Of a stretch of DNA of 64,000 nucleotides, positions 1-64,000 are shown one piece after another. Below the pieces are notes generated by a model. The model searched no databases and was not told the origin of the DNA. It saw only the letters and a program-made list of their open reading frames with translations. Within the stretch, counting starts at the first letter, position 1. The number at the start of each line of letters is the position of its first letter. This stretch comes from Culicoidibacter larvae (GTDB lineage: Bacteria; Bacillota_I; Bacilli_A; Culicoidibacterales; Culicoidibacteraceae), in the NCBI RefSeq assembly GCF_005771635.1, contig NZ_VBWP01000010.1:38962-102961 (forward strand), read 5' to 3'. The translations under genes and the position numbers were made by a program.

Positions 1-1194
1 ACCTTCTTGAGTTGGTCACAAACACAAGGTGGGACGGCATGGAATTTTACTAATGATAAAATGCCGGCAAGCAACTTGAACTTATATGCGCAATTTTCTG
101 CTGACAATCAAACAATTACATTTGATGTTAATGGCGGCGATGTGGCAACTGAGCCGGCTGATATTGTACAGCCAACAGATTCAAGTGTTACTATCAGTGC
201 AGTGCCAAGTTATGCGGGTTATACTTTCGTTGGCTGGTTTGATAGCAGCAATGTGCAACATAGCGGAACCTTTGCAATGCCAAATGGCGGGTTGGATTTA
301 GTAGCGCATTGGACAGCGGCTAATCAAGTGATTAGTTTTGATGCTGCCGGTGGTAGTGGCGTGGATTCAATTGTTGAACCGACCGGAGCCAGTGTTGATA
401 TTGATTCTGCGGTGACGACTCGTGCCGGGTACCAATTTGATGGTTGGTATAATGGTGCGACTCAGGTTGATGGAATTATCACTATGCCTGTAGGCGGAAT
501 GCAGTTAACAGCACATTGGACAGCGTTAGACCAAACAATCACCTTTGATGTCAATGGTGGTTTATCAAGTTCAAAACCAGATGATATTATTGCGCCGACA
601 GATTCAATTGTTGATATTGATGCGGTTACTGAACCGCAACGCCCGGGATATCGCTTCTTGGGTTGGTATAACAATGATGAATTGGTATTTGGCAGTATTA
701 ATATGCCGGCAGGCGGGATGACATTAAAAGCAGCATGGAAAGATTTAATTGCTGATGGGGTTTGGAAGATTAATGGTGATCATATTACGATGACGGTTTC
801 GGAAGTTGATGGCTATATGGCTAATGGAACATTAGGCCAGGAAGTATTGGCGAAGAGCAATGCTAAAGCCTGGGATGATGAAACCGGTGAAATTTTAACG
901 CCGCTTGATATTGATTGTTCAAGTGTGGTTGCAGTTGTTGGTGATTATCATGCGCCGGTAACTTATACGCCTGGAACAAGTTCTGCGGCAGCGGCTGTAT
1001 CGGTGTTTGGTGCGGAAGATGCTGAGGAGAATACTGATGTCAATACGCTTTCGGGAACGGTAGCAGTTACAGTTATTGATGATCCGGTTTCAAAATTACC
1101 GGTGACTGGACAGGAACCGTTGATGATGGCCGGAGCTGGCGGGGTACTGATTGGTTTGAGTAGTGTCTTCTTAGTTAAAAAGAAAAGAAAATAG
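1..1194 (+). CDS. Giant LPXTG adhesin with InlB-type repeats, 3' end only
   Basis: The reading frame is open from base 1, so this is the C-terminal part (about 397 codons) of a larger surface protein whose start lies outside the window. It holds the tail of one InlB/Listeria-Bacteroides repeat and three full ones, recognised by G-Y-x-F-x-G-W-[FY] and a closing A-x-W. A roughly 115-residue domain follows (about 745-1092), then LPVTG, a hydrophobic helix and a KKKRK tail, the standard sortase sorting signal. It should be covalently attached to peptidoglycan. It is paralogous to the proteins at 4331 and 60489. The ligand is unknown. Confidence 0.92.
   Translation, partial: TFLSWSQTQGGTAWNFTNDKMPASNLNLYAQFSADNQTITFDVNGGDVATEPADIVQPTDSSVTISAVPSYAGYTFVGWFDSSNVQHSGTFAMPNGGLDLVAHWTAANQVISFDAAGGSGVDSIVEPTGASVDIDSAVTTRAGYQFDGWYNGATQVDGIITMPVGGMQLTAHWTALDQTITFDVNGGLSSSKPDDIIAPTDSIVDIDAVTEPQRPGYRFLGWYNNDELVFGSINMPAGGMTLKAAWKDLIADGVWKINGDHITMTVSEVDGYMANGTLGQEVLAKSNAKAWDDETGEILTPLDIDCSSVVAVVGDYHAPVTYTPGTSSAAAAVSVFGAEDAEENTDVNTLSGTVAVTVIDDPVSKLPVTGQEPLMMAGAGGVLIGLSSVFLVKKKRK
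103..741 (+). repeat. Three InlB-type repeats in the adhesin stalk
   Basis: Three consecutive protein repeats of about 70 residues, each with a G-Y-x-F-x-G-W core and a [MT]-x-L-x-A-x-W end. They are diverged at the DNA level, so recent recombination is not obvious. They resemble the last repeats of the 4331 protein. Confidence 0.8.
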
Positions 1195-1202
1195 TGGATA
1201 AA

Positions 1203-1235
1203 AAAGAGCTGGCCACAAGCCAGCTCTTTTTCTCT
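1203..1235 (+). terminator. Intrinsic terminator
   Basis: Stem 1206-1213 pairs perfectly with 1219-1226 (GAGCTGGC/GCCAGCTC), with A-rich and T-rich flanks that extend it, followed by a T-rich tract. It ends the adhesin transcript. Confidence 0.9.
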
Positions 1236-1298
1236 TTTCTCCCAGAATTGCACAAAATCACATATACATATAATTCATAAAAATGTTGTAATAATCTA

Positions 1299-1327
1299 TT
1301 GTGTGTGATTAATTTTAGGTTTATACT
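1299..1327 (+). promoter_or_regulatory. Putative sigma-A promoter of the 1364 surface protein
   Basis: TTGTGT (1299-1304), a 17-nt spacer and TATACT (1322-1327). It lies just upstream of the GGGGGG run (1351-1356) that serves as ribosome site. Confidence 0.5.
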
Positions 1328-1363
1328 GTATTTATCCATATTATCACACAGGGGGGAATTAAT

Positions 1364-3814
1364 ATGTCAAAAAAAATAATCGCAAAAATAGGTGCGGCTA
1401 GTTTATTGGCGGCGATTGTGGCCGCTCAAGTTAGTCCGGTAGTTTCAGCTTTTAGTGAAGTTGAGAGTAGCGGCAACAATGCTAGTGAAGTAGTGACTAG
1501 TGCTGAGAATAGCACAGTTGAAAGTGAGGCAAATCAAGGGATTGATTTGCAAGAATCTGGCGCGAATAATGTTGCTAGCGAGGATAATGTTCAGTTGTTG
1601 GCTAGTCGCGTGCCATTGAAGGCGGTACTGCCTGGTGCAAGTGTAACTGTAGAAACGGTTGTAGACTTAGTTGACACGGTAAATAACGCTGAGATGAATA
1701 AAACGATTACCTTAGGTAGTAGTTTTCCGACTGCTTTAAGTGGCGTTATTACTTTGAATATCACTCATAATTACAATATTACTATTAATGGTAATAATAA
1801 GGTTTTAACTCCGGCTGCTAATCAGAAGCATTTTAATGTGACTAGCACTGGTAGCGGAACAATTACTTTTGATTCGATTCAGTTTAAAGGTTTGACCAGC
1901 AATGGCGCTGATGGTTTACCGGTTGCAGCCAATCTTGGCGGCGGCGTGATGATAAAAAATAATCAAGGTGCCTTTGTATTTAATAAAACCAAATTTTTGA
2001 ATATAAACGGCGGTGGAATTAATCTGAAGGGTGCGGGAACTTTAACGGTTACCAATTCTACTTTTGATTCTAATATTGTTACTGATGGTGGCGGCGCGAT
2101 TCGTGCTGAAGAGGCACCGAAATATTTGAGTATCAGCAATTCGACATTTAAAAATAATGTGAATAATGGTGCCGGGTATGATGGTGGTGCAATCTTTATT
2201 AAAAATGCCAGTGGTGTTATTAATATCGAACACAGTTTATTCTTGAATAATATTAATAAGTTTAATCGCGGCGGAGCGATTTCGATAAATTTGTCAACCG
2301 CTAGTAATATCAATACAATCAATGATTGTTATTTCGACGGTAATAAGGCGTTAAGCCCTGCTGCTAATGTGAATGCTGATGGTGGTGCGATTTCATTATA
2401 TGAGCTTGGAGTTGGCGGTAAGTTTACATTGACTGGTTCAACTTTTACTAACAATGTGGCCGATGATGATGGTGGTGCATTATTATTGCAAGGAAAAGAG
2501 AATACTGATATTCAGGTTATTAACTCTACTTTCTATAATAATAGTGCGTATGGTAAAGGGAACGCGGCTGATTACAGTGGTGGTGCGATTCAAGCTTATG
2601 CCAGTGGTTCACAAGGTTCAACAACAATCGCAACCTTTATAGATAATACTTTTGCTAATAATAACGCTTATTCTGGTTTTTCTGCATCTCAGACACAACG
2701 TGGCGGGGCAGTTGCCGGAAGCGGTTCTTTATTCCGTACGCAAAAAGCAATCTTTCAAAATAATATTACTATAGGTAATAAAGTTTATAACAATGATGGA
2801 ACTGAAAATGTTAATTCAAAGTATAAAAATGTTTCAATGACACAGCCGACCAATAATGGTGGTAATATTGGGTTTGATAATGGAGCGGATATAACAGCAA
2901 CTTTTGAAGATGTTTTCGGTGTATACCCGGTTGTTCCGATTTTGCATAACTCAACAGTGATGGCCGGAGATATGAACGACAGTTCTTATCAAGCGATTCC
3001 AACAATGCCAATTATTCCTAATGATGGAATTACAGGGATTGCCAATGGTACCGGAACACCATCAATTTATACATTTGATGAATGTGCGCATCAACGCAGT
3101 ACAACAAAACCGGACAGTGGTGCCGTAGAAATTGGCTGGATCCGTTACGAAGCAAATGGCGGTGAATGGACTTTGCCGCAATTGACCGGATATAGTGGAG
3201 AAGCTTATTATGTAGGAACTAATCCAACAACGTATTTTGATGTTGGTGATTACAATGGTACAACAACTATCATTGATGATTCCAATCTGGCCAACGGCAG
3301 TAAAACATTTGTTGAGTGGAATACTAAAGCTGACGGGACTGGAACTACTTACACAGTCGGCAATGCTGATCTTACCAGTGATGGCTTAACATTATATGCA
3401 ATCTGGGCTGAACCGATTACTTATACTGTTACTTATGATGGTAACGGGCATACTATCGGTAGTGTTCCAGTTGATGCCAATAGCTATAGTATCGGAGTAA
3501 CTGCAACAGTGTTGAATATCATAGATTTAGCCCGTAATAATCATTCGTTTGTCGGCTGGAATACTGCTGCTAATGGCAGTGGTACAGCATATGCTGCTGG
3601 TGATGCGATTACAGTAAATGGAAATATTGTATTGTATGCTCAATGGTTACAAGATGAAACACCAACTGATAATAATAGCAGTACAAACAATAGTTCAAAT
3701 AATAATTCAGATTCTGGATTACCACAGACAGGAACACATTTGGCTGAGGTAGCAGTAATTGGACTTGTGGTTGCAGGTGCAAGTATGCTAGTCTTACGTA
3801 AAGTTAAAAAATAA
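1364..3814 (+). CDS. Beta-helix (PMP-like) LPXTG surface protein
   Basis: An 816-residue secreted protein. Residues 1-29 form a signal peptide (KK, hydrophobic core, small residues), then an acidic low-complexity stretch. Residues about 130-480 repeat patterns such as N-S-T-F-x-N-N and G-G-A-I, typical of right-handed parallel beta-helices of the Chlamydia-PMP/pectate-lyase kind. Two InlB-like repeats ending in L-Y-A-[IQ]-W follow, then an S/N-rich linker and LPQTG, a hydrophobic helix and KVKK. The ATG follows a GGGGGG run (1351-1356) instead of AGGAGG. The 51261 protein is a close paralog. Adhesion or glycan binding is an inference from architecture. Confidence 0.9.
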   Translation: MSKKIIAKIGAASLLAAIVAAQVSPVVSAFSEVESSGNNASEVVTSAENSTVESEANQGIDLQESGANNVASEDNVQLLASRVPLKAVLPGASVTVETVVDLVDTVNNAEMNKTITLGSSFPTALSGVITLNITHNYNITINGNNKVLTPAANQKHFNVTSTGSGTITFDSIQFKGLTSNGADGLPVAANLGGGVMIKNNQGAFVFNKTKFLNINGGGINLKGAGTLTVTNSTFDSNIVTDGGGAIRAEEAPKYLSISNSTFKNNVNNGAGYDGGAIFIKNASGVINIEHSLFLNNINKFNRGGAISINLSTASNINTINDCYFDGNKALSPAANVNADGGAISLYELGVGGKFTLTGSTFTNNVADDDGGALLLQGKENTDIQVINSTFYNNSAYGKGNAADYSGGAIQAYASGSQGSTTIATFIDNTFANNNAYSGFSASQTQRGGAVAGSGSLFRTQKAIFQNNITIGNKVYNNDGTENVNSKYKNVSMTQPTNNGGNIGFDNGADITATFEDVFGVYPVVPILHNSTVMAGDMNDSSYQAIPTMPIIPNDGITGIANGTGTPSIYTFDECAHQRSTTKPDSGAVEIGWIRYEANGGEWTLPQLTGYSGEAYYVGTNPTTYFDVGDYNGTTTIIDDSNLANGSKTFVEWNTKADGTGTTYTVGNADLTSDGLTLYAIWAEPITYTVTYDGNGHTIGSVPVDANSYSIGVTATVLNIIDLARNNHSFVGWNTAANGSGTAYAAGDAITVNGNIVLYAQWLQDETPTDNNSSTNNSSNNNSDSGLPQTGTHLAEVAVIGLVVAGASMLVLRKVKK

Positions 3815-3820
3815 ATGTTG

Positions 3821-3852
3821 ATTGTAAGAGTATCTTCGGATATTCTTACAAT
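3821..3852 (+). terminator. UUCG-capped hairpin after the beta-helix gene
   Basis: A stem of about 14 bp (3821-3834 with 3839-3852, one wobble) closed by C-UUCG-G, a very stable tetraloop. Only a short, broken T tract follows, so it may be a weak terminator or a 3' stabilising hairpin. Confidence 0.6.
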
Positions 3853-3903
3853 TGTTTAGGGCAATAATGTGGCTACCCCCAATGCGCATTGTTGCCCTAA
3901 ACA
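3853..3903 (+). other. Long 3' UTR hairpin with a CCCCC loop
   Basis: TGTTTAGGGCAA (3853-3864) pairs perfectly with TTGCCCTAAACA (3892-3903), and pairing continues inward to about 3869/3887 with one wobble. The loop displays a run of five C (3876-3880). It sits between the UUCG hairpin and the T-tract terminator, so read-through 3' UTR would carry it. Confidence 0.6.
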
Positions 3904-3920
3904 GTTGGTTTCACTTTATA

Positions 3921-3958
3921 AAAAACAGCTGGGTCACTTGGAAACCCGGCCGTTTTTA
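3921..3958 (+). terminator. Intrinsic terminator
   Basis: AAAAACAGCTGGGT (3921-3934) pairs with ACCCGGCCGTTTTT (3944-3957), with one mismatch and one wobble, ending in a T run. Confidence 0.8.
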
Positions 3959-4108
3959 TAGTTTCTCCCAAGAAAGAAAAAACTTATTCACAAAATTGCT
4001 TTTTACGTTAAAACATGGGACAATAAGTTATGAAAAATGGGGGGACTAAATAATTAACTGGATGCTGGCATTATTTGCCAATGCTGCTTGTTATGGATTA
4101 TTTGCTCT

Positions 4109-4134
4109 ACCAAACAAATTTGTTTGGTTTTTTT
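4109..4134 (+). terminator. Palindromic terminator with no gene upstream
   Basis: ACCAAACAAA is followed directly by its reverse complement and a T run. No protein gene lies between this and the previous terminator at 3958, so it would end a short untranslated transcript. Confidence 0.6.
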
Positions 4135-4222
4135 GTTTGCCAAAAATCGTTTTTTTATGAGCACAATAATAATAACTGGAGAGAATATACAAAAATTACA
4201 CAAAAAGAACACAGACTTTTCG

Positions 4223-4250
4223 TTGAACCAAATGGCACGTGTTCTATAAT
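4223..4250 (+). promoter_or_regulatory. Promoter of the 1853-residue adhesin
   Basis: TTGAAC (4223-4228), 16-nt spacer, TATAAT (4245-4250). Downstream lie two AGGACA direct repeats 20 nt apart (4274-4279, 4294-4299) and the GGGAGGG ribosome site (4316-4322). Confidence 0.65.
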
Positions 4251-4330
4251 TGGAATTGATATTACTGTAAAATAGGACAAGATGTCGAATAACAGGACAG
4301 TATATTAGAATTTAAGGGAGGGTTTCTAAT

Positions 4331-7300
4331 ATGAGTAAAAAAATTGGAAAACTAATTATTGTATCATTAGCAGCATTGCTCTTGGTACTTACGCAAATGG
4401 ACTTAAGCGTTTTAGCACAAAGTGACGAAGTGACGCAAGAGTCATCACAAAATAATACAGGGGAAAACGAGGCGGCTGATGCAGCTGAGGCTGACCAGCT
4501 GCAAAGTGAACCAGCAGCTGAAGCCGAAGCGCCAAAAACAAGTGTTCAGGGAGGACGGCAACTGTTAGGAGATGCACCAACAACGCAAAATGCATTTGCA
4601 GTATATGACGGACAAGATTTGGCAACCAATGCTGACTTTAGTTATGCACCTAAAGACGCGTACACACCGGCACGAACTTTAAGTATTGCTACTTCATTTC
4701 CAGACCGTGCAACAGTAACCGGAGCTAAGATAGAAATTAAACTTAATAATGTGTTACAACTGGCTGGAGCACCTGGGATGGTTGCAGACGGTACAAATGG
4801 CTGGAAGTTTGATCTCGATAAATTAGTAAATGACTATCCGCAACAGGCTGGGAAAATCAGCAATGCAATTTACACGCCAGAAAAAGTGAATGGCTGGTTA
4901 ACAGGAAAAGGAACATTAACCTATGAAAAAAACCCCGGAACTAATGAGGTTTATTTAGAACTAACCTTAAAATTGAATGTGACTTATTCGGTGCGTTTGT
5001 TTAACGGACCAACTGAGACTTTTGCTAATGTAGCGGATATTAGTTCGAGCTATACTGAAAATGGAATGGATCATGAAATTGAGAGCAGTAAAATTAATAA
5101 TGTTACTGTGACTAATGCTCAAAATATCTGGATTAGTATGTATCAAGGTGGGACAATGTATCGTTCAATCGGAGATGATGTTACCGTGGGGACATCACTT
5201 AATCCATATGTAAATACTGATTCATATAGTGCAGGTCTAACTAATGTAGTTGTTAATGAATTGACCTACACTGTGAAAATAAATAAGTTGCTTAACTTGA
5301 CGGGAGTACGAACATCATCAGGAACACTTTCTTATACATTAACAGATGATCCTAGTGATGCAATTTACCAGTATATAACTTATACTGTTTCAAATTTTAA
5401 AGTTGCATCTACACTATATTTTGATTTCAAACTTCCGGATAATATTGCAACCGGAAATTATCAAGTCTTTTCAATTGGTTCTTATGCTGGGTTTACAAAT
5501 TCAATCACAAGAGTTGATGGTTCAGTTGAAACTTCAGGGATAGTGCACTCATATGGTAGTACAGCAGTCATTTCTGTAAGTGATCCAAATGTGGCATCGG
5601 AATTAGAACTGGATACATCTAATCAAACTTTAGCTTTTCAAGACTTTGATGCCAGTATGAATTTGCTTGGTAATATGCAAGTGAAAAATACTAGTGCTAA
5701 CGTGATTACTAATCGTTCCGGAAAGTTAGATTTTAGTGCTTATAGCAGTAAATATGGCGTTGAACAAGTTAGTCTTACGATACCAAACGGTATGCAAGTT
5801 AAGAATGTCGTTGCCAAGACAAATTTGAATAATACGTATTCGATTGCAACAGTTACTGGAACAGCAGGTGGAGCCGGTCAATATGTAAATATTAGTAAAT
5901 CGGTATTGGGAATAACAACAGATGCTGAGTATATAACAGAATTGACTTGGGATTATGCTGGTTCCTTTCCTAGCGGATGGGTTAGCGGCGGTACAAGTTC
6001 AAGGTTAGACTACTTCCAAGTTTCCACGATTCGTTATTATGGAAAAATTTTAGATATGCCTGCTGATCGAAAATATAATGCGACATTAACAGTCTTTGAA
6101 ACTGGGAATGTCTCAAATTCTCAAACCAAAACTCAAGCTATTACGGTTAATGATAACTCAATTTCTATGGGCTCAACTGTGGGATTAACTGGAAATTTAG
6201 TAACAACACAAAGTAGCGGCAGCATTTATTCGGCATCTTCAACGGTTGATTTTACTAACTATCGCTATAGTAATGATATGATGCGTACCTTAAAAGGGAT
6301 TGCTTTTTATCTACGTGATACTGATTATACAATAGTTAATCCAGATACATTAAAAGTCACCTGGAATGGAAATACCTATCAAACCAGTGATGGAAGTTTG
6401 ACTGCAATTGAAGGTGTTGATAATTCTAATCATAAATTCTATAAATTAGAATTACCAGATGTTATTTTAGGTATGGGGAATACAGAAACGGCCAGCACTA
6501 TATATCCAAATGCAACTGTGACTTATGATTTTAAAATTAAGCCGTCAGCGCCGACAACTGCGTTAATGGTTCAAGATATCATTTCAGTTACCCCGCTTGA
6601 TCAATCAATCAGAGTAACTAATGGTGGTTGGTACAGTGTGTACCTTACTACTGATAAATATAATGTAACCGGACAGGCTAATTCAAATATCCCACTTGGT
6701 TCTTACCGTCAAGGCTATGCTTTCAATATTACTGCTAAAAAAGCATTTTTAGTTACAACGGCAGCTAATCTTGATGATGGCCCATGGGTGAGCTATGATT
6801 ATGATACTAATCAATCAATCATTGATCTGAATCCAAGCGGTGATGCTAAGTATCAATTGGCGGTAACAAATAATTCAGGACAAACAATTAATGGTTACAC
6901 TGCACTTGTGCCGATTCCAAAGTATGGTGAAAAAACAGACTTAACACCAGCCACACCTGGAGAGTGGAATCCAAGCTATCATTTGCAAAAAGAAGCTTTT
7001 GGCTGGACAACAGCATTATTAGAAGAAATTAACACTTCTGCAACAGCTCTCGATTATCAGGTCCTTTATGCAACAACATATGAGACTAGTATCTCTTCAC
7101 CAAATTTTGTCACATGGGATACTATTACAAATAAAGATAATATTCGCATGGTAAAAATATTTACAACTGATGCAATTCCTGATGGGACATTAGATGTTAT
7201 TGATTTTCCATTGGCATTAACCGATCCATTAGCTGATGCTCATGCTGGCAATATGAATATTTATTCAGCACGTGTATATAGCAGTATTGATGGTAGTGCC

Positions 7301-9892
7301 GGATATAAACCAAGTGAGCCAATTGCAATTCGCTTAAAAACTGGTATCGTGACTGGTATCGTCTTCAATGATGATAACCGCAATGGATTGCAGGATGCTG
7401 GTGAAATTGGACGCAACGGAGTTTCCGTTATTGCCTATGAAGCGGGAACAACAAATCAATTAGCAACCGCAACAACTCAAACACACGATGGTATCGCCGG
7501 AGTCTATAAATTTATGGGCTTAGATAAAAATCAAAATGTTGATATTGTATTTGGTAATCCAAACACTGATGATTCAACTCGTTTCAGTCCAGTTACTAGT
7601 GGTGGTTCAACACCAACAGAAGCTGCCGATCATTTAAAAGCGACAACTGCAAACATTACGCCTAGTACTACTATCTCGACGACAATCAATGCCGGATTAA
7701 TTACCCCAACCGAAGTTACTATGGATGCTCAGGGTGGTGAAACTGCCGATAATGTAATTAAGCGTTACCCGGGAGAAACCATTGCAAGTGAACCTGCAGT
7801 TACTAGAGAAGGCTATACGTTTAATGGTTGGTTTACAGCAAGCACCGGTGGAACATTAGTAACCTTCCCGTACACAGTGGGAGTTCAAGATACAACATTA
7901 TATGCACAATACACAGTAAATCAATACACATTGAGCTATGATGTTGCAACCAATGGTGGCGAAAGTGGTGTTCCGGCAACACAAACAATTAACTACGGTA
8001 CAAAAGCAACAAAACCAGCTGATGCAACCAAAACCGGCTATACATTTAATGGTTGGTTTACGGCAGCAAGCGGCGGCACAGCATGGGATTTCAACACGAC
8101 AACAATGCCAGCTGCCAATACAACTTTGTATGCGCAGTTCAGTATCAATACATATACGACTACTTTTAATATCGATGGAGTTGTAATAACGACTGATGTT
8201 GTTTATGGCAATAAAGTAGTTGAACCGGCAACTCCAAGTAAAGAAGGTTATACTTTCTTAGGTTGGTATACTGTCGCTACTGGCGGAACTCAGTGGAATT
8301 TCTCTACTGGAACAATGCCGGCAAATAACATGACACTTTATGCACAGTACTCAGTTAATTCATACACACTGAGCTTTGATATTGCAACCAATGGTGGCAG
8401 CGGAACCGCGCCAACTAATCAAACGGTTAACTACGGAACCAAAGCAACTAAACCTACTGATCCAAGCAAAACCGGATATAGTTTTGCCGGTTGGTTTGAT
8501 GCCTCAACCGGTGGTAATGCTTGGGACTTTAGTACCAAAACTATGCCAGCGAATGATGTGACGTTGTATGCGCAATTCGGTGTTGATCAATACACAGTGA
8601 GCTTTAATAATGAAGGCACAATAACAACGGAAACAGTGGCGTATGGTGCGTTAGTACCGAAGCCAGTGGACCCAAGTAAATTGGGCTACACATTCAATGG
8701 CTGGTTTGATGCTGAAACTGGTGGTAACGAGTGGAACTTCAGTAGTGACACGATGCCAGCGAATTATCTGAATCTCTATGTCCAATATAGCGCCAATACA
8801 TATACATTGAGTTTTGATGCGAAAGACGGAAGTACAGTACCGGCGATTAGCGCCGCTACTGATACACCAATTGATATTGATGCCCAAGTTACAACGAAAG
8901 ATGGCTACACTTTCTTAGGATGGTATGATAGCAATAACACGCAAGTAAGTGGAACAATCAATATGTATCCATACAACGCAACCTTAACTGCGAAATGGCA
9001 AGGGATTGATCAAACAATCCACTTAGATGTGAATGATGGTGATGCAACAAGTGTACCAGCAGCGATTGTAAAACCGACCGGAGACAGTGTGAATCTTGAA
9101 ACGGTTGTACCAACCAGAGCCGGATATAGTTTTATTGGTTGGTTTGATGCAAGCGATGTGCAACATAGCGGAACATTTGTGATGCCGGTAGGCGGTCTAC
9201 AGCTGAAAGCGAAGTGGACAGCAGTTAATCAAGTGATTACTTTCAATACTTATGGCGGCAGTGGTGTAGATTCAATTGTGGCACCAACTGACAGTACCGT
9301 AGACATCAGCAGTGTAACAACAGAACAATGGAGTTATGGCTTCCTTGGCTGGTTTGACGAAAATGGAACACAATACAGCGGAACATTTGCGATGCCAGCA
9401 GGCGGATTACAACTGCAAGCGAAATGGCAAGATTATATTGCTGATGGCACTTGGATAATTTCAGCTAATGATTTCAAAATGACTTTTGCTGAGCTACAAG
9501 CAAAAATTGCTGATGGTACAATAGTAGATAGTATTATCATTAAGTCTGATGCGCGTGCAATTGATAAGTTGACAAACAGTGACTTAGGACCACTGCAAGT
9601 ATTGAATATTAGCGAATTAACAAGCGCACCTAAAGCTGGTACATATCAAATGACAATTGCTTACACTAATCCGTCAGCAACTGTCAGCACTTATGACTTG
9701 TATACAACTAATGAACGAGTTTTAAGTACGACAATTAATGTTGAAGTAACTGCTGAGAATACAAACAGCAGCTCAACAAATGGATTGCCACAGAGTGGGC
9801 AAAATATTACTTTTGCTGCTTTGATTGGAATCATCTTAGTTGTTGTTGCAGGAATATTACTTGTATTCAGCCGCTCTAAAAAGCGTTTGTAA
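4331..9892 (+). CDS. Giant LPXTG adhesin (1853 residues)
   Basis: A complete sortase-anchored surface protein. Order: signal peptide (1-29), an acidic/Ala-rich segment, about 900 residues of beta-rich repeating modules of no family I recognise, one SdrD/Cna-B-like domain near 1003-1090 (D-D-N-R-N-G-L-Q-D-A-G-E, a calcium-loop-like motif), eight InlB-type repeats near 1128-1700, a C-terminal domain near 1703-1815, then LPQSG (about 1819), a hydrophobic helix and a basic tail. LPQSG deviates from LPXTG by T to S, which a sortase may or may not tolerate. GGGAGGG precedes the ATG. The regulator-kinase-accessory cassette follows directly. The N-terminus is clearly homologous to the 60489 protein. 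Confidence 0.93.
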   Translation: MSKKIGKLIIVSLAALLLVLTQMDLSVLAQSDEVTQESSQNNTGENEAADAAEADQLQSEPAAEAEAPKTSVQGGRQLLGDAPTTQNAFAVYDGQDLATNADFSYAPKDAYTPARTLSIATSFPDRATVTGAKIEIKLNNVLQLAGAPGMVADGTNGWKFDLDKLVNDYPQQAGKISNAIYTPEKVNGWLTGKGTLTYEKNPGTNEVYLELTLKLNVTYSVRLFNGPTETFANVADISSSYTENGMDHEIESSKINNVTVTNAQNIWISMYQGGTMYRSIGDDVTVGTSLNPYVNTDSYSAGLTNVVVNELTYTVKINKLLNLTGVRTSSGTLSYTLTDDPSDAIYQYITYTVSNFKVASTLYFDFKLPDNIATGNYQVFSIGSYAGFTNSITRVDGSVETSGIVHSYGSTAVISVSDPNVASELELDTSNQTLAFQDFDASMNLLGNMQVKNTSANVITNRSGKLDFSAYSSKYGVEQVSLTIPNGMQVKNVVAKTNLNNTYSIATVTGTAGGAGQYVNISKSVLGITTDAEYITELTWDYAGSFPSGWVSGGTSSRLDYFQVSTIRYYGKILDMPADRKYNATLTVFETGNVSNSQTKTQAITVNDNSISMGSTVGLTGNLVTTQSSGSIYSASSTVDFTNYRYSNDMMRTLKGIAFYLRDTDYTIVNPDTLKVTWNGNTYQTSDGSLTAIEGVDNSNHKFYKLELPDVILGMGNTETASTIYPNATVTYDFKIKPSAPTTALMVQDIISVTPLDQSIRVTNGGWYSVYLTTDKYNVTGQANSNIPLGSYRQGYAFNITAKKAFLVTTAANLDDGPWVSYDYDTNQSIIDLNPSGDAKYQLAVTNNSGQTINGYTALVPIPKYGEKTDLTPATPGEWNPSYHLQKEAFGWTTALLEEINTSATALDYQVLYATTYETSISSPNFVTWDTITNKDNIRMVKIFTTDAIPDGTLDVIDFPLALTDPLADAHAGNMNIYSARVYSSIDGSAGYKPSEPIAIRLKTGIVTGIVFNDDNRNGLQDAGEIGRNGVSVIAYEAGTTNQLATATTQTHDGIAGVYKFMGLDKNQNVDIVFGNPNTDDSTRFSPVTSGGSTPTEAADHLKATTANITPSTTISTTINAGLITPTEVTMDAQGGETADNVIKRYPGETIASEPAVTREGYTFNGWFTASTGGTLVTFPYTVGVQDTTLYAQYTVNQYTLSYDVATNGGESGVPATQTINYGTKATKPADATKTGYTFNGWFTAASGGTAWDFNTTTMPAANTTLYAQFSINTYTTTFNIDGVVITTDVVYGNKVVEPATPSKEGYTFLGWYTVATGGTQWNFSTGTMPANNMTLYAQYSVNSYTLSFDIATNGGSGTAPTNQTVNYGTKATKPTDPSKTGYSFAGWFDASTGGNAWDFSTKTMPANDVTLYAQFGVDQYTVSFNNEGTITTETVAYGALVPKPVDPSKLGYTFNGWFDAETGGNEWNFSSDTMPANYLNLYVQYSANTYTLSFDAKDGSTVPAISAATDTPIDIDAQVTTKDGYTFLGWYDSNNTQVSGTINMYPYNATLTAKWQGIDQTIHLDVNDGDATSVPAAIVKPTGDSVNLETVVPTRAGYSFIGWFDASDVQHSGTFVMPVGGLQLKAKWTAVNQVITFNTYGGSGVDSIVAPTDSTVDISSVTTEQWSYGFLGWFDENGTQYSGTFAMPAGGLQLQAKWQDYIADGTWIISANDFKMTFAELQAKIADGTIVDSIIIKSDARAIDKLTNSDLGPLQVLNISELTSAPKAGTYQMTIAYTNPSATVSTYDLYTTNERVLSTTINVEVTAENTNSSSTNGLPQSGQNITFAALIGIILVVVAGILLVFSRSKKRL
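7710..9432 (+). repeat. Eight InlB-type repeats
   Basis: Eight protein repeats of about 65-75 residues with G-Y-[TS]-F-x-G-W-[FY] cores. The first five have T-G-G-x-x-W-[DN]-F extensions. The last three are of the Q-x-S-G-T-[FI]-x-M type seen in the partial adhesin at the window start. Confidence 0.85.
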
Positions 9893-9901
9893 AATAGTAA
9901 G

Positions 9902-9938
9902 CGACAGATGAAGAGGGCATGTGCTCTCTTCTTTGTCG
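9902..9938 (+). other. Imperfect hairpin after the adhesin
   Basis: CGACA (9902-9906) pairs with TGTCG (9934-9938) and GAAGAG (9910-9915) with CTCTTC (9926-9931). No T tract follows, so termination is doubtful. Reading into the regulator cassette is possible. Confidence 0.5.
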
Positions 9939-9961
9939 GTTCATAATAGAGACCGGTTTTA

Positions 9962-9990
9962 TTGACAATTGTTTATGGCCACTCTAAAAT
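9962..9990 (+). promoter_or_regulatory. Strong promoter of the first regulator cassette
   Basis: TTGACA (9962-9967), 17-nt spacer, TAAAAT (9985-9990). Near-consensus sigma-A promoter 35 nt before the regulator start. Confidence 0.75.
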
Positions 9991-10024
9991 GAATATGAAG
10001 TATAAGGTAACGGGGGGGACACCG

Positions 10025-10702
10025 ATGAAAAAAATATTATTTGTTGATGATGATGCTAAATATCAAATGCTGATAAAGGAATTACTTGAGCTTGATGGTT
10101 ATGAGGTTCTAACAGCAAGCAATGCCATGGATGGCGTTGAAATATATAAAAACACTGATGATATCGATTTAGTTATTAGTGATTTAAAGATGCAAACAAT
10201 TGATGGGTTGCAGCTACTTAGCATTATCAGAAAGTATAATAATCAGGCGAAAGTCATTATTTTGACTGGCTCTGATAATCCTCATGATGAATTGCTAGGG
10301 CTAGATTTACGAGCAAATGAATATCTGAAAAAGTCAATTGACATCTCGGTATTACTTAAAAGAATTCAATTAGTTCTTGAACAAACTGTTGAGATCAGCG
10401 GCCAAAATATTCTGACCAGCAATTTTGAGAATATTGTTGTTGATAAACAAAATTATAAAGTTCAAAAAAATGACATTTATTATGAATTAACTAAGACTGA
10501 GTTTGCTTTGTTAGTTTATTTTTTGGAGCATAAAAATGAAGTGCTGAACCGCGAAGACATACTCAAGGAAGTCTGGCGTATTTCAAATACTTTTGGTGAT
10601 GATCGTGCTGTTGATACCTATGTAAAAAAACTGCGTTCAAAATTACGGATTTCAAGTATTTATACTGTTCGCGGTGTTGGTTATGAATGGGTTGAACGAT
10701 AA
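10025..10702 (+). CDS. OmpR-family response regulator (cassette 1)
   Basis: A 225-residue regulator. The receiver domain has the acidic pair D8-D10, phospho-acceptor D53, T81 and K102. A C-terminal winged helix carries V-D-T-Y-V-K-K-L-R. The start is the ATG at 10025, after a GGGGGGG run (10012-10018). An upstream in-frame extension to 9962 would run through the promoter. The stop overlaps the kinase ATG by one base (TAATG), so the two are translationally coupled. It is paralogous to the regulator at 57642. It probably controls surface-protein genes; this is inferred from position. Confidence 0.93.
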   Translation: MKKILFVDDDAKYQMLIKELLELDGYEVLTASNAMDGVEIYKNTDDIDLVISDLKMQTIDGLQLLSIIRKYNNQAKVIILTGSDNPHDELLGLDLRANEYLKKSIDISVLLKRIQLVLEQTVEISGQNILTSNFENIVVDKQNYKVQKNDIYYELTKTEFALLVYFLEHKNEVLNREDILKEVWRISNTFGDDRAVDTYVKKLRSKLRISSIYTVRGVGYEWVER

Positions 10703-12105
10703 TGAATAATAAAAAAACAAGGAGACTATTTTATGTTTTGGCAATCGGTTATTTTGCAATCGTTGTTTTTTTAGTGTTCCTTATCTATCAGATGCCATTA
10801 ATATATACCAATTTAAATACCCAGCATATTGAGAGCACTAAAACCGAGATTCAGACGGCAATTAATACTAAGACCGGGGAGGATTTGGCGACAAATCTTG
10901 CCCGTATTCAAGAACAAAATAATATGGAGTTAGTAGTGGTGACGCCGGAGGCGATTGTTTATTCCTCAATGCCTACTGCTGATTTTGCGATGCTAACAGA
11001 AATTTTTGATGGCCAAAACTTAAGCTACGAGGGTGCAAAATTATTTCAGGCAGAAGATGGCACCAGTTATCAAGTGTGGGTTGCTTTCTATAAAGTTGAT
11101 TCCGAAGCCTTTTTTGCTAACATGCTGATTATCATGGTTATTAGTGTTGTTATTTTAACGATAATTATCGGTCTGCTTTTATTGGTTATCTTCCGCCAGT
11201 CAATTAAGCCATTGACACGATTACGTGATAACATCAATAAATTACGTGCTTATCGTTTGAAAGAATTACGTGGAGTAAATAATAGTGATGCTGATTATGA
11301 TTTATTATCAAAGGCACTTGGCGAATTTACCGACGATTTGCAAGGGAAATTCGACACCATTGGTACAGAATATACGCTTTTGGAACAGCAGTTACAGGAA
11401 AAACAGGAGCTTTATCAAACAAAAATGCAGATGGTCCAGTCTTTAGTACATGATACTAAGGCACCAATCAGTATGGAATTGTTTTCGATTAAGCAGTTGA
11501 AAGAGGCACTTGGAGAATATCCTGAGCTTATCGCCAAACTAGATGGTATGCAACAAAATAACGAGGAACTTATGGCTGAAATTATCGATATGATGCATAT
11601 TATTAAGGATAAAGAGAGCGAGATGATTTTGGAGAAAGAAATTGTTGACCTGGCGGAAGTCGTCCGCTCAACAATCCGTCGTTTTGATGCAGCTATCCAG
11701 GAAAAGAATCTTTTTTACTCAATAGATATGCCGCAAAAACTGCCAATACTCGTCAATAAAATTCAAATCAAGCAATTACTTTTCAATATCATTTCCAACG
11801 TTTGCCAATATACTGAAATTGATGGCGAATTTGAATTGGTGCTTTATGATGAAGATGAGCAGCTGCATATTATTGCTGCAAATGAGGTGCAGGATACTTC
11901 AAAGATTGATTTTGGTAAAGTGTTTGAACTCTTTTATCTACCGGAAGCAAATGACAATAATACGGCGACCGGTATTGGTATGTATACCATCAAGCACATG
12001 GTTGATATTTATAACGGTACGGCACGTTTTGAACCAAGCGAGAGTGGAGTTGTGCTGACAATTACTATTCCTAACCCAAAGGAACCGGGTGATAGCCATG
12101 CGTAA
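10702..12105 (+). CDS. Membrane sensor histidine kinase (cassette 1)
   Basis: A 467-residue kinase. TM1 spans about 11-33, an extracytoplasmic sensor of about 105 residues follows, and TM2 spans about 141-164. Then come a HAMP-like linker, a coiled coil (about 205-245), a phospho-acceptor box with H250 in H-D-T-K-A-P, an N box (N-I-I-S-N) and a C-terminal T-G-I-G-M glycine motif. The usual D-x-G-x-G ATP motif is not visible; the region reads A-N-E-V-Q-D-T. The 58294 kinase shares this feature. It is coupled to the regulator upstream and overlaps the accessory gene downstream. The sensor domain is of no family I recognise. Confidence 0.9.
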   Translation: MNNKKTRRLFYVLAIGYFAIVVFLVFLIYQMPLIYTNLNTQHIESTKTEIQTAINTKTGEDLATNLARIQEQNNMELVVVTPEAIVYSSMPTADFAMLTEIFDGQNLSYEGAKLFQAEDGTSYQVWVAFYKVDSEAFFANMLIIMVISVVILTIIIGLLLLVIFRQSIKPLTRLRDNINKLRAYRLKELRGVNNSDADYDLLSKALGEFTDDLQGKFDTIGTEYTLLEQQLQEKQELYQTKMQMVQSLVHDTKAPISMELFSIKQLKEALGEYPELIAKLDGMQQNNEELMAEIIDMMHIIKDKESEMILEKEIVDLAEVVRSTIRRFDAAIQEKNLFYSIDMPQKLPILVNKIQIKQLLFNIISNVCQYTEIDGEFELVLYDEDEQLHIIAANEVQDTSKIDFGKVFELFYLPEANDNNTATGIGMYTIKHMVDIYNGTARFEPSESGVVLTITIPNPKEPGDSHA

Positions 12106-12811
12106 GAAGTTATTAGCAATACTTTGCCTTGTTCCGCTTCTTCTGTTCTTGCAGAACCTGCCGGTTCATGCAACAATCCCGACTTCGCGAGCCGAGGCCA
12201 GCGAAGCGGCGATGGCAGCGCTGGAGAAAATTGAAGACCGCGCCGGCACTTACGAAGTCAAGCTTGTTTATGAACAGAACGGCCGGACGATAACTGAGAC
12301 AGTATTGATGACGATAACGGCCGCGAATACGGTTATCCAAGAACCAATTGCAATTGATGCGCAAAATGTTATTGTTGCGTTGGCGGATGTATCGCAAATG
12401 AGCGCTACTGACTGGATAACTTTAGCTCAAGCCCATGCATGGAACACACAGACGTTGGCAGACTTGAATGTTCAGGCAGATACCAGCAGCATTCAGAACA
12501 AGGTTGGTGTCTACCCGATTACTTTTGTAACTGATAATGGTGTTGCCACTACAATTCAAGCTGAAGTGCAGGATCTGACTGCGAGTGGTGAGAACGCGGC
12601 GGTTATTTACCAAGCTAATATGAAAAATGGCTGGCATGAAACCAGCTATCAGGAAAATAAATTTATGTGGGCCAACTTCGGTAACTGGTTTGATATTACC
12701 ATTAGCGGCGTGTTGTTGCTGGGATTTGCGATTCCAATTACTATTTTAATTATTGAATATGTTGTAACAAAGCAAATTATTCAGAAGCTTATTGATGTGT
12801 TGGGGAAATAG
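12098..12811 (+). CDS. Membrane-anchored accessory protein of cassette 1
   Basis: A 237-residue protein overlapping the kinase by 8 bases. It has a signal peptide (about 1-26), an extracytoplasmic part with two beta-rich segments each ending in a G-[TV]-Y-x-[IV] strand, and one C-terminal membrane helix (about 200-226) with a short cytoplasmic tail. A GTG at 12089 is an alternative start. The segment from about 12328 to 12573 resembles the domain just before the sorting signal of the adhesins (I-D-A-Q-N-V, A-H-A-W, G-V-Y-P-I-T-F). It is paralogous to the gene at 59676. A role as co-sensor or chaperone for adhesins is inferred. Confidence 0.85.
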   Translation: MRKKLLAILCLVPLLLFLQNLPVHATIPTSRAEASEAAMAALEKIEDRAGTYEVKLVYEQNGRTITETVLMTITAANTVIQEPIAIDAQNVIVALADVSQMSATDWITLAQAHAWNTQTLADLNVQADTSSIQNKVGVYPITFVTDNGVATTIQAEVQDLTASGENAAVIYQANMKNGWHETSYQENKFMWANFGNWFDITISGVLLLGFAIPITILIIEYVVTKQIIQKLIDVLGK

Positions 12812-12842
12812 AAAAACGGCCGCCTTTAGGGCGGCCGTTTTT
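12812..12842 (+). terminator. Strong intrinsic terminator
   Basis: AAAAACGGCCGCC (12812-12824) pairs perfectly with GGCGGCCGTTTTT (12830-12842). It ends cassette 1. Confidence 0.92.
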
Positions 12843-12863
12843 AATCTTCTTCACAAAAAAAAC

Positions 12864-12894
12864 TTGACTTGAAGTTCACTTCAGGTGATAAAAT
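12864..12894 (+). promoter_or_regulatory. MerR-type promoter/operator of the CMD gene
   Basis: TTGACT (12864-12869), a 19-nt spacer and TAAAAT (12889-12894). The overlong spacer is the hallmark of MerR-activated promoters. The spacer holds a dyad, TTGAAGT-2-ACTTCAG. The same element precedes the merR gene at 14112-14142. Confidence 0.8.
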
Positions 12895-12917
12895 ATAGTT
12901 GAATAGGAGTGATGGCG

Positions 12918-13661
12918 ATGACGCGAAAAGATAAGTATCAAGAGAAGTTTCGTGAATTATTTGGTAGTTATCCGGAGCTGACTGGAAGCAGTGATCCGGA
13001 ATTGATGGAAATTTTGCAGAAGATGATTTTTGGTGATGTTTTTAGTATTGGTGAGTTGGATGATCAGTTGCGTGAATTGATTACTGTTGTTTTACTAAGT
13101 GTGCAACAAGCTTTGCCACAGTTGCGCAGTCATGTCGGTGCTGCGTTGCGGATTGGTAATTCGCCCTTAGCGATTCGGGAGGCAATTTACCAATGTGCAC
13201 CGTTTATTGGCTTTCCGCGGGTATTGAATGCAGTGAATACTATGAATGAAGTTTTTGCTGAGCAGGAGATAGCTTTGCCATTGGCGGCGAGTGCAACGGT
13301 GGATGAGGCATCGCGTCATGAACGCGGAGTGGCGATTCAGGGTGAGTTGTATGGCAGTGGCATGCGTGAGCGTTTTGCCAAGATGCCGGAAGAGTTGCGT
13401 GAACCATTGGTTGATTTGTTGACTGATGCTTGTTTTGGGGATTTCTACACCCGTGATGGGCTGGATACCCGGCAGCGTGAGCTTTTGGTGTTTTGTGGCT
13501 TGATAGCAATTGGTGCCGACTTTCAGATTGCTTCCCATGCTCGGGGTAATATGAAGGCAGGTAACAGCAGAGAGGTGCTAATGGCCGCAATTATCCACTG
13601 TATCCCATATATTGGTTTTCCATATGGGTTGAATGCATTAGCGATTGTGCAGGATTTATAA
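12918..13661 (+). CDS. Carboxymuconolactone decarboxylase family protein, duplicated domain
   Basis: A 247-residue protein with two AhpD/CMD-like halves. Both carry the helical core (R-E-L-I-T-V-V and R-E-L-L-V-F-C) and similar ends (G-F-P-R-V-L-N-A and G-F-P-Y-G-L-N-A). The usual C-x-x-C of peroxidatic AhpD proteins is not seen, so peroxidase activity is uncertain. The start at 12918 gives 8-nt spacing from AGGAG; two in-frame starts lie just upstream. It is convergent with the MerR gene and shares its operator, so it is probably induced by electrophile or aldehyde stress, as for NmlR/AdhR relatives. Confidence 0.85.
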   Translation: MTRKDKYQEKFRELFGSYPELTGSSDPELMEILQKMIFGDVFSIGELDDQLRELITVVLLSVQQALPQLRSHVGAALRIGNSPLAIREAIYQCAPFIGFPRVLNAVNTMNEVFAEQEIALPLAASATVDEASRHERGVAIQGELYGSGMRERFAKMPEELREPLVDLLTDACFGDFYTRDGLDTRQRELLVFCGLIAIGADFQIASHARGNMKAGNSREVLMAAIIHCIPYIGFPYGLNALAIVQDL

Positions 13662-13680
13662 CATTTTGGAGAAAGAGAAA

Positions 13681-13709
13681 AAAGCCGGAGCCAGAGGCTC
13701 CGGCTTTTT
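13681..13709. terminator. Bidirectional terminator
   Basis: AAAGCCGGAGCC (13681-13692) pairs with GGCTCCGGCTTT (13696-13707), T run on one strand and A run on the other. It serves both convergent genes. Confidence 0.88.
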
Positions 13710-14088
13710 AATTTTTTACCGAGAGTTTATTTACTTTTTTGGTTATGTTGCCATAATTAGCTATTTTAGTATTAAGTCGTTCTAAAGTAGCGTTCATTTC
13801 AGCAATGTTTTCGGCAAGAATGTCACGCTGTTCAATTAAAAGTTGCTTACGGGTTGCTGCTGTATCTGGGCCTTGTTTATAGAGTGTCAGATATTCAATC
13901 AGCATTTCGATTGGCAAGCCGGCACTGCGCATGCAGACAGCAAAATCAACCCAGTAAATATCATCTTCGGTATAATCGCGGTTACCGCTGCTGTTTTTTT
14001 GAATGGCCGGTATCAACCCTATGCGTTCATAATAACGCAGCGTGTCAGCAGAAATATTATAAAGTTTTGCAACTTCGGAAATGGTCAT
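13708..14088 (-). CDS. MerR-family transcriptional regulator
   Basis: A 126-residue regulator. The N-terminal winged helix reads M-T-I-S-E-V-A-K-L-Y and D-T-L-R-Y-Y-E-R-I-G-L-I-P, the MerR signature, followed by a coiled-coil dimerisation helix (about 80-115). There is no metal-binding cysteine cluster. One Cys (C-M-R-S-A-G) lies mid-protein, as in the thiol-sensing NmlR/AdhR branch. AAGGAG precedes the ATG. Its own promoter repeats the element of the neighbouring CMD gene, so self-regulation and control of that gene are likely. Confidence 0.92.
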   Translation of the reverse strand: MTISEVAKLYNISADTLRYYERIGLIPAIQKNSSGNRDYTEDDIYWVDFAVCMRSAGLPIEMLIEYLTLYKQGPDTAATRKQLLIEQRDILAENIAEMNATLERLNTKIANYGNITKKVNKLSVKN

Positions 14089-14111
14089 TGTTTATCAGCT
14101 CCTTATTAATA

Positions 14112-14142
14112 ATGATAACATCTGGAGTCAACTTCAAGTCAA
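14112..14142 (-). promoter_or_regulatory. MerR-type promoter of merR itself
   Basis: On the minus strand: TTGACT (14142-14137), 19-nt spacer, TATCAT (14117-14112). The stretch from CTTGACTTGAAGTT onward is almost identical to the CMD promoter. Confidence 0.8.
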
Positions 14143-14253
14143 GAAGAATTTACAATTATGATTAAAATAGTTGGAAAATGGTATTTTAGAATAGTTTTAT
14201 GTATATTTGTTCACATTTCGTCAAAAATCAACTAAAAATACACTAAATATCCT

Positions 14254-14282
14254 TTGAACCGCTAAATGAACTGCGCTATAAT
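14254..14282 (+). promoter_or_regulatory. Promoter of a candidate small RNA
   Basis: TTGAAC (14254-14259), 17-nt spacer, TATAAT (14277-14282). No plus-strand protein gene follows before the terminator at 14389-14420. Confidence 0.6.
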
Positions 14283-14288
14283 AATAAA

Positions 14289-14420
14289 CATAGATACATA
14301 AGTTGTCTATAACATACATTTGTTTATATCAACTCTAACCCCCCCACAGATTGGTATTTAGCAACACTTGTATGTAATATTTATGTGGAAAAGACTGCGG
14401 TTTGCAGTCTTTTCTTTTTT
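14289..14420 (+). ncRNA. Candidate small RNA with a C7 run
   Basis: A transcript of about 130 nt is predicted from the promoter at 14254 to the terminator at 14389-14420. It has no plausible open frame. It contains CCCCCCC at 14339-14345, one of only two C runs of five or more I found outside genes on this strand. Possible helices are AGTTG/CAACT and ACATACA/TGTATGT, which would leave the C run mostly unpaired. The C run could pair with the G-run ribosome sites of the surface-protein and regulator genes. Not assigned to a known RNA family. The region 14143-14253 holds nothing else I can name. Confidence 0.45.
14389..14420. terminator. Terminator shared by the sRNA candidate and HxlR
   Basis: AAAAGACTGC (14389-14398) pairs with GCAGTCTTTT (14404-14413), followed by a long plus-strand T tract. 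On the minus strand it lies just after the HxlR stop. Confidence 0.85.
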
Positions 14421-14749
14421 TATTCTATTTCTGCCATTTGACTTTTATATTGAGTTCCCCACTGATCCATAACATCAAGGATTGGTTGCAAACTGCGGCC
14501 AACCTCGGTTAACGAGTACTCAACTCGTGGTGGCACCTCAGCATACACTTTTCGATGCACCAGACCGGCTTCTTCCATTTCGCGTAAGTTGCTGGTTAGC
14601 ACCTTTTGCGAAATCGAGCCAATTGATCTTTTAAGTTCACCAAAACGTTTGGTGTTGTCCATTAAATCGCGGAGGACAAGGAACTTCCATTTATTACCAA
14701 TTAAGGTTAATGTTGTCTCAACCGGGCACGCTGGCAAATTATTTTTCAT
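14420..14749 (-). CDS. HxlR-family winged-helix regulator
   Basis: A 109-residue regulator with the typical HxlR start C-P-V-E-T-T-L-T-L-I-G-N-K-W-K, R-F-G-E-L and G-L-V-x-R, and a Y-S-L-T-E-x-G-R-S-L wing. The single Cys near the N-terminus is the redox-sensing position of HypR/QorR-like members. GGAGTG precedes the ATG. It is divergent from the NAD(P)-binding gene at 14903. A perfect dyad in between (14783-14802) is its likely operator. Confidence 0.92.
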   Translation of the reverse strand: MKNNLPACPVETTLTLIGNKWKFLVLRDLMDNTKRFGELKRSIGSISQKVLTSNLREMEEAGLVHRKVYAEVPPRVEYSLTEVGRSLQPILDVMDQWGTQYKSQMAEIE

Positions 14750-14782
14750 TTTATCACTCCATTTATCTTGATTCTAGCACAA

Positions 14783-14802
14783 TAGTATCTAAAAGGATAC
14801 TA
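14783..14802. promoter_or_regulatory. HxlR operator candidate
   Basis: TAGTATC-6-GATACTA, a perfect 7-bp dyad between the divergent hxlR and oxidoreductase genes. A weak promoter for the oxidoreductase lies beside it (TTTACT 14823, TATTAT 14845). Confidence 0.65.
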
Positions 14803-14902
14803 GGTAACAAAAAAGTGCTTACTTTACTTTAGGTACTATTGTTGTATTATAGTATTGTAGACGAGTTATTTCAAGTCAAAAAAATTTATGGAGGTTTTAA
14901 TT

Positions 14903-15538
14903 ATGAAAATCGCAATTATCGGCGCAGCCGGAAAACAAGGTAGTTTATTAGTAGAGGAGGCGGTGCGTCGTGGTAATGACGTAACTGCAGTTGTTCGAGA
15001 TCGCAATGAATTGAAGAATAAAGATATTGCTGTTATTGAAAAAGATTTATTTGAGCTTACTTATGAGGATGTTAAGGATTTTCCGGTAATTATTGATGCT
15101 TTTGGGGCTTGGACACCGGAAACATTACCGTTGCATCAAACTTCATTAAAACATTTAGCGGATATTTTAAGTGGTCATCCCAACCGTTTGTTAGTTGTTG
15201 GCGGTGCCGGCAGTTTATATGTTGATGAACAAAAGCAATTGCGCTTAATGGATAGCGAAGGTTTTCCTGATATGTTTAAACCATTAGCAAGTAATATGGG
15301 GGCTGCTTTTGATGCCTTGCAACAACGTGATGATGTGCAGTGGACGTATTTGAGTCCGGCGGCCGATTTTGTCGCCGACGGGGCACGCACCGGAGCATAT
15401 AAAAGCGGTGGCGATGTGGTGATGGTCAATAGTAATAATGAGAGCCAAATCAGTTATGCAGATTATGCTATTGCGATGATTGACGAAGCAGAAAACGGAC
15501 AACATATTCAAAAACGATTTACTGTTGTTTCTTTATAG
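14903..15538 (+). CDS. NAD(P)-binding oxidoreductase, NmrA/YwnB-like
   Basis: A 211-residue Rossmann protein. The N-terminal G-A-A-G-K-Q-G nucleotide-binding loop follows I-A-I-I. Then D-A-F-G-A-W and V-V-G-G-A-G-S match atypical short-chain dehydrogenases of the YwnB/YhfK kind. The classical Y-x-x-x-K catalytic pair is not evident, which is usual in this group. The start is ATG 14903 because GGAGGT (14890-14895) overlaps the upstream ATG at 14888. Divergence from hxlR suggests induction by redox or quinone stress, as for many HxlR targets. Confidence 0.85.
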   Translation: MKIAIIGAAGKQGSLLVEEAVRRGNDVTAVVRDRNELKNKDIAVIEKDLFELTYEDVKDFPVIIDAFGAWTPETLPLHQTSLKHLADILSGHPNRLLVVGGAGSLYVDEQKQLRLMDSEGFPDMFKPLASNMGAAFDALQQRDDVQWTYLSPAADFVADGARTGAYKSGGDVVMVNSNNESQISYADYAIAMIDEAENGQHIQKRFTVVSL

Positions 15539-15547
15539 GTGAAATTG

Positions 15548-15579
15548 AAAAACCCGCACGGTTTGCGTGCGGGTTTTTT
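15548..15579. terminator. Bidirectional terminator
   Basis: AAAAACCCGCACG (15548-15560) pairs with CGTGCGGGTTTTT (15566-15578). It serves the convergent genes on both sides. Confidence 0.9.
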
Positions 15580-15978
15580 TTATTCTTTCGAAAAAGAGAT
15601 TTTGGTTTTTATAAATTTTTGCAAGCGTTCATTGTGTTGCTTTTCGATATATCTGATTGGTAATTGTGCGCTTGCCATATCATTCACCAGTTGGTCACAT
15701 AGTTCGTAGATAGAGGCTTGATCAGTTTCGTGGATAGCGGTATTGGGGTTGGCAATGTGAATCAGGGCGATAAATTGTTCTTGCAGCTGTTGCAGGGCAA
15801 CGAGTTGTTCATGGGCGCTGAGGCGGTTAAGTTGTTGGCGCAGTTGTTCGATTGCCTGAATTGTTGCTGAGGTGAAATTGGTTGGCTGGTTATCAAGCAG
15901 GAAGATGTTTTTAAATGCAGTTGTTTGGGTGTTATTGCGGATGCCATTTAAGACAATTTGAAAGTCGGGGTACATCAT
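15580..15978 (-). CDS. Small Gln-rich hypothetical protein downstream of a two-component system
   Basis: A 132-residue protein with no signal peptide or membrane helix. It is strongly helical, with Q-rich heptads (about 45-80) that could form a coiled coil, and a basic end (K-T-K-I-S-F-S-K-E). The start is ATG 15978, 6 nt after AGGAGTG; the ribosome site overlaps the stop of the regulator. It is the last gene of the kinase-regulator operon. I do not recognise a family. A cytoplasmic partner of the system is possible. Confidence 0.7.
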   Translation of the reverse strand: MMYPDFQIVLNGIRNNTQTTAFKNIFLLDNQPTNFTSATIQAIEQLRQQLNRLSAHEQLVALQQLQEQFIALIHIANPNTAIHETDQASIYELCDQLVNDMASAQLPIRYIEKQHNERLQKFIKTKISFSKE

Positions 15979-15983
15979 GTATA

Positions 15984-16661
15984 TCACTCCTGTTCTTTAA
16001 GGATATAGTAGCCGCTGCCTTTTTTGTTTTCAATGAGTTCAACGCCGGCGGCAAGACGTAGCTTGCGGCGCAGGTTGCTGAGATGGACACGAACACTGTT
16101 GCTGAATGGATCAGCGAATTCGTCAAAGCAATGTTCAATAATTGTTTCAAGTGAAACGACGCTTGGATCTGAATAAGCAATGAAATGCAAGATATCGAAT
16201 TCTTTTTTGGTAAGTATTATTGGTAGTCCATTATAGGTAACGGTGCGAGTCTTGGTATTTATTTCCAAACCGTTTATTTGAATGGTGTCAGAATTGACAT
16301 TGTAGCGGCGCCGGGTCAAAGCATTGACCCGGGAAAAGAGCTCGCGGAAATCGAATGGTTTAACCAGATAATCATCGGCACCGATATCAAGGCCGGTGAT
16401 TTTATCGTTGATGGTATCTTTGGCAGTTAGCATAATAATTGGCACATTGATATTTTGTGCCCGGGCATTTTTGCAAACTTCGAGGCCATTCATTAATGGC
16501 AAGTTGATATCAAGAATAATGCTGTCATATTCATATGTAAAGATAAGGTCAAGTGCGGTCTCGCCATCGAAGGCAGCATCAACTGCAAAGCCGCGGTCAC
16601 GAAAGCCGAGGCAGAGCATGTCATTAATTCCTTTTTCGTCTTCTACTACTAAGAGTCTCAT
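15984..16661 (-). CDS. OmpR-family response regulator of the ABC-transporter locus
   Basis: A 225-residue regulator. The receiver has E8-D9, phospho-acceptor D51, T79 and K101. A winged-helix domain contains S-V-R-V-H-L-S-N-L-R-R-K-L-R. It overlaps the upstream kinase by four bases. The operon diverges from an ABC exporter-like unit at 18239. Two adjacent 11-bp direct repeats (17964-17985) between the operons suit an OmpR-type dimer, so it probably regulates one or both directions. Confidence 0.93.
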   Translation of the reverse strand: MRLLVVEDEKGINDMLCLGFRDRGFAVDAAFDGETALDLIFTYEYDSIILDINLPLMNGLEVCKNARAQNINVPIIMLTAKDTINDKITGLDIGADDYLVKPFDFRELFSRVNALTRRRYNVNSDTIQINGLEINTKTRTVTYNGLPIILTKKEFDILHFIAYSDPSVVSLETIIEHCFDEFADPFSNSVRVHLSNLRRKLRLAAGVELIENKKGSGYYILKEQE

Positions 16662-17890
16662 TGAATATCCTCCTTAGCCATAATAAATTCAATATGGAAT
16701 GTTGTCTGTTCTATGTCACTGGTAACGCTGATTGTGCCCTGGCATTGTTCAATAGATTTTTTTACAAAGCTAAGACCAAGGCCAACACCGTCGTCTGATT
16801 TAGTGAAGAATGGCTGCCAGATTTGTTCTAGCATTTCATCTGCAATCGGGTTACCGGTATTGATGATATCAAGACGAATTATTTTGTCTTCAAAGGTATC
16901 AAGATTAATAATAACTTGATTATTATCGGCGTGTCGTAACCCATTGTTAACCAGATTAATAACAGCTCGTTCTATCAATGCAGACTTTCCATAAGTCATA
17001 TAGTTTTCGCTTTCAACAAAGTTAAAAATGACATCTTTTTGAGCAGTACTGTATTGATCGCAAATCGAAGCAACAATCTCGGCAATGTTAACTGGCTCAA
17101 GTTCTGGCTCAGTATCGTTAAGATGGGCATAGTCAAGTAACTCATCCAGGACAGGTTTGAAGTTATTAATGTCGCTGCGAATTTCTTCAATGGCAGCTTT
17201 GGCATCGCTTTGACCTAGAATTTCGCTTTTGGCCGATAATAAGGTTAGGAAGTTGCGCAATTCATGAGAAGTGTATGCGGCAAATTCATTCTTTTCGGCA
17301 ATCATTTGCTGCTCTTTCTCGTAAAGAGCAGCGTACTCTTCCTGCAAAGGCTGCAGCTCAGAATAGATTGGTGCATCTTCTAATTTAATAATTTGGTCAG
17401 TTTGTTGGATGAGCGGTGAGATTAATCGGTTGGACAGGAATCGGGTAACCATGAAACTGATGATTGACAGGACGAGAACCATTGCCGTTCCCCATATAGC
17501 AATTTGAATGTAGATATCATAAGAGACGAGTGCGGTTGCACCATTGACAATTACGCTAATACTCTCCATTTCTTCAAGACTAGGTTCAGTGTTGGTTGCG
17601 CTGTTGCTTTCTATCTGGCTGATATGGGTTTCTTCTACAGGTACCAATACGCCATTTTCATCAACAGCAAATACATTGCCTTGGGCATCGGTCACAATTT
17701 CCGGCGGACCAATGGTTGTGGCAAGTTCCTCGGCTGATAAAAAGTCAACTAACTGGGTTTGTACGTTAACAGTAAAAATTCCTGATTCGGCTAAATAGAC
17801 AATCCCGAGATAGAAGGCAATTAATATAATAAAGGTCATCGCCATAAAGACGAGACTGATCCGGTTTTTAAATGCTTTTTTCTTTTTCAT
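16658..17890 (-). CDS. Membrane sensor histidine kinase of the ABC-transporter locus
   Basis: A 410-residue kinase. TM1 is near 13-33, a roughly 95-residue extracytoplasmic domain follows, and TM2 is near 128-150, then a short HAMP-like linker. The phospho-acceptor box reads S-H-E-L-R-N-F-L; the usual T-P after H-E-L-R is replaced by N-F. The ATPase domain has an N box (N-L-V-N-N), an N-T-G variant of the G1 motif and a clear G-V-G-L-G-L. The system resembles antimicrobial-peptide sensor kinases paired with ABC transporters, but the signal is unknown. Confidence 0.9.
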   Translation of the reverse strand: MKKKKAFKNRISLVFMAMTFIILIAFYLGIVYLAESGIFTVNVQTQLVDFLSAEELATTIGPPEIVTDAQGNVFAVDENGVLVPVEETHISQIESNSATNTEPSLEEMESISVIVNGATALVSYDIYIQIAIWGTAMVLVLSIISFMVTRFLSNRLISPLIQQTDQIIKLEDAPIYSELQPLQEEYAALYEKEQQMIAEKNEFAAYTSHELRNFLTLLSAKSEILGQSDAKAAIEEIRSDINNFKPVLDELLDYAHLNDTEPELEPVNIAEIVASICDQYSTAQKDVIFNFVESENYMTYGKSALIERAVINLVNNGLRHADNNQVIINLDTFEDKIIRLDIINTGNPIADEMLEQIWQPFFTKSDDGVGLGLSFVKKSIEQCQGTISVTSDIEQTTFHIEFIMAKEDIQ

Positions 17891-18238
17891 TGAAGAGCAC
17901 GCTCCTTATAATGCTTTTATTATAACACAGCAATATAAAGTTATTGTAAAGAGGGGTGGTTGGTTCTTCATATGTTCTTAACATGAACTAGGTAAAATAA
18001 AAATGCTGACGGACTTCATTGTAGATAGCTACAGGGATTAACCGTAATTGAGAAGGTTTTATTTTATATAAAGAAACTATAAAGACGAGCCGACATATAA
18101 CTTAATTCTGAAAATGCTACTATGAGGGAGTCAAAACAGTATATGTGACAAAGGCAATCTGAAGCATTGCCAGGGAATCCGTCGAACTTGGAGAAAGTAA
18201 AGTCCGACGAATTCAAAATTTTAAGGAGGTTTTGATTC
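17891..18238. other. 348-nt divergent region with operator repeats and a structured leader
   Basis: No gene. It holds the minus-strand TATAAT of the kinase promoter (near 17928), the tandem 11-bp repeats (17964-17985), a small TGTAG/CTACA hairpin near 18025, and two hairpins close to the ABC gene: GGCAAT/ATTGCC (18153-18171) and GAATCCGTCG/CGACGAATTC (18175-18214, one mismatch). A GGAGGT ribosome site precedes the ATG at 18239. The leader may be regulatory. Confidence 0.6.
17964..17985. promoter_or_regulatory. Tandem direct repeats, likely OmpR-type operator
   Basis: TTCTTCATATG (17964-17974) is followed immediately by TTCTTAACATG (17975-17985), 9 of 11 identical. One-turn tandem repeats are the normal binding pattern of OmpR/PhoB regulators. 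Confidence 0.55.
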
Positions 18239-19690
18239 ATGAATTTTGCGAAAAGAGCTTTTACAAGTATTATTCGCCGACCGGGAAAATCAGCAATATT
18301 ATTAATTTTGGTGTTTATCCTTGGGAATATTATTGCCGGTGCGGTATCAATACAACAGGCAGTTACTCAGACGGAGGCGTCAATTCGTCAAGGAATTGGT
18401 GCAGTCTCAACAATAGAGCTTGATTATAATAAGCTTATGAATATGAGTCAGGAAGAACAGCAAAATATGAATTATTTGCCGCTTTCGACAATTGAAGAAC
18501 TGGGTAAGTCGCCTTATGTAAAGTATTATGATTATAATGCTGTTGGATATTTGAACAGTGATTCATTAAAGCCGTATCAGGCAGAAAATAATGAGAGCGG
18601 AAATGTGGTTGTCAGTGGTAATCAAGGGTTTAGCACCAAGGGCGTTCAGTATCATGAAATGTTGCCGTTTAAAGAAGGAAACGGAAAACTGCTTGAAGGT
18701 CGCACGTTCACTGAATCAGAAGTGAAAAATGGCAGTAAGGTGGCATTGGTTACCAAGCAAATGGCTGAGGCTAATAATTTGCGCATCGGTGATAAAATTA
18801 CCATGAAAAATAATGTGTATAATTATAACAACATGCCTCAAGATGGTAGCATGCCAGCACCAATTGCCAGTGAAGAAGTTGAGTTAGAAATAATTGGTAT
18901 TTATGAGCCTAAACAAAAAGTTGAAAAAGATGATAAAACTGGAATGACTTCATTTATGAATGAAGAGTTAATCAATACTATATATGTACCAAATAAAGTG
19001 GTTCTTGAAAATGAAGCTTTTGCTAATGCTGAAATGGAAAAAATTGGTGAAAAACCAACAGAATCATTCTATCAGCCAGTGTATGTTTTAAATGATGCCA
19101 ATGATTTGGATGCGTTCCGCAAAGAAGCAGAGGCGCTTATTCCCGATACATATAAAGTTAGTGATGGTAACGATCAAGTTGCCAGCATTGCCGGGCCATT
19201 ATTAACAATTAAATGGATTGCCGGAATTGTTCTCTATGTGGCAGTTGGTGCTACTTTAGTTATTTTGAGTTTGTTAATTACTTTGTTCTTACGTGATCGG
19301 AAACATGAAATTGGTATTTATTTATCACTTGGTGAAAAGCGTGTAAAAGTTGCAATGCAAATTATTATTGAAACAGTATCAATTGCTTTAATTGCCATTA
19401 CCCTTGCATTATTCAGTGGGAATTTACTTGCTCAAGGAATTTCGCAAACAATGTTAACCAATCAGCTTACTGCTGAACAACAACAAGACAATGCCGGAAT
19501 GATTTTCGATATGCCGAATGGTTATGAGAGTGATATGACTAAAGAAGATGTTGCCGATGCCTATAAAGTAAGTCTGGATGGAAATGTAATTATTGCTTTC
19601 TATGTTGTCGGACTTGGAGCGGTGTTTATTTCAACATTAGTACCAATTCTCTATATTGTTAGGTTAAACCCTAAAAAAATTATGTTATAA
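18239..19690 (+). CDS. FtsX/MacB-type ABC transporter permease
   Basis: A 483-residue permease. One N-terminal membrane helix (about 18-40), a large extracytoplasmic domain (about 45-320, MacB_PCD-like), then three C-terminal helices with the FtsX-type stretch R-D-R-K-H-E-I-G-I-Y-L-S-L-G-E. Such permeases act in mechanotransmission or peptide export rather than substrate channels. The ATPase follows at 12-nt spacing and the PASTA protein after that. The divergent two-component system suggests a bacitracin- or peptide-response module, an inference from synteny types. Confidence 0.9.
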   Translation: MNFAKRAFTSIIRRPGKSAILLILVFILGNIIAGAVSIQQAVTQTEASIRQGIGAVSTIELDYNKLMNMSQEEQQNMNYLPLSTIEELGKSPYVKYYDYNAVGYLNSDSLKPYQAENNESGNVVVSGNQGFSTKGVQYHEMLPFKEGNGKLLEGRTFTESEVKNGSKVALVTKQMAEANNLRIGDKITMKNNVYNYNNMPQDGSMPAPIASEEVELEIIGIYEPKQKVEKDDKTGMTSFMNEELINTIYVPNKVVLENEAFANAEMEKIGEKPTESFYQPVYVLNDANDLDAFRKEAEALIPDTYKVSDGNDQVASIAGPLLTIKWIAGIVLYVAVGATLVILSLLITLFLRDRKHEIGIYLSLGEKRVKVAMQIIIETVSIALIAITLALFSGNLLAQGISQTMLTNQLTAEQQQDNAGMIFDMPNGYESDMTKEDVADAYKVSLDGNVIIAFYVVGLGAVFISTLVPILYIVRLNPKKIML

Positions 19691-19702
19691 GGAGTGAACA
19701 AA

Positions 19703-20377
19703 ATGAGTATTATTCAAACAGAATCAATTAGCTATTATTATCAGGATGGGGATCGACGTCGCTTCATATTGCGCGACCTCGATTCTGCCTTCGAAAAAGG
19801 TTCATTTTATAGTATTCTTGGTCACTCCGGATCAGGAAAAACAACCTTTCTTTCATTAATCAGCGCATTGGATATGCCTAAAGAAGGAAAAGTGCTCTAT
19901 GATGGAACTGATATTAAAACAATCGGTTATGAAAAATATCGTCGCAATAAAATTGGTATTATCTTTCAATCATATAATTTAATTCCATATATGACGGCAG
20001 TAGAAAACGTTATGGTTGCGATGAGTATTACCGATAATGAATTACCAAAGAATCAAAAAGAAGTTGCCTATAATCTTTTAGATTATATTGGTATCACCAA
20101 AGCAAAAGCTGATCGCCTGGTTACTAAATTATCTGGTGGTGAGCAGCAACGGGTGGCGATTGCCCGTTCGCTTTCAACAAATGTTGATGTTATTCTTGCT
20201 GATGAGCCGACCGGAAACTTGGATGAAGGTATGGAGCAGGAAATTATTGATATCTTTAAAGATTTAGCTCACGATCATAATAAATGTGTTATCGTAGTTA
20301 CGCACTCGAATGAGATTGCGGCACAGTCAGATATCATTTATAAACTTCATGAAGGACAATTTATTGATAATGAGTAG
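19703..20377 (+). CDS. ABC transporter ATP-binding protein, LolD/MacB type
   Basis: A 224-residue ATPase. Walker A G-H-S-G-S-G-K-T-T, Q loop (F-Q-S-Y-N-L-I-P), signature L-S-G-G-E-Q-Q-R, Walker B V-I-L-A-D-E-P-T-G-N-L-D and the switch His (V-V-T-H-S) are all present, so it should be active. The start is ATG 19703; GTG 19694 overlaps the AAGGAG. It pairs with the FtsX-type permease and overlaps the next gene by 8 bases. Confidence 0.94.
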   Translation: MSIIQTESISYYYQDGDRRRFILRDLDSAFEKGSFYSILGHSGSGKTTFLSLISALDMPKEGKVLYDGTDIKTIGYEKYRRNKIGIIFQSYNLIPYMTAVENVMVAMSITDNELPKNQKEVAYNLLDYIGITKAKADRLVTKLSGGEQQRVAIARSLSTNVDVILADEPTGNLDEGMEQEIIDIFKDLAHDHNKCVIVVTHSNEIAAQSDIIYKLHEGQFIDNE

Positions 20378-21737
20378 TTTTCTAAACAGTTTTGATAATG
20401 ACAACTATGATGAAACCCGAACTTCCAAAAAAACATCTGATAAGAAGAAAAGTGAGCAGAATGATGCTATTTTGGATGTAGCGGATTTAGACGACAAATC
20501 AAAAACAGATACGAAGCCAAAGTTGAGGAATAATGGTAAAAGAAGTCAACGTTCAGTTGAACAACCAGAGCATGATAAACGTGATGGTATTGAAGAGGTG
20601 GATACAGATTACCGTAAAAAGAAAATTATTAAATATAGCGCAGTTGGTGGATCGGTTGTAGCTGTACTACTTATAGGTGTACTTACTTTCTTTTTGCTCA
20701 ATCAAGTGACAGTGAAGAGTTTTGTTAATACCCCGATTAATGATGCCAAGACTTGGGCTCTGCAAAATAATATTAACCTTGAGACCGAATATGTATATGA
20801 CAAACAGTATGATGAAAATGTAATCACTGAACAAGATATTCCGGCGGACTCTAATGTCCAGAAAGGTTCAACAATTAAAGTGAAAATCAGCAAAGGTGCT
20901 GATCCGGAAGAATTAATTAAGATTCCTGATTTTTCAAAAATGAATACCAGTCAAATTGAAGCCTGGGTTGCCGAGAACAAAGCGAGCAATGTCAAAATCG
21001 TAAAACAATATGACGACAAGATTGCTAACGGCACATTTATGAGTATGGAATATAAGGACAAAAGTGTTACCGCAACAACATATAAACGAAAAGACATTTT
21101 AACAGTTACGGTTTCAAAAGGAAAAGAAGTCTTTGAGAAAAACATTGCCGTTCCTGACTTTGCCAATAAATCAAAAGCAGAAGTTGAAGCATGGGCTAAA
21201 ACGAACTTAATCGAAATGACTTATGAAGAAGCTGGTTCAGACTCAATTATGGAAGGTATGGTTATTTCGCAAAGTGTAAAATCAGGTGATAAGATTGCCA
21301 AAAAAGACAAGATGACAGTTACTATATCCAAAGGGAAAGCATCTGTTGTTCCATGGTTTGGCGATGCCAGTAGCCAAACCGCGGCTGACTTAGGTGCCAA
21401 AAATGACCTGCAAGTATCGGTCCGTACTGAATACAGTGATAGTGTTGCTTATGGTGAATTAATCTGGCAATCAGTTTCAAGCGGGACATACTTATATGGA
21501 ACCGATAAGAAAGTAGAAGTTGTTTATTCAGAAGGCCGTCCATACATGAGTTTAATTGGTCAAAAGGAAAATAGCATTGCACCATACTTCTTCGATTTCA
21601 AAAGCAAGGGTGCTAATATCACATATTCAATTAAATACGTAAACTCCGATCAGCCTAAAGGAACCGTAGTTTGGACTTCAAAAGATAGTCAGTATTTAGG
21701 TATGAATGATCATATCGAAGTACATGTCGCAAAATAA
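20370..21737 (+). CDS. Membrane-anchored PASTA-repeat protein without kinase domain
   Basis: A 455-residue protein. An acidic/basic cytoplasmic tail of about 85 residues, one membrane helix (about 88-112), then four or five PASTA-like repeats of about 70 residues, each closing with a [VT]-x-[VI]-S-K-G motif. PASTA repeats bind peptidoglycan fragments or beta-lactams in PknB kinases; no kinase domain is present here. The start ATG 20370 overlaps the ATPase stop. The charged tail could be a phosphorylation target. Linkage with the ABC unit suggests a cell-envelope stress role. Confidence 0.88.
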   Translation: MSSFLNSFDNDNYDETRTSKKTSDKKKSEQNDAILDVADLDDKSKTDTKPKLRNNGKRSQRSVEQPEHDKRDGIEEVDTDYRKKKIIKYSAVGGSVVAVLLIGVLTFFLLNQVTVKSFVNTPINDAKTWALQNNINLETEYVYDKQYDENVITEQDIPADSNVQKGSTIKVKISKGADPEELIKIPDFSKMNTSQIEAWVAENKASNVKIVKQYDDKIANGTFMSMEYKDKSVTATTYKRKDILTVTVSKGKEVFEKNIAVPDFANKSKAEVEAWAKTNLIEMTYEEAGSDSIMEGMVISQSVKSGDKIAKKDKMTVTISKGKASVVPWFGDASSQTAADLGAKNDLQVSVRTEYSDSVAYGELIWQSVSSGTYLYGTDKKVEVVYSEGRPYMSLIGQKENSIAPYFFDFKSKGANITYSIKYVNSDQPKGTVVWTSKDSQYLGMNDHIEVHVAK

Positions 21738-21754
21738 TTTTTTTGATAAAATAA

Positions 21755-21787
21755 GAACCCGGCCGGCGGTTGGCGCCGGTCGGGTTC
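21755..21787 (+). terminator. GC-rich hairpin after the PASTA gene
   Basis: GAACCCGGCCGGCG (21755-21768) pairs with the GCGCCGGTCGGGTTC side ending at 21787. No T tract; it is the first of two stacked hairpins. Confidence 0.65.
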
Positions 21788-21791
21788 ACGG

Positions 21792-21830
21792 AAAAGGCAC
21801 CTCATCCCTACCTGATGAGGTGCCTTTTCT
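21792..21830 (+). terminator. Intrinsic terminator
   Basis: AAAAGGCACCTCATC (21792-21806) pairs perfectly with GATGAGGTGCCTTTT (21814-21828), followed by a T-rich tract. Confidence 0.92.
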
Positions 21831-21879
21831 TTTCCTCAAAATTCAGCTATAATAAGGCAATAAGGAATGGTTGGATAGT

Positions 21880-22986
21880 ATGTATTTTATTTATATTTTG
21901 GAGTGTGCTGATAAGACTTTGTATACTGGATTTACGAATGATTTGGCTAAGCGATTGGCGACGCATAATTCCGGCAAAGGGGCTAAGTATACCCGAGCAA
22001 GATTACCGGTGCAAATGGTGTATAGCGAGCGGTTTGTTGATAAGGTTGCAGCACAGCAACGGGAATATCAAGTGAAACAATTATCGCGGCGAGAAAAGCT
22101 AGATTTAATTGCTCAAGGAAATCCTGAGGAGCTCGCTATTGGTCAGGTGATTGCTGCTGGCAGCCGACACACGCTTGTTTTACAGGATGATGGCAGCGTA
22201 GTTGCTGTCGGTGATAATAAATCCGGGCAGTGTGATGTTGAGGACTGGCAGCACGTTGTTAGTCTGGCAGCCGGAAATGTGCATCGGGCAACGAATACCG
22301 GTAATGCTCATAGTGTTGGTTTGCGGTTTGATGGCACTGTCATTGCGTGTGGCTGGAATAAGCATGGGCAATGTGATGTAGGTGCTTGGCGCAATATTGT
22401 TGATGTGACTGCGGGTTGGCGGCGCACTGTTGGTTTGCAGGCAGACGGGCAAGTTGTTGCGGTTGGTCGCAATAACGATGGTGAGTGTGATGTTGCGAAT
22501 TGGCAGAATATTGTAGCGATTGCAGCCGGAGATTGGCATACTTTGGGCGTTTGTGCGGATGGTCATGTGCTTGCAACCGGTAATAATCGCTATGGTCAGT
22601 GTGCTGTGGATGACTGGAAACATGTGCAGGCCGTCAGCGCTGGTTATTTGCATAGCGTTGGGTTGTTGGAAGATGGCAGCGTGATTGCCAGCGGGCGCAA
22701 TGACGAAGGTCAGTGCGCCATTGGTGATTGGCAGGATATTGTGGCAGTTGCAGCCGGTTCTAAGCATACTTTGGGATTGAAGGCTGATGGTACAGTTGTT
22801 GCGACTGGCGACAACCAGTTTGGGCAATGTGATGTTGGCGCTTGGCAGGGTATTGTGACGATAGCCGCCGGCTGCGGACATTCCGTCGGAATAAAAGCTG
22901 ATGGCGGTGTGGTTGCTGTTGGTGACAATGAATATGGTCAGATTAACGTTGCTGAATGGCAAGCGGCTAAGATTTCGAATGTATAG
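21880..22986 (+). CDS. GIY-YIG endonuclease domain fused to a seven-blade RCC1-like propeller
   Basis: A 368-residue protein. Residues 1-80 are a YhbQ/UPF0213-type GIY-YIG domain: Y-F-I-Y-I-L-E-C, T-L-Y-T-G-F-T, a catalytic-type Arg in K-R-L-A-T-H, Y-T-R, and the Glu of R-E-Y-Q-V-K. Residues about 88-365 are seven repeats of about 39 residues, each with A-A-G-x-x-H-[ST]-x-G-L, D-G-x-V-x-A-x-G and G-[QE]-C-D-V-x-x-W. Seven blades fit a complete RCC1-type beta-propeller. ATG 21880 matches family starts; TTG 21871 is an alternative. The pairing is unusual. A TATAAT lies at 21849. Confidence 0.9.
   Translation: MYFIYILECADKTLYTGFTNDLAKRLATHNSGKGAKYTRARLPVQMVYSERFVDKVAAQQREYQVKQLSRREKLDLIAQGNPEELAIGQVIAAGSRHTLVLQDDGSVVAVGDNKSGQCDVEDWQHVVSLAAGNVHRATNTGNAHSVGLRFDGTVIACGWNKHGQCDVGAWRNIVDVTAGWRRTVGLQADGQVVAVGRNNDGECDVANWQNIVAIAAGDWHTLGVCADGHVLATGNNRYGQCAVDDWKHVQAVSAGYLHSVGLLEDGSVIASGRNDEGQCAIGDWQDIVAVAAGSKHTLGLKADGTVVATGDNQFGQCDVGAWQGIVTIAAGCGHSVGIKADGGVVAVGDNEYGQINVAEWQAAKISNV
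22141..22960 (+). repeat. Seven RCC1-type repeats
   Basis: Seven blade repeats of about 117-140 bases coding for the propeller. Six carry the G-[QE]-C core; the last has G-Q-I-N-V. The second repeat has a short insertion (A-T-N-T-G-N). Confidence 0.85.
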
Positions 22987-23053
22987 CTTATCATTCATTT
23001 AATACCTATTTTTATAAAAATTCCGCTATAATAGATATAAGGAGTGAAACACT

Positions 23054-24055
23054 ATGAAAATAATTATGTATTCGGTGAGAAGTGAAGAACAACCATTTAT
23101 TGATATATATGCGGCAGCGCATCCTGATTTGCAGATTGAAACTCATGCCGAGGTGTTGACTCAGGAAAATATTGAATGGGCAAAAGGCAGTGATGCAGTA
23201 TGTATATTGCCACGAGGACCGGTAACCCGGGATATGTTTGCCCGATTGCATGCATTCGGTATTCATATTTTTGCAACCCGTTCAGTTGGCTATGAAACTT
23301 TTGATTTAGTCGCAGCGCGTGAATTTGGAATTACGATTACCAATGTGCCAAGCTATTCTCCAAGTGCAATCGCTGAATTTGCGGTGGCACTCACTTTAGA
23401 TTTATTTAGAAATACACGGTCACTTTATCGCCGGGTTGAACAGCAAAATTTTGTTTGGCAGGGACTTATGGGCCGCGAGATTAATGGCCAAACTGTCGGT
23501 ATTGTCGGCACCGGACATATTGGTGCGGTGGCCGCGAAAGCTTTTGCTGGCTTTGGCGCTCAAGTGATTGCTTATGATAAATATCCAAAGGCTGAACTGA
23601 GCGAAAGCGGATTGTTGACTTATGTTGATTCGCTGGATGAATTGTTTGCAGCTGCAGACATTATTTCTTTCCATTGTCCATTAACTCCGGAAAATACTGG
23701 ATGCGTCAATGATGATTCAATTAAACTGATGAAAGATGGCGTTCATATCATCAATACTGCTCGCGGTAAGTTGATTGATTCAAAAGCGCTTTTAGCTGGG
23801 TTGCGTTCAGGTAAAGTTGCCGGCGCAGCGCTTGATGTATATGATAATGAAGCTCCTTATTATGGTCAGGATTGGAATGGCAAGGAAATTGAAGATGAGA
23901 CGCTGAATGCATTTTTGGCTATGGACAATGTGCTGATTACGCCGCATGTTGCTTTCTATACTCATGTAGCAATTCAAAATATGGTTGATATTGCGCTTAA
24001 TAGTGTGCTTGAGGTTGCTCAGACAGGTACCAGCAGAAATATTGTGCAAGGGTAG
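23054..24055 (+). CDS. ldhD: D-lactate dehydrogenase (D-isomer 2-hydroxyacid dehydrogenase)
   Basis: A 333-residue enzyme of the LdhA/VanH branch that reduces pyruvate to D-lactate with NADH. The NAD-binding loop is G-I-V-G-T-G-H-I-G (about 150). The catalytic Arg lies in N-T-A-R-G (about 236), the acidic partner in the D-N-E-A region, and the His in T-P-H-V-A-F-Y-T-H (about 297). The motif S-V-G-Y-E-T-F-D matches D-LDH rather than glycerate dehydrogenase. AAGGAGTG precedes the ATG, and a TATAAT lies at about 23027. Single-gene unit ended by a strong terminator. Other 2-hydroxyacid substrates are possible. Confidence 0.9.
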   Translation: MKIIMYSVRSEEQPFIDIYAAAHPDLQIETHAEVLTQENIEWAKGSDAVCILPRGPVTRDMFARLHAFGIHIFATRSVGYETFDLVAAREFGITITNVPSYSPSAIAEFAVALTLDLFRNTRSLYRRVEQQNFVWQGLMGREINGQTVGIVGTGHIGAVAAKAFAGFGAQVIAYDKYPKAELSESGLLTYVDSLDELFAAADIISFHCPLTPENTGCVNDDSIKLMKDGVHIINTARGKLIDSKALLAGLRSGKVAGAALDVYDNEAPYYGQDWNGKEIEDETLNAFLAMDNVLITPHVAFYTHVAIQNMVDIALNSVLEVAQTGTSRNIVQG

Positions 24056-24072
24056 TTTTAGAGTGAAAGGTG

Positions 24073-24106
24073 GAAACACGGAATCCCGCGGGGATTCCGT
24101 GTTTCT
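24073..24106 (+). terminator. Intrinsic terminator
   Basis: GAAACACGGAATCCC (24073-24087) pairs with GGGATTCCGTGTTTC (24091-24105), then a T-rich tract. Confidence 0.92.
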
Positions 24107-24160
24107 TTCTTTTTCCCGATATGGTAAAATAGGAGAGATGAAAGCAGAGGGATCAAGAGC

Positions 24161-24721
24161 ATGTTTGCATATATTTTGGGAATTGTAACTGACACTGAGT
24201 CAGATCATATTGTTGTTGAGAATCAGGGTGTTGGTTATCATGTTTTTTCACCATATCCGTATGATTATGAGATGAATAGTGAGTATAAGGTTTTTACTTA
24301 CCAGCATGTGCGTGAGGATATTAATGCGCTGTACGGGTTTAAAACTAAGGATGAGAAAGCTTTATTCATTCGTTTGTTGAGTGTAAAAGGGATTGGTCCG
24401 AAGGTGGCAATTGCGATTTTGGCATCAACAACTTTGCCACAGTTGGTAGCTGCTATTGAGGCACAGGATATTAATTATTTGAAAAAGATTCCGGGAATCG
24501 GCAACAAGGCAGCCCAACAAATTATTCTTGATTTGAAAGGTAAATTGGCGCCAAGTGATGGTGTAGATAAAGCAAATCATGAGTTGTTGAATGCGTTGGA
24601 GGCATTAAGTGCGTTAGGTTATTCGACAAAAGAAGTGGATATGGTTGCTAAACAACTTGGTAATGAATCCTTGACGACGGAAGAGTATGTGAAGAAGGCA
24701 TTTCAGTTACTTTTGAAATAA
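24161..24721 (+). CDS. ruvA: Holliday junction branch-migration protein RuvA
   Basis: A 186-residue protein, slightly shorter than the usual 200. The N-terminal OB fold (M-F-A-Y-I-L-G-I-V) is followed by two helix-hairpin-helix motifs, G-I-G-P-K-V-A and I-P-G-I-G-N-K-A-A-Q-Q, and the C-terminal RuvB-contacting domain (L-G-Y-S-x-K-E-V). It forms a tetramer on four-way junctions and directs RuvB. ruvB follows 61 nt downstream in the same direction. Confidence 0.97.
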   Translation: MFAYILGIVTDTESDHIVVENQGVGYHVFSPYPYDYEMNSEYKVFTYQHVREDINALYGFKTKDEKALFIRLLSVKGIGPKVAIAILASTTLPQLVAAIEAQDINYLKKIPGIGNKAAQQIILDLKGKLAPSDGVDKANHELLNALEALSALGYSTKEVDMVAKQLGNESLTTEEYVKKAFQLLLK

Positions 24722-24782
24722 TTGAAATTTATGATAAAAATGCAGTGTTGCTGCGAAAGAATAAGTGGAGAGTGGTGAGCGT

Positions 24783-25796
24783 ATGGATCACGAACATGAT
24801 CGGATTGTTGATCAGGATTTTTTAGAAGAAGATAGTTTTGAATTATCATTACGTCCAACGCGTTTGTCAGAATATATTGGACAAGATAAAGTAAAGGAAA
24901 ATATGGCAGTATATATTGCTGCTGCCCGCGGGCGCAGTGAATCATTAGATCATATTTTGTTATATGGGCCGCCGGGACTTGGTAAGACGACCTTGGCTAA
25001 TATTATTGCCAACGAGATGGAAGTTGGTATTAAGTATGCCAGCGGTCCGGCATTGGAACGTGGCGCTGATTTGGCCGCTATTTTATCATCGTTGAATCCT
25101 GGTGATGTCTTTTTTATTGATGAAATACATCGTTTGCCACGGACAATAGAAGAGATTCTATATTCAGCAATGGAAGATTATTGTTTGGATATTGTTGTTG
25201 GTAAAGAGGCGAGTGCTCGTAGCGTACGGATTGATTTGCCGCCGTTTACTTTGGTGGGAGCAACGACGCGGGCCGGCGATTTATCAGCGCCGTTGCGTGA
25301 TCGTTTTGGCGTTGTATCGCGTTTGGAATACTACACTACTGAGCATTTGCAGATGATTGTTGAACGGACTGCAGAAATCTATGATACGCCGATTTTGACA
25401 TCGGCTGCTTTTGAATTGGCTCGGCGGTCGCGAGGAACGCCGAGGGTTGCGAATCGTTTATTCCGAAGAGTTCGGGATTTTGCCCAAGTGCTTGGTGAGG
25501 GATTGATTACTGAGGCTGTGGCTGATGATGCGTTAGAGCGTTTGGAGATTGATGACTCAGGTCTTGATTATGTTGACCATAAGATTTTGCGAGGGATCGC
25601 CGAGCGGTTTAATGGCGGACCGGTTGGTTTGGAGTCTTTGGCGGCTTCAATTGGTGAGGAATCACAGACACTCGAAGATGTTTACGAACCGTATTTATTG
25701 CAAGAGGGCTTTTTAAAGCGGACGCAGCGAGGACGGATGCTGACTGAGAAAGCATATCGTCATTTGAATATTGAAATTGAAGACAAGAAGGAGTAG
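24783..25796 (+). CDS. ruvB: Holliday junction helicase motor RuvB
   Basis: A 337-residue AAA+ ATPase. The start region L-R-P-x-x-L-x-E-Y-I-G-Q is typical. Walker A is G-P-P-G-L-G-K-T-T, Walker B F-I-D-E-I-H-R-L, sensor 1 G-A-T-T-R-A-G and sensor 2 G-T-P-R-V-A-N-R. A winged helix closes the protein. It drives branch migration with RuvA. ATG 24783 is chosen over GTG 24765, which overlaps the purine-rich ribosome site. queA begins four bases after its stop. Confidence 0.97.
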
Positions 25797-25799
25797 GTC

Positions 25800-26825
25800 A
25801 TGAAGGTAACTGATTTTGATTTTGAATTACCGGAATCATTGATAGCACAAACGCCGCTTAAGGATCGTGATACGTCTAAGTTGATGGTTGTTGATCGTGA
25901 GTATAACAGTATTACCCATACTCATTTTCGACATATTCTTGATTTTTTAGAACCGGGTGATGTTTTAGTTTTAAATGATTCGCGGGTTCTGCCGGCGCGT
26001 TTATTTGGTGAAAAGACGGAGACCGGTGCAGCAATTGAAGTTTTGTTGCTTAAAGAGGAAGAGAATATGGTTTGGGAGGCATTGGTGAAGCCGGCAAAGC
26101 GAGTAAAAATCGGAACTGCTGTTGACTTTGGCGGCGGCTTGTTGCAGGCGACTTGTGTTGATGAGGGTGAAGATGGTATTCGCCACCTGCAGTTTAGTTG
26201 TGATGGTATTTTTCTTGAAGTGCTGGAGCAGCTTGGAACGATGCCTTTACCACCATATATTCATGAACGTCTTGAAGATCAAGAACGGTACCAGACTGTA
26301 TATGCCCGTGAACAAGGGTCGGCAGCAGCGCCAACAGCGGGATTGCATTTTACTAAAGAATTATTAGCTGAACTTGAGCAACGCGGCATTGAGTTGGCGT
26401 ATGTGACTTTGCACGTTGGACTGGGGACGTTTCGACCGATGAGTGCCGAACATACCGAGAATCATGTGATGCATTCCGAGTTCTATCAGTTGAATGAGGA
26501 GACTGCTGCACGGCTGCAACGGGCGAAAGATGAAGGCCGGCGAATTATTTCGGTAGGAACGACTTCGACGCGAACATTGGAGACTATTGTTCGTGACCAT
26601 GGTCAGTTTGTTGCAAGCAGTGGCTGGACCGATATTTTTATTACACCGGGATTTGAGTTTAAGGCTATTGATGGTTTGTTGACGAACTTTCATTTGCCTA
26701 AGTCAACTTTAATTATGTTGGTGTCAGCTTTTGCGAGTCGCGAGTTGATTATGGAGGCGTATGCTCAGGCAGTTAGTCATGAGTATCGTTTCTTTAGTTT
26801 TGGCGATGCGATGTTGATTTTGTAG
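25800..26825 (+). CDS. queA: tRNA preQ1(34) S-adenosylmethionine ribosyltransferase-isomerase
   Basis: A 341-residue QueA of normal length. Hallmarks are F-D-F-E-L-P-E-x-L-I-A-Q-x-P, V-L-N-D-S-R-V-x-P-A-R and A-P-T-A-G-L-H-F-T, with a C-terminal [13 protein letters not shown]. It transfers ribosyl from SAM to preQ1 in tRNA to make epoxyqueuosine. It lies between ruvB and truB. The partner tgt, often next to queA, is not in this window. Confidence 0.97.
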
Positions 26826-26836
26826 AGGTGAGGCGC

Positions 26837-27730
26837 ATGGATGGAGTGTTAGCGGTCCACAAGCCGCGCGGGATGACAAGCCATGATGTGGTTTGGAAAC
26901 TGCGCCGGATTTTGGGTACTAAAAAAATTGGTCACACCGGGACACTCGACCCCGATGTGGACGGTGTGCTGGTGGTTTGTATCGGCAGAGCGACTAAGTT
27001 GGTGCAATTTATGGAACATGCTCATAAGGTTTATCATGCCGAGGCTGTGCTTGGGGTTGCGACGACGACTGAGGATTTAAGCGGTGAAGTGGTTGAAATG
27101 TTGCCGGTTCCGGTTGGTTGTTTTGATGAGGCGATGGTGCAGCAGGTGTTGGCTGATTTTGTTGGTGTGAGTAAGCAAGTTCCACCTATGTATTCAGCTG
27201 TAAAGGTGAATGGTCGTAAGTTATATGAGTATGCTCGTAATGGCGTAGAGGTTGAGCGACCTGAACGGAGTATTGAGATATTTAGTTTAGTGTATAATGC
27301 CGATTCTTTGAAGTTTGCAGATGAACGTGGATACTTTGAGTTTGATATTGAGTCTGCCAAAGGATTATATGTGCGAACGCTTTGTGTTGATATTGGCGCT
27401 AAGCTGGGGTTTCCAGCAGCGATGGCAGATTTGCAACGGACCGCGAGTGGGCAGTTCACACTTGATGATTGTGTTACTTTGGAACAAATTGAAGCTGGCG
27501 ATTATGTATTAACAGCAATGGCGGATATTGATTTGGGCTTGCCGGAGTTTATAGTTGATGAACTATTGGCAGAGCGTATAGGTGTCGGTTCGGTGTTTAC
27601 GGTTGATGAATTGATTGATGCGCCGAATGAGCCATTTGCAGTGCTGAATGAACACCGACAGTTGCTGGCAGTATATCAGCCACATCCTGAGAAGCCGGGT
27701 AAGTTTAAGCCGGTTCGGGTATTTTCTTAA
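26837..27730 (+). CDS. truB: tRNA pseudouridine(55) synthase TruB
   Basis: A 297-residue enzyme making pseudouridine 55 in the T loop of tRNAs. G-x-L-A-V-x-K-P-x-G-M-T-S-H-D opens the protein. The catalytic Asp is in G-T-L-D-P (about residue 39). A C-terminal PUA-like domain is present. ATG 26837 follows GAGGTGAG at good spacing; GTG 26828 is part of that site. It is 11 nt after queA and likely co-transcribed. Confidence 0.96.
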   Translation: MDGVLAVHKPRGMTSHDVVWKLRRILGTKKIGHTGTLDPDVDGVLVVCIGRATKLVQFMEHAHKVYHAEAVLGVATTTEDLSGEVVEMLPVPVGCFDEAMVQQVLADFVGVSKQVPPMYSAVKVNGRKLYEYARNGVEVERPERSIEIFSLVYNADSLKFADERGYFEFDIESAKGLYVRTLCVDIGAKLGFPAAMADLQRTASGQFTLDDCVTLEQIEAGDYVLTAMADIDLGLPEFIVDELLAERIGVGSVFTVDELIDAPNEPFAVLNEHRQLLAVYQPHPEKPGKFKPVRVFS

Positions 27731-27748
27731 GAAGGTAGGAAGTTAAAC

Positions 27749-28684
27749 ATGGAGATTATTCATATTACCAAAGAAAATTTGGCAACAGCTATTTTTCAGC
27801 AACCGGTTGCTGCGGCATTTGGTTTTTTTGATGGCTTGCATCTAGGTCATAAGGCTTTAATTGATGCTACTAAAACGTATGCTGAGGAAAATGGTGTGAA
27901 AAGTGCAGTGATTACTTTTGACCCTTCACCAAGTTTAGTGTTGAAGAAGTTTAGTGACCGGCGTGAGATTACACCAATGAATGAGAAGCAACGCTTGTTG
28001 GAGCAATGGAATATTGATGTTTTGTTTATTATTGATTTTAATGAGCATGTTGCAGCAATTGACCATGAAGTATTTTTGGAACAGTTGATTGCCAGTATTG
28101 ACTTGGTACATCTTGTTGTTGGATTTGATTTTCATTATGGTCATAAAGGGGCTGGTGATGTTCATTCATTGCAGGAATACAGCAAGACTCATAATCAATT
28201 TTCTTTGACAGTTATCGACGAGCAGAATTTTAATGGTGAAAAGATTAGTTCAAGTGCAATTCGTGATGCTATTACGGATGGACAAATGGAAGCAGTTGTT
28301 CCTTTGCTGGGACGCTCTTATTGTATTAGCGGTGTGGTAGTTCATGGATTTAAACGTGGTCGGACAATTGGCTTTCCAACCGCAAATATTCCTTTGGATA
28401 GTTATGTCATGCCCAAATTTGGTGTTTATGTCACACATTTTTATATTGATGACAAGATTTATCGAGGGATTACTAATGTTGGTTTAACACCAACGTTTGC
28501 TGAAGATATTCCGGCATTGACCGAGACCTTTATTTTTGATTTTAACGATGAAATTTATGATAAACTGGCAACGGTTGAATTCTTACACTATATTCGTCCG
28601 GAATTGAAGTTTGACTCAGTTGATGAGTTGATTGATAGAATGAATGATGATGCTGAATATGCACGTAAATATTTTGCTAAATAA
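27749..28684 (+). CDS. ribF: Bifunctional riboflavin kinase / FAD synthetase
   Basis: A 311-residue two-domain enzyme converting riboflavin to FMN and FAD. The N-terminal nucleotidyltransferase has G-F-F-D-G-L-H-L-G-H-K and V-V-G-F-D-F-H-Y-G (about 110-125). The C-terminal kinase has G-R-T-I-G-F-P-T-A-N (about 205). It is 18 nt after truB. In Bacillus-type genomes rpsO and pnp would follow; here a surface-protein gene intervenes. Confidence 0.96.
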   Translation: MEIIHITKENLATAIFQQPVAAAFGFFDGLHLGHKALIDATKTYAEENGVKSAVITFDPSPSLVLKKFSDRREITPMNEKQRLLEQWNIDVLFIIDFNEHVAAIDHEVFLEQLIASIDLVHLVVGFDFHYGHKGAGDVHSLQEYSKTHNQFSLTVIDEQNFNGEKISSSAIRDAITDGQMEAVVPLLGRSYCISGVVVHGFKRGRTIGFPTANIPLDSYVMPKFGVYVTHFYIDDKIYRGITNVGLTPTFAEDIPALTETFIFDFNDEIYDKLATVEFLHYIRPELKFDSVDELIDRMNDDAEYARKYFAK

Positions 28685-28805
28685 GTATGTTTGAATGGCA
28701 AACTGTTCCCGGTGAGAGAATAGATTGCCATTTTATTTTTTGGTACGTTAGCGACGGCAATTATTATTTTATGTGATATTATTAAGGGGTAATGGAGGAA
28801 TAGTT

Positions 28806-30431
28806 ATGAAGAGGTTTGGGAAGGGATTGTTAGCGTTTGTTTCGTTGATGATGGTAGTTATGATTGCCGGTGGAATTGTAGTGCAAGCAGATGTTATGTT
28901 TACTTTGCCGTGGCGAATTAGCAATCCAGATTTTGAAGAAGTTGACTTTAGTGGAGCTGCTAATGCCGGAGCACCAGGAATTTATTATGTACATCAAAAT
29001 AAAGTAACTGGTTGGAGTACAGCAAGTCCGACTGATTTGATTGAGGTTTGGCAAGATCCAAATGGTAAGGGGGTTCCGGCCTATTCAGGGCAGAATTTCA
29101 TTGAGTTGAATGCAAAAGATAACTATCCGATTTATCAGGATATACAAACTATTCCCGGGACAACTTTGCAATGGGGCTTTGCCCATCGTGGCCGGGATGG
29201 GGTTGATGAAGCTGGGTTATTGATGGGGGCACCGGGAAATTTACAGTTGATTGCTACTGCTGATGATGGAAATGATGCCTGGGGTTATTATACCGGAACT
29301 TATGTGGTGCCACCGGGACAAACAGTAACAAGGTTGACTTTTTTGGCAATTTCAACTGCAAGCGGCTCGATAACTAATGGTAACTTTCTTGATGCGGTGA
29401 CTTTAACTATAGATGTTCCAGGTTCGCAAATTGGTGATTATGTTTGGTATGATACTAATGGAGATGGTGTTCAACAGCGTGATGAACCACCGGCAGTGGG
29501 TATTACAGTTGATTTGTTGAATAGTAACGGTAATGTTGTTGCTTCCACCCAAACTAATGATCTGGGTGGCTACTTATTTGACGATGTGGCTTTTGGTACT
29601 TACAATATTCAGGTGCATTTGCCATTAAACGGCACCTATCAATACGGATTTACTAAACAGTTGGCTGGCGATGATTCGACGCATAATTCGCATGTTGATG
29701 CTGCGGGAATGATTTATGGTGTGCAGAGTACTTTAAATGGCTATTATGTAGATAATGACGCCGGAACAATTACCTATAGTAATGCTGTTATTGAAAAAAT
29801 TGATGGTGACAACCAGACACCAGTTGCCGGGGCGGTCTTTGATATCACTGATAATTTTGGAGAAGTAATAACTCAAGTTACAACAGATGCCCAAGGGAAA
29901 GCAACTATTGGCAGTTTAGCAACTGGTACATATCATGCAACTGAAGTTGCCGTTGCTGATAAGTATCAGTTGCTGACTGAGCCAATTGATTTTACAATTG
30001 GTTTTGAGAGTAATGAATCAGTTATTGTTACTATAACGAATTATTTAAAACGTGGTTCGCTTGAAGTGGTTAAAGTTGATGATATTGATAATAATAAGCT
30101 TCTAGCTGGCGCTGAATTTCAAGTTAGTGATGTGAGTGGTGATGTTATAGCTACTGCGATTAGCAATAACAGTGGTCTTGCTAATTTCAATAACTTGTTG
30201 CCGGGCGACTATATTTTGGTGGAAACTAAGAGTCCGAACGGGTATCAGTTGAATTCAAAAGCACTCAATTTTACTATCCCTGAGAATCCGAATGGGGCAG
30301 TGGTCATTACTGTTGAAAATAGCAAGTTGGTACTGCCAGCGACTGGCGTGAATAACGATGTGTTTTTGAGTGTTGGAATTTTGATATCAGGTGGAAGTTT
30401 GTTGGCTTTGTTTCTGTTGCGAAGAAGATAA
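28806..30431 (+). CDS. LPXTG surface protein with SdrD-B and Cna-B/SpaA domains
   Basis: A 541-residue cell-wall protein. A signal peptide (about 1-28) precedes a roughly 180-residue N-terminal beta-sandwich that I do not recognise by family. One SdrD B-like domain follows (G-D-Y-V-W-Y-D-T-N-G-D-G, a calcium-binding loop), then two Cna-B/SpaA domains (K-I-D-G-D and K-V-D-D-I-D starts, with E-[VT] ends suited to isopeptide bonds), LPATG, a helix and an L-R-R-R tail. The start ATG 28806 follows GGAGGA, not a G run. It is pilin-like in the SpaA modules, but no sortase or pilin operon is nearby. Confidence 0.92.
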   Translation: MKRFGKGLLAFVSLMMVVMIAGGIVVQADVMFTLPWRISNPDFEEVDFSGAANAGAPGIYYVHQNKVTGWSTASPTDLIEVWQDPNGKGVPAYSGQNFIELNAKDNYPIYQDIQTIPGTTLQWGFAHRGRDGVDEAGLLMGAPGNLQLIATADDGNDAWGYYTGTYVVPPGQTVTRLTFLAISTASGSITNGNFLDAVTLTIDVPGSQIGDYVWYDTNGDGVQQRDEPPAVGITVDLLNSNGNVVASTQTNDLGGYLFDDVAFGTYNIQVHLPLNGTYQYGFTKQLAGDDSTHNSHVDAAGMIYGVQSTLNGYYVDNDAGTITYSNAVIEKIDGDNQTPVAGAVFDITDNFGEVITQVTTDAQGKATIGSLATGTYHATEVAVADKYQLLTEPIDFTIGFESNESVIVTITNYLKRGSLEVVKVDDIDNNKLLAGAEFQVSDVSGDVIATAISNNSGLANFNNLLPGDYILVETKSPNGYQLNSKALNFTIPENPNGAVVITVENSKLVLPATGVNNDVFLSVGILISGGSLLALFLLRRR

Positions 30432-30435
30432 AAAA

Positions 30436-30462
30436 AGAATAGCTTAGCTATTCTTTTTTTTT
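30436..30462 (+). terminator. Intrinsic terminator
   Basis: AGAATAGC (30436-30443) pairs with GCTATTCT (30447-30454), then a long T tract. Confidence 0.85.
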
Positions 30463-30521
30463 ATTTTTTATATACTTAAGCAAAGATTATCGGTTATAAT
30501 TGTATTAAGGAGAGGGTAGTT

Positions 30522-31298
30522 ATGATGACTAAACCAATGCTTAAGTCGATGGAAAATTTTCTAACTTTTTTCACTGGGGTGCATCAGCAACATTTAGGTG
30601 ATAATTTGGGTTGTGTTGCTTTGTACGGATCAATTGCTAATAGTGCATATATTGATGGTGTTAGTGATATTGACTTTGTAGTTTTTACTAAGGTAGCGCT
30701 GAGTGATGCGGATATGAAACAGTTATATGCGGCGTTGCAAGAGCATCCGTTTTACCGGAAGTTGGATGGGATGTATTTGCTGGCAGCTGATGCCGGGAAG
30801 ATGAATGAGGCGTTGGTGCGGTATTACTATCTTGATCGCGGTCAGTTGGAGTTTGGGTATTGGGATGTTAATGCGGTGACTTGGTGGAGTTTGGTGCACG
30901 GCGGTATTGTTTTGTTTGGAACTTTGCCGGATATTGAGATTAGTTGGGAACAAGTTATTAAGACGATGCAATATAATATTGATAAGTACTGGTTGCCTAA
31001 AGTAAATAAGCCGTGGAATTTTTATAGTGATGAGGATTTTGAGTTTGCGATGGCAACGGTTTGCCGGATTTATGTGACGATTCGCGAAGCGCGAATTGTG
31101 CCTAAAGTTGAGGCAATGCAAATTGTTGCAAAGCTGCATCCGCAGTATGCAGCGTTGATTAGCCAGGCTATTGCGTTGCGGGAGCAGACGATTAAGCCGC
31201 GTAATTATTACAGTCGGGTGATGCGGATGCGTGAGGCGATGGTAGTGCTTAAAAAGATTATTGGTGATTGTCAGAATTTATTGGCAGAGCAAGTCTGA
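30522..31298 (+). CDS. Nucleotidyltransferase with aminoglycoside-adenylyltransferase-like C-terminus
   Basis: A 258-residue protein. The N-terminal polymerase-beta-type fold shows L-Y-G-S-I-A-N and D-I-D-F (G-S-x10-D-x-D active site). The C-terminal helical part resembles the DUF4111 domain of ANT(3'')/ANT(9) enzymes. The family adenylylates aminoglycosides, but many members have other small-molecule substrates, so resistance cannot be claimed. Single gene between two terminators or promoters, inserted between ribF and rpsO. Confidence 0.8.
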   Translation: MMTKPMLKSMENFLTFFTGVHQQHLGDNLGCVALYGSIANSAYIDGVSDIDFVVFTKVALSDADMKQLYAALQEHPFYRKLDGMYLLAADAGKMNEALVRYYYLDRGQLEFGYWDVNAVTWWSLVHGGIVLFGTLPDIEISWEQVIKTMQYNIDKYWLPKVNKPWNFYSDEDFEFAMATVCRIYVTIREARIVPKVEAMQIVAKLHPQYAALISQAIALREQTIKPRNYYSRVMRMREAMVVLKKIIGDCQNLLAEQV

Positions 31299-31316
31299 AA
31301 GCCACTGCTTTTAGAC

Positions 31317-31345
31317 TTGCCAACTTTTCTCCTCTAAGGTATAAT
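31317..31345 (+). promoter_or_regulatory. rpsO promoter
   Basis: TTGCCA (31317-31322), 17-nt spacer, TATAAT (31340-31345). Confidence 0.8.
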
Positions 31346-31354
31346 GGAGAAGAC

Positions 31355-31425
31355 CTTTTTGCTTAGTCAATCCGATTCTCCGAACGGTTCACTAGGATTA
31401 AGGCGACTTTATAGAGATAGGAGGC
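31355..31425 (+). promoter_or_regulatory. S15 (rpsO) autoregulatory leader
   Basis: The leader runs through GCTTAGTCAATCCGATTC, CCGAACGG, ACTAGGATTAAGG and CGAC, which closely resembles the Firmicutes rpsO leader by memory of the family. It folds into helices that bind S15 to repress its own translation. Exact helix borders are not computed. Confidence 0.65.
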
Positions 31426-31435
31426 ATGATGCATA

Positions 31436-31705
31436 ATGGCTGTTACTAAAGAACGTAAACAACAAATTATTGAAGAATACGCAACAAAACCAGGAGATAC
31501 TGGTTCACCGGAAGTGCAAATCGCGCTTTTAACTGAAAACATCAATAATTTAAATGATCACTTGAAAACACATATTCATGATCACCATTCACGTCGTGGA
31601 TTATTACAAATGGTTGGGGACCGTCGTGGTTTATTGAACTATTTGAAGAAAAAAGACGTACGTCGTTATAGTGCGTTATTAGAACGTTTAGGACTTCGTC
31701 GTTAA
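31436..31705 (+). CDS. rpsO: 30S ribosomal protein S15
   Basis: The standard 89-residue S15 with [11 protein letters not shown] and the L-G-L-R-R end. It binds 16S rRNA early in small-subunit assembly. It has its own promoter, leader and terminator. It is separated from ribF and pnp by accessory genes, unlike the common order. Confidence 0.98.
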
Positions 31706-31718
31706 TTGATGAAAAAAG

Positions 31719-31751
31719 AAAAACCTGGTACTTTGGTACCAGGTTTTTTTA
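31719..31751 (+). terminator. rpsO terminator
   Basis: AAACCTGGTAC (31721-31731) pairs with GTACCAGGTTT (31736-31746), then T run. Confidence 0.92.
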
Positions 31752-31800
31752 TATAATGTGGATAAAAAAATGGTTGAAAGCGAACGCATTTCAAGATTTT

Positions 31801-32661
31801 TTATTGTTTGTAGTCGTCAACCCACTGGCGGACTTCGTAGTAGCTGTTGCTGATGTCTGGTGCCAGGCGATTGAAGGCGGTTAGAAATAAGCTGTCGAGG
31901 ATAACTAGTTGGGCTAATCGCGAAGTGAGGGTAGCAATCCGTACATCGTTTTCCAGTTGGGGTGTTGCCAGATAAATATCTGAGCGTTTAAACAGCGGGG
32001 TACGATTCAGGCTGGAAAGACCAATGACAGTAATTTCCCGGTCACGGGCATAATCGGCAAGTTCAATGATTGCTCGGGTTTTTCCGGAAGTACTTACCAG
32101 CAAGATAACATCACCAGGATTCATGCGTGAAAGAATGGCAATTGCCATGTGGACATCATTGGACTGAAAAAGCGAGATGCCAAGGCGAGCCATTTTGTTG
32201 AAACCATCCAGTACAACCGGATATGAGCCACCAACCCCAAAAATCATCACCTTATTAGCATTAATCATCGCTTGAGCAGCAGCTTCAATTTGTTGGTCTT
32301 CTAAAGTATCACGAATTGAACTGATTGCTTTTTCGGAAGTGTTAATTGCGTGATCAATGATTGCTAAGGCTGAAAGTGGCTCTTCTCCAATGGCTAAGCT
32401 GCTTAGGCTAGCCGGTGAAAAGTTTTGGCTGGCAAGCTGGGTAGCTATTGCCAACTTAAAACTTTTGAAATTTTTATAGCCAAAATTTCGGCAGAAGCGT
32501 GAAATACTTGCTTCGCTTACACCACATGCTTGCGCAAGCTCGCGAATACTCATAGTAGCAATAACTGTCCGGTTTTCTAGAAGAAAGCCGGCAATTTTTA
32601 TTTCAATGTCGCTTAATGTTTGAAGTCGTTCTTCAATCGTTGCAAAAATATCCAAATGCAC
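31801..32661 (-). CDS. RpiR-family regulator with SIS domain (MurR-like)
   Basis: A 286-residue regulator. The N-terminal RpiR helix-turn-helix carries S-I-R-E-L-A-Q-A-C-G-V-S-E-A-S-I-S-R-F-C-R. The C-terminal SIS domain has G-V-G-G-S-Y and L-V-S-T-S-G-K-T-R, which bind phospho-sugars. It is divergent from the mupG/PTS genes and likely senses an amino-sugar phosphate such as MurNAc-6-phosphate. Dyads between the two genes fit as operators. Confidence 0.92.
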   Translation of the reverse strand: MHLDIFATIEERLQTLSDIEIKIAGFLLENRTVIATMSIRELAQACGVSEASISRFCRNFGYKNFKSFKLAIATQLASQNFSPASLSSLAIGEEPLSALAIIDHAINTSEKAISSIRDTLEDQQIEAAAQAMINANKVMIFGVGGSYPVVLDGFNKMARLGISLFQSNDVHMAIAILSRMNPGDVILLVSTSGKTRAIIELADYARDREITVIGLSSLNRTPLFKRSDIYLATPQLENDVRIATLTSRLAQLVILDSLFLTAFNRLAPDISNSYYEVRQWVDDYKQ

Positions 32662-32761
32662 TCATCTCCTTTAAGTGTTCACTACTTCTATTTTAATACA
32701 TTTATGCTAGTTATGAAAGAAACTTTTATAATAAATGCAGATTATAATTAAATTAAATTTC

Positions 32762-32825
32762 TGAAATGGTTTGCCATATAGTAAGCCAAATCGTTTCAGA
32801 ACTTGAAATAAGAAATTATATTTCA
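32762..32825. promoter_or_regulatory. Operator dyads between rpiR and mupG
   Basis: An imperfect large dyad runs from CTGAAATGGTTTG to CCAAATCGTTTCAG, followed by TGAAATA-8-TATTTCA. GAAA/TTTC half sites are typical of RpiR-family operators. Confidence 0.5.
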
Positions 32826-32843
32826 CAAAAATAACGAAAAATA

Positions 32844-32872
32844 TTGATATTTATTTTCTTGAATGATATATT
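32844..32872 (+). promoter_or_regulatory. Promoter of the mupG operon
   Basis: TTGATA (32844-32849), 17-nt spacer, TATATT (32867-32872), just after the dyads. Confidence 0.6.
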
Positions 32873-32925
32873 TGGTTTGTAAAGAAGAAAACACTTTCAA
32901 CAAGTGTGTAAGAGGAGGTGAAAGT

Positions 32926-33972
32926 ATGCGCGGATATTCAATCTACTTTCCTGAAATTGATGACGAGTATATGCAAAAGATGAATGATGCAGGCTGGGAG
33001 ATGATTTTTACATCACTGCATGTTAAAGAGTATCAGGCTGATATGCATGCACTGAAGAAGTTGTTTACCAGTCAAGCAGTGCAGGGCAAGAAAATTATTG
33101 TAGATGTATCGCCAGCAACTTTACGAGTGCTCGGTATTAATGATTATCACGAGCTAAAAGATTTTGGTATAACTCATCTGCGTTTAGACTATGGTTTTTC
33201 AATTGCTGATATGTTGCGGTTGCAAGAACATTTTGTACTTATTTTTAATGCCAGTGTCCTTGATGAAGTGATGCTTGAGGAATATCAAGCATCAGGGATT
33301 CAATTAACCAATAGTTCGGTGATGCATAATTTTTATCCCCATGAGTATACAGGTCTTGGATATGATTATGTGTTAGCAAAGAATGAGTTGTTTCATAAGT
33401 ATGGTTTGCGGGTGCAGGGGTTTGTTGCCGGTGACATGCAATTGCGCGGTCCAATTTTTGCCGGTTTGCCGACGGTGGAGCGGTTGCGACAGTGTAGTCC
33501 GGCAAGTAGCTTTGTTGTTATGCAGGAGTTACTTGGTTTTGATGATATATTTATCGGTGATTTCCAGATTAGTGATGAGCAGCGGGAAGCTATTGACCGT
33601 TATTGCGCCACTGGAGCAATAACGCTGACATGTTCGGAATTTAGTGCCGACTACAAAATGTTTTTAGGAAAATTTCTCACCAATCGTCAAGATATTTCTG
33701 AGTATGTAATTAGAATTCGTGAGTCGAGAGCTGAAGGTGTTCCAGCGCGGAAGGATATTGAACCGTATAATATTGAGCCAAGACCGATGGGTAGTATCAC
33801 AGTTGATAATAATGGTTATGGTCGATATTGCGGTGAGATGCAGATTGTAAGGTGTGATTTGCCGGAGGACATGCGGGTGAATGTCATTGGTCAGGTTTCA
33901 GATGCTGATTTGGCAGTACTGCCATGCATAAAAAGTGCTACCCCGATTTATCTTATTTATAAAGAGTTATAG
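32926..33972 (+). CDS. mupG: MupG-family (DUF871) 6-phospho-N-acetylmuramidase
   Basis: A 348-residue TIM-barrel protein. The start M-R-G-Y-S-I-Y-F, the Y-x-D-Y-x-L-A and G-D-M-Q-L-R-G-P segments, and a small C-terminal beta domain (R-P-M-G-S-I-T-V-D-N-N-G-Y-G-R-Y) match DUF871. The characterised member splits MurNAc-6P-GlcNAc taken up by a PTS, for cell-wall recycling. ATG 32926 follows AGGAGGTG. It is first of an operon with a PTS IIC, a double GNAT and a PIG-L protein. murQ and nagA are not in this window. Confidence 0.88.
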   Translation: MRGYSIYFPEIDDEYMQKMNDAGWEMIFTSLHVKEYQADMHALKKLFTSQAVQGKKIIVDVSPATLRVLGINDYHELKDFGITHLRLDYGFSIADMLRLQEHFVLIFNASVLDEVMLEEYQASGIQLTNSSVMHNFYPHEYTGLGYDYVLAKNELFHKYGLRVQGFVAGDMQLRGPIFAGLPTVERLRQCSPASSFVVMQELLGFDDIFIGDFQISDEQREAIDRYCATGAITLTCSEFSADYKMFLGKFLTNRQDISEYVIRIRESRAEGVPARKDIEPYNIEPRPMGSITVDNNGYGRYCGEMQIVRCDLPEDMRVNVIGQVSDADLAVLPCIKSATPIYLIYKEL

Positions 33973-33986
33973 AGGAGTGAAGTTGT

Positions 33987-35303
33987 ATGCAAAAGTTAAT
34001 TACATTTATTGAAGAAAAATTGGCACCGCCGTTAATCCGGGTGTCGCAAATTCGTTATTTGGATGCTGTTCAAAAAGCATTTATGTCATTTATGCCTTAC
34101 TTGTTGATTAGTTCATTGTTCATTTTAATTGCTGCTCTGCCGATTCCTGGCTGGAGTGATATTGTGGCACCGATTGCCGGTAAACTTTGGGGCGCAGTTA
34201 ATGCTACTATGGGGGTTATCTCAATTGGGATTGCCGCATCACTTGGGTATCATTTAGGTGATTATTACCGGGCAAAAGATTCACGCATTGATCGTTTATC
34301 GACAACGTTAGTTGCGGTTATTAGTTTCTTGGCGTTGTTTCCGTTGACGGTTACTGATGATGGTGGCGTGTTTATGAGCGCAACTTACTTTGGTAGTGCC
34401 GGTTTATTTGCAGCAATTATTGTAAGTATTCTTTCGGTAGAAATTTATCGTTTGATTGTTAAAGCGAATATTACTATTAAGATGCCAAAAGAAGTGCCGC
34501 CAATGGTTTCACAGGCATTTACTTCAGTTATTCCAGCAGCGATTGTAGTAACTCTTTGGTGGGTAGTCAGCCAAATTATTGGCTTTGATGTTCCTGGTTT
34601 CGTTATGCAGGTATTCTCGACATTAGTAAGCGCCGGGACAACAGCAGTTTCGCAATTTATTGCCTTTATGCTTGACCGGGTATTATGGTTTGTCGGGATT
34701 CATGGTTCAAATGTTGTTGGTAGTGTGCTTTCACCGGTATGGACGCAGATGATTTCTGATAATATGGCTGCTTTCCAAGCTGGCGATATTGTACCGTATT
34801 TATTTACTGAACAGTGGACTAATTATTTTATCCGGGTTTCAGTGGTGCCATTAGTATTGCTGATGATTTTCTCAAAAGTAAGACGCTATAAAACTTTAGG
34901 GGCACTTTCATTCGCGCCAGCGATATTCAATATTGCTGAGCCGGTTATGTTCGGCTTGCCAATTGTGTTAAATCCGATCATGTTTATCCCTTGGGTGTTC
35001 GGTTATGGATTTATTTGGACACTGACTTATGTTTTTACAGCAGTATTTAATCTAATTCCGCCGATTATTGCCTTGGTGCCTTGGACAGTTCCCGGACCAA
35101 TAGCCGCATATCTGGGTACTGGCGGCAGTATTATTGCTGCATTGATTAGTTGTTTAAATTATGTATTGATGTTCTTTATTTGGTTGCCATTCTTTAAAGT
35201 GCTTGAGCGTCAGGAAATGAAAGTGGAAGCTGAAGCGCGGGCGCAAGAAGAACTTGAAGAAGCTGCGAAAGTGGGTGAGGTTCATGAAACTTCAAGCGTA
35301 TAA
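33987..35303 (+). CDS. PTS transporter subunit IIC (cellobiose/lactose family)
   Basis: A 438-residue membrane protein with about ten helices. The start L-I-T-F-I-E-E-K-L-A-P-P and the substrate region containing G-I-H-G-S-N-V-V-G, F-N-I-A-E-P-V-M-F-G-L-P-I-V and N-P are typical of CelB-type IIC. There is no EIIA or EIIB domain, so partner subunits must be encoded elsewhere. The substrate is probably a disaccharide of amino sugars, judging from mupG. It begins 14 nt after mupG and its 3' end overlaps the GNAT gene. Confidence 0.9.
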   Translation: MQKLITFIEEKLAPPLIRVSQIRYLDAVQKAFMSFMPYLLISSLFILIAALPIPGWSDIVAPIAGKLWGAVNATMGVISIGIAASLGYHLGDYYRAKDSRIDRLSTTLVAVISFLALFPLTVTDDGGVFMSATYFGSAGLFAAIIVSILSVEIYRLIVKANITIKMPKEVPPMVSQAFTSVIPAAIVVTLWWVVSQIIGFDVPGFVMQVFSTLVSAGTTAVSQFIAFMLDRVLWFVGIHGSNVVGSVLSPVWTQMISDNMAAFQAGDIVPYLFTEQWTNYFIRVSVVPLVLLMIFSKVRRYKTLGALSFAPAIFNIAEPVMFGLPIVLNPIMFIPWVFGYGFIWTLTYVFTAVFNLIPPIIALVPWTVPGPIAAYLGTGGSIIAALISCLNYVLMFFIWLPFFKVLERQEMKVEAEARAQEELEEAAKVGEVHETSSV

Positions 35304-36222
35304 TGCTAAGTATCATGCTGACATTTTGGCGGTATGGAATCGCAGTATGGTGGCTGACCCACTCAGCGAAGAGCGGTTCTTGCATAATATTATTTTAGAT
35401 CAAAACTTTAATCCTGATTTTTGTCAGCTAGCAATTATTGATGAACAGGTTGCCGGATTTATCTGGAGTGTTGTCAGGAGATATCCTTATGGCGAGCGTG
35501 GACTTGAATCTGAACGAGGCTGGATAGTAGCAGTTTGTGTCGCGCCTGAGTTCCAGAAGCGCGGTGTCGGCAAGACACTGGTGCGGTATGTTGAGCAACT
35601 TATGAAGCTGCAGCGTGTACAAAAAATTACTCTGGGTGCCTATAGCCCTAACTATTTGTTCCCGGGAGTTGATGTGAATACATATGCCGGTGCCATTCCG
35701 TTCTTTGAAAAACTAGGATATGAGCAAACTGGTGAGGCAGTTTCGATGGAGCGCAGTCTCTTTGATTATCGCCAGACTGATGAGTACTTGGTGTTGAAAG
35801 AAAAAGCTTTGTCAGCGGGGTTTAAGGTACAACCATTTGTTCGTGATTATGCCGAGGAACTGATTGACTTTTTACATCAATATTTTGGTGGCGGTTGGTC
35901 AACCAATGCTAAGAATGCAATGCTTAATGGTGTTGCTGAGGAAACTATTTTTATTGTTACCGACAGCAATAATAAGATTGTTGGTTACGCTCAAAGAGCA
36001 ATTGATGGCAATCCGGATCGCTTTGGACCATTTGGTGTCAGAGAAGATCTGCGTGGATATAAGCTAGGCATGATTCTCTTCAACGAAATACTCTTTGACA
36101 TGCAAAAACGTGGCATCTATCATACATATTTCTTGTGGACCCATGGTGCAGCACAAAAATTCTATGAGCGCAATGGTATGCAGGTTTACCGTGAATATGT
36201 TTTGATGAATAAGAAATTATAG
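35284..36222 (+). CDS. Tandem GNAT acetyltransferase
   Basis: A 312-residue protein with two GNAT folds. The first carries V-A-P-E-F-Q-K-R-G-V-G-K (acetyl-CoA loop, about residues 85-96). The second ends F-Y-E-R-N-G-M and has R-E-D-L-R-G-Y-K-L-G, a weaker loop. The start ATG 35284 overlaps the PTS gene by 20 bases, so it belongs to that operon. It may acetylate an amino sugar or a peptide of the recycled cell wall; the substrate is unknown. Confidence 0.85.
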   Translation: MKLQAYNAKYHADILAVWNRSMVADPLSEERFLHNIILDQNFNPDFCQLAIIDEQVAGFIWSVVRRYPYGERGLESERGWIVAVCVAPEFQKRGVGKTLVRYVEQLMKLQRVQKITLGAYSPNYLFPGVDVNTYAGAIPFFEKLGYEQTGEAVSMERSLFDYRQTDEYLVLKEKALSAGFKVQPFVRDYAEELIDFLHQYFGGGWSTNAKNAMLNGVAEETIFIVTDSNNKIVGYAQRAIDGNPDRFGPFGVREDLRGYKLGMILFNEILFDMQKRGIYHTYFLWTHGAAQKFYERNGMQVYREYVLMNKKL

Positions 36223-36235
36223 TTAAAGAAGCTAG

Positions 36236-36270
36236 GGTTAATAGCTCCGGCCTAACCGGAGCTATTAACC
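36236..36270 (+). other. Perfect 15-bp hairpin inside the mupG operon
   Basis: GGTTAATAGCTCCGG (36236-36250) pairs perfectly with CCGGAGCTATTAACC (36256-36270), loop CCTAA. An A run follows instead of a T tract, so it is not a standard terminator. It sits 36 nt before the PIG-L start and may set differential expression or mRNA processing. Confidence 0.7.
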
Positions 36271-36305
36271 AAAAAGTTGAGCATAAATATGAAAGGATGA
36301 TAACG

Positions 36306-36971
36306 ATGAACCAGAAACGAGTAGTAAGTATTGGTGCTCACGCATTGGATGCGGAATTGATGGGTGGTCCATATTTGATTAAAGCAGCTGCCAGTGGTGC
36401 AAAATGCAGCTTTGTGCACATGACCCGTGGTGAGCGCGGCAATAAAGAGAAGAGTCCGGAAGTGTATGGTAAACAGCTTGAAACTGAAATGGCAGCTGTT
36501 GCTGCGGTTATGGGTGCCGATGCCTTTTGGATCGGCTACCCGGCTGGCAACTTACCGTCGCCGGAACAAATTGTTCTTGACTGGATGGAATATTTGCGGC
36601 AGGAACAGGTGACTACCGTGATTACCCACTGGCGCGGCAGTTTACATCCGCGCCACATTCTTTGTCACGATACCGTTACTGAGGCAGTGGTGCGTTTACG
36701 CCGTGAAGGTATGGCAATTGATTTATATTACGGGGAAAACTGCGAAGACCTAAATGGTTTTATTCCTCAGCTATATATCCAATTTGATGATGCAGTTTTA
36801 GAGACCTGGTTAGCCGGGCTGCGGGAATATGAGCTATTCCGCGGTGGTGTGCTGACGGTGCCATATTATGATTACTATACAACAATGGCGAAGATGCGTA
36901 GCATCGAACTCGGCATTCTGCCATACGCCAAGGCATTTATGGTGTCGCCGCATGAAGTAGAAGTGTTGTAG
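36306..36971 (+). CDS. PIG-L/LmbE-family deacetylase-like protein with altered active site
   Basis: A 221-residue protein. The family motif A-H-P-D-D-x-E appears as A-H-A-L-D-A-E: the metal-binding His and second Asp are kept, but the first Asp, the general base in MshB, is Leu. The later H-W-R-G-S-L-H-P-R-H motif is retained. The substrate would be an N-acetyl amino sugar; activity is doubtful. ATG 36306 is 9 nt after AAAGGA; ATG 36297 is too close. Last gene of the mupG cluster. Confidence 0.8.
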   Translation: MNQKRVVSIGAHALDAELMGGPYLIKAAASGAKCSFVHMTRGERGNKEKSPEVYGKQLETEMAAVAAVMGADAFWIGYPAGNLPSPEQIVLDWMEYLRQEQVTTVITHWRGSLHPRHILCHDTVTEAVVRLRREGMAIDLYYGENCEDLNGFIPQLYIQFDDAVLETWLAGLREYELFRGGVLTVPYYDYYTTMAKMRSIELGILPYAKAFMVSPHEVEVL

Positions 36972-36998
36972 TATTTTCTCCTCCTAGAAAATATTTTT

Positions 36999-37031
36999 GA
37001 AAACAGTCTTGGCATGTCCGGGACTGTTTTC
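36999..37031 (+). terminator. Weak terminator-like hairpin
   Basis: GAAAACAGTC (36999-37008) pairs with GACTGTTTTC (37022-37031), large loop, T run only inside the stem. Confidence 0.5.
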
Positions 37032-37084
37032 GTTATGGGAGCCTTCCCAAAAAGGTGTTATAATAAGGCGATGGAGGGATTGGT

Positions 37085-37600
37085 ATGAAAAGGATACTTG
37101 AAACTGAGCGGTTATATTTGCGTGAGATGACCGCAGATGATTTTGCTGATTTGGCGTTGATTTTGCAGGATACTGAGGTGATGTATGCTTATGAGCATGC
37201 TTTTAGTGATGCTGAGGTGCAGGCGTGGTTGGATAAGCAGATGGCTAATTATCATAAGTTAGGCTTTGGTTTGTGGGCGGTGGTGCTCAAGGAAAACGAT
37301 GTGATGATTGGTCAGTGCGGATTGACGATGCAGCCGGTTTTGGATCGTGAAGTGCTGGAAATTGGCTATTTGTTGCAACGTGCATACTGGCATCAGGGGT
37401 ACGCGAGCGAGGCGGCGAAAGCCTGTAAGGCGTATGCTTTTTCGGTGCTGGGAGCGGATGAGGTGTATTCAATTATTCGTGATACTAACCGGGCGTCGCA
37501 GCGGGTAGCTGAGGCCAACGGTATGCAGATTGTCGACACATTTATCAAGCATTACTATAATATTGATATGCCACATTATTTATATATGGTGAAAAATTGA
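37085..37600 (+). CDS. RimJ/RimL-type GNAT acetyltransferase
   Basis: A 171-residue acetyltransferase of the Acetyltransf_3 kind: T-E-R-L-Y-L-R-E at the N-terminus, [17 protein letters not shown] for acetyl-CoA, and [15 protein letters not shown] near the end. Family members acetylate protein N-termini or small molecules; the substrate is unknown. Single gene with GGAGGG ribosome site and its own terminator. Confidence 0.9.
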
Positions 37601-37601
37601 T

Positions 37602-37631
37602 AAAAAGCACCGGATTTCCGGTGCTTTTTAT
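37602..37631 (+). terminator. Intrinsic terminator
   Basis: AAAAAGCACCGG (37602-37613) pairs with CCGGTGCTTTTT (37618-37629). Confidence 0.92.
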
Positions 37632-37656
37632 TTGCCTTGGCAACGGTAATTTAAGC

Positions 37657-37685
37657 TTACTATTTATAGGGCTTTATGGTATACT
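37657..37685 (+). promoter_or_regulatory. pnp promoter
   Basis: TTACTA (37657-37662), 17-nt spacer, TATACT (37680-37685), before an AAGGAGC ribosome site. Confidence 0.55.
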
Positions 37686-37719
37686 AATATGGAGATTATG
37701 TACAAGGAGCGTATATTAT

Positions 37720-39849
37720 ATGTCAGAAAAACAGACTTTTCAGACGGAGCTTGGCGGGCGCAAGTTATCATTTGAAATAGGACAAATTGCAAAGCAAGCT
37801 GATGGTGCCGTTGTCGTTCGCTATGAAGATACGGTTATTTTGTGTACCGCAGTTGCATCAAAAGAAGCAAAGCCACTTGACTTTTTCCCTTTAACAGTTA
37901 ATTACGAAGAGCGATTATATGCTGCCGGGAAAATACCAGGTGGTTTTTTAAAGCGTGAGGGACGCCCAAGTGATACTGCGGTATTGACCAGTCGTTTAAT
38001 CGACCGGCCAATACGTCCGTTATTCGCCGAAGGGTTCCGTAATGAGGTTCAGGTTGTCAGCACAGTTATGAGTGTGAATCCTGATTGTTCACCGGAAATT
38101 GCCGCTTTGATTGGGTCATCATTGGCGCTTTCTATTTCCGACATTCCTTTTGAGGGGCCGATTGCCGGGGTAAAAGTTGGTCGTGTTGATGGTCAATTTA
38201 TAGTAAACCCGACAGTTGCGCAAAGCGAAGTCAGCGACATCGATTTAGTTGTTGCCGGAACTAAGTTTGCGATTAACATGGTTGAGGCTGGTGCGGATCA
38301 CGTGAGTGAGGCCGATATGCTGGAAGCTATTTTATTTGGTCATGAAGAGATTAAAAAATTGATTGCTTTACAAGAAGAGATTGTTGCAGCAATTGGTAAG
38401 CCGAAACGTGAAATCGCATTGTATGAAATTGATGCTGATTTAGAAGCTGCGGTAGAAGCAGTTGCTAAAGCGCGTTTGGTTGAAGCAGTGAAAATTGCTG
38501 AGAAACACGCCCGTGATGAAGTAATTGATGCGATTAAAAAAGAAGTTATTGAAACGTACACAGCTAACGAAGCTGATGACGCAACGATAAAACAAATAAA
38601 AGAAATTTTAAGTGCGATTGTTAAAAACGAAGTACGTCGTTTAATTACTGACGAAAAAATCCGTCCTGACGGTCGTCAAATTGACGAAATTCGTCCATTG
38701 AGTGCAGAGATTGATTTCTTGCCACGAACTCATGGTTCAGGATTGTTCACTCGCGGACAAACCCAAGCGTTAAGTATTGCTACTTTAGGGGCGCTTGCGG
38801 AAAATCAAATTATTGATAGTTTAGATGTTGAAGAATCAAAACGCTTTATGCATCATTATAACTTCCCACCATTCTCAGTTGGTGAAACTGGACGAATGGG
38901 TGCACCAAGCCGCCGTTCAATCGGTCATGGTGCTTTAGGTGAACGTGCATTGAAATATGTTATTCCCGGTGAAGATGTATTCCCATACACAATCAGGGTT
39001 GTATCAGAAGTTGTTGAATCAAATGGTTCTACTTCTCAAGCAAGTATTTGTGCGGCAACCTTAGCGTTGATGGCTGCCGGTGTCCCAATTAAAACACCAG
39101 TTGCCGGGATTGCTATGGGTCTGGTAAAAAGTGGCGAAAACTATACCGTCTTAACTGATATTCAAGGCCTTGAGGATCATTTGGGAGATATGGACTTTAA
39201 AGTTGCCGGCAGTGATAAAGGTATTACTGCTTTACAAATGGATATTAAAATCGACGGTATCGACCGTGCGATTTTAAAAGAAGCTTTAGAGCAAGCCTTA
39301 ACAGCACGTTTACAAATTTTAAATGTAATTACTGATGTAATTGCTGAACCACGTAAACAATTGTCAGAATATGCACCAAAAGTGCAGACAATGCAAATTA
39401 AAGTTGATAAAATTCGCGACGTTATTGGCCCGGGTGGTAAACAAATCAATGCTATCATTGATGAAACCGGTGTTAAAATTGATATTGAGCAAGATGGCCG
39501 CGTGTTAATCTTCTCAAGTGATCAACCAATGATTGACCGAGCAATGGAAATGATTGGCGAAATCGTGCGCGAAGTTGAAGTTGGCGCAACCTATCATGCT
39601 AAAGTTGTTCGTATTGAAAAATTTGGTGCCTTTGTAGAATTATTCCCAGGCACTGATGCATTAGTTCACATCTCACAATTTGCTCATGAACGAGTAGAAA
39701 AAGTTGAAGATGTCGTAAAACTTGGCGATGTTATTGATGTTAAGGTCACTGAAATCGATGATCGCGGTCGTGTCAATGCTTCACGCAAAGCATTGTTGCC
39801 AAAACCGGAACCGGTTGAAGCAAGCGACGAAGATAAAAAGAGCGAATAA
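37720..39849 (+). CDS. pnp: Polynucleotide phosphorylase
   Basis: A 709-residue 3'-5' exoribonuclease of normal length. Two RNase PH domains (D-F-F-P-L-T-V near 60 and [16 protein letters not shown] near 335-350) flank a helical linker. A KH domain (I-G-P-G-G-K-x-I) and an S1 domain (Y-H-A-K-V-V-R-I) close it. It degrades mRNA with inorganic phosphate. ATG 37720 is chosen; the frame extends upstream only through the preceding terminator. It has its own promoter, separate from rpsO. Confidence 0.97.
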
Positions 39850-39884
39850 GAGCCATAAGGCGTTTATTCATAGATGAAATGCTT

Positions 39885-39930
39885 CCGGCGCCGAGCGGTG
39901 CTGCACCGCTTGACGCCGGATTTGTGTTTT
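39885..39930 (+). terminator. Two-stage hairpin after pnp
   Basis: CCGGCG (39885-39890) pairs with CGCCGG (39914-39919) and, nested, AGCGGTG with CACCGCT (39894-39910). A broken T tract follows, so termination may be partial. Confidence 0.65.
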
Positions 39931-39958
39931 ACAGACATATTTTGGAAGGAGAGTTCAA

Positions 39959-40783
39959 ATGAGTAACTATTTAACAAAGATTAAAGAGGCCGTTGCTTAT
40001 ATTGAAAGTAAAACCGACTATAAACCGGAAATTGGTTTAATTCTAGGATCAGGGCTTGGAAGTTTAGCTGATCAAGTAGAAGATGCGGTGGTACTACCTT
40101 ACGGAGAAATTCCAAACTTTCCACAATCAAATGTTGTTGGGCATGCCGGCAATCTCGTCATTGGTAAACTTGAAGGAAAAGTAGTTATTGCCTTACAAGG
40201 GCGGATGCACTTTTACGAGGGTGAGTCAATGCAGACAATTACTATCCCAACTCGGATTATGCAGTTGATGGGTGTGAAAAAGCTGATTGTTACCAACGCT
40301 TGCGGCGGTATCAACATTGATACTTTAACACCCGGTGATTTGATGCTTATCAGCGATCATATTAACTTAATGGGTACGTCACCGCTTATTGGTGAAAACA
40401 TCGAGGAATTGGGCACACGTTTCCCGGATATGAGTGAGCCGTACAGCAAAGAACTACGAGCAATTGCACGCGAGGCTGGCAGCAGTTTAGGATTAACTTT
40501 GAAGGAAGGCGTTTATGCCGGCTGGATGGGTCCTGCTTACGAAACTCCGGCAGAAATTCGCTACATTCGCACTATTGGTGCTGATGCAGTGGGGATGTCG
40601 ACGGTTCCGGAAGTAATTGTAGCCAATCATGCTCAGATGCAAGTGCTTGGTATTTCATGTATTACCAATATGGCTTGCGGTATTTTGGACCAAAAACTTG
40701 GCCATCATGAAGTCATGGAAGTTGCTAACCGGGTGCACAAAGATTTTGTTGCGCTGGTACGCAATGTTATTAATAAAATGTAA
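39959..40783 (+). CDS. punA: Purine nucleoside phosphorylase (trimeric, PNP-I)
   Basis: A 274-residue enzyme. The markers are L-G-S-G-L-G phosphate loop, G-H-A-G-N-L-V-I-G, Q-G-R-M-H-F-Y-E-G, T-N-A-C-G-G-I-N, a Y-A-G-W-M-G-P-A-Y-E-T-P-A-E-I-R segment and M-S-T-V-P-E-V. It cleaves inosine and guanosine with phosphate to base and ribose-1-phosphate. GGAAGGAGAG precedes the ATG. It lies after pnp, possibly fed by read-through past an imperfect terminator. Confidence 0.95.
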   Translation: MSNYLTKIKEAVAYIESKTDYKPEIGLILGSGLGSLADQVEDAVVLPYGEIPNFPQSNVVGHAGNLVIGKLEGKVVIALQGRMHFYEGESMQTITIPTRIMQLMGVKKLIVTNACGGINIDTLTPGDLMLISDHINLMGTSPLIGENIEELGTRFPDMSEPYSKELRAIAREAGSSLGLTLKEGVYAGWMGPAYETPAEIRYIRTIGADAVGMSTVPEVIVANHAQMQVLGISCITNMACGILDQKLGHHEVMEVANRVHKDFVALVRNVINKM

Positions 40784-40815
40784 AAAAAGCGCGGTTGCTG
40801 ACCGCGCTTTTTTCT
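40783..40815 (+). terminator. Intrinsic terminator
   Basis: AAAAAAGCGCGGT (40783-40795) pairs with ACCGCGCTTTTTT (40801-40813). Confidence 0.92.
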
Positions 40816-40901
40816 GTTTATCCCAAGAAATTACACAACATGTTAATAATAATTTTGTTACAATAATGGTAGCGGGGGGAGAATTTTTAAGGCGGGATAA
40901 A

Positions 40902-42434
40902 ATGGATACTGAACAAATTTTCCAACTGATTACAGAGTTTAACAATGATGAACTCGAAGGTGTGCTTGATGGCACGTTAGACTATACGGTGAGAGATAGT
41001 CATGGTGATACTTTTTTACATTGTGCAGCGCGGGTTGATAATGTCAATGCTTTGCAGTTGTTGTTAACAAAAGGAAAGTCGATGATTGACGAAGTTGACA
41101 GTGGCGGGGCTTCAGTTTTGATGACTGCTTGTGCCTGGGGTTCGCTCGGGGTTGTTGATTTGCTATTAACTAAGTATGCGTTTGCCTTTGATATGAATGA
41201 GGGTATGCAGGCGGATAAAACAATGCCATATACTTATTTAGGACGCGCGCGCAGAGATGGTGCTGATGATGAGTGGTATGGTTTCAAACTAGAGTTATTA
41301 TTCCAGATGATTGCCTTAGGTGCCCATTCTGATTCATTTATGATGGAGCGGGAAATCATTGAGTGGCAACAAGCTGATGGTAAGTATTATGATAAGATTG
41401 TTGTCGCTAAGCAAGCCTATAATGAGGCGGCAGTGGATTTTGTGGCACGGATTCAGCCGGTTGACGCGCTGAATCGTTTTGCCTTGCGTAATGCGTATTT
41501 TCTTTTGGCTAAGGCGGAGTATGCGCGTGGTGATATGACAGCGGCAATGGAGCATTTGAATGTACTTTTTAGTATTGCTGATTTAGCTGATGATAAACCA
41601 TTGTTTACCGCTGAACAGGAAGAGTTGCGGGTGCAAGTGTATAAGCTTGCAGCGCAACAAAATGAGGAATGGCTGCCTTATTATAAGGAAGTGCTGCAAA
41701 CAATTGTTGATAATAATATTCCGATGGCTGATAGTACTATTTATCAGGATATTGCTGATATCAATGTTGTGGCTAGCGGGCAATATACTTTACCGCAGAA
41801 TAAAGCTGCGGTGCGTGTTGCCGGTGAAAGTTTACTGGATGCTTTCTTGCGGCATAGAAAAGTCATTGAAAATGAGCTGGAGTATACTGTAAGTGAGCCA
41901 GCAACTGCTGAGGAGTTGGCGGCGGCGGCGAGTGAGATTGGCTTTGAACTGCCAAAGGATTTGGTTGATTTCTATACTAAGGTAGGTAATGGTTTTTCTG
42001 ATGGTCGTTTGATATGGTGCCAAGGATTGGATATTTCCCGTGCAACAGGCATCGTTGGTTTTTTTGAAAGTGTGCAAGAGTGGTTTGGCGGCGATGATTT
42101 TGATTTTGTTGAAGAGTCGGAGATTAGTGCTGAAGATGTTGAGTTTGTAAATAGTAATTATAAAGTGTTTGCGACTTATTATGAAAATGAAGATTCGCAT
42201 TATAAATTTTTCTTTGGCAAGAATGGTCGGTTTGGTATAAGTCAATTTTGTCAGGATGGTTTAGAGTTTAATGAACAGCTTTTAGAGCGGGATATGCCAT
42301 TGCTGCAATATGATGATTTAGATGAAATGATGTCAAAGTTTTTGCAAATTCAAGTTAATCGGTATCGTTGCAGACAAAATATGGTGAATGATGCTTATTG
42401 GCGTTTGGCAGATGATTTGGCAAAAGTTGGTTAG
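40902..42434 (+). CDS. Ankyrin-repeat protein with C-terminal SMI1/KNR4 (SUKH) domain
   Basis: A 510-residue cytoplasmic protein without signal peptide. Residues about 15-110 hold two to three ankyrin repeats (D-x-x-G-D-T-F-L-H-C-A-A and D-S-G-G-A-S-V-L-M-T-A-C). A helical middle follows. Residues about 330-430 look like a SUKH domain (A-A-S-E-I-G-F-E-L-P-K-D-L-V-D-F-Y). SUKH domains are common immunity proteins against contact-dependent toxins, and ankyrin fusions occur in poly-immunity loci. No toxin gene is adjacent. A GGGGGG run (40874-40879) lies 22 nt upstream of the ATG, in addition to a nearer GGCGGGA. Confidence 0.8.
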   Translation: MDTEQIFQLITEFNNDELEGVLDGTLDYTVRDSHGDTFLHCAARVDNVNALQLLLTKGKSMIDEVDSGGASVLMTACAWGSLGVVDLLLTKYAFAFDMNEGMQADKTMPYTYLGRARRDGADDEWYGFKLELLFQMIALGAHSDSFMMEREIIEWQQADGKYYDKIVVAKQAYNEAAVDFVARIQPVDALNRFALRNAYFLLAKAEYARGDMTAAMEHLNVLFSIADLADDKPLFTAEQEELRVQVYKLAAQQNEEWLPYYKEVLQTIVDNNIPMADSTIYQDIADINVVASGQYTLPQNKAAVRVAGESLLDAFLRHRKVIENELEYTVSEPATAEELAAAASEIGFELPKDLVDFYTKVGNGFSDGRLIWCQGLDISRATGIVGFFESVQEWFGGDDFDFVEESEISAEDVEFVNSNYKVFATYYENEDSHYKFFFGKNGRFGISQFCQDGLEFNEQLLERDMPLLQYDDLDEMMSKFLQIQVNRYRCRQNMVNDAYWRLADDLAKVG

Positions 42435-42447
42435 AGAATTTTTTTAG

Positions 42448-42478
42448 AAAAGATGGCGCGTTCAGCGCCGTCTTTTCC
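42448..42478 (+). terminator. Intrinsic terminator
   Basis: AAAAGATGGCGC (42448-42459) pairs with GCGCCGTCTTTT (42465-42476), one wobble. Confidence 0.85.
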
Positions 42479-42511
42479 TTGGCCGCAGGTTTCGCAAAAG
42501 GTGTCTTTTCA

Positions 42512-42556
42512 TTGCGCTTGATTGGTGCTTTTAGTATAATAAGACTAATGATTAGT
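42512..42556 (+). promoter_or_regulatory. fabF promoter and palindromic operator candidate
   Basis: TTGCGC (42512-42517), 17-nt spacer, TATAAT (42535-42540). The perfect palindrome ACTAATGATTAGT (42544-42556) sits at the expected transcription start. TTAGT/ACTAA half sites resemble the FapR operator, but spacing differs by one base. Confidence 0.55.
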
Positions 42557-42604
42557 TGCGCAAGGGGAATGTGTGACTGAATTTTATTTTAAAGGAGATT
42601 TGCT

Positions 42605-43840
42605 ATGAGAAGAGTTGTCATTACCGGATTGGGAGTTGTTTCTGCAATCGGAAATTCGGTTGAGGAATTTTGGAATAATATTGAGGCGGGGAAACATGGA
42701 ATCACTGAGATTACTCGTTTTGATACTAGTGAGTTTCCGGTAAAGGTTGCTGCTGAGGTGAAAAACTTCAATCCTGAGCATTCGCTTTCACATCAAGAAT
42801 TGAAACGTACTGATCGTTATACGCAGTATGCTATTGAGGCGGCGTATCAGGCGATGCAGGACACTGGCACTGATTTTAGTGATTTGGATCCGTTTCGAGT
42901 TGGCGTTGTTGTCGGCAGCGGGATTGGTGGTATTGAAACTTTTCAAGATGGCTATGATACTATGGTGAATAAAGGCATTCGCCGGGTTTCGCCATTGTTT
43001 ATTCCAATGTTGATTGCCAATATGGCAAGCGGTATGATTGCAATGAAATATGGTTTTAAAGGAATGAACTTTGCACCGGTTTCAGCATGTGCCAGTTCGG
43101 CGCATGCGTTAGGTGAAGCGTTCCGGGCGATCAAACATGGTTATATTGATGTGGCGCTTGCCGGCGGTTCAGAAGCGGTGGAAACGCCAATTGCTTTAAC
43201 CGGTTTTAATAATATGATGGCAACTACTAAGGTTGATAATCCGGACCGGGCTTCGATTCCTTTTGATGCTGAACGCAGTGGTTTTGTGCTTGGTGAAGGT
43301 AGTGCTGTATTGGTGCTTGAAGAGCTTGAACATGCATTGGCACGCGGGGCAAAGATTTATGCTGAGCTTGCCGGATATGGTGCGACGGCGGATGCTTATC
43401 ATATTACCAGTCCTGATCCAAGCGGTGAGGCGGCAAGTATGGCGATGCAGCTGGCTTATAAAGAAGCCGGAGCAGAGGCGAAGGACGTTGATTATATCAA
43501 TGCTCATGGAACTTCTACACCGATTAATGATAAGTATGAAACCGGAGCAATTAAAGATGCTTTAGGTGAGTATGGTAAAACGGTTGCCGTGAGTTCGACT
43601 AAGTCTATGACTGGTCATTTGCTTGGTGGTGCCGGAGCAACTGAGGCAGTTATTTGTGCCAAGGCGATTGAGCAAGGTGTTTTACCACCGAATGTTGGTT
43701 TGCAAAACCCCGATCCGGAATGCGATCTGAATATTGTGAAAACGGCGGAAAAGGCAGATATAAATGTGGCACTTTCGAACTCATATGGATTTGGCGGACA
43801 GAATGCCAGTCTGTGTTTTAAGGCTTATAAAAATAATTAA
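42605..43840 (+). CDS. fabF: Beta-ketoacyl-ACP synthase II
   Basis: A 411-residue condensing enzyme for fatty-acid elongation. The catalytic Cys is in A-C-A-S-S (about 163), with His in N-A-H-G-T-S-T (about 303) and M-T-G-H-L-L-G-G-A-G (about 340). G-x-S-N-S-Y-G-F-G-G-Q-N closes the fold. It is a stand-alone gene with its own promoter and terminator, away from other fab genes. Confidence 0.96.
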   Translation: MRRVVITGLGVVSAIGNSVEEFWNNIEAGKHGITEITRFDTSEFPVKVAAEVKNFNPEHSLSHQELKRTDRYTQYAIEAAYQAMQDTGTDFSDLDPFRVGVVVGSGIGGIETFQDGYDTMVNKGIRRVSPLFIPMLIANMASGMIAMKYGFKGMNFAPVSACASSAHALGEAFRAIKHGYIDVALAGGSEAVETPIALTGFNNMMATTKVDNPDRASIPFDAERSGFVLGEGSAVLVLEELEHALARGAKIYAELAGYGATADAYHITSPDPSGEAASMAMQLAYKEAGAEAKDVDYINAHGTSTPINDKYETGAIKDALGEYGKTVAVSSTKSMTGHLLGGAGATEAVICAKAIEQGVLPPNVGLQNPDPECDLNIVKTAEKADINVALSNSYGFGGQNASLCFKAYKNN

Positions 43841-43868
43841 AAGACTGAATTTTTCAGTCTTTTTTTGA
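43839..43868 (+). terminator. Intrinsic terminator
   Basis: AAAAGACTGA (43839-43848) pairs with TCAGTCTTTT (43854-43863), then T run. Confidence 0.9.
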
Positions 43869-43943
43869 TGTTTCACAACTGGGTAATATTTGTTGTTTTT
43901 GTGATATTGTGGCGGTTTTTCACGATTGAACACAAGCACTTTT

Positions 43944-43956
43944 TCACATATTGTGA
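43944..43956. promoter_or_regulatory. Perfect dyad upstream of adhE
   Basis: TCACA-TAT-TGTGA. The half sites resemble Rex or Fnr/CRP half sites but in the inverted order of a Rex site. Further TGTGAT and TTCACG half sites occur at 43898-43926. An NADH- or oxygen-responsive regulator of adhE is plausible. Confidence 0.45.
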
Positions 43957-43993
43957 TTTTTTTCCAAAATAGCGTTTTCATGAGGGTTTTTAT

Positions 43994-44022
43994 TTGCATT
44001 GACTTTTTAAACGCGGTATAAT
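43994..44022 (+). promoter_or_regulatory. adhE promoter
   Basis: TTGCAT (43994-43999), 17-nt spacer, TATAAT (44017-44022). Confidence 0.7.
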
Positions 44023-44065
44023 GCACTCGTGAAGATAATCACTAAATAGTTCAGGAGGTATTTTA

Positions 44066-46696
44066 ATGAGTACAAAAAAAGAGGTTCAAGTAGATCCGAA
44101 ACAGCATGTTGATGAACTCGTACAGAAGGGTTTAAAAGCACTTGATGCGTTCTTGGAATTAAATCAAGAACAGGTTGATTATATTGTGAAGAAAGCATCG
44201 GTTGCTGCTCTTGATAAACATGGGGACTTAGCTAAACTTGCCGTTGATGAAACCGGCCGTGGAGTTTTTGAAGATAAGGCAGTAAAAAACTTGTTTGCAT
44301 GTGAACATGTAACCCACAGTATGCGCCATTTAAAAACAGTTGGAATTATCAATGAAGATAAATTACACGGGATTGTGGAAATTGCTGAACCGGTAGGTGT
44401 TGTTTGCGGAATTACGCCAACAACAAACCCGACTTCAACAGCAATCTTCAAAGCGTTGATTTCTTTGAAAACACGTAACCCGATTGTTTTTGCTTTCCAT
44501 CCATCTGCACAAGAGTGTTCAAAAGAAGCAGCACGCATCGTACGCGACGCAGCGATTGCTGCCGGTGCGCCAAAAGATTGTGTGCAATGGGTTGAGTATC
44601 CATCAATGGAAGCGACTAGCGAATTGATGAACCATCCGGGAATTGCTACAATTCTTGCAACCGGTGGGAATGCAATGGTTAAAGCAGCCTATTCATGTGG
44701 TAAACCAGCGCTTGGTGTTGGAGCCGGAAACGTGCCTGCTTATATTGAAAAAACTGCTAAAATTAAACGTGCAGTCAATGATGTTGTTTTATCAAAATCA
44801 TTTGATAACGGTATGATTTGTGCATCAGAGCAAGCAGTAATCATCGATAAAGAAATTTATGATGAAACCGTAGCAGAGTTTAAAAAATACAAAGTGTATT
44901 TTGCCAATGCTGCTGAAAAGAAAAAATTAGAAGAATTTATCTTTGGTGTTGCCGCTAATGATAAAAATTGTGCCGGTGCGAAGCTGAATGCTGCTGTTGT
45001 TGGGAAACCAGCAGCATGGATTGCTGAGCAAGCTGGTTTTAAAGTTCCTGAAGATACAGTAATTATCATGGCTGAATGTAAAGAAGTAGGTCCTAATGAA
45101 CCGTTAACTCGCGAAAAATTATCACCGATATTAGCGATGTTAAAAGCAAAAAATACTGAAGATGGTATTTCACTTGCAGAACAAATGGTTGAATTCCATG
45201 GATTAGGTCACTCGGCAGTTATCCATTCTGCAAACGAAGATATCGTTAAAGAATACGGACTTCGCGTTAAAGCAATCCGTTTAATCTGGAATGCACCTTC
45301 AAGTCAAGGCGGTATCGGAGATATTTATAATGCTTTCTTACCTTCATTGACACTTGGTTGCGGGTCTTATGGCTCAAACTCAGTTTCAAATAACGTGAGT
45401 GCAGTTAACTTATTAAATATTAAGAGAATAGGGAGACGAAACAATAATATGCAATGGTTTAAAGTTCCGCCAAAAATTTATTTCGAACCAAATTCAATTC
45501 AATATTTAGCTGAAATGAAAGATTTACGTAAAGTAATGATCGTTACTGACCGCAGTATGTGGACATTAGGATACGTTAAAAAGATTACTGATGTACTAAA
45601 CTCTCGTCGTGATCATGTTGATATTGAGTTATTTACTGAAGTAGAACCAGATCCAAGTGTAGAAACAGTTTATAAAGGGTTAGACATTATGCGTAACTTT
45701 GAACCAGATGCGATTATTGCCCTTGGCGGTGGCTCACCAATGGATGCTGCCAAAGTTATGTGGTTATTATATGAGAACCCTGATGTAGACTTTAATGACC
45801 TTAAGCAAAAATTTATGGATATTAGAAAGCGAGCTTTCAAATATCCAGAGCTTGGTAAAAAAGCCCAAATGATCAGTATCCCGACTACTTCGGGAACTGG
45901 TGCGGAAGTAACACCGTTTGCGGTTATTACTGATACTAAAGCAAATAAAAAATACCCATTAGCTGACTATGCCTTAACCCCAACAGTAGCAATTGTTGAC
46001 CCGGTATTAGCAATGACTATGCCACCGCACGTTGCCGCTGATACAGGTATGGACGTATTAACTCATGCAACTGAAGCATTTGTTTCGGTATTGGCAAATG
46101 ATTATACTGATGGTTTGGCATTACAAGCGATTAAATTAGTATTTAAATACTTGAAGCGTTCAGTAGATAATGGTGCTGAAGATCCAGAAGCACGTGAAAA
46201 AATCCATAATGCAGCAACTATTGCCGGTATGGCATTCGGGAACTCGTTCTTGGGTATTTCTCACTCAATGGCTCATAAAATCGGTGGTATGTTCCATACA
46301 CCGCATGGTCGTACAAATGCTATCCTTTTACCATACGTTATTGAGTACAACGGAACTCGTCCGAACAAATTAGCGATTTGGCCAAAATACGAATACTACA
46401 ATGCCGATGAGCGCTACCAAGAAATTGCTCATGCATTAGGTTTAAAAGCCTCAACTCCGGAAGAAGGCGTTGCCTCATTCCGTCGTGCAGTTATTGATTT
46501 AGCAAAATCAGTTGGTATCGAAATGAGTCTGAAAGCTCAAGGCGTTAACGAAAAAGAATTCATGGCAGCATTACCGACATTGGCAATGAATGCTTATGAA
46601 GATCAATGTTCACCAGCCAACCCACGTCTGCCAATGGTTGCAGATATGGAAGAGATTATGCGTAAGGCGTTTTCTGGTGAAGGCTTAGACAAATAA
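44066..46696 (+). CDS. adhE: Bifunctional acetaldehyde-CoA / alcohol dehydrogenase
   Basis: An 876-residue fusion that reduces acetyl-CoA to ethanol in two NADH steps. The N-terminal aldehyde dehydrogenase has G-V-V-C-G-I-T-P-T-T-N-P-T and catalytic Cys in N-G-M-I-C-A-S-E. The C-terminal iron-dependent alcohol dehydrogenase (from about 455) has A-L-G-G-G-S-P-M-D-A-A-K, P-T-T-S-G-T-G-A-E-V and metal-binding H in H-S-M-A-H-K-I-G-G and H-T-P-H-G. Full length. AGGAGGT precedes the ATG. With D-lactate dehydrogenase it points to mixed fermentation. Confidence 0.97.
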   Translation: MSTKKEVQVDPKQHVDELVQKGLKALDAFLELNQEQVDYIVKKASVAALDKHGDLAKLAVDETGRGVFEDKAVKNLFACEHVTHSMRHLKTVGIINEDKLHGIVEIAEPVGVVCGITPTTNPTSTAIFKALISLKTRNPIVFAFHPSAQECSKEAARIVRDAAIAAGAPKDCVQWVEYPSMEATSELMNHPGIATILATGGNAMVKAAYSCGKPALGVGAGNVPAYIEKTAKIKRAVNDVVLSKSFDNGMICASEQAVIIDKEIYDETVAEFKKYKVYFANAAEKKKLEEFIFGVAANDKNCAGAKLNAAVVGKPAAWIAEQAGFKVPEDTVIIMAECKEVGPNEPLTREKLSPILAMLKAKNTEDGISLAEQMVEFHGLGHSAVIHSANEDIVKEYGLRVKAIRLIWNAPSSQGGIGDIYNAFLPSLTLGCGSYGSNSVSNNVSAVNLLNIKRIGRRNNNMQWFKVPPKIYFEPNSIQYLAEMKDLRKVMIVTDRSMWTLGYVKKITDVLNSRRDHVDIELFTEVEPDPSVETVYKGLDIMRNFEPDAIIALGGGSPMDAAKVMWLLYENPDVDFNDLKQKFMDIRKRAFKYPELGKKAQMISIPTTSGTGAEVTPFAVITDTKANKKYPLADYALTPTVAIVDPVLAMTMPPHVAADTGMDVLTHATEAFVSVLANDYTDGLALQAIKLVFKYLKRSVDNGAEDPEAREKIHNAATIAGMAFGNSFLGISHSMAHKIGGMFHTPHGRTNAILLPYVIEYNGTRPNKLAIWPKYEYYNADERYQEIAHALGLKASTPEEGVASFRRAVIDLAKSVGIEMSLKAQGVNEKEFMAALPTLAMNAYEDQCSPANPRLPMVADMEEIMRKAFSGEGLDK

Positions 46697-46705
46697 AAAA
46701 ATTTT

Positions 46706-46736
46706 AAAAGAGCCGCAGTTGCTGCGGCTCTTTTAT
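46706..46736 (+). terminator. Intrinsic terminator
   Basis: AAAAGAGCCGCAG (46706-46718) pairs with CTGCGGCTCTTTT (46722-46734). Confidence 0.92.
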
Positions 46737-46828
46737 TTCTTTCTCCCAAAGAAAGTGTTAGAATGATAATAGTGAGGTGGAAGCATGATAGTCTAACTTT
46801 TTTCGAAAAAAATAAAGGAGAGCTTTAT

Positions 46829-47809
46829 ATGAAAGAAATAATGCAATTGATTCCTGAGGATTTTAGCGGGGTTATTCATGTTGCCAATAACAATGCTGTT
46901 ATTTTTAATCAGGCTTATGGATATGCTGATATTGCTAATCAGAGAAAAAATAATCTTGAGACTCGTTTTGGCAGTGCCTCGGCCGGCAAGGTTTTTGTAG
47001 CAACAGCTATTTTGATGTTAATTACTGATGGGCGATTAAACTTTACTGATACGATTGGTGAGCGCTTGCCGATTGACTGGCAGCAAATTAATCCTAAGAT
47101 AACTGTTGAGCAACTTTTAACTCACACATCCGGTATTCCTGATTATTTTGACGAAGATGAGTTAGATGATTATGCGGAACTATTTATTGATTTTCCCAAT
47201 TATCGCCTAAGAAAAAATGCTGACCTTGTACCATTGTTTATCGAAAAGCCTATGAAGAGTGAAAGTGGGACAATATTCAACTACTCAAATAGCGGTTATG
47301 TTGTATTGGCGGCAATCATTGAGCAAGTAACCGGCATGGCGTTTGATCAATATTTACAACAAACTATTTTTGAACCGTACGACATGACGCAAACAGGTTA
47401 TTATCAATTAGATAGATTACCGGCAAATTGTGCCCAAGGATATATTTGGGATGAGCAGCATGATGAATATTATACTAATATTTACAGTATTGATGCCAAA
47501 GGCAGTGGTGCCGGCGGCGCATTCACGACCGGCGGCGATGCGCATAAATTTTGGCAAGGATTGCTGAATGATCAACGGATTGATGATGCAATCCGGAGCA
47601 AACTGCTTCAGCCGTTAGTTGATGAATGTTACAGTTACGGACTTTGGTTTTTAGAACCAACCCGACCATATTTTATCGGTTTTGATCCCGGTACTCGATT
47701 TATTAGCTCGTATAATCTGATGACTAAGCACAATATAACCATTATTAGTAATAAAGAATTTCCAATTGGCACGTTACATAAAGCAATTAAAGCGTACTTG
47801 GATAAGTAA
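46829..47809 (+). CDS. Serine hydrolase, class C beta-lactamase family
   Basis: A 326-residue protein of the AmpC/PBP4* fold. The S-x-x-K motif is S-A-G-K (about 57) and Y-x-N is Y-S-N. L-L-T-H-T-S-G-I-P-D-Y, typical of the family, lies in between. No signal peptide is seen, so it is probably cytoplasmic, unlike true beta-lactamases; esterase or D-aminopeptidase roles are known in the family. ATG 46829 follows AAAGGAG. DUF2316 follows 20 nt later, likely in the same operon. Confidence 0.88.
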   Translation: MKEIMQLIPEDFSGVIHVANNNAVIFNQAYGYADIANQRKNNLETRFGSASAGKVFVATAILMLITDGRLNFTDTIGERLPIDWQQINPKITVEQLLTHTSGIPDYFDEDELDDYAELFIDFPNYRLRKNADLVPLFIEKPMKSESGTIFNYSNSGYVVLAAIIEQVTGMAFDQYLQQTIFEPYDMTQTGYYQLDRLPANCAQGYIWDEQHDEYYTNIYSIDAKGSGAGGAFTTGGDAHKFWQGLLNDQRIDDAIRSKLLQPLVDECYSYGLWFLEPTRPYFIGFDPGTRFISSYNLMTKHNITIISNKEFPIGTLHKAIKAYLDK

Positions 47810-47829
47810 AATATGGAAGGTGATAACGG

Positions 47830-48096
47830 ATGAGTTTGAATGCCAATCAACTATTAGAAACCAGTCGTGAGCTGCAAATCAATTTAGAAATTTCCGGACT
47901 AAGCCTGGCAGAACTTGAGGCAGTTTTAGGAATTAAGCAGACTGAATTGGAAGCAATTATCGAAATGACTGATATTGTCAGTCCTACTAATGTTTGGCGG
48001 GTGCGCGATTACCTTGAAAAAGTAATTTTGGAACAAGGCAAGCAGCCCCACCCATATTCCGCGCTAAAACAGAATATTTATTTTCCTTATGATTGA
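47830..48096 (+). CDS. DUF2316 family small protein
   Basis: An 88-residue helical protein with a helix-turn-helix-like middle (L-S-L-A-E-L-E-A-V-L-G-I). The opening M-S-L-N-A-N-Q and the end H-P-Y-S-A-L-K-Q-N match my recollection of DUF2316. No function is established; it may be a small DNA-binding regulator. Co-transcribed with the serine hydrolase. Confidence 0.8.
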   Translation: MSLNANQLLETSRELQINLEISGLSLAELEAVLGIKQTELEAIIEMTDIVSPTNVWRVRDYLEKVILEQGKQPHPYSALKQNIYFPYD

Positions 48097-48107
48097 TAGG
48101 AAGGGTG

Positions 48108-48147
48108 AAAAACAGGAGCTCCAAGACGGAGAGCTCCTGTTTTTTTA
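48108..48147 (+). terminator. Intrinsic terminator
   Basis: AAAAACAGGAGCTC (48108-48121) pairs with GAGCTCCTGTTTTT (48131-48144). Confidence 0.92.
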
Positions 48148-48160
48148 AATTTTCCCTAAT

Positions 48161-48215
48161 ATACAGTTGACATATACAGTTTGACGATATATAATACAAC
48201 TATACAGTTTAACTA
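48161..48215 (+). promoter_or_regulatory. Consensus promoter with PadR operator repeats
   Basis: TTGACA (48167-48172), 17-nt spacer and TATAAT (48190-48195), a perfect consensus. ATACAGTT occurs at 48161, 48174 and 48202, and AGTT-T-AACT forms a small dyad at the third. The promoter would be strong unless repressed, which suits PadR autorepression. Confidence 0.75.
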
Positions 48216-48234
48216 TATAAAGGAGTGTTGGCTG

Positions 48235-48543
48235 GTGAATATTAATAAAATTTTGCCGTTAACGGAAACGACGTTTTATATTATGTTGTCATTGTTAGAA
48301 CCGTTGCACGGATATGCGATTATGCAGCGAGTTGAGGAATTGAGTGATGGCCGGGTACGGATTGCGGCCGGAACCTTGTATGGTGCTACCGAGAATTTGC
48401 TGAAGCAGAAGTTAATTGTTGAGGTACCGGGTGAAGATAAGCGGCGCCGGGTGTATGTTCTAACTGCGGCCGGTAAAGATGTAGTGCGCTTGGAAACTGA
48501 ACGTATTAAGCATTTGCTGAGTGTTGCTGATAGTTTGTTATAG
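48235..48543 (+). CDS. PadR-family transcriptional repressor
   Basis: A 102-residue winged helix: T-E-T-T-F-Y-I-M-L-S-L-L, H-G-Y-A-I-M-Q-R-V and G-T-L-Y-G-A-T-E-N-L-L, the PadR signature, then R-R-R-V-Y-V-L-T-A-A-G. It lacks the long C-terminal dimer helix of some members. The GTG start at 48235 suits the AAGGAG site. Usually it represses the membrane protein encoded next to it, here DUF2812. Confidence 0.92.
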   Translation: MNINKILPLTETTFYIMLSLLEPLHGYAIMQRVEELSDGRVRIAAGTLYGATENLLKQKLIVEVPGEDKRRRVYVLTAAGKDVVRLETERIKHLLSVADSLL

Positions 48544-48554
48544 GAGGTCAAGTG

Positions 48555-49151
48555 ATGAAGAAATTCAGAATATTTGTTGATATGAAAAAAGAAGAACAGT
48601 ATTTGAATCAGATGGCAGCGCAGGGCTGGGGGATGGTTAAATACAATATGTTTAGTGTATATACCTTTGAAAAGATTACCCCAGAAACAAGAAACTATCG
48701 TATTGATTATCATGAGTTTAATAAGCGTGCTGACTATTATGCTTATCTGACTTTGTTTGAAGATAGTGGCTGGAAGCATGCAGGCGGAAGTCGGTACAGT
48801 GGTATGCAGTTCTTCCTGCCGGCAAATGAACAAAATCAAGAGCTGGATATTTTTTCAGATGCTGAATCAAGCAAGGAAAGATATAAACGCTTGTATGAGC
48901 AAGCATCGCTCTGGGGCTTGCTAATGATTATTTATTTTGTACTCTTTCAGACAGGCGTATTGGGAAGTATAAATTCATGGTACTTGACTCCAGATTTATG
49001 GAGTAGTTATAGTGGTATGCAACTAGTAGGTATAGTTATTATACAAACATTTTTTGCAGCGTTACGAGTGCTACCATTTGTAGTTTTCTTCGGCTGTGCA
49101 ATTTATAACCTTGTAGTTGCTCATAAGGTAAAGAAATTAATGAATGAATAG
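48555..49151 (+). CDS. DUF2812 membrane protein
   Basis: A 198-residue protein. The cytoplasmic N-terminal DUF2812 domain has E-E-Q-Y-L-N-Q-M-A-A-Q-G-W and Y-R-I-D-Y-H. Two membrane helices follow (about 112-135 and 158-185). DUF2812 proteins are regularly paired with PadR repressors, often in drug- or membrane-stress loci. ATG 48555 sits 6 nt after AGGAGGT. Confidence 0.88.
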   Translation: MKKFRIFVDMKKEEQYLNQMAAQGWGMVKYNMFSVYTFEKITPETRNYRIDYHEFNKRADYYAYLTLFEDSGWKHAGGSRYSGMQFFLPANEQNQELDIFSDAESSKERYKRLYEQASLWGLLMIIYFVLFQTGVLGSINSWYLTPDLWSSYSGMQLVGIVIIQTFFAALRVLPFVVFFGCAIYNLVVAHKVKKLMNE

Positions 49152-49153
49152 TA

Positions 49154-49186
49154 AAAAAACATCGACTTTCGTCGATGCTTTTTTTA
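49154..49186. terminator. Bidirectional terminator
   Basis: CATCGAC (49160-49166) pairs with GTCGATG (49171-49177), flanked by A and T runs, between convergent genes. Confidence 0.85.
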
Positions 49187-49699
49187 TTTTTTATCAAGAA
49201 TATAAAGTGGATGTTGTAAGCCGGTTGGCGGATAGAGTTCGCTGCCAATCGCGGTGAAACCGAGTTTGTTCAGCAGCTTCGCCGATGAGGCGTTATCGGG
49301 GTGGTGGCCGGCATAAAGCGCAATAGCATTGAGATTGGTGAAGGCGTAGTCAATAACGGCAAGTGCCGCTTCTTGGGCGAGGCCTTGGCCCCAAAATTGT
49401 GGCAGCAGGTGGAACCCGAGTTCGTAGCAATCGGGTTTGTTGCCATAAGGGCGCAGGCCACAGCAGCCAACGAAGTTGTTATTAGTGCGGCTGAAGAGGG
49501 GCCAGTATTGTACTTGGAATTGCTGTTGGTTGCTGATTTCGGCTTGTAAGCGTTGTTGTATTGCCGCTGTGTTCATGCCGCCATTACTGATGTAGTGGGT
49601 TACTTGGGGATCAGCCCACAGTTTAAGGGCTGATTCCCAGTCGCTTTTTTGCCAAAATGAAAAGTTGAGGCGTGGGCTGGTTAGGAAATAGGTGCGCAT
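49184..49699 (-). CDS. RimJ/RimL-type GNAT acetyltransferase
   Basis: A 171-residue acetyltransferase: T-S-P-R-L-N-F at the start, F-V-G-C-C-G-L-R-P, G-F-H-L-L-P-Q-F-W-G-Q-G-L-A-Q-E-A for acetyl-CoA, and N-A-S-S-A-K-L-L-N-K-L-G-F. ATG 49699 is preceded by AGGAGGT on the minus strand; the frame extends upstream into the transporter but those starts lack ribosome sites. It follows the NRAMP gene by 10 nt and is likely co-transcribed. Confidence 0.9.
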   Translation of the reverse strand: MRTYFLTSPRLNFSFWQKSDWESALKLWADPQVTHYISNGGMNTAAIQQRLQAEISNQQQFQVQYWPLFSRTNNNFVGCCGLRPYGNKPDCYELGFHLLPQFWGQGLAQEAALAVIDYAFTNLNAIALYAGHHPDNASSAKLLNKLGFTAIGSELYPPTGLQHPLYILDKK

Positions 49700-49709
49700 A
49701 TGTGACCTC

Positions 49710-50939
49710 CTATATGAATTGTGAGATAAGCAGGAAGATGTTGAGCATGGTGACGATGCCGCCAATGGTCCAGAGGGCAATGGTCATTTGGAGTGAGTTT
49801 TTATGTTTGCCCATGACTTTAGCGGATGAGGTGAGGTAAATTTGAAGGAAGATGGTAATTGGTAATTGAATGCTAAGCAGCATTTGCGAGATAATCAGTC
49901 CTTTGAAGGGGTCGCCGATAAAGAAGATCACGAAGAGGCCGCCGAGCAGGGTAATCAGGATGCCATGGCGTGAAGTTTTGTCTTTAGCATCATATGATTT
50001 GCCAAAGATGCCGGCATAGATGCTGCCACCAGCCATACCGGCAGTGATGCTTGAAGCAATGCCGGCGAAGAGCAGGGCGACAGCAAAGACGATAGCGGCG
50101 CCGTTGCCAAGCAAAGGAACAAGCAGTTGTTCGGCTTGAGCCAGTTCAGTCACTTCGATTCCTTTATTAAAGAAGGTGACTGAGACTAATATCATGGCGC
50201 TGTTAATCATCCAACCGATAATCATGGAAACTAGTGTGTCGGCAAACTCATATTGCAGTCGTTTTTCAATTGTTGCTTCGCTTTCTAAGTTGATTTTTTG
50301 ATTTTGAATGGTTTCCGAGTGCAGGAATAAATTATGGGGCATAACCACTGCTCCCAGTACACTCATTATAATGACCATGGAACCTGGTGGAATAGATGGT
50401 GTAACCCAAGCTTTTATCGCTTCCGGCCAGTCAATATTTACCAGAGTTAACTCAAAGAGAAAGGCAATACCGATTAACGAAACAAATAACATAATGACTT
50501 TTTCGATTTTTTTGTATGAGTTGGTGAATGAGAAAAAGATGATAGCAACAGTTGCCAGCATTGCTCCAAAAATGAGCGGCAAGCCGGTTAGCATCTGTAG
50601 AGCGATTGCTGCTCCTAAGATTTCAGCTGTTGCAGTAGCAATCGATGCGATGACCGCAGTTGATAAAACCGGTCGACCAATCCATTTTGGGGTATGGGCG
50701 GTTGTTGCTTCCGACAGACATTTCCCGGTTACAATACCAAGGTGAGCAGCGTTGTGCTGCAGAATAATTAACATAATTGTTGAGAGTGTTACCGTCCACA
50801 AAAGCGCATAGCCATAGGTCGAACCGGCAGCTATGTTTGAAGCCCAGTTGCCGGGATCGATGAAACCAACAGTTACCAATAATCCCGGACCAATAAATTT
50901 CAGACTGCCTATAGCAGTTTTGATGTTAAATCTTTTCAT
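49710..50939 (-). CDS. NRAMP-family divalent metal transporter
   Basis: A 409-residue transporter with about eleven membrane helices. The metal-binding motifs are intact: D-P-G-N in helix 1 (about residue 28) and M-P-H-N in helix 6 (about 203). This favours uptake of Mn2+ or Fe2+ with protons, and I would name it mntH-like rather than mntH because the helix-7-8 region (A-S-S-I-T-A-G-M) differs from classical MntH. A manganese link would fit pyruvate oxidase and H2O2 stress in this region, an inference. Confidence 0.9.
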   Translation of the reverse strand: MKRFNIKTAIGSLKFIGPGLLVTVGFIDPGNWASNIAAGSTYGYALLWTVTLSTIMLIILQHNAAHLGIVTGKCLSEATTAHTPKWIGRPVLSTAVIASIATATAEILGAAIALQMLTGLPLIFGAMLATVAIIFFSFTNSYKKIEKVIMLFVSLIGIAFLFELTLVNIDWPEAIKAWVTPSIPPGSMVIIMSVLGAVVMPHNLFLHSETIQNQKINLESEATIEKRLQYEFADTLVSMIIGWMINSAMILVSVTFFNKGIEVTELAQAEQLLVPLLGNGAAIVFAVALLFAGIASSITAGMAGGSIYAGIFGKSYDAKDKTSRHGILITLLGGLFVIFFIGDPFKGLIISQMLLSIQLPITIFLQIYLTSSAKVMGKHKNSLQMTIALWTIGGIVTMLNIFLLISQFI

Positions 50940-51260
50940 AATAAACCTCGTACCTATTTATTATATAACTTTTGCTCCGGATTGAGTATGGGAAATTGTT
51001 ATTTTGAAGAATTGTTAAGAGCGCATAGCCACAGGCTTTGCGCTCTTTTTAGTTTTCCCCGAAATGCAAATGTCGCAAATTGTGTTTTTCTACTGTAATG
51101 ATTACAATATTGGCATCATTTTACCGTTAAATACGTTCGAAACTAGAGTGGACTCTAACTGTCAATTCGTTGAATAAGTCTGTATAATAAGGGTGTAGCA
51201 ATAGCTCAATACATCACTATTGGCAGTTGCTTGTATATAAAAATTAGGGGGAATTTTTTT
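50940..51260. other. 321-nt divergent region with an orphan terminator and a promoter
   Basis: No gene. The minus-strand TATAAT of the transporter lies near 50960. A plus-strand intrinsic terminator is at 51017-51050 although no plus-strand gene precedes it. The promoter of the next surface protein follows (TATAAT 51183-51188, weak CTGTCA 51159-51164), then the GGGGG run at 51247-51251. Confidence 0.55.
51017..51050 (+). terminator. Orphan intrinsic terminator
   Basis: AAGAGCGCA (51017-51025) pairs with TGCGCTCTT (51039-51047), inner AGCC/GGCT, then T run. It could end a transcript antisense to the transporter gene. Confidence 0.75.
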
Positions 51261-53927
51261 ATGAAAAAATTTGCTGCATTATTGTGTGTCGCATTGCTTT
51301 TTCTCGTTCCGGGACAAGTAAATGCATTTGCCACATCAACTGATAATAATATGTCTGAAGTGAATGAAGAAGCTTCAATTGAGAATGCTGAAACTTCAGA
51401 TAACAATGAAGTATATGGTGAAGATACTTCAAGTGATAATAACCAAGAAGCGGGTGCAACAGCAGCTGCTATTCAGCCGATGAGTTTAATTCCCGGAGCG
51501 AATGTTGAAGTGAACTCAATTCAAGATTTGATTGATACTGTACAACAGGCTGAAATGGATAAAGTAATTACTTTGGGAGCAAGTTTTCCAACTACGCTCA
51601 CAAGTGCAATTAATTTAACGATTCCACATAACTATAATATTACGATTGATGGCAACGGTGTTACTTTATTGCCGCTTGCTGGTCAAAAACATTTCAATGT
51701 TACCAACAACGGAACAGGTTTGGTAACTATTCAAAATATGACTTTACAAGGATTGACTTCACTTGATGGCAACGGCTACCCGGTTTGGGGTAATGTCGGT
51801 GGCGGAATTCAACTGAATGGTTCTGGTAAAAGTTTTGTTATCAATAATATGACTTTTAATAATATCGCCGGATATGGTGCTTTAAGCAATAGCGGTGGCG
51901 TTTTGTATACGGTTAATAATTCAACTTTTGAAAATAACATTAGTGGTACCGGCGGAGGAGCAATCAACGCTGAGGGAACACCGAATACTTTAATTCTTAA
52001 TAACAACTCATTTATTAATAATACTGCCGCTGGTTCAGGATATGATGGCGGAGCTATTTTTGTTAAATTCTTGATGGCAAAGTTTGAGGTTAACAATTCA
52101 TACTTCAGTGGTAACCGGGCAATTGCACCGGGTGCTGTTTCTGGCGGTCGCGGTGGCGCAATTTCATCAAACTACGCTGGTGGCGCATCAACGAGTTTGA
52201 TTAAAGATTCATTCTTTGAAGCGAATCATGCTTCACGACCGGGTACTGGAGTAAGTATTCACTCTGATGGTGGAGCAATTGCTGTATTTGATTTATCAAC
52301 TGGTGGTACTTTCAATATAGATGGATCAACTTTCATGAATAATACTGCTGACGATGATGGTGGGGCCTTGTTGCTGCAAGGGAAAGAGAATGCTGTTTTC
52401 AATATTACCAATTCTACTTTCTTTGCCAATAAAGCTTATGGAGCCGGAAATGATACTGGCCGTAGCGGTGGTGCAATTCAAATGTTTGCCAATGGTGCAG
52501 CTTTGACGGCAACAACATATAACTATACTAATAATACTTTTGCTCAAAATGAAGCTCATGATTATTATAGCGGTCAAAATCAAGCTGGTGGCGCAATTGC
52601 CGGTAGTGGGGCATTGGCACGAACAGCTAGAGCTTATATGACTAACAATATCTTGTTAGGCAATAAAGTTTATGATATTAATGGTGATGAGCGAACAACT
52701 TCTAAATACCAAAATTTCGCCGGCACTGCGAGTACTAATGTTAACAATATTGGACTTGATAATGGTTCGACAACTTATGTTTTACCAGATTACGCTAATG
52801 TATTTGGTGAATTTTCACCAACTCCAAGTGCTAATGGTTCTGGAGTGAAAGCTGGAAATCCTTCAAGCAGTTACTACTACACAGTTCCAACATTGTTGAT
52901 TATTCCTGGTAATGGAACAACACTTGGACTTGCAAGCAATAAGGCTGGAGCAGCCGGGGTAGCAGTTGATCAACGTGATTTAACCCGTAGTACTGCAAAA
53001 TCTGATATTGGCGCGGTTGAGATTGGTCAAATTACCTATAATAGCAATGGTGGTGCTTGGTCTTTACCAGCACTTACTGATTATGATGGTACTGAATATT
53101 ATGTTGGCACAACACCTGTTGACTACTATGCAGTTGGCACTTATGGCGCAGCAACAACGGTTCGTGATGATGCTAATTTGAGTCATGCAACAAAAACATT
53201 TGTTGAATGGAATACGCAAGCTGATGGCGGCGGAACTGGATATGATCCTGCCGATGCAATTAGTTTTAATGATGATATGGTCCTCTATGCAATTTGGGCA
53301 GATAGTTACACGATTACTTATGAAGGCAATACGCATACTGCCGGGACAGCACCAGTTGATAGCAATGCTTATGATTTAAATGATCCCGCAACAATTCTTG
53401 GTAAAGGTGACCTTGAAAAAGACGGGCATCGTTTCATTGGTTGGAATACACAAGCTGATGGTGGCGGAACTAGTTATGCTGCTAATGCATCAATTACAGT
53501 TACTGAGAATTTAACCTTGTATGCTCAATGGGCTGAGTGTCTTCATGTTACTTATCATGGGAACACCCATACCGGTGGAACAGAACCAATTGATCTTACT
53601 GATTACATCATACCTACCGAAAACATCGCAACTATTTTGGATTGTGGTAATCTGGTAAAAGATAACCATGCATTTGTTAGCTGGAATACGCAAGCAGATG
53701 GTGGTGGAACATCATATAATGCAGGCGATGCTATGACTTTAACTGGTCATGTTACCTTGTATGCACAATGGCGCGCAAACGATGTGCCACCGATTGAAGT
53801 AACTACTGATAATAACACTGATCCAAGCTTGCCGACAACTGGTCAGCAGCCGGAACTATTCTTGGCAATCGGTGCCGGACTTGTAATTCTTGGAGCGATT
53901 GTGGTTGTGAAAAGAAAACAAAAATAA
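51261..53927 (+). CDS. Beta-helix (PMP-like) LPXTG surface protein, second copy
   Basis: An 888-residue paralog of the 1364 protein. Signal peptide (about 1-25), acidic S/N-rich segment, beta-helix region (about 100-520) with N-S-T-F and G-G-A-I patterns, a ruler-like segment, three InlB-like repeats each with W-N-T-Q-A-D-G-G-G-T and ending in L-Y-A-[IQ]-W, then LPTTG, a helix and KRKQK. The two proteins keep the same domain order, with one more repeat here. ATG 51261 follows a GGGGG run (51247-51251); the upstream extension to 51231 is not used. Confidence 0.92.
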   Translation: MKKFAALLCVALLFLVPGQVNAFATSTDNNMSEVNEEASIENAETSDNNEVYGEDTSSDNNQEAGATAAAIQPMSLIPGANVEVNSIQDLIDTVQQAEMDKVITLGASFPTTLTSAINLTIPHNYNITIDGNGVTLLPLAGQKHFNVTNNGTGLVTIQNMTLQGLTSLDGNGYPVWGNVGGGIQLNGSGKSFVINNMTFNNIAGYGALSNSGGVLYTVNNSTFENNISGTGGGAINAEGTPNTLILNNNSFINNTAAGSGYDGGAIFVKFLMAKFEVNNSYFSGNRAIAPGAVSGGRGGAISSNYAGGASTSLIKDSFFEANHASRPGTGVSIHSDGGAIAVFDLSTGGTFNIDGSTFMNNTADDDGGALLLQGKENAVFNITNSTFFANKAYGAGNDTGRSGGAIQMFANGAALTATTYNYTNNTFAQNEAHDYYSGQNQAGGAIAGSGALARTARAYMTNNILLGNKVYDINGDERTTSKYQNFAGTASTNVNNIGLDNGSTTYVLPDYANVFGEFSPTPSANGSGVKAGNPSSSYYYTVPTLLIIPGNGTTLGLASNKAGAAGVAVDQRDLTRSTAKSDIGAVEIGQITYNSNGGAWSLPALTDYDGTEYYVGTTPVDYYAVGTYGAATTVRDDANLSHATKTFVEWNTQADGGGTGYDPADAISFNDDMVLYAIWADSYTITYEGNTHTAGTAPVDSNAYDLNDPATILGKGDLEKDGHRFIGWNTQADGGGTSYAANASITVTENLTLYAQWAECLHVTYHGNTHTGGTEPIDLTDYIIPTENIATILDCGNLVKDNHAFVSWNTQADGGGTSYNAGDAMTLTGHVTLYAQWRANDVPPIEVTTDNNTDPSLPTTGQQPELFLAIGAGLVILGAIVVVKRKQK

Positions 53928-53933
53928 GCATTT

Positions 53934-53968
53934 AAAAAACATCATCTTTTAAAGATGATGTTTTTTTT
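53934..53968 (+). terminator. Intrinsic terminator
   Basis: AAAACATCATCTTT pairs with AAAGATGATGTTTT around 53950, followed by a T run. Confidence 0.92.
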
Positions 53969-54057
53969 GTGGTAGAAGGATTGCAGGCAAATATCGATGA
54001 TGATATACTAAAGGCAGGAAAAGCAAGGGGAGTATTCTTTGAATAAGGAGATATTTT

Positions 54058-54510
54058 ATGAAGAAGAAACTGAGGGTTACGGCAGTGTTTTTATTATTGG
54101 TTGCTGCAGTTGCAGTTATGGCCTCAACAGCAAACGCGATGACCGTGACTGCCAGTCAGCAAAGACTGGCTAAAGAACAGATTGTTTTCATCGATAAAAG
54201 TGAACTTGAACGGGTAACCGGAAGTGTTTTAAGCACATCAGGGGTTAGCACTTTTGTTGCCCATTTCAATAATTCAGCAGTATGGACGCAGTTAGGGTTT
54301 TCAGTGGATGAGGCTGGAAAACTGACGGCGCGTGTGGAACAAGCGCCTGAACAGGTGTTAGCAGCGCTGAAAGCAATTGCTGAAGATAGTGGTGTCCGGT
54401 TGAAGATTGTGTTGCCTGCAAGCGGAAAAGTTTTTATTGGCTTTGGAACCCGTGAAGGAAAAATAGTTGATGAACTGCCTGCTGATTATGATGGCAATCC
54501 GATTCCATGA
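54058..54510 (+). CDS. Small secreted protein of unknown family
   Basis: A 150-residue protein with a clear signal peptide (about 1-27, ending A-N-A-M). The mature part of about 95 residues is alpha/beta with I-D-K-S-E-L-E-R-V-T-G, W-x-Q-L-G-F-S-x-D-E and L-K-I-V-L-P-A-S-G. The 54686 protein carries the same domain (S-R-E-D-I-E-Q-V-T-G, W-V-K-L-G-F-T-E-D-E). No cysteines or lipobox. I do not recognise the family. It lies between two surface-protein loci, so an envelope role is plausible. Confidence 0.8.
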   Translation: MKKKLRVTAVFLLLVAAVAVMASTANAMTVTASQQRLAKEQIVFIDKSELERVTGSVLSTSGVSTFVAHFNNSAVWTQLGFSVDEAGKLTARVEQAPEQVLAALKAIAEDSGVRLKIVLPASGKVFIGFGTREGKIVDELPADYDGNPIP

Positions 54511-54586
54511 TTTTTATACAGTTATCGTAACTCTGTAAAGATAATAGAATTTTATGGGAATAAAGCGCTTCTATGATAAAGTATGC

Positions 54587-54626
54587 TATACTCTTATATA
54601 GAAGAACCCTTTGCCGGTGACGGCTC
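54587..54626 (+). promoter_or_regulatory. TATACT box and GNRA-capped leader hairpin
   Basis: TATACT at 54587-54592, then a short leader folding as GCCG-GTGA-CGGC (a GNRA tetraloop) with outer CTTT/AAAG pairing around 54609-54630. A terminator follows directly, so this could be an attenuated leader or a small RNA. Confidence 0.45.
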
Positions 54627-54668
54627 AAAGCTCTTACACTTTTTTAGGTGTGAGAGCTTTTTTTATAT
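54627..54668 (+). terminator. Intrinsic terminator before the 54686 gene
   Basis: AAAGCTCTTACAC (54627-54639) pairs with GTGTGAGAGCTTT (54648-54660), then T run. Only 18 nt separate it from the next start. Confidence 0.85.
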
Positions 54669-54685
54669 AGAAAGAGGCGAATAAA

Positions 54686-55495
54686 TTGAAAAAGAAGTAT
54701 TGGATTATTGGTGGGTGCAGTATTGCAGCATTATTATTGGTAGCATTGTTAGGATATGGGGTGTATGCAATGATGACACCGAGTGAACAGCCACAGCCGG
54801 CGGTTGTTCCGGAGGCAACAAGCGCGAATAATGCAGTGACAGGTGGCAGTAACAGCAGTGAGACCGGCAAGCAAATTGTGCTGGTAAGTCGTGAAGATAT
54901 TGAACAGGTTACCGGTATGAGTATTAGCATTGAAAACGCTGGTAGTATTGCCAGCAAATTTCAGGATAGCGGGATGTGGGTGAAGCTGGGCTTCACTGAG
55001 GATGAAAGTGAGCGGATTGCGGCGCGGGCGCAGCAATCGTCAGAACAGCTGCGCGGGATTTTGAAGTCGCTGACACATAATAATCATCTGCAATTGAAGA
55101 TTATTTTGCTGCCGGATGGACATGTTAATTTAGGCAAAGGTAATAGTTATGCTGATTACAATGGTAATGGAGCAAGTACTGATGGTTATGCCGGCATTAA
55201 TCAGTTGGAGATTGAAGTTGAGTATATCAATGGCGATTACCAACTTGAGTATAAGAATAATGGGTACGGTATTGATGGTGAAATTGAAGATGAGCGTACC
55301 GGCAGTAAGTTGAAGGGCAGCAGCGCAGTAGCGGAGATTGAAGCACAATTGGATTTGATTAGTTTGAGTCCGGATATGAGCAGTGAAGCAATCTTTGCCG
55401 AGTTAGATAAGGCCTTTCCGGTTGCATCGGGCTGGCAAAAGTATGAGGTTGAGATTCATTTTAGCGATGGGACGGTTTTTGAATATCGACGATGA
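54686..55495 (+). CDS. Membrane-anchored protein: 54058-type domain plus YusW-like domain
   Basis: A 269-residue protein starting with TTG after AAAGAGG. An N-terminal membrane helix (about 8-30) acts as anchor or signal. An S/T-rich linker follows, then the domain shared with the 54058 protein (about 65-155). The C-terminal part (about 170-269: L-E-I-E-V-E-Y-I-N-G, F-S-D-G-T) matches the YusW-like pattern from memory. It is the longer sister of a tandem pair. Function unknown; surface exposure is likely. Confidence 0.78.
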   Translation: MKKKYWIIGGCSIAALLLVALLGYGVYAMMTPSEQPQPAVVPEATSANNAVTGGSNSSETGKQIVLVSREDIEQVTGMSISIENAGSIASKFQDSGMWVKLGFTEDESERIAARAQQSSEQLRGILKSLTHNNHLQLKIILLPDGHVNLGKGNSYADYNGNGASTDGYAGINQLEIEVEYINGDYQLEYKNNGYGIDGEIEDERTGSKLKGSSAVAEIEAQLDLISLSPDMSSEAIFAELDKAFPVASGWQKYEVEIHFSDGTVFEYRR

Positions 55496-55496
55496 A

Positions 55497-55556
55497 AGCA
55501 CTCGCGACGAGTGCTTAGAGCGTGTGACAGGTTGGCTGTCACGCGCTCTTTTTTTT
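55497..55556 (+). terminator. Double hairpin with terminator
   Basis: AGCACTCG/CGAGTGCT (55497-55515) then AGAGCGTGTGACAG/CTGTCACGCGCTCT (55517-55549) and a T run. Confidence 0.9.
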
Positions 55557-55650
55557 CTTTAAAAGCGTCATTGAACACAATTTCACAAAACAGCGTTATA
55601 ATAAATATACGATAAGTTTTTACTTACGGATAGGAAGGAATTGATGAATA

Positions 55651-57381
55651 ATGGCTACTATTCAGGCTGGGAGAGCGATGGTAAAAGTATTGGAAAGCTG
55701 GGGTGTTGATCATATTTATGGTGTACCCGGTGGTTCAATAAATACAACGATGGACGCTTTGTACCAGGAACGTGAGGGGATTCAGTATATTCAAGTACGC
55801 CACGAGGAAGTGGGTGCTTTAGCTGCAGCAGCGGATGCAAAACTGACTGGAAAAATTGGTGTTTGTTTTGGTTCTGCCGGACCGGGGGCAACCCATTTAT
55901 TTAATGGTTTATATGATGCTAAAATGGATCATGTGCCGGTTTTGGCAATTATTGGTCAAGTTGCATCTAAATTTATGAATTATGATTATTTTCAAGAGAT
56001 GAATGAAAACCCGATGTTTGTTGATGTTAGTGTGTACAATCGGACAGTTATGACACCGGAAAGTTTGCCGCGGATTATTGATGAAGCAATCCGAATTGCC
56101 TATCAACAAAACGGTGTTGCAGTAGTAACGATTCCGGTTGATTTAGCTGATGTGGAAATTGCCGATGATTATGCAACAAGTGCGGGAGCTTATAAAAAAG
56201 CTTATCCGGAAATAAATAATGTTGAGGCGATTGCTGAAGCAGTGCAATTAATCGAGGCTGCTGAGCGGCCGGTCATTTTTGCCGGTCAAGGAACTCGCGG
56301 TTCACGGAAAGAATTAATTGAACTTTCTGAGCATTTTTCAATGCCAGTGATTCAATCAGTATTAGCGAAAGGAATTATGCCGGATAATCATCCAAACTTT
56401 ATGGGGATGTTATGGCGGCTTGGTACCAAACCGTCAGTTGAAGCAATTAATGCTGCTGACTTGCTGGTATTAATTGGCTCTGATTTTCCATTTGCACAAG
56501 CATTTCCCAAAGATGCAAAATGTATTCAAATTGATATTAATGCTGCTAACTTTGGTAAACGTCATAGTGTTGATGTCAGTATTTTAGGGGATGCCGGCAG
56601 TGTGATGCGCGAGCTTGTAGTTCGCGGCAGCAGCAAAGCCGAAACCGCGTTCCTGAAAGCTTGCCAAATCAACCGTCAGAATTGGCGGAAATGGTTGCAA
56701 GGTTTTATGGATGATACCAGTACACCACTTCGCACTGAGGCTGTGTATAAACAAATCAATCGTATTGCCGAAAAAGATGCTGTATTCTCAGTTGATGTCG
56801 GTAACTCAACAACTCAATCAGTACGTTTGCTTGAGATGAATGAGCAACAACGTTTTATTACTTCTGGTTGGTTTGCAACTATGGGATTTGGTTTACCGGG
56901 AGCAATTGCCGCATCGTTGAGTTATCCGGGACGACAAGTATTCTCAATTAATGGTGATGGTGCTTTTGCAATGGTAATGCAAGATTACTTAACACAAATT
57001 AAATATCATTTGCCAGCTATTAATGTAGTGTTCAGTAATGATTCGCTTGGCTTCATCGAAGCTGAACAGGAAGCGACTGAACAACAAAAATTTGGTGTTG
57101 ATTTAATTGATGCTGACTTTGCTAAGTTTGCTGAGGCGTGTGGTGGTGTTGGCTTCCGGGTTGAAACTGCTGAAGAGTTGGAAGCTGCCTTTACTGAAGC
57201 AGCTAAAAGTGACATGCCGGTCATTATTGATGTGAAAACTGCCAATCTTGGTCCGCTGCCAACTGAATCGCTGGTGTTGGATGAAGCGTTAGGTCATACG
57301 CCAGAAGCGATTGCCGCTTTTAAAGAAAAATATGAAGTGCATGATATGCCGTTATTGCGGGAAATTATTGCCGAATTGTAA
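55651..57381 (+). CDS. spxB: Pyruvate oxidase (ThDP/FAD dependent)
   Basis: A 576-residue enzyme that turns pyruvate, phosphate and O2 into acetyl phosphate, CO2 and H2O2. The ThDP half site is V-R-H-E-E-V, with G-D-G-A-F-A-M-V-M-Q-D and N-D-S-L-G-F-I-E for diphosphate. The segment F-Q-E-M-N-E-N-P and the end G-P-L-P-T-E are those of Lactobacillus pyruvate oxidase rather than acetolactate synthase. Length fits the family. AAGGAA precedes the ATG; a TATAAT lies at 55597. Acetolactate synthase is the main alternative. Confidence 0.88.
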   Translation: MATIQAGRAMVKVLESWGVDHIYGVPGGSINTTMDALYQEREGIQYIQVRHEEVGALAAAADAKLTGKIGVCFGSAGPGATHLFNGLYDAKMDHVPVLAIIGQVASKFMNYDYFQEMNENPMFVDVSVYNRTVMTPESLPRIIDEAIRIAYQQNGVAVVTIPVDLADVEIADDYATSAGAYKKAYPEINNVEAIAEAVQLIEAAERPVIFAGQGTRGSRKELIELSEHFSMPVIQSVLAKGIMPDNHPNFMGMLWRLGTKPSVEAINAADLLVLIGSDFPFAQAFPKDAKCIQIDINAANFGKRHSVDVSILGDAGSVMRELVVRGSSKAETAFLKACQINRQNWRKWLQGFMDDTSTPLRTEAVYKQINRIAEKDAVFSVDVGNSTTQSVRLLEMNEQQRFITSGWFATMGFGLPGAIAASLSYPGRQVFSINGDGAFAMVMQDYLTQIKYHLPAINVVFSNDSLGFIEAEQEATEQQKFGVDLIDADFAKFAEACGGVGFRVETAEELEAAFTEAAKSDMPVIIDVKTANLGPLPTESLVLDEALGHTPEAIAAFKEKYEVHDMPLLREIIAEL

Positions 57382-57399
57382 CAATTTATAGAGAAGTTG

Positions 57400-57434
57400 A
57401 AAAGCCTGCGCCGGGTTCGGCGCAGGCTTTTTTT
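57400..57434 (+). terminator. Intrinsic terminator
   Basis: AAAAGCCTGCGCCG (57400-57413) pairs with CGGCGCAGGCTTTT (57418-57431), then T run. Confidence 0.93.
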
Positions 57435-57547
57435 CTTTGTACACAAACTCCATAATCATCCACATTCAATCCCTTGTCCGACCTGGTATGACTTGCTAAA
57501 ATGAGAGTAAGTAATAGGGCTATTGATGTGTTCACATAATAACTTTT

Positions 57548-57576
57548 TTGACATTATTGGTATTGTTAAGTAAGCT
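57548..57576 (+). promoter_or_regulatory. Weak promoter candidate of the second cassette
   Basis: TTGACA (57548-57553) is perfect, but the -10 at 17 nt (TAAGCT) is poor. It suggests an activator-dependent promoter. A GGGGGG run (57630-57635) is the ribosome site. Confidence 0.4.
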
Positions 57577-57641
57577 AAAAAGGATTGGGTTAATTTATAT
57601 AGTAAGCAATTAGCCTAAGAATAGTTTCCGGGGGGATTTTT

Positions 57642-58310
57642 ATGAAACGAATATTATTTGTTGATGACGATGATTTTTATCGTGATGTTTTTGCTGACTT
57701 ACTTTTGAATGAAGGCTATGCTGTTGATGCTGTGAAAAGTGCAGCGGAGGGTATAGTCCTTTTTAAAAAGAGTCCATATGATTTGGTACTGAGTGATTTG
57801 AAAATGGATACGATTGACGGTTCGCAGTTGTTAACCATCATTCGTAAGTATGATCAACGTACCAGAATTGTTATTTTGACTGGTTCTGATGATGAACAAG
57901 ATGAACTGCGTTGTTTGGATTTATTTGCTAATGAGTATTTGAAAAAATCAACGCCAATTAATATTTTGCTAAAACGAATCGAAATCGCTATGAGTAGTGA
58001 TACGATTGTGCCGGTGAAAAATTTATATAGTCGTGCAGAAAATATTGAGATTGAGAATAAAAATAAGCGAATTACCAAAAATGGTGAATCGATTGTATTG
58101 ACACAGAAAGAATTTGATTTATTGACGTTTTTCTTGAGCAATAAAAACCGGTTGTTGACCCGTGAAGAAATTTTGCAATCAGTTTGGCGGGCTGATGTTG
58201 GATTTTTTGATACCAGAACAGTAGATACTTATGTAAAAAAATTGCGAGCAAAATTACAGATATCAAGCATTGCTTCGATTCGAGGTGCAGGCTATGAATG
58301 GCTTGAATAA
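57642..58310 (+). CDS. OmpR-family response regulator (cassette 2)
   Basis: A 222-residue paralog of the 10025 regulator. Receiver: D8-D10, phospho-acceptor D52 (in S-D-L-K-M), T80, K101. The shared stretch after the acceptor (I-D-G-x-Q-L-L-x-I-I-R-K-Y) and the winged helix (V-D-T-Y-V-K-K-L-R) are almost the same as in cassette 1, so the two may bind related sites. The start follows a GGGGGG run. The kinase begins inside its 3' end. Confidence 0.93.
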   Translation: MKRILFVDDDDFYRDVFADLLLNEGYAVDAVKSAAEGIVLFKKSPYDLVLSDLKMDTIDGSQLLTIIRKYDQRTRIVILTGSDDEQDELRCLDLFANEYLKKSTPINILLKRIEIAMSSDTIVPVKNLYSRAENIEIENKNKRITKNGESIVLTQKEFDLLTFFLSNKNRLLTREEILQSVWRADVGFFDTRTVDTYVKKLRAKLQISSIASIRGAGYEWLE

Positions 58311-59679
58311 GCAACGAAGTCGTTTTATCTTTTTTGCTGTTGTTGCGGTTTATATTGTCTTAATTATTTTGTTAAATGTTTTTCTGTTGAATATTCCAGG
58401 GATTTATCAGAGTACTGCTGAGGACCGAGCGGCAACGGTCAAAACGGATATTCTGGCGGTTTTGCAGGGTTCGAATCCTGATAAGTCTGTGGCATTTGAC
58501 GCATTGCGGGAAGAGTATAAATTTGAGTTGGTGGTGTTGAGCGGTGATACGACAATCTATTCAACGATGCCAATTGATGATTTTAACAAGCTTGATGGAA
58601 TTATTGATAGTGAAGCTCTGAACTATCAAGAGCGCGATAGTTATGTTTTCAACGGCACTGATTATCAAGTGTGGATGGCTATTTATAAATATAGTTCGCA
58701 GTCATTTTTTGAATTGATTTTATATATTGTTATTGGGAGTGTAGTCATTTTAAGTGGATTGATTATCGTCCTTATTTTTGTTATGTTCAGGAGTTTGATT
58801 TCGCCGTTGCAGCGGTTGCGGGATAATATTTTTAAGCTGAAGGAATATCGTTTGAGTGAAGTTGCTGCCGGTAATGCAGAAAGTGAGTATGATAGTATTT
58901 CCGAGGAGCTGAGTCATTTTTCGGCCGATTTAGAAGGTAAAATCACTACATTTGGCGTGCAATACAGTCAGCTAGAGCGCGAACTAAAAAGTAAGCATGA
59001 ACAATACAAGGATAAAATTAACTTGGTACGGGCTTTGATTCATGATATTAAATCTCCGCTTTCAATTGAGCAGATGCAGATTGATCAATTGAAAATCGAC
59101 TTGCGGGATGATGAACAACAATTGCACCGGGTAGAGTTGTTGCAAAAGAGTGTCGATAAAATCATGAATGAGATGGTTGATGTTTTAAAGATTCTTGATA
59201 TCAATGCAACCCAAATGACTAAACAGGAAGTTGATTTGGTAGCTACATCCAAGGAGTTGTTGCGAATTTTCTTACCGGTATTTCAGGAACAGGGTGTAAC
59301 TTATGAATTGATTGCCCCACCAAAAATGATAATAAAAATAAATGCTATTGAGTTAAAACAGATTATTCATAATATTTTGTCAAATGCGGCGCAGTATACC
59401 AAACCGGGCGGTATCTTTGAGTTGGATCTTTATGAAGATAACGGGCAAGTACACATCACTGCCTATAATGATGTTGCTGATACTAAGGCAATTGACTTTG
59501 AGCGGGTTTTTGATCTGTTCTATTATGCCAACAATCAAGATAATTATTCAACTGGAATCGGGATGTTTACAATTAAAAATATGGTTGAGGCTAATGGTGG
59601 AACTTGTTCGTTTGCCGAATATCAAGATGGTGTGCGGTTGCATATCACTCTGCCGTTAGTGGTGGAGGGGATAGCATGA
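58294..59679 (+). CDS. Membrane sensor histidine kinase (cassette 2)
   Basis: A 461-residue paralog of the 10702 kinase. TM1 about 11-33, sensor about 35-138, TM2 about 141-165, coiled coil, H250 in H-D-I-K-S-P, N box (N-I-L-S-N), and T-G-I-G-M near the end. The sensor keeps I-Y-S-T-M-P, D-F-N-K-L and T-D-Y-Q-V-W, aligned with cassette 1. Here too the D-x-G-x-G motif is missing (Y-N-D-V-A-D-T). ATG 58294 is chosen over TTG 58270. It overlaps the accessory gene in ATGA fashion. Confidence 0.9.
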   Translation: MNGLNKQRSRFIFFAVVAVYIVLIILLNVFLLNIPGIYQSTAEDRAATVKTDILAVLQGSNPDKSVAFDALREEYKFELVVLSGDTTIYSTMPIDDFNKLDGIIDSEALNYQERDSYVFNGTDYQVWMAIYKYSSQSFFELILYIVIGSVVILSGLIIVLIFVMFRSLISPLQRLRDNIFKLKEYRLSEVAAGNAESEYDSISEELSHFSADLEGKITTFGVQYSQLERELKSKHEQYKDKINLVRALIHDIKSPLSIEQMQIDQLKIDLRDDEQQLHRVELLQKSVDKIMNEMVDVLKILDINATQMTKQEVDLVATSKELLRIFLPVFQEQGVTYELIAPPKMIIKINAIELKQIIHNILSNAAQYTKPGGIFELDLYEDNGQVHITAYNDVADTKAIDFERVFDLFYYANNQDNYSTGIGMFTIKNMVEANGGTCSFAEYQDGVRLHITLPLVVEGIA

Positions 59680-60386
59680 AACGATTAAGAGTTTGTTTTG
59701 CGGTTCTGTTTTGTTTGGTGTTCTCAGTGAGTAACCTGATTTTGGTTCAAGCTCAAGCGTTGCCGAAAAGCGAGCAAGAAGCGATGCTTGAGGAATTGCA
59801 CCGGCTTTACAGCGAAGGCAAAGATGCCGGCACATATTCAGTGACGATTGAATACGAAGAAAATGGCCAGACAATTAATAAAGAAGTACGGATAACGGTG
59901 ACGAAGGACGACACCGTCATCCAAGGCAATATTGCGATAAACGCCGAGCCAATTTCAATCAGCCCAGAACAAGTTGCTGATGCAACTGACGCGTTTTGGA
60001 TTAGCAGCGCCAATGCCAAGGCTTGGCGCACTACAACGCTGGAAGAACTGCCAATCATCAGCGTTGATGCCAGCCAAATTCAAAATCGTGAAGGTCAATA
60101 CTTGCTGACCTTTACAACGGTTGATGCAGTGGCAACATCGGTGGCAGTTACTGTTATTGGTAATAATGAGATTTTTGCTGTCGACGGCGAGTCCGGACAA
60201 GCAAGCGTCTTTCATGACACTTATACCGATAATGCTTTTGATTTTATGAGTGCTAGTTCATGGTTTTGGTTAGCACTTAATACCTTATTGGCAGGCCTCA
60301 TTGTAGTGCCGCTTATTTTACTGTTGATTCATTATGGCATTACCAATAAAATTTATCGTCAAGTAGTGAGTCTTTTGAAAAAATAA
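59676..60386 (+). CDS. Membrane-anchored accessory protein of cassette 2
   Basis: A 236-residue paralog of the 12098 protein. Signal peptide (about 1-27), two beta-rich segments, then a C-terminal membrane helix (about 195-222) with a basic tail. The ATG overlaps the kinase stop and follows GGTGGAGGGG. The segment 59914-60161 contains A-N-A-K-A-W and G-Q-Y-L-L-T-F; the partial adhesin has S-N-A-K-A-W and G-D-Y before its sorting signal. No terminator separates it from the adhesin at 60489. Function inferred only. Confidence 0.85.
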   Translation: MKRLRVCFAVLFCLVFSVSNLILVQAQALPKSEQEAMLEELHRLYSEGKDAGTYSVTIEYEENGQTINKEVRITVTKDDTVIQGNIAINAEPISISPEQVADATDAFWISSANAKAWRTTTLEELPIISVDASQIQNREGQYLLTFTTVDAVATSVAVTVIGNNEIFAVDGESGQASVFHDTYTDNAFDFMSASSWFWLALNTLLAGLIVVPLILLLIHYGITNKIYRQVVSLLKK

Positions 60387-60488
60387 TATACACAAATTTC
60401 ATAAATGTCCACTATACGTTGATTGTTTATGATGAGATCAAATAGGATAATTATATTGTAAAAATATATATTTAGGGGGAAAATTCCT

Positions 60489-63400
60489 ATGAAAAAAATA
60501 GTTAAAATTATTACAAGTATGCTGCTTGCAGCAATTGTAGCGATGCAGGCTGACTTATCAGTCTTTGCATTTAGCAATAACAATCAAGCGAGCGAAACTA
60601 ATACAGTGAGCGAAGAAAATACGAGTGCTCAGGATCCGGTAAGTGATGAAAATCTTGATGCGGATGTTGAGGCTGAGTCGGAAACGGATCAACCGACTGT
60701 GTTTTCGAAAATTTCTTCATTCTCGATTGGCTTTGCCAGTTTTGATGGTGTTGATTTAAGTGGAAATACTTCGATTTCAAAAGAATTAGGAGTTATTGCC
60801 GGAACTCCGTCTGAGTTTAATATTCAAGCGAGCTTTAGTGGTGATACTGATGTTAATAATCGAAAAATTGTTATTGCTATTAATGACAGTTTAACTTTAG
60901 CTGGTGCTCCAGGATTAACAGGTAGCGGAGCGACTTGGACATTTAATGAGTCGTTACTACCAACAGATTTACAGGGAAGAATCATTGGTGCCGAATTTAT
61001 TTCAAATGGTACGGTTTATGGCCAACAAATTGGCAGTGGTGTGTTAACATATGATGTTGCACCAGGAGTTACTAATATACTAGTCCCAGTAAAGATAAAA
61101 TTTGACTTACCATTTGCAGTGTTCACTGGAAGTCGAGATTTTGCTGATGTATTGAGTGTAAAAACTACGCAGGATGTTAACAGTGTTACTACTATAGTTG
61201 ACGAAGAAACACTTGAGAACTTTACTATTACTGATACAGTGGGAATGGGTGCGCGATTATATTCTGCAGCTACAAGTATTTATGGTGAGCCAGGGAAACT
61301 AGTCACTATTACTTATGATTTCCGCGGCGGGTTTAATACTTACTCTGATAACGGTGGCTATTTGTTTGAAGAACAGACCTATAAGTTTTACATTGATAAA
61401 AGAGCTGGAGTTGAATCGGTTGATTTCTCATTGCCTAATGGAACCGGTACATATAGTATTGACTCAACCACTAATGCAACAAAAGATATTTTATATATTA
61501 CTTTAAAAGAAATTGCTGCAAATGGTACACCAAAAGTAACAATAAAGTTTACTCCTACAGTTGCTGCACAACCTGGTGATAGTTACTTAATATCAGCAAA
61601 TGCAGCTGATAGTGTTACAAAACCCTATAAGTCAAATGTTATTACAACTAATATTCGCAATGGAGTTGCTTCGCAATACCGTTTAAATATTGCGAGTCCT
61701 TTTGAAAATAAAATTGCTGTGTATAATAATTCTGTAAATGTTGCACAAGCAAACTATATGGAATCAAGTATTGAAGGAATTAATTTTATTGGTGCAATTG
61801 ATCTAAGAAATCCGCAAAGTCAAAAAGTTACTAATCAATTAGTTAGATTTACTTTTGACAGTCCTGATATAGGTGTGAAAGCAGTTGACTTACCAAGTAG
61901 TTTAAATGTTGATGTTAAAAACGTTGTAGTAAAAACAAATAAAGGAAATACCTTTACTATTGATTCTGCTGCTGTGTCGCCAGGATATGGTGGTACTGGA
62001 ACTGCCCGATACCGTTTAAACTTGAAGGCGCTTGGAGTAACTGATGCAGATGAATATATTACTGAGGTAACTTACTTAGTTCAAGAACTAACTGCCTCAT
62101 ATGCTACTATATATAGTAATCTGGGTGGTATTGACTCAGGAATTTATGGTACTGTGCTTTCAATGCCAACATCAAAATCTTGGTCTTTTCAAATAGCTAC
62201 TGTTCCGTTGAACGATGGTGACTTTGATGGGGCAAATGCTAAGACAGCTATTTCAACAACTAAGTTTACAGATTTACCAATTGTTTTCGCAAATAATCAA
62301 ACGATTCCGGCAAATAATTTAGCTGGAAATTCTTCGACAATAAAGGGTACATTTTCTTTAAGAGGGTGGTCTACAACTAATATTAACAAGTTTAAAGGGT
62401 TTGAGTTCTATTTACGTGAAGGCGCCTACCTTAATATTGACGTAAATAGCATTAAGATAACAAATAAAGGGAAAATTTATTCTGTAGCTGATGGAACATT
62501 GGTTCCAATTCAATCAGTTGATAATACTGGAAATAAAGTCATTAAGATAGTCTTAAATGATTTACCACTTGGTTGGGTTTCTGCCGATTTTAATACTGAA
62601 ACAGCAGTTGTTAGCTATGATGTAAAAATCAAAAACACTGCACCATCAACTTCCATTCCGGCAAATGAATTAATGTATGTACAAGCGATTGATACGACAA
62701 TTTTGCGTGAAACTGGAGGAAGTACGACGGCTGCTACAAATAATCCAAATAAGTTTAATGTAGACGGTAGCGGAGATATTAATAAAATTATGGGGACGAT
62801 GAGCAGTATGCAGTCACTGCAAATTACGGCACAAAAAGACTTCACTGTAACAACCGCAGCTAACTTGAATAATGGACCATGGACAAGTTACGATTATAGT
62901 CTGCAGCAAACCGTTATTGATTTAAACCCTGAGGGTGATGCTAAGTATCAAGTAAATGTTGCTAATAATTCAGGGAGTAGTGCAGATGGTTATACAGTAT
63001 TAATTCCAATTCCTAAAGCGGGAGAGGCAACCGATATGAAGCCGGTAAATGTATCAGATTTTAATAAGAATCTTCATTTGCAAGTGAATGATTTTACTTG
63101 GACAGCTTCCATTGATACAGAAATTCAACCAACTGGTTCACTAAACTATACAGTTCTTTATGCGACGACTTATGCAACTGATAAAGACTCGGCAGCCTTT
63201 GTCCCTTGGAGCGTAATTACTAATAAAGATGATATTCGTATGATAAAAATTGTGACTGACAGTATCATCCCGGATGGATTCAACGAAGCGTTTAGTTTTC
63301 CATTGTTATTAAGTGATCCAGATGCTGATTTACATGCAGGTTTAACTAATATTTATGCTAGTCGAATTTACACTGTATTAAAAAATAGCGCTGGTGAAAT

Positions 63401-64000
63401 AACCTCAGCTGGATATAAAAACAGTGAGCCAATCGCAATTCGCTTAAAAACCGGTGTGGTAAAAGGACAAGTGTTCAATGATACTAATCGAAATGGTTTG
63501 AAAGATGTTGGAGAAACTGGGCGTAATGGCGTGACAGTCGTTGCCCTGGAAGCGGGGACAACAACTGTCATCGAAACAACGACGACTAAAACAATAGATG
63601 GTGTCGATGGCAGCTATGCCTTCTTAGGATTAGATAAAGCACAAAATGTAGATATTGTCTTTACGAACCCAGTTACTGATGACACAATTCGTTTTAGCCC
63701 GGTAACAAGTGGTGGTAGTACACCTACGGCGACTGCCATTCATGATAAAGCAACAACATCAAACTTAACTCCTAGTGCAATCGGCTTTGATACTATCAAT
63801 GCCGGATTGATTGCCCCAGTAACAGTGAGTATGAATGCTGGAACTGGTGGCAGCACTGCAACGGCAACATATACTCGCTTCCCAGGAGAAGCGATCACAA
63901 CTGAACCAGAAGCAGTAAAAACCGGACATACATTTAATGGCTGGTTTACCGCAAGTACTGGCGGAAGTAAAGTAACCTTCCCATATACAGTAGGAGCAGC
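60489..64000 (+). CDS. Giant adhesin, 5' part, running off the window
   Basis: At least 1170 codons, open to the end. A signal peptide (about 1-31) and an acidic linker lead into an N-terminal region homologous to that of the 4331 adhesin (L-T-L-A-G-A-P-G against L-Q-L-A-G-A-P-G). An SdrD-like domain near 988-1070 (F-N-D-T-N-R-N-G-L-K-D-V-G-E) and the first InlB-type repeat (G-H-T-F-N-G-W-F) follow in the same order. A sorting signal is expected beyond the window. A GGGGG run (60475-60479) precedes the ATG. Confidence 0.92.
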   Translation, partial: MKKIVKIITSMLLAAIVAMQADLSVFAFSNNNQASETNTVSEENTSAQDPVSDENLDADVEAESETDQPTVFSKISSFSIGFASFDGVDLSGNTSISKELGVIAGTPSEFNIQASFSGDTDVNNRKIVIAINDSLTLAGAPGLTGSGATWTFNESLLPTDLQGRIIGAEFISNGTVYGQQIGSGVLTYDVAPGVTNILVPVKIKFDLPFAVFTGSRDFADVLSVKTTQDVNSVTTIVDEETLENFTITDTVGMGARLYSAATSIYGEPGKLVTITYDFRGGFNTYSDNGGYLFEEQTYKFYIDKRAGVESVDFSLPNGTGTYSIDSTTNATKDILYITLKEIAANGTPKVTIKFTPTVAAQPGDSYLISANAADSVTKPYKSNVITTNIRNGVASQYRLNIASPFENKIAVYNNSVNVAQANYMESSIEGINFIGAIDLRNPQSQKVTNQLVRFTFDSPDIGVKAVDLPSSLNVDVKNVVVKTNKGNTFTIDSAAVSPGYGGTGTARYRLNLKALGVTDADEYITEVTYLVQELTASYATIYSNLGGIDSGIYGTVLSMPTSKSWSFQIATVPLNDGDFDGANAKTAISTTKFTDLPIVFANNQTIPANNLAGNSSTIKGTFSLRGWSTTNINKFKGFEFYLREGAYLNIDVNSIKITNKGKIYSVADGTLVPIQSVDNTGNKVIKIVLNDLPLGWVSADFNTETAVVSYDVKIKNTAPSTSIPANELMYVQAIDTTILRETGGSTTAATNNPNKFNVDGSGDINKIMGTMSSMQSLQITAQKDFTVTTAANLNNGPWTSYDYSLQQTVIDLNPEGDAKYQVNVANNSGSSADGYTVLIPIPKAGEATDMKPVNVSDFNKNLHLQVNDFTWTASIDTEIQPTGSLNYTVLYATTYATDKDSAAFVPWSVITNKDDIRMIKIVTDSIIPDGFNEAFSFPLLLSDPDADLHAGLTNIYASRIYTVLKNSAGEITSAGYKNSEPIAIRLKTGVVKGQVFNDTNRNGLKDVGETGRNGVTVVALEAGTTTVIETTTTKTIDGVDGSYAFLGLDKAQNVDIVFTNPVTDDTIRFSPVTSGGSTPTATAIHDKATTSNLTPSAIGFDTINAGLIAPVTVSMNAGTGGSTATATYTRFPGEAITTEPEAVKTGHTFNGWFTASTGGSKVTFPYTVGA

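What the first reader, a model, noticed from the sequence alone, without database searches (positions are those of the whole stretch)
10025..12811. Duplicated regulator-kinase-accessory cassette tied to giant adhesins
Seen: two three-gene sets (10025-12811 and 57642-60386) with the same order, the same overlapping junctions, a phospho-His at residue 250 in both kinases, and a secreted one-helix third protein. Each lies next to a giant adhesin with the same N-terminal domains (4331 upstream of set 1; 60489 downstream of set 2). Inference: a dedicated sensing and control module for giant surface proteins, possibly with a self-monitoring third component. I know of no named system with this architecture.
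Basis: partly seen in the sequence, partly recalled or inferred. Interest (0 to 1): 0.85.

Follow-up and report, generated by a model that had tools for sequence, protein, structure and literature searches.

The report
Kinase cassette that mirrors its adhesin
Sixteen times over, this bacterium's genome places a regulator, a sensor kinase and a small membrane protein beside a gene for a surface protein, usually a giant adhesin, and in most readable cases the small protein's outer part is a relative of the domain at the adhesin's own base, so it likely lets the cell sense how much adhesin is waiting at the membrane and would adjust its production.

Summary
The genome carries 16 regulator-kinase-X cassettes, not two. 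In 15 of 16 a surface-protein gene starts 21-196 bp after X; window set 1 has its adhesin upstream. All 24 X genes whose neighbourhood was read (16 here, 1 in a second genus, 7 in Erysipelothrix) have the kinase beside them. X passes no Pfam or NCBIfam threshold. Its outer domain is homologous to adhesin repeats and to the last domain before the cell-wall anchor: in 4 of 12 cassette adhesins with readable ends by an X-only profile, in 9 of 12 after iteration. Adhesin upstream regions share a CACAAA-type repeat. Adhesin heads vary independently of the cassette within the main group, whereas adhesin bases track regulator and kinase. I conclude that this is a dedicated three-component control system, one per adhesin. 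X is predicted to touch the kinase through its membrane helix and tail and to report unanchored adhesin through its adhesin-like domain. Dedicated control is well supported by sequence; the read-out step is inferred, with mixed covariation results. My literature searches showed no description of it.

The parts
10025..10702 (+). RR1, OmpR/PhoB-type response regulator of set 1
   Evidence: Pfam Response_reg E 1.5e-23, Trans_reg_C E 3e-21
10702..12105 (+). HK1, sensor histidine kinase of set 1 (two membrane helices, about 100-residue outer sensor, His250)
   Evidence: HATPase_c; invariant H250/K253/P255 in 16 kinases; predicted structure, mean pLDDT 77
12098..12811 (+). X1, third protein of set 1: signal peptide, beta hairpin, adhesin-type Ig-like domain, one membrane helix with invariant Pro213, short inside tail
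   Evidence: no Pfam/NCBIfam hit at E 0.001
12347..12568 (+). adhesin-type domain (dom2) of X1
   Evidence: profile; fold
4331..9892 (+). A1, 1853-residue cell-wall-anchored adhesin upstream of set 1
   Evidence: pAdhesive_6, SdrD_B, Flg_new repeats; anchor match C10:48725-48841, 21.2 bits
9452..9694 (+). base domain of A1, homologous to X dom2, directly before the LPQSG anchor
   Evidence: not hit by the X-only profile; iterated profile E 2e-11, which by then contains adhesin copies
4189..4214 (+). CACAAA-type direct repeats, putative regulator box of A1
   Evidence: motif tests
4223..4250 (+). A1 promoter-like TTGAAC-16-TATAAT
   Evidence: consensus match; 3 such sites found, 2.4 expected
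9962..9990 (+). set 1 promoter-like TTGACA-17-TAAAAT, no clear repeat
   Evidence: 11 of 12 matches; 9 sites found in the region, 10.8 expected
12812..12842 (+). terminator-like hairpin directly after X1 (14 pairs)
   Evidence: 2 such sites found, 2.1 expected
57642..58310 (+). RR2, response regulator of set 2
58294..59679 (+). HK2, sensor kinase of set 2
59676..60386 (+). X2, third protein of set 2
59931..60155 (+). adhesin-type domain (dom2) of X2
60381..60407 (+). putative regulator box in front of A2 (overlaps the end of X2)
60489..63998 (+). A2, giant adhesin downstream of set 2, cut by the contig end
   Evidence: pAdhesive_6 E 6e-56
1..1194 (+). 3' end of the adhesin of a third cassette (regulator, kinase, X at L044 12871-15648); base domain at 763-1005

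Best explanation
A regulator, a kinase and a one-helix membrane protein (X) are encoded together 16 times in this genome, each time beside a gene for a surface protein, usually a giant adhesin, and the outer domain of X is homologous to the base domain of nine of the twelve of those proteins whose ends can be read; X is predicted to be a membrane-held stand-in for that base domain, through which the kinase would sense adhesin that has not yet been anchored and the regulator would then tune that one adhesin gene. Proposed order: (1) regulator, kinase and X are made from a constant promoter (inferred from promoter-like sites); (2) X joins the kinase through its membrane helix and inside tail (inferred from covariation); (3) the outer domain of X is left free, and a newly exported adhesin, still held by its own membrane helix, places its base domain at the same height as that of X, where the two related domains compete or pair (inferred); (4) the kinase changes state and the regulator acts at the CACAAA-type repeats just upstream of the adhesin promoter (repeats shown, binding inferred); (5) sortase anchoring removes the adhesin from the membrane and resets the signal (inferred). 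The sign of the feedback is not determined.
For: Linkage: 16 cassettes, 15 of 16 with a surface-protein gene 21-196 bp downstream, set 1 with it upstream; 12 of 13 pAdhesive_6 matches (the 12 above 150 bits) belong to cassette adhesins, the 13th (28 bits) lies at a contig end. X with the kinase: 24 of 24 read neighbourhoods. Same coupling with other adhesin heads: pAdhesive_6 was found in 1 of 395 class genomes, yet the G001 cassette and six of seven in Erysipelothrix sit beside a large protein; in G368 the only dom2-bearing frames are X and the neighbouring 2168-aa giant. Domain homology: dom2 of X matches the last pre-anchor domain in 4 (X-only profile) or 9 (iterated) of 12 readable cassette adhesins. 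Mosaic: adhesin base correlates with RR (r 0.52, p 0.009, n 8; r 0.64, p 0.002, n 7) and HK (0.41, 0.57); head and middle do not (RR r 0.08 and -0.03, n 11), although the head lies closer to the cassette. X tail versus kinase HAMP/signal helix r 0.82, dom2 versus kinase sensor r 0.05 (n 11). Box: with equal search effort, scores 67.2-69.5 and 81.8-92.4 against maxima of 59.4 and 71.6 in 20 shuffles; held-out test p 0.02 or less for 6 of 16.
Against: dom2 of X is not closest to its own adhesin's base (own rank 1 or 2 in only 4 of 9), and the dom2-base correlation depends on the distance used: r 0.51, p 0.015 by identity (n 9), r 0.09, p 0.44 by BLOSUM (n 8). Kinase sensor versus adhesin base is r -0.27. 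Over all 15 units adhesin heads do correlate with HK and RR (r 0.69 and 0.65), because three divergent units differ in everything. X tail also tracks the regulator (r 0.72), so shared history explains much; given the regulator, X tail versus kinase membrane/HAMP region is r 0.41 (p 0.002) in 11 units but -0.10 in 14. In 14 units dom2 correlates with every kinase part (r 0.47-0.65). The X of c16 has no dom2 (158 aa). Adhesins c12, c13 and c15 lack a recognised dom2 as last domain. Five dom2 proteins here have no cassette. The Erysipelothrix cassette L111 has no intact giant in the 19 kb read. The held-out box test gives p above 0.05 in 10 of 16; the exact genome-wide pattern was read from the sites it found. 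No correction for multiple tests.
Confidence: 0.43

Rival explanations
1. X is an ordinary kinase helper, working like SaeP/SaeQ: it sets the kinase/phosphatase balance and does not read the adhesin. It shares a domain with adhesins only because Ig-like modules are common building stock in this lineage.
For: X TM+tail covaries with the kinase; five dom2 proteins have no cassette; X of c16 lacks dom2; no cognate matching of dom2 to base.
Against: In G368 the only dom2-bearing frames are X and the neighbouring giant; dom2 sits directly before the anchor in 9 of 12 readable cassette adhesins; adhesin bases, not heads, track regulator and kinase in the main group.
Confidence: 0.3
2. X and the adhesin stalk bind the same outside ligand (wall polymer or host glycan) through related domains, and the kinase reports that ligand, so that the adhesin is made when its target is near.
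For: Related domains in X and adhesins; the fold resembles Ig-like domains of surface proteins such as InlK and Rib.
Against: The closest folds include many stalk-type domains; by their annotation the variable adhesin heads, not the base, would be the ligand binders.
Confidence: 0.12
3. X is an assembly or anchoring factor for the adhesin (a docking platform), and the kinase pair merely controls the set.
For: Related domains could pair during export (inference).
Against: X overlaps the kinase gene in both window sets, sits with the kinase in 24 of 24 read cases and covaries with it.
Confidence: 0.08
4. Hitchhiking: the cassette and adhesins are neighbours only because they were copied together; no functional link.
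For: Many paralogues in one genome.
Against: Order and orientation differ between lineages while adjacency stays; heads do not follow the cassette in the main group but the pairing persists; shared repeat upstream of adhesins.
Confidence: 0.05

Closest known systems
SaePQRS of Staphylococcus aureus
   Same: Two-component pair with membrane or secreted helper proteins encoded beside it; helpers act on the kinase (PMC5083920, passages read).
   Different: SaeP is a lipoprotein and SaeQ a four-helix protein; over 20 virulence factors controlled by one system. Here X is a one-helix protein related to the adjacent adhesin, one system per adhesin.
HtrA/CroRS response to membrane-retained pili in Enterococcus faecalis
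   Same: A two-component regulon is partly induced when sortase substrates stay on the membrane (PMC11326707, abstract and section list read).
   Different: There HtrA is a chaperone/protease and CroRS responds to membrane perturbation; the abstract mentions no dedicated cassette per substrate and no substrate-like third protein.
Cpx system with CpxP (recalled, no call)
   Same: Accessory outer protein thought to link misfolded pilus subunits to a kinase.
   Different: Gram-negative, periplasmic; no domain shared with its substrate as far as I recall.
Fibrillar adhesins (PMC8286594, search listing and start of abstract only)
   Same: A1 has adhesive head, stalk repeats and anchor.
   Different: The part seen describes adhesins, not a control cassette.

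Membership tests
OmpR/PhoB-type two-component system | receiver plus winged-helix regulator | tested here: met
   PF00072 and PF00486 above cut-off in RR1 and RR2
OmpR/PhoB-type two-component system | membrane kinase with HATPase_c and conserved phospho-His | tested here: met
   PF02518 above cut-off in HK1 and HK2; H250 invariant in 16 kinases
OmpR/PhoB-type two-component system | recognised HisKA dimerisation domain | tested here: inconclusive
   No Pfam HisKA hit at E 0.001, but H, K and P of the H-box are invariant
SaePQRS | helper is a lipoprotein (SaeP) or a four-helix protein (SaeQ) | tested here: not met
   X alignment has no conserved Cys and one C-terminal helix; no lipoprotein predictor was run
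Proteobacterial dedicated sortase system (TIGR03785) | kinase above the family cut-off | tested here: not met
   HK2 40 bits against cut-off 612.2; HK1 not listed
Sortase-anchored fibrillar adhesin (A1) | adhesive domain, stalk repeats and wall anchor | tested here: met
   pAdhesive_6, Flg_new repeats; PF00746 21.2 bits, cut-off 20; motif LPQSG
Rib/Ig-like stalk domain (X dom2) | sequence match to a curated domain family | tested here: not met
   X1 and X2: nothing over cut-off; best weak rows SH3_Hsr9 E 0.056, PDR_CDR 0.17, Filamin 0.18 (filters drop most matches above 0.1)
Rib/Ig-like stalk domain (X dom2) | fold match | tested here: inconclusive
Functional self-monitoring system | kinase output changes with amount of unanchored adhesin | not testable with these tools
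   needs experiment

The most novel reading that the evidence does not exclude
Molecular mimicry inside a signalling complex: X is a sortase-free copy of the adhesin's own base, a half Ig hairpin plus one full base-type domain on a membrane helix, locked to its kinase, so that each of 16 parallel circuits counts its own adhesin at the membrane before anchoring. This would be a substrate-mimic sensor, a way of sensing not described in the searches I ran, and it would let one cell run many independent adhesin thermostats whose binding heads can be swapped without rewiring.
Probability: 0.32. Interest if true: 0.87.

Novelty: new variant of a known kind. Interest (0 to 1): 0.72.

Why it matters
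How Gram-positive cells meter individual giant surface proteins before sortase anchoring is, to my knowledge, largely open. Here one genome devotes 16 kinase circuits to surface proteins one by one (15 of its 33 HATPase_c matches are cassette kinases; the sixteenth kinase was missed by that search), with a third component that resembles the adhesin base. That makes the question testable gene by gene. The same cassette occurs in Erysipelothrix, where in the passages I read of two genome papers the two-component systems were listed without this link.

Tried and rejected
X in plasmids or phages: X2 gave no match by tblastn, so no sign of a mobile element there. A genome-contig scan with three X proteins found nothing (own genome withheld); a second with three Erysipelothrix X gave one locus. 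A loose box pattern in the window occurs at chance level (3 found, 3.8 expected), so only the upstream-of-adhesin tests count. My first motif control gave the real set 80 restarts and the shuffles 25; repeated with equal effort and 20 shuffles it holds. A box upstream of the regulator was sought: scores are at or slightly above the shuffles (49.9-57.7 against a maximum of 53.5; 67.1-74.8 against 70.3), and the 17-base motif looks like ribosome-binding sites; I do not claim autoregulation. The promoter and terminator scans as a whole are mostly near chance in number (but 17 promoter-like sites against 10.8 and 2 terminator-like against 0.4). Cognate matching of X dom2 to its own adhesin base failed. 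A general link of pAdhesive_6 with two-component genes could not be tested because no other of 395 class genomes gave a match. Partial correlation X versus kinase sensor given regulator is near zero (0.08, n 14; 0.23, p 0.08, n 11). No fold family is excluded by its absence. The kinase model was read only for secondary structure. The protein database search scored only the 7992 candidates sharing most words and missed most of this genome's own X; the class and phylum searches scored at most 7 candidates per genome.
Full report
WHAT IS THERE. The window is C10:38962-102961 of a 2.5-Mb, 33-contig genome. Both reported sets exist as described, with small corrections: junction overlaps differ between the sets, HK2 needs the ATG at 58294 for its His to be residue 250, and the A1 anchor is LPQSG. 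Searching the own genome with X1, then with X1, HK1 and RR1 on the fetched stretches, gives 16 cassettes. The regulator is seen in 15 of 16; the sixteenth (c04) runs off a contig end inside its kinase. In 15 of 16, the next gene on the same strand is a surface-protein gene, 21-196 bp after X. These are not all intact giants: c11 is split into two frames (727 and 974 aa), c12 is 643 aa, c15 is 720 aa without a recognised anchor, and four (c02, c06, c09, c16) are cut or closed near contig ends. Window set 1 is the exception: its adhesin A1 lies upstream, and a terminator-like hairpin follows X1 directly.

DOES A1 BELONG TO SET 1? HK1, X1 and the A1 head all have their closest relatives in one and the same other unit, c04, which has the usual order (the c04 kinase is a 156-residue piece). 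So set 1 plus A1 looks like one rearranged unit. Erysipelothrix locus L110 also has an adhesin upstream of a cassette, with a 192-residue frame between them.

X RESEMBLES ADHESINS. A profile made only from X dom2 hits tandem repeats in four giant proteins (7-19 stretches each, weak ones included; one of them is the c13 adhesin), two in a fifth, and single copies just before the anchor in cassette adhesins c03, c08, c10 and c11 and in one contig-end fragment. After three iterations, when the profile also contains adhesin copies, the last folded domain before the anchor is recognised in c01, c03, c04, c05, c07, c08, c10, c11 and c14: 9 of the 12 cassette adhesins whose ends can be read. c13 has dom2 copies but a different last domain; in c12 and c15 none is recognised. 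A genome-wide count with a mixed model (E 1e-4) gives 15 X, 10 cassette adhesins, 4 short frames near contig ends and 5 other proteins (1469, 2335, 3584, 1330 and 901 aa).

OTHER GENOMES. Full-length X occurs in G001 (same family, other genus) and in four genomes of one genus of another family, seven cassettes in all there; one of the four is Erysipelothrix tonsillarum DSM 14972 by contig match. It was not seen elsewhere among 395 class and 392 phylum genomes (overlapping sets, at most 7 candidates scored per genome, E 1e-18); the other hits there cover mainly dom2. The kinase is adjacent to X in all eight, and the regulator too, though in L109 it is inverted. Six of the seven Erysipelothrix cassettes lie beside or within about 1.3 kb of a large protein: L108 convergent 910 aa without a recognised anchor, L109 2097 aa, L110 upstream 2256 aa read and divergent 1701 aa read, L112 divergent 1450 aa read, L113 divergent 1779 aa read. 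L111 does not, although two short frames with dom2 matches lie about 5 kb away, which may be a decayed gene. dom2-bearing frames in these genomes: G368, X and the neighbouring giant only; G356, X, the neighbouring giant and one 780-aa frame on another contig; G001, X, the neighbour and one 247-aa frame; G344, four X, three neighbouring giants and two others; G391, X, a 76-aa fragment and two others. A database search gave three external proteins (P0002, P0005, P0006), whose neighbours I did not see.

CO-INHERITANCE. Distances among units agree strongly between RR, HK and X (r 0.60-0.91, p 5e-5) but not with adhesin heads within the pAdhesive-type group (r -0.13 to 0.12, not significant, n 12); over all 15 units the heads do correlate with HK and RR (0.69, 0.65) and weakly with X (0.29, p 0.03), because three divergent units differ throughout. 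With a BLOSUM distance adhesin bases agree with RR (r 0.52, p 0.009, n 8) and HK (r 0.41, p 0.03); heads and middles do not (RR 0.08 and -0.03; HK 0.22, p 0.06, and 0.08; n 11). X versus base is r 0.29, p 0.19 (n 8) by BLOSUM and r 0.54, p 0.003 (n 9) by identity, so that link is uncertain; kinase sensor versus base is -0.27. In 11 units X tail versus kinase HAMP/signal helix is r 0.82 and X dom2 versus kinase sensor r 0.05, but X tail versus RR is already 0.72; given RR, tail versus kinase membrane/HAMP region is 0.41 (p 0.002, n 11) and -0.10 (n 14). In all 14 units dom2 correlates with each kinase part (r 0.47-0.65). Many comparisons were made and none is corrected for multiple testing.

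PROMOTERS. In the 200 nt before 16 adhesins a repeat of CACAAA type scores 67.2-69.5 (width 17) and 81.8-92.4 (width 22) over three seeds, against maxima of 59.4 and 71.6 in 20 shuffles given the same effort (first seen with unequal effort). In a leave-one-out test 6 of 16 reach p 0.02 or less in 389 kb of own-genome background; 10 of 16 are above 0.05, of which c03, c04, c14, c15 and c16 are above 0.15. The strict pattern CACAAWNNNWCACAAW occurs three times in the whole genome, each in an X-adhesin gap, against one for the reversed control, but it was read from those sites. At A1 the repeats lie 8 nt before a TTGAAC-16-TATAAT site. The regulator of set 1 has TTGACA-17-TAAAAT upstream. These are consensus matches, not measured promoters.

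LITERATURE. Searches for two-component systems with LPXTG adhesins and a third gene, Erysipelothrix two-component systems, accessory proteins with Ig-like domains, SaePQ and adhesive domains listed no paper that I recognised as describing this cassette. Two Erysipelothrix genome papers list two-component genes; in the passages I read (PMC4105556, PMC9637936) no third protein or adhesin link is mentioned. I did not read them whole.

VERDICT. A real, repeated and cross-family three-component system dedicated to surface proteins (I put this part near 0.85). That X couples to the kinase is likely (about 0.7). That X reports the adhesin base is the best single mechanism but rests on homology, position and partly conflicting covariation (about 0.4). 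After checking, confidence was lowered slightly because the X-only profile recognises 4, not 9, of the bases and the tail covariation is partly explained by shared history.

Noticed in passing
L105, L106, L107 (ORF 1219-2793 of L106): In 14 of 395 class genomes, all in the Erysipelothrix family, frames of 525-547 residues match the X profile over dom2. Three were read and the one scanned is a PotA-like ABC ATPase with TOBE_2 and a C-terminal extension that matches dom2 twice, odd for a protein expected inside the cell.
   Followed up: partly
L056 6282-6758: The X protein of cassette c16 has only 158 residues: hairpin and membrane helix without the adhesin-type domain.
   Followed up: partly
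L051 5743-10952: The adhesin of cassette c11 is in two frames: one with the pAdhesive head, a second with the anchor.
   Followed up: no
L111 1268-1646: Two short frames with adhesin-type domain matches near an Erysipelothrix cassette that has no intact giant in the stretch read: possibly a decayed adhesin.
   Followed up: no
window 15984-17890 (- strand): A two-component pair without an X gene lies 3 kb from set 1.
   Followed up: no
G000 C7, C10, C14, C20 near contig ends: Four short frames near contig ends carry the base domain, matching in number the four cassette adhesins whose ends are missing.
   Followed up: partly
window 1364-3814, 28773-30431, 51231-53927: Three further proteins with anchor motifs and no cassette; no dom2 match.
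   Followed up: no
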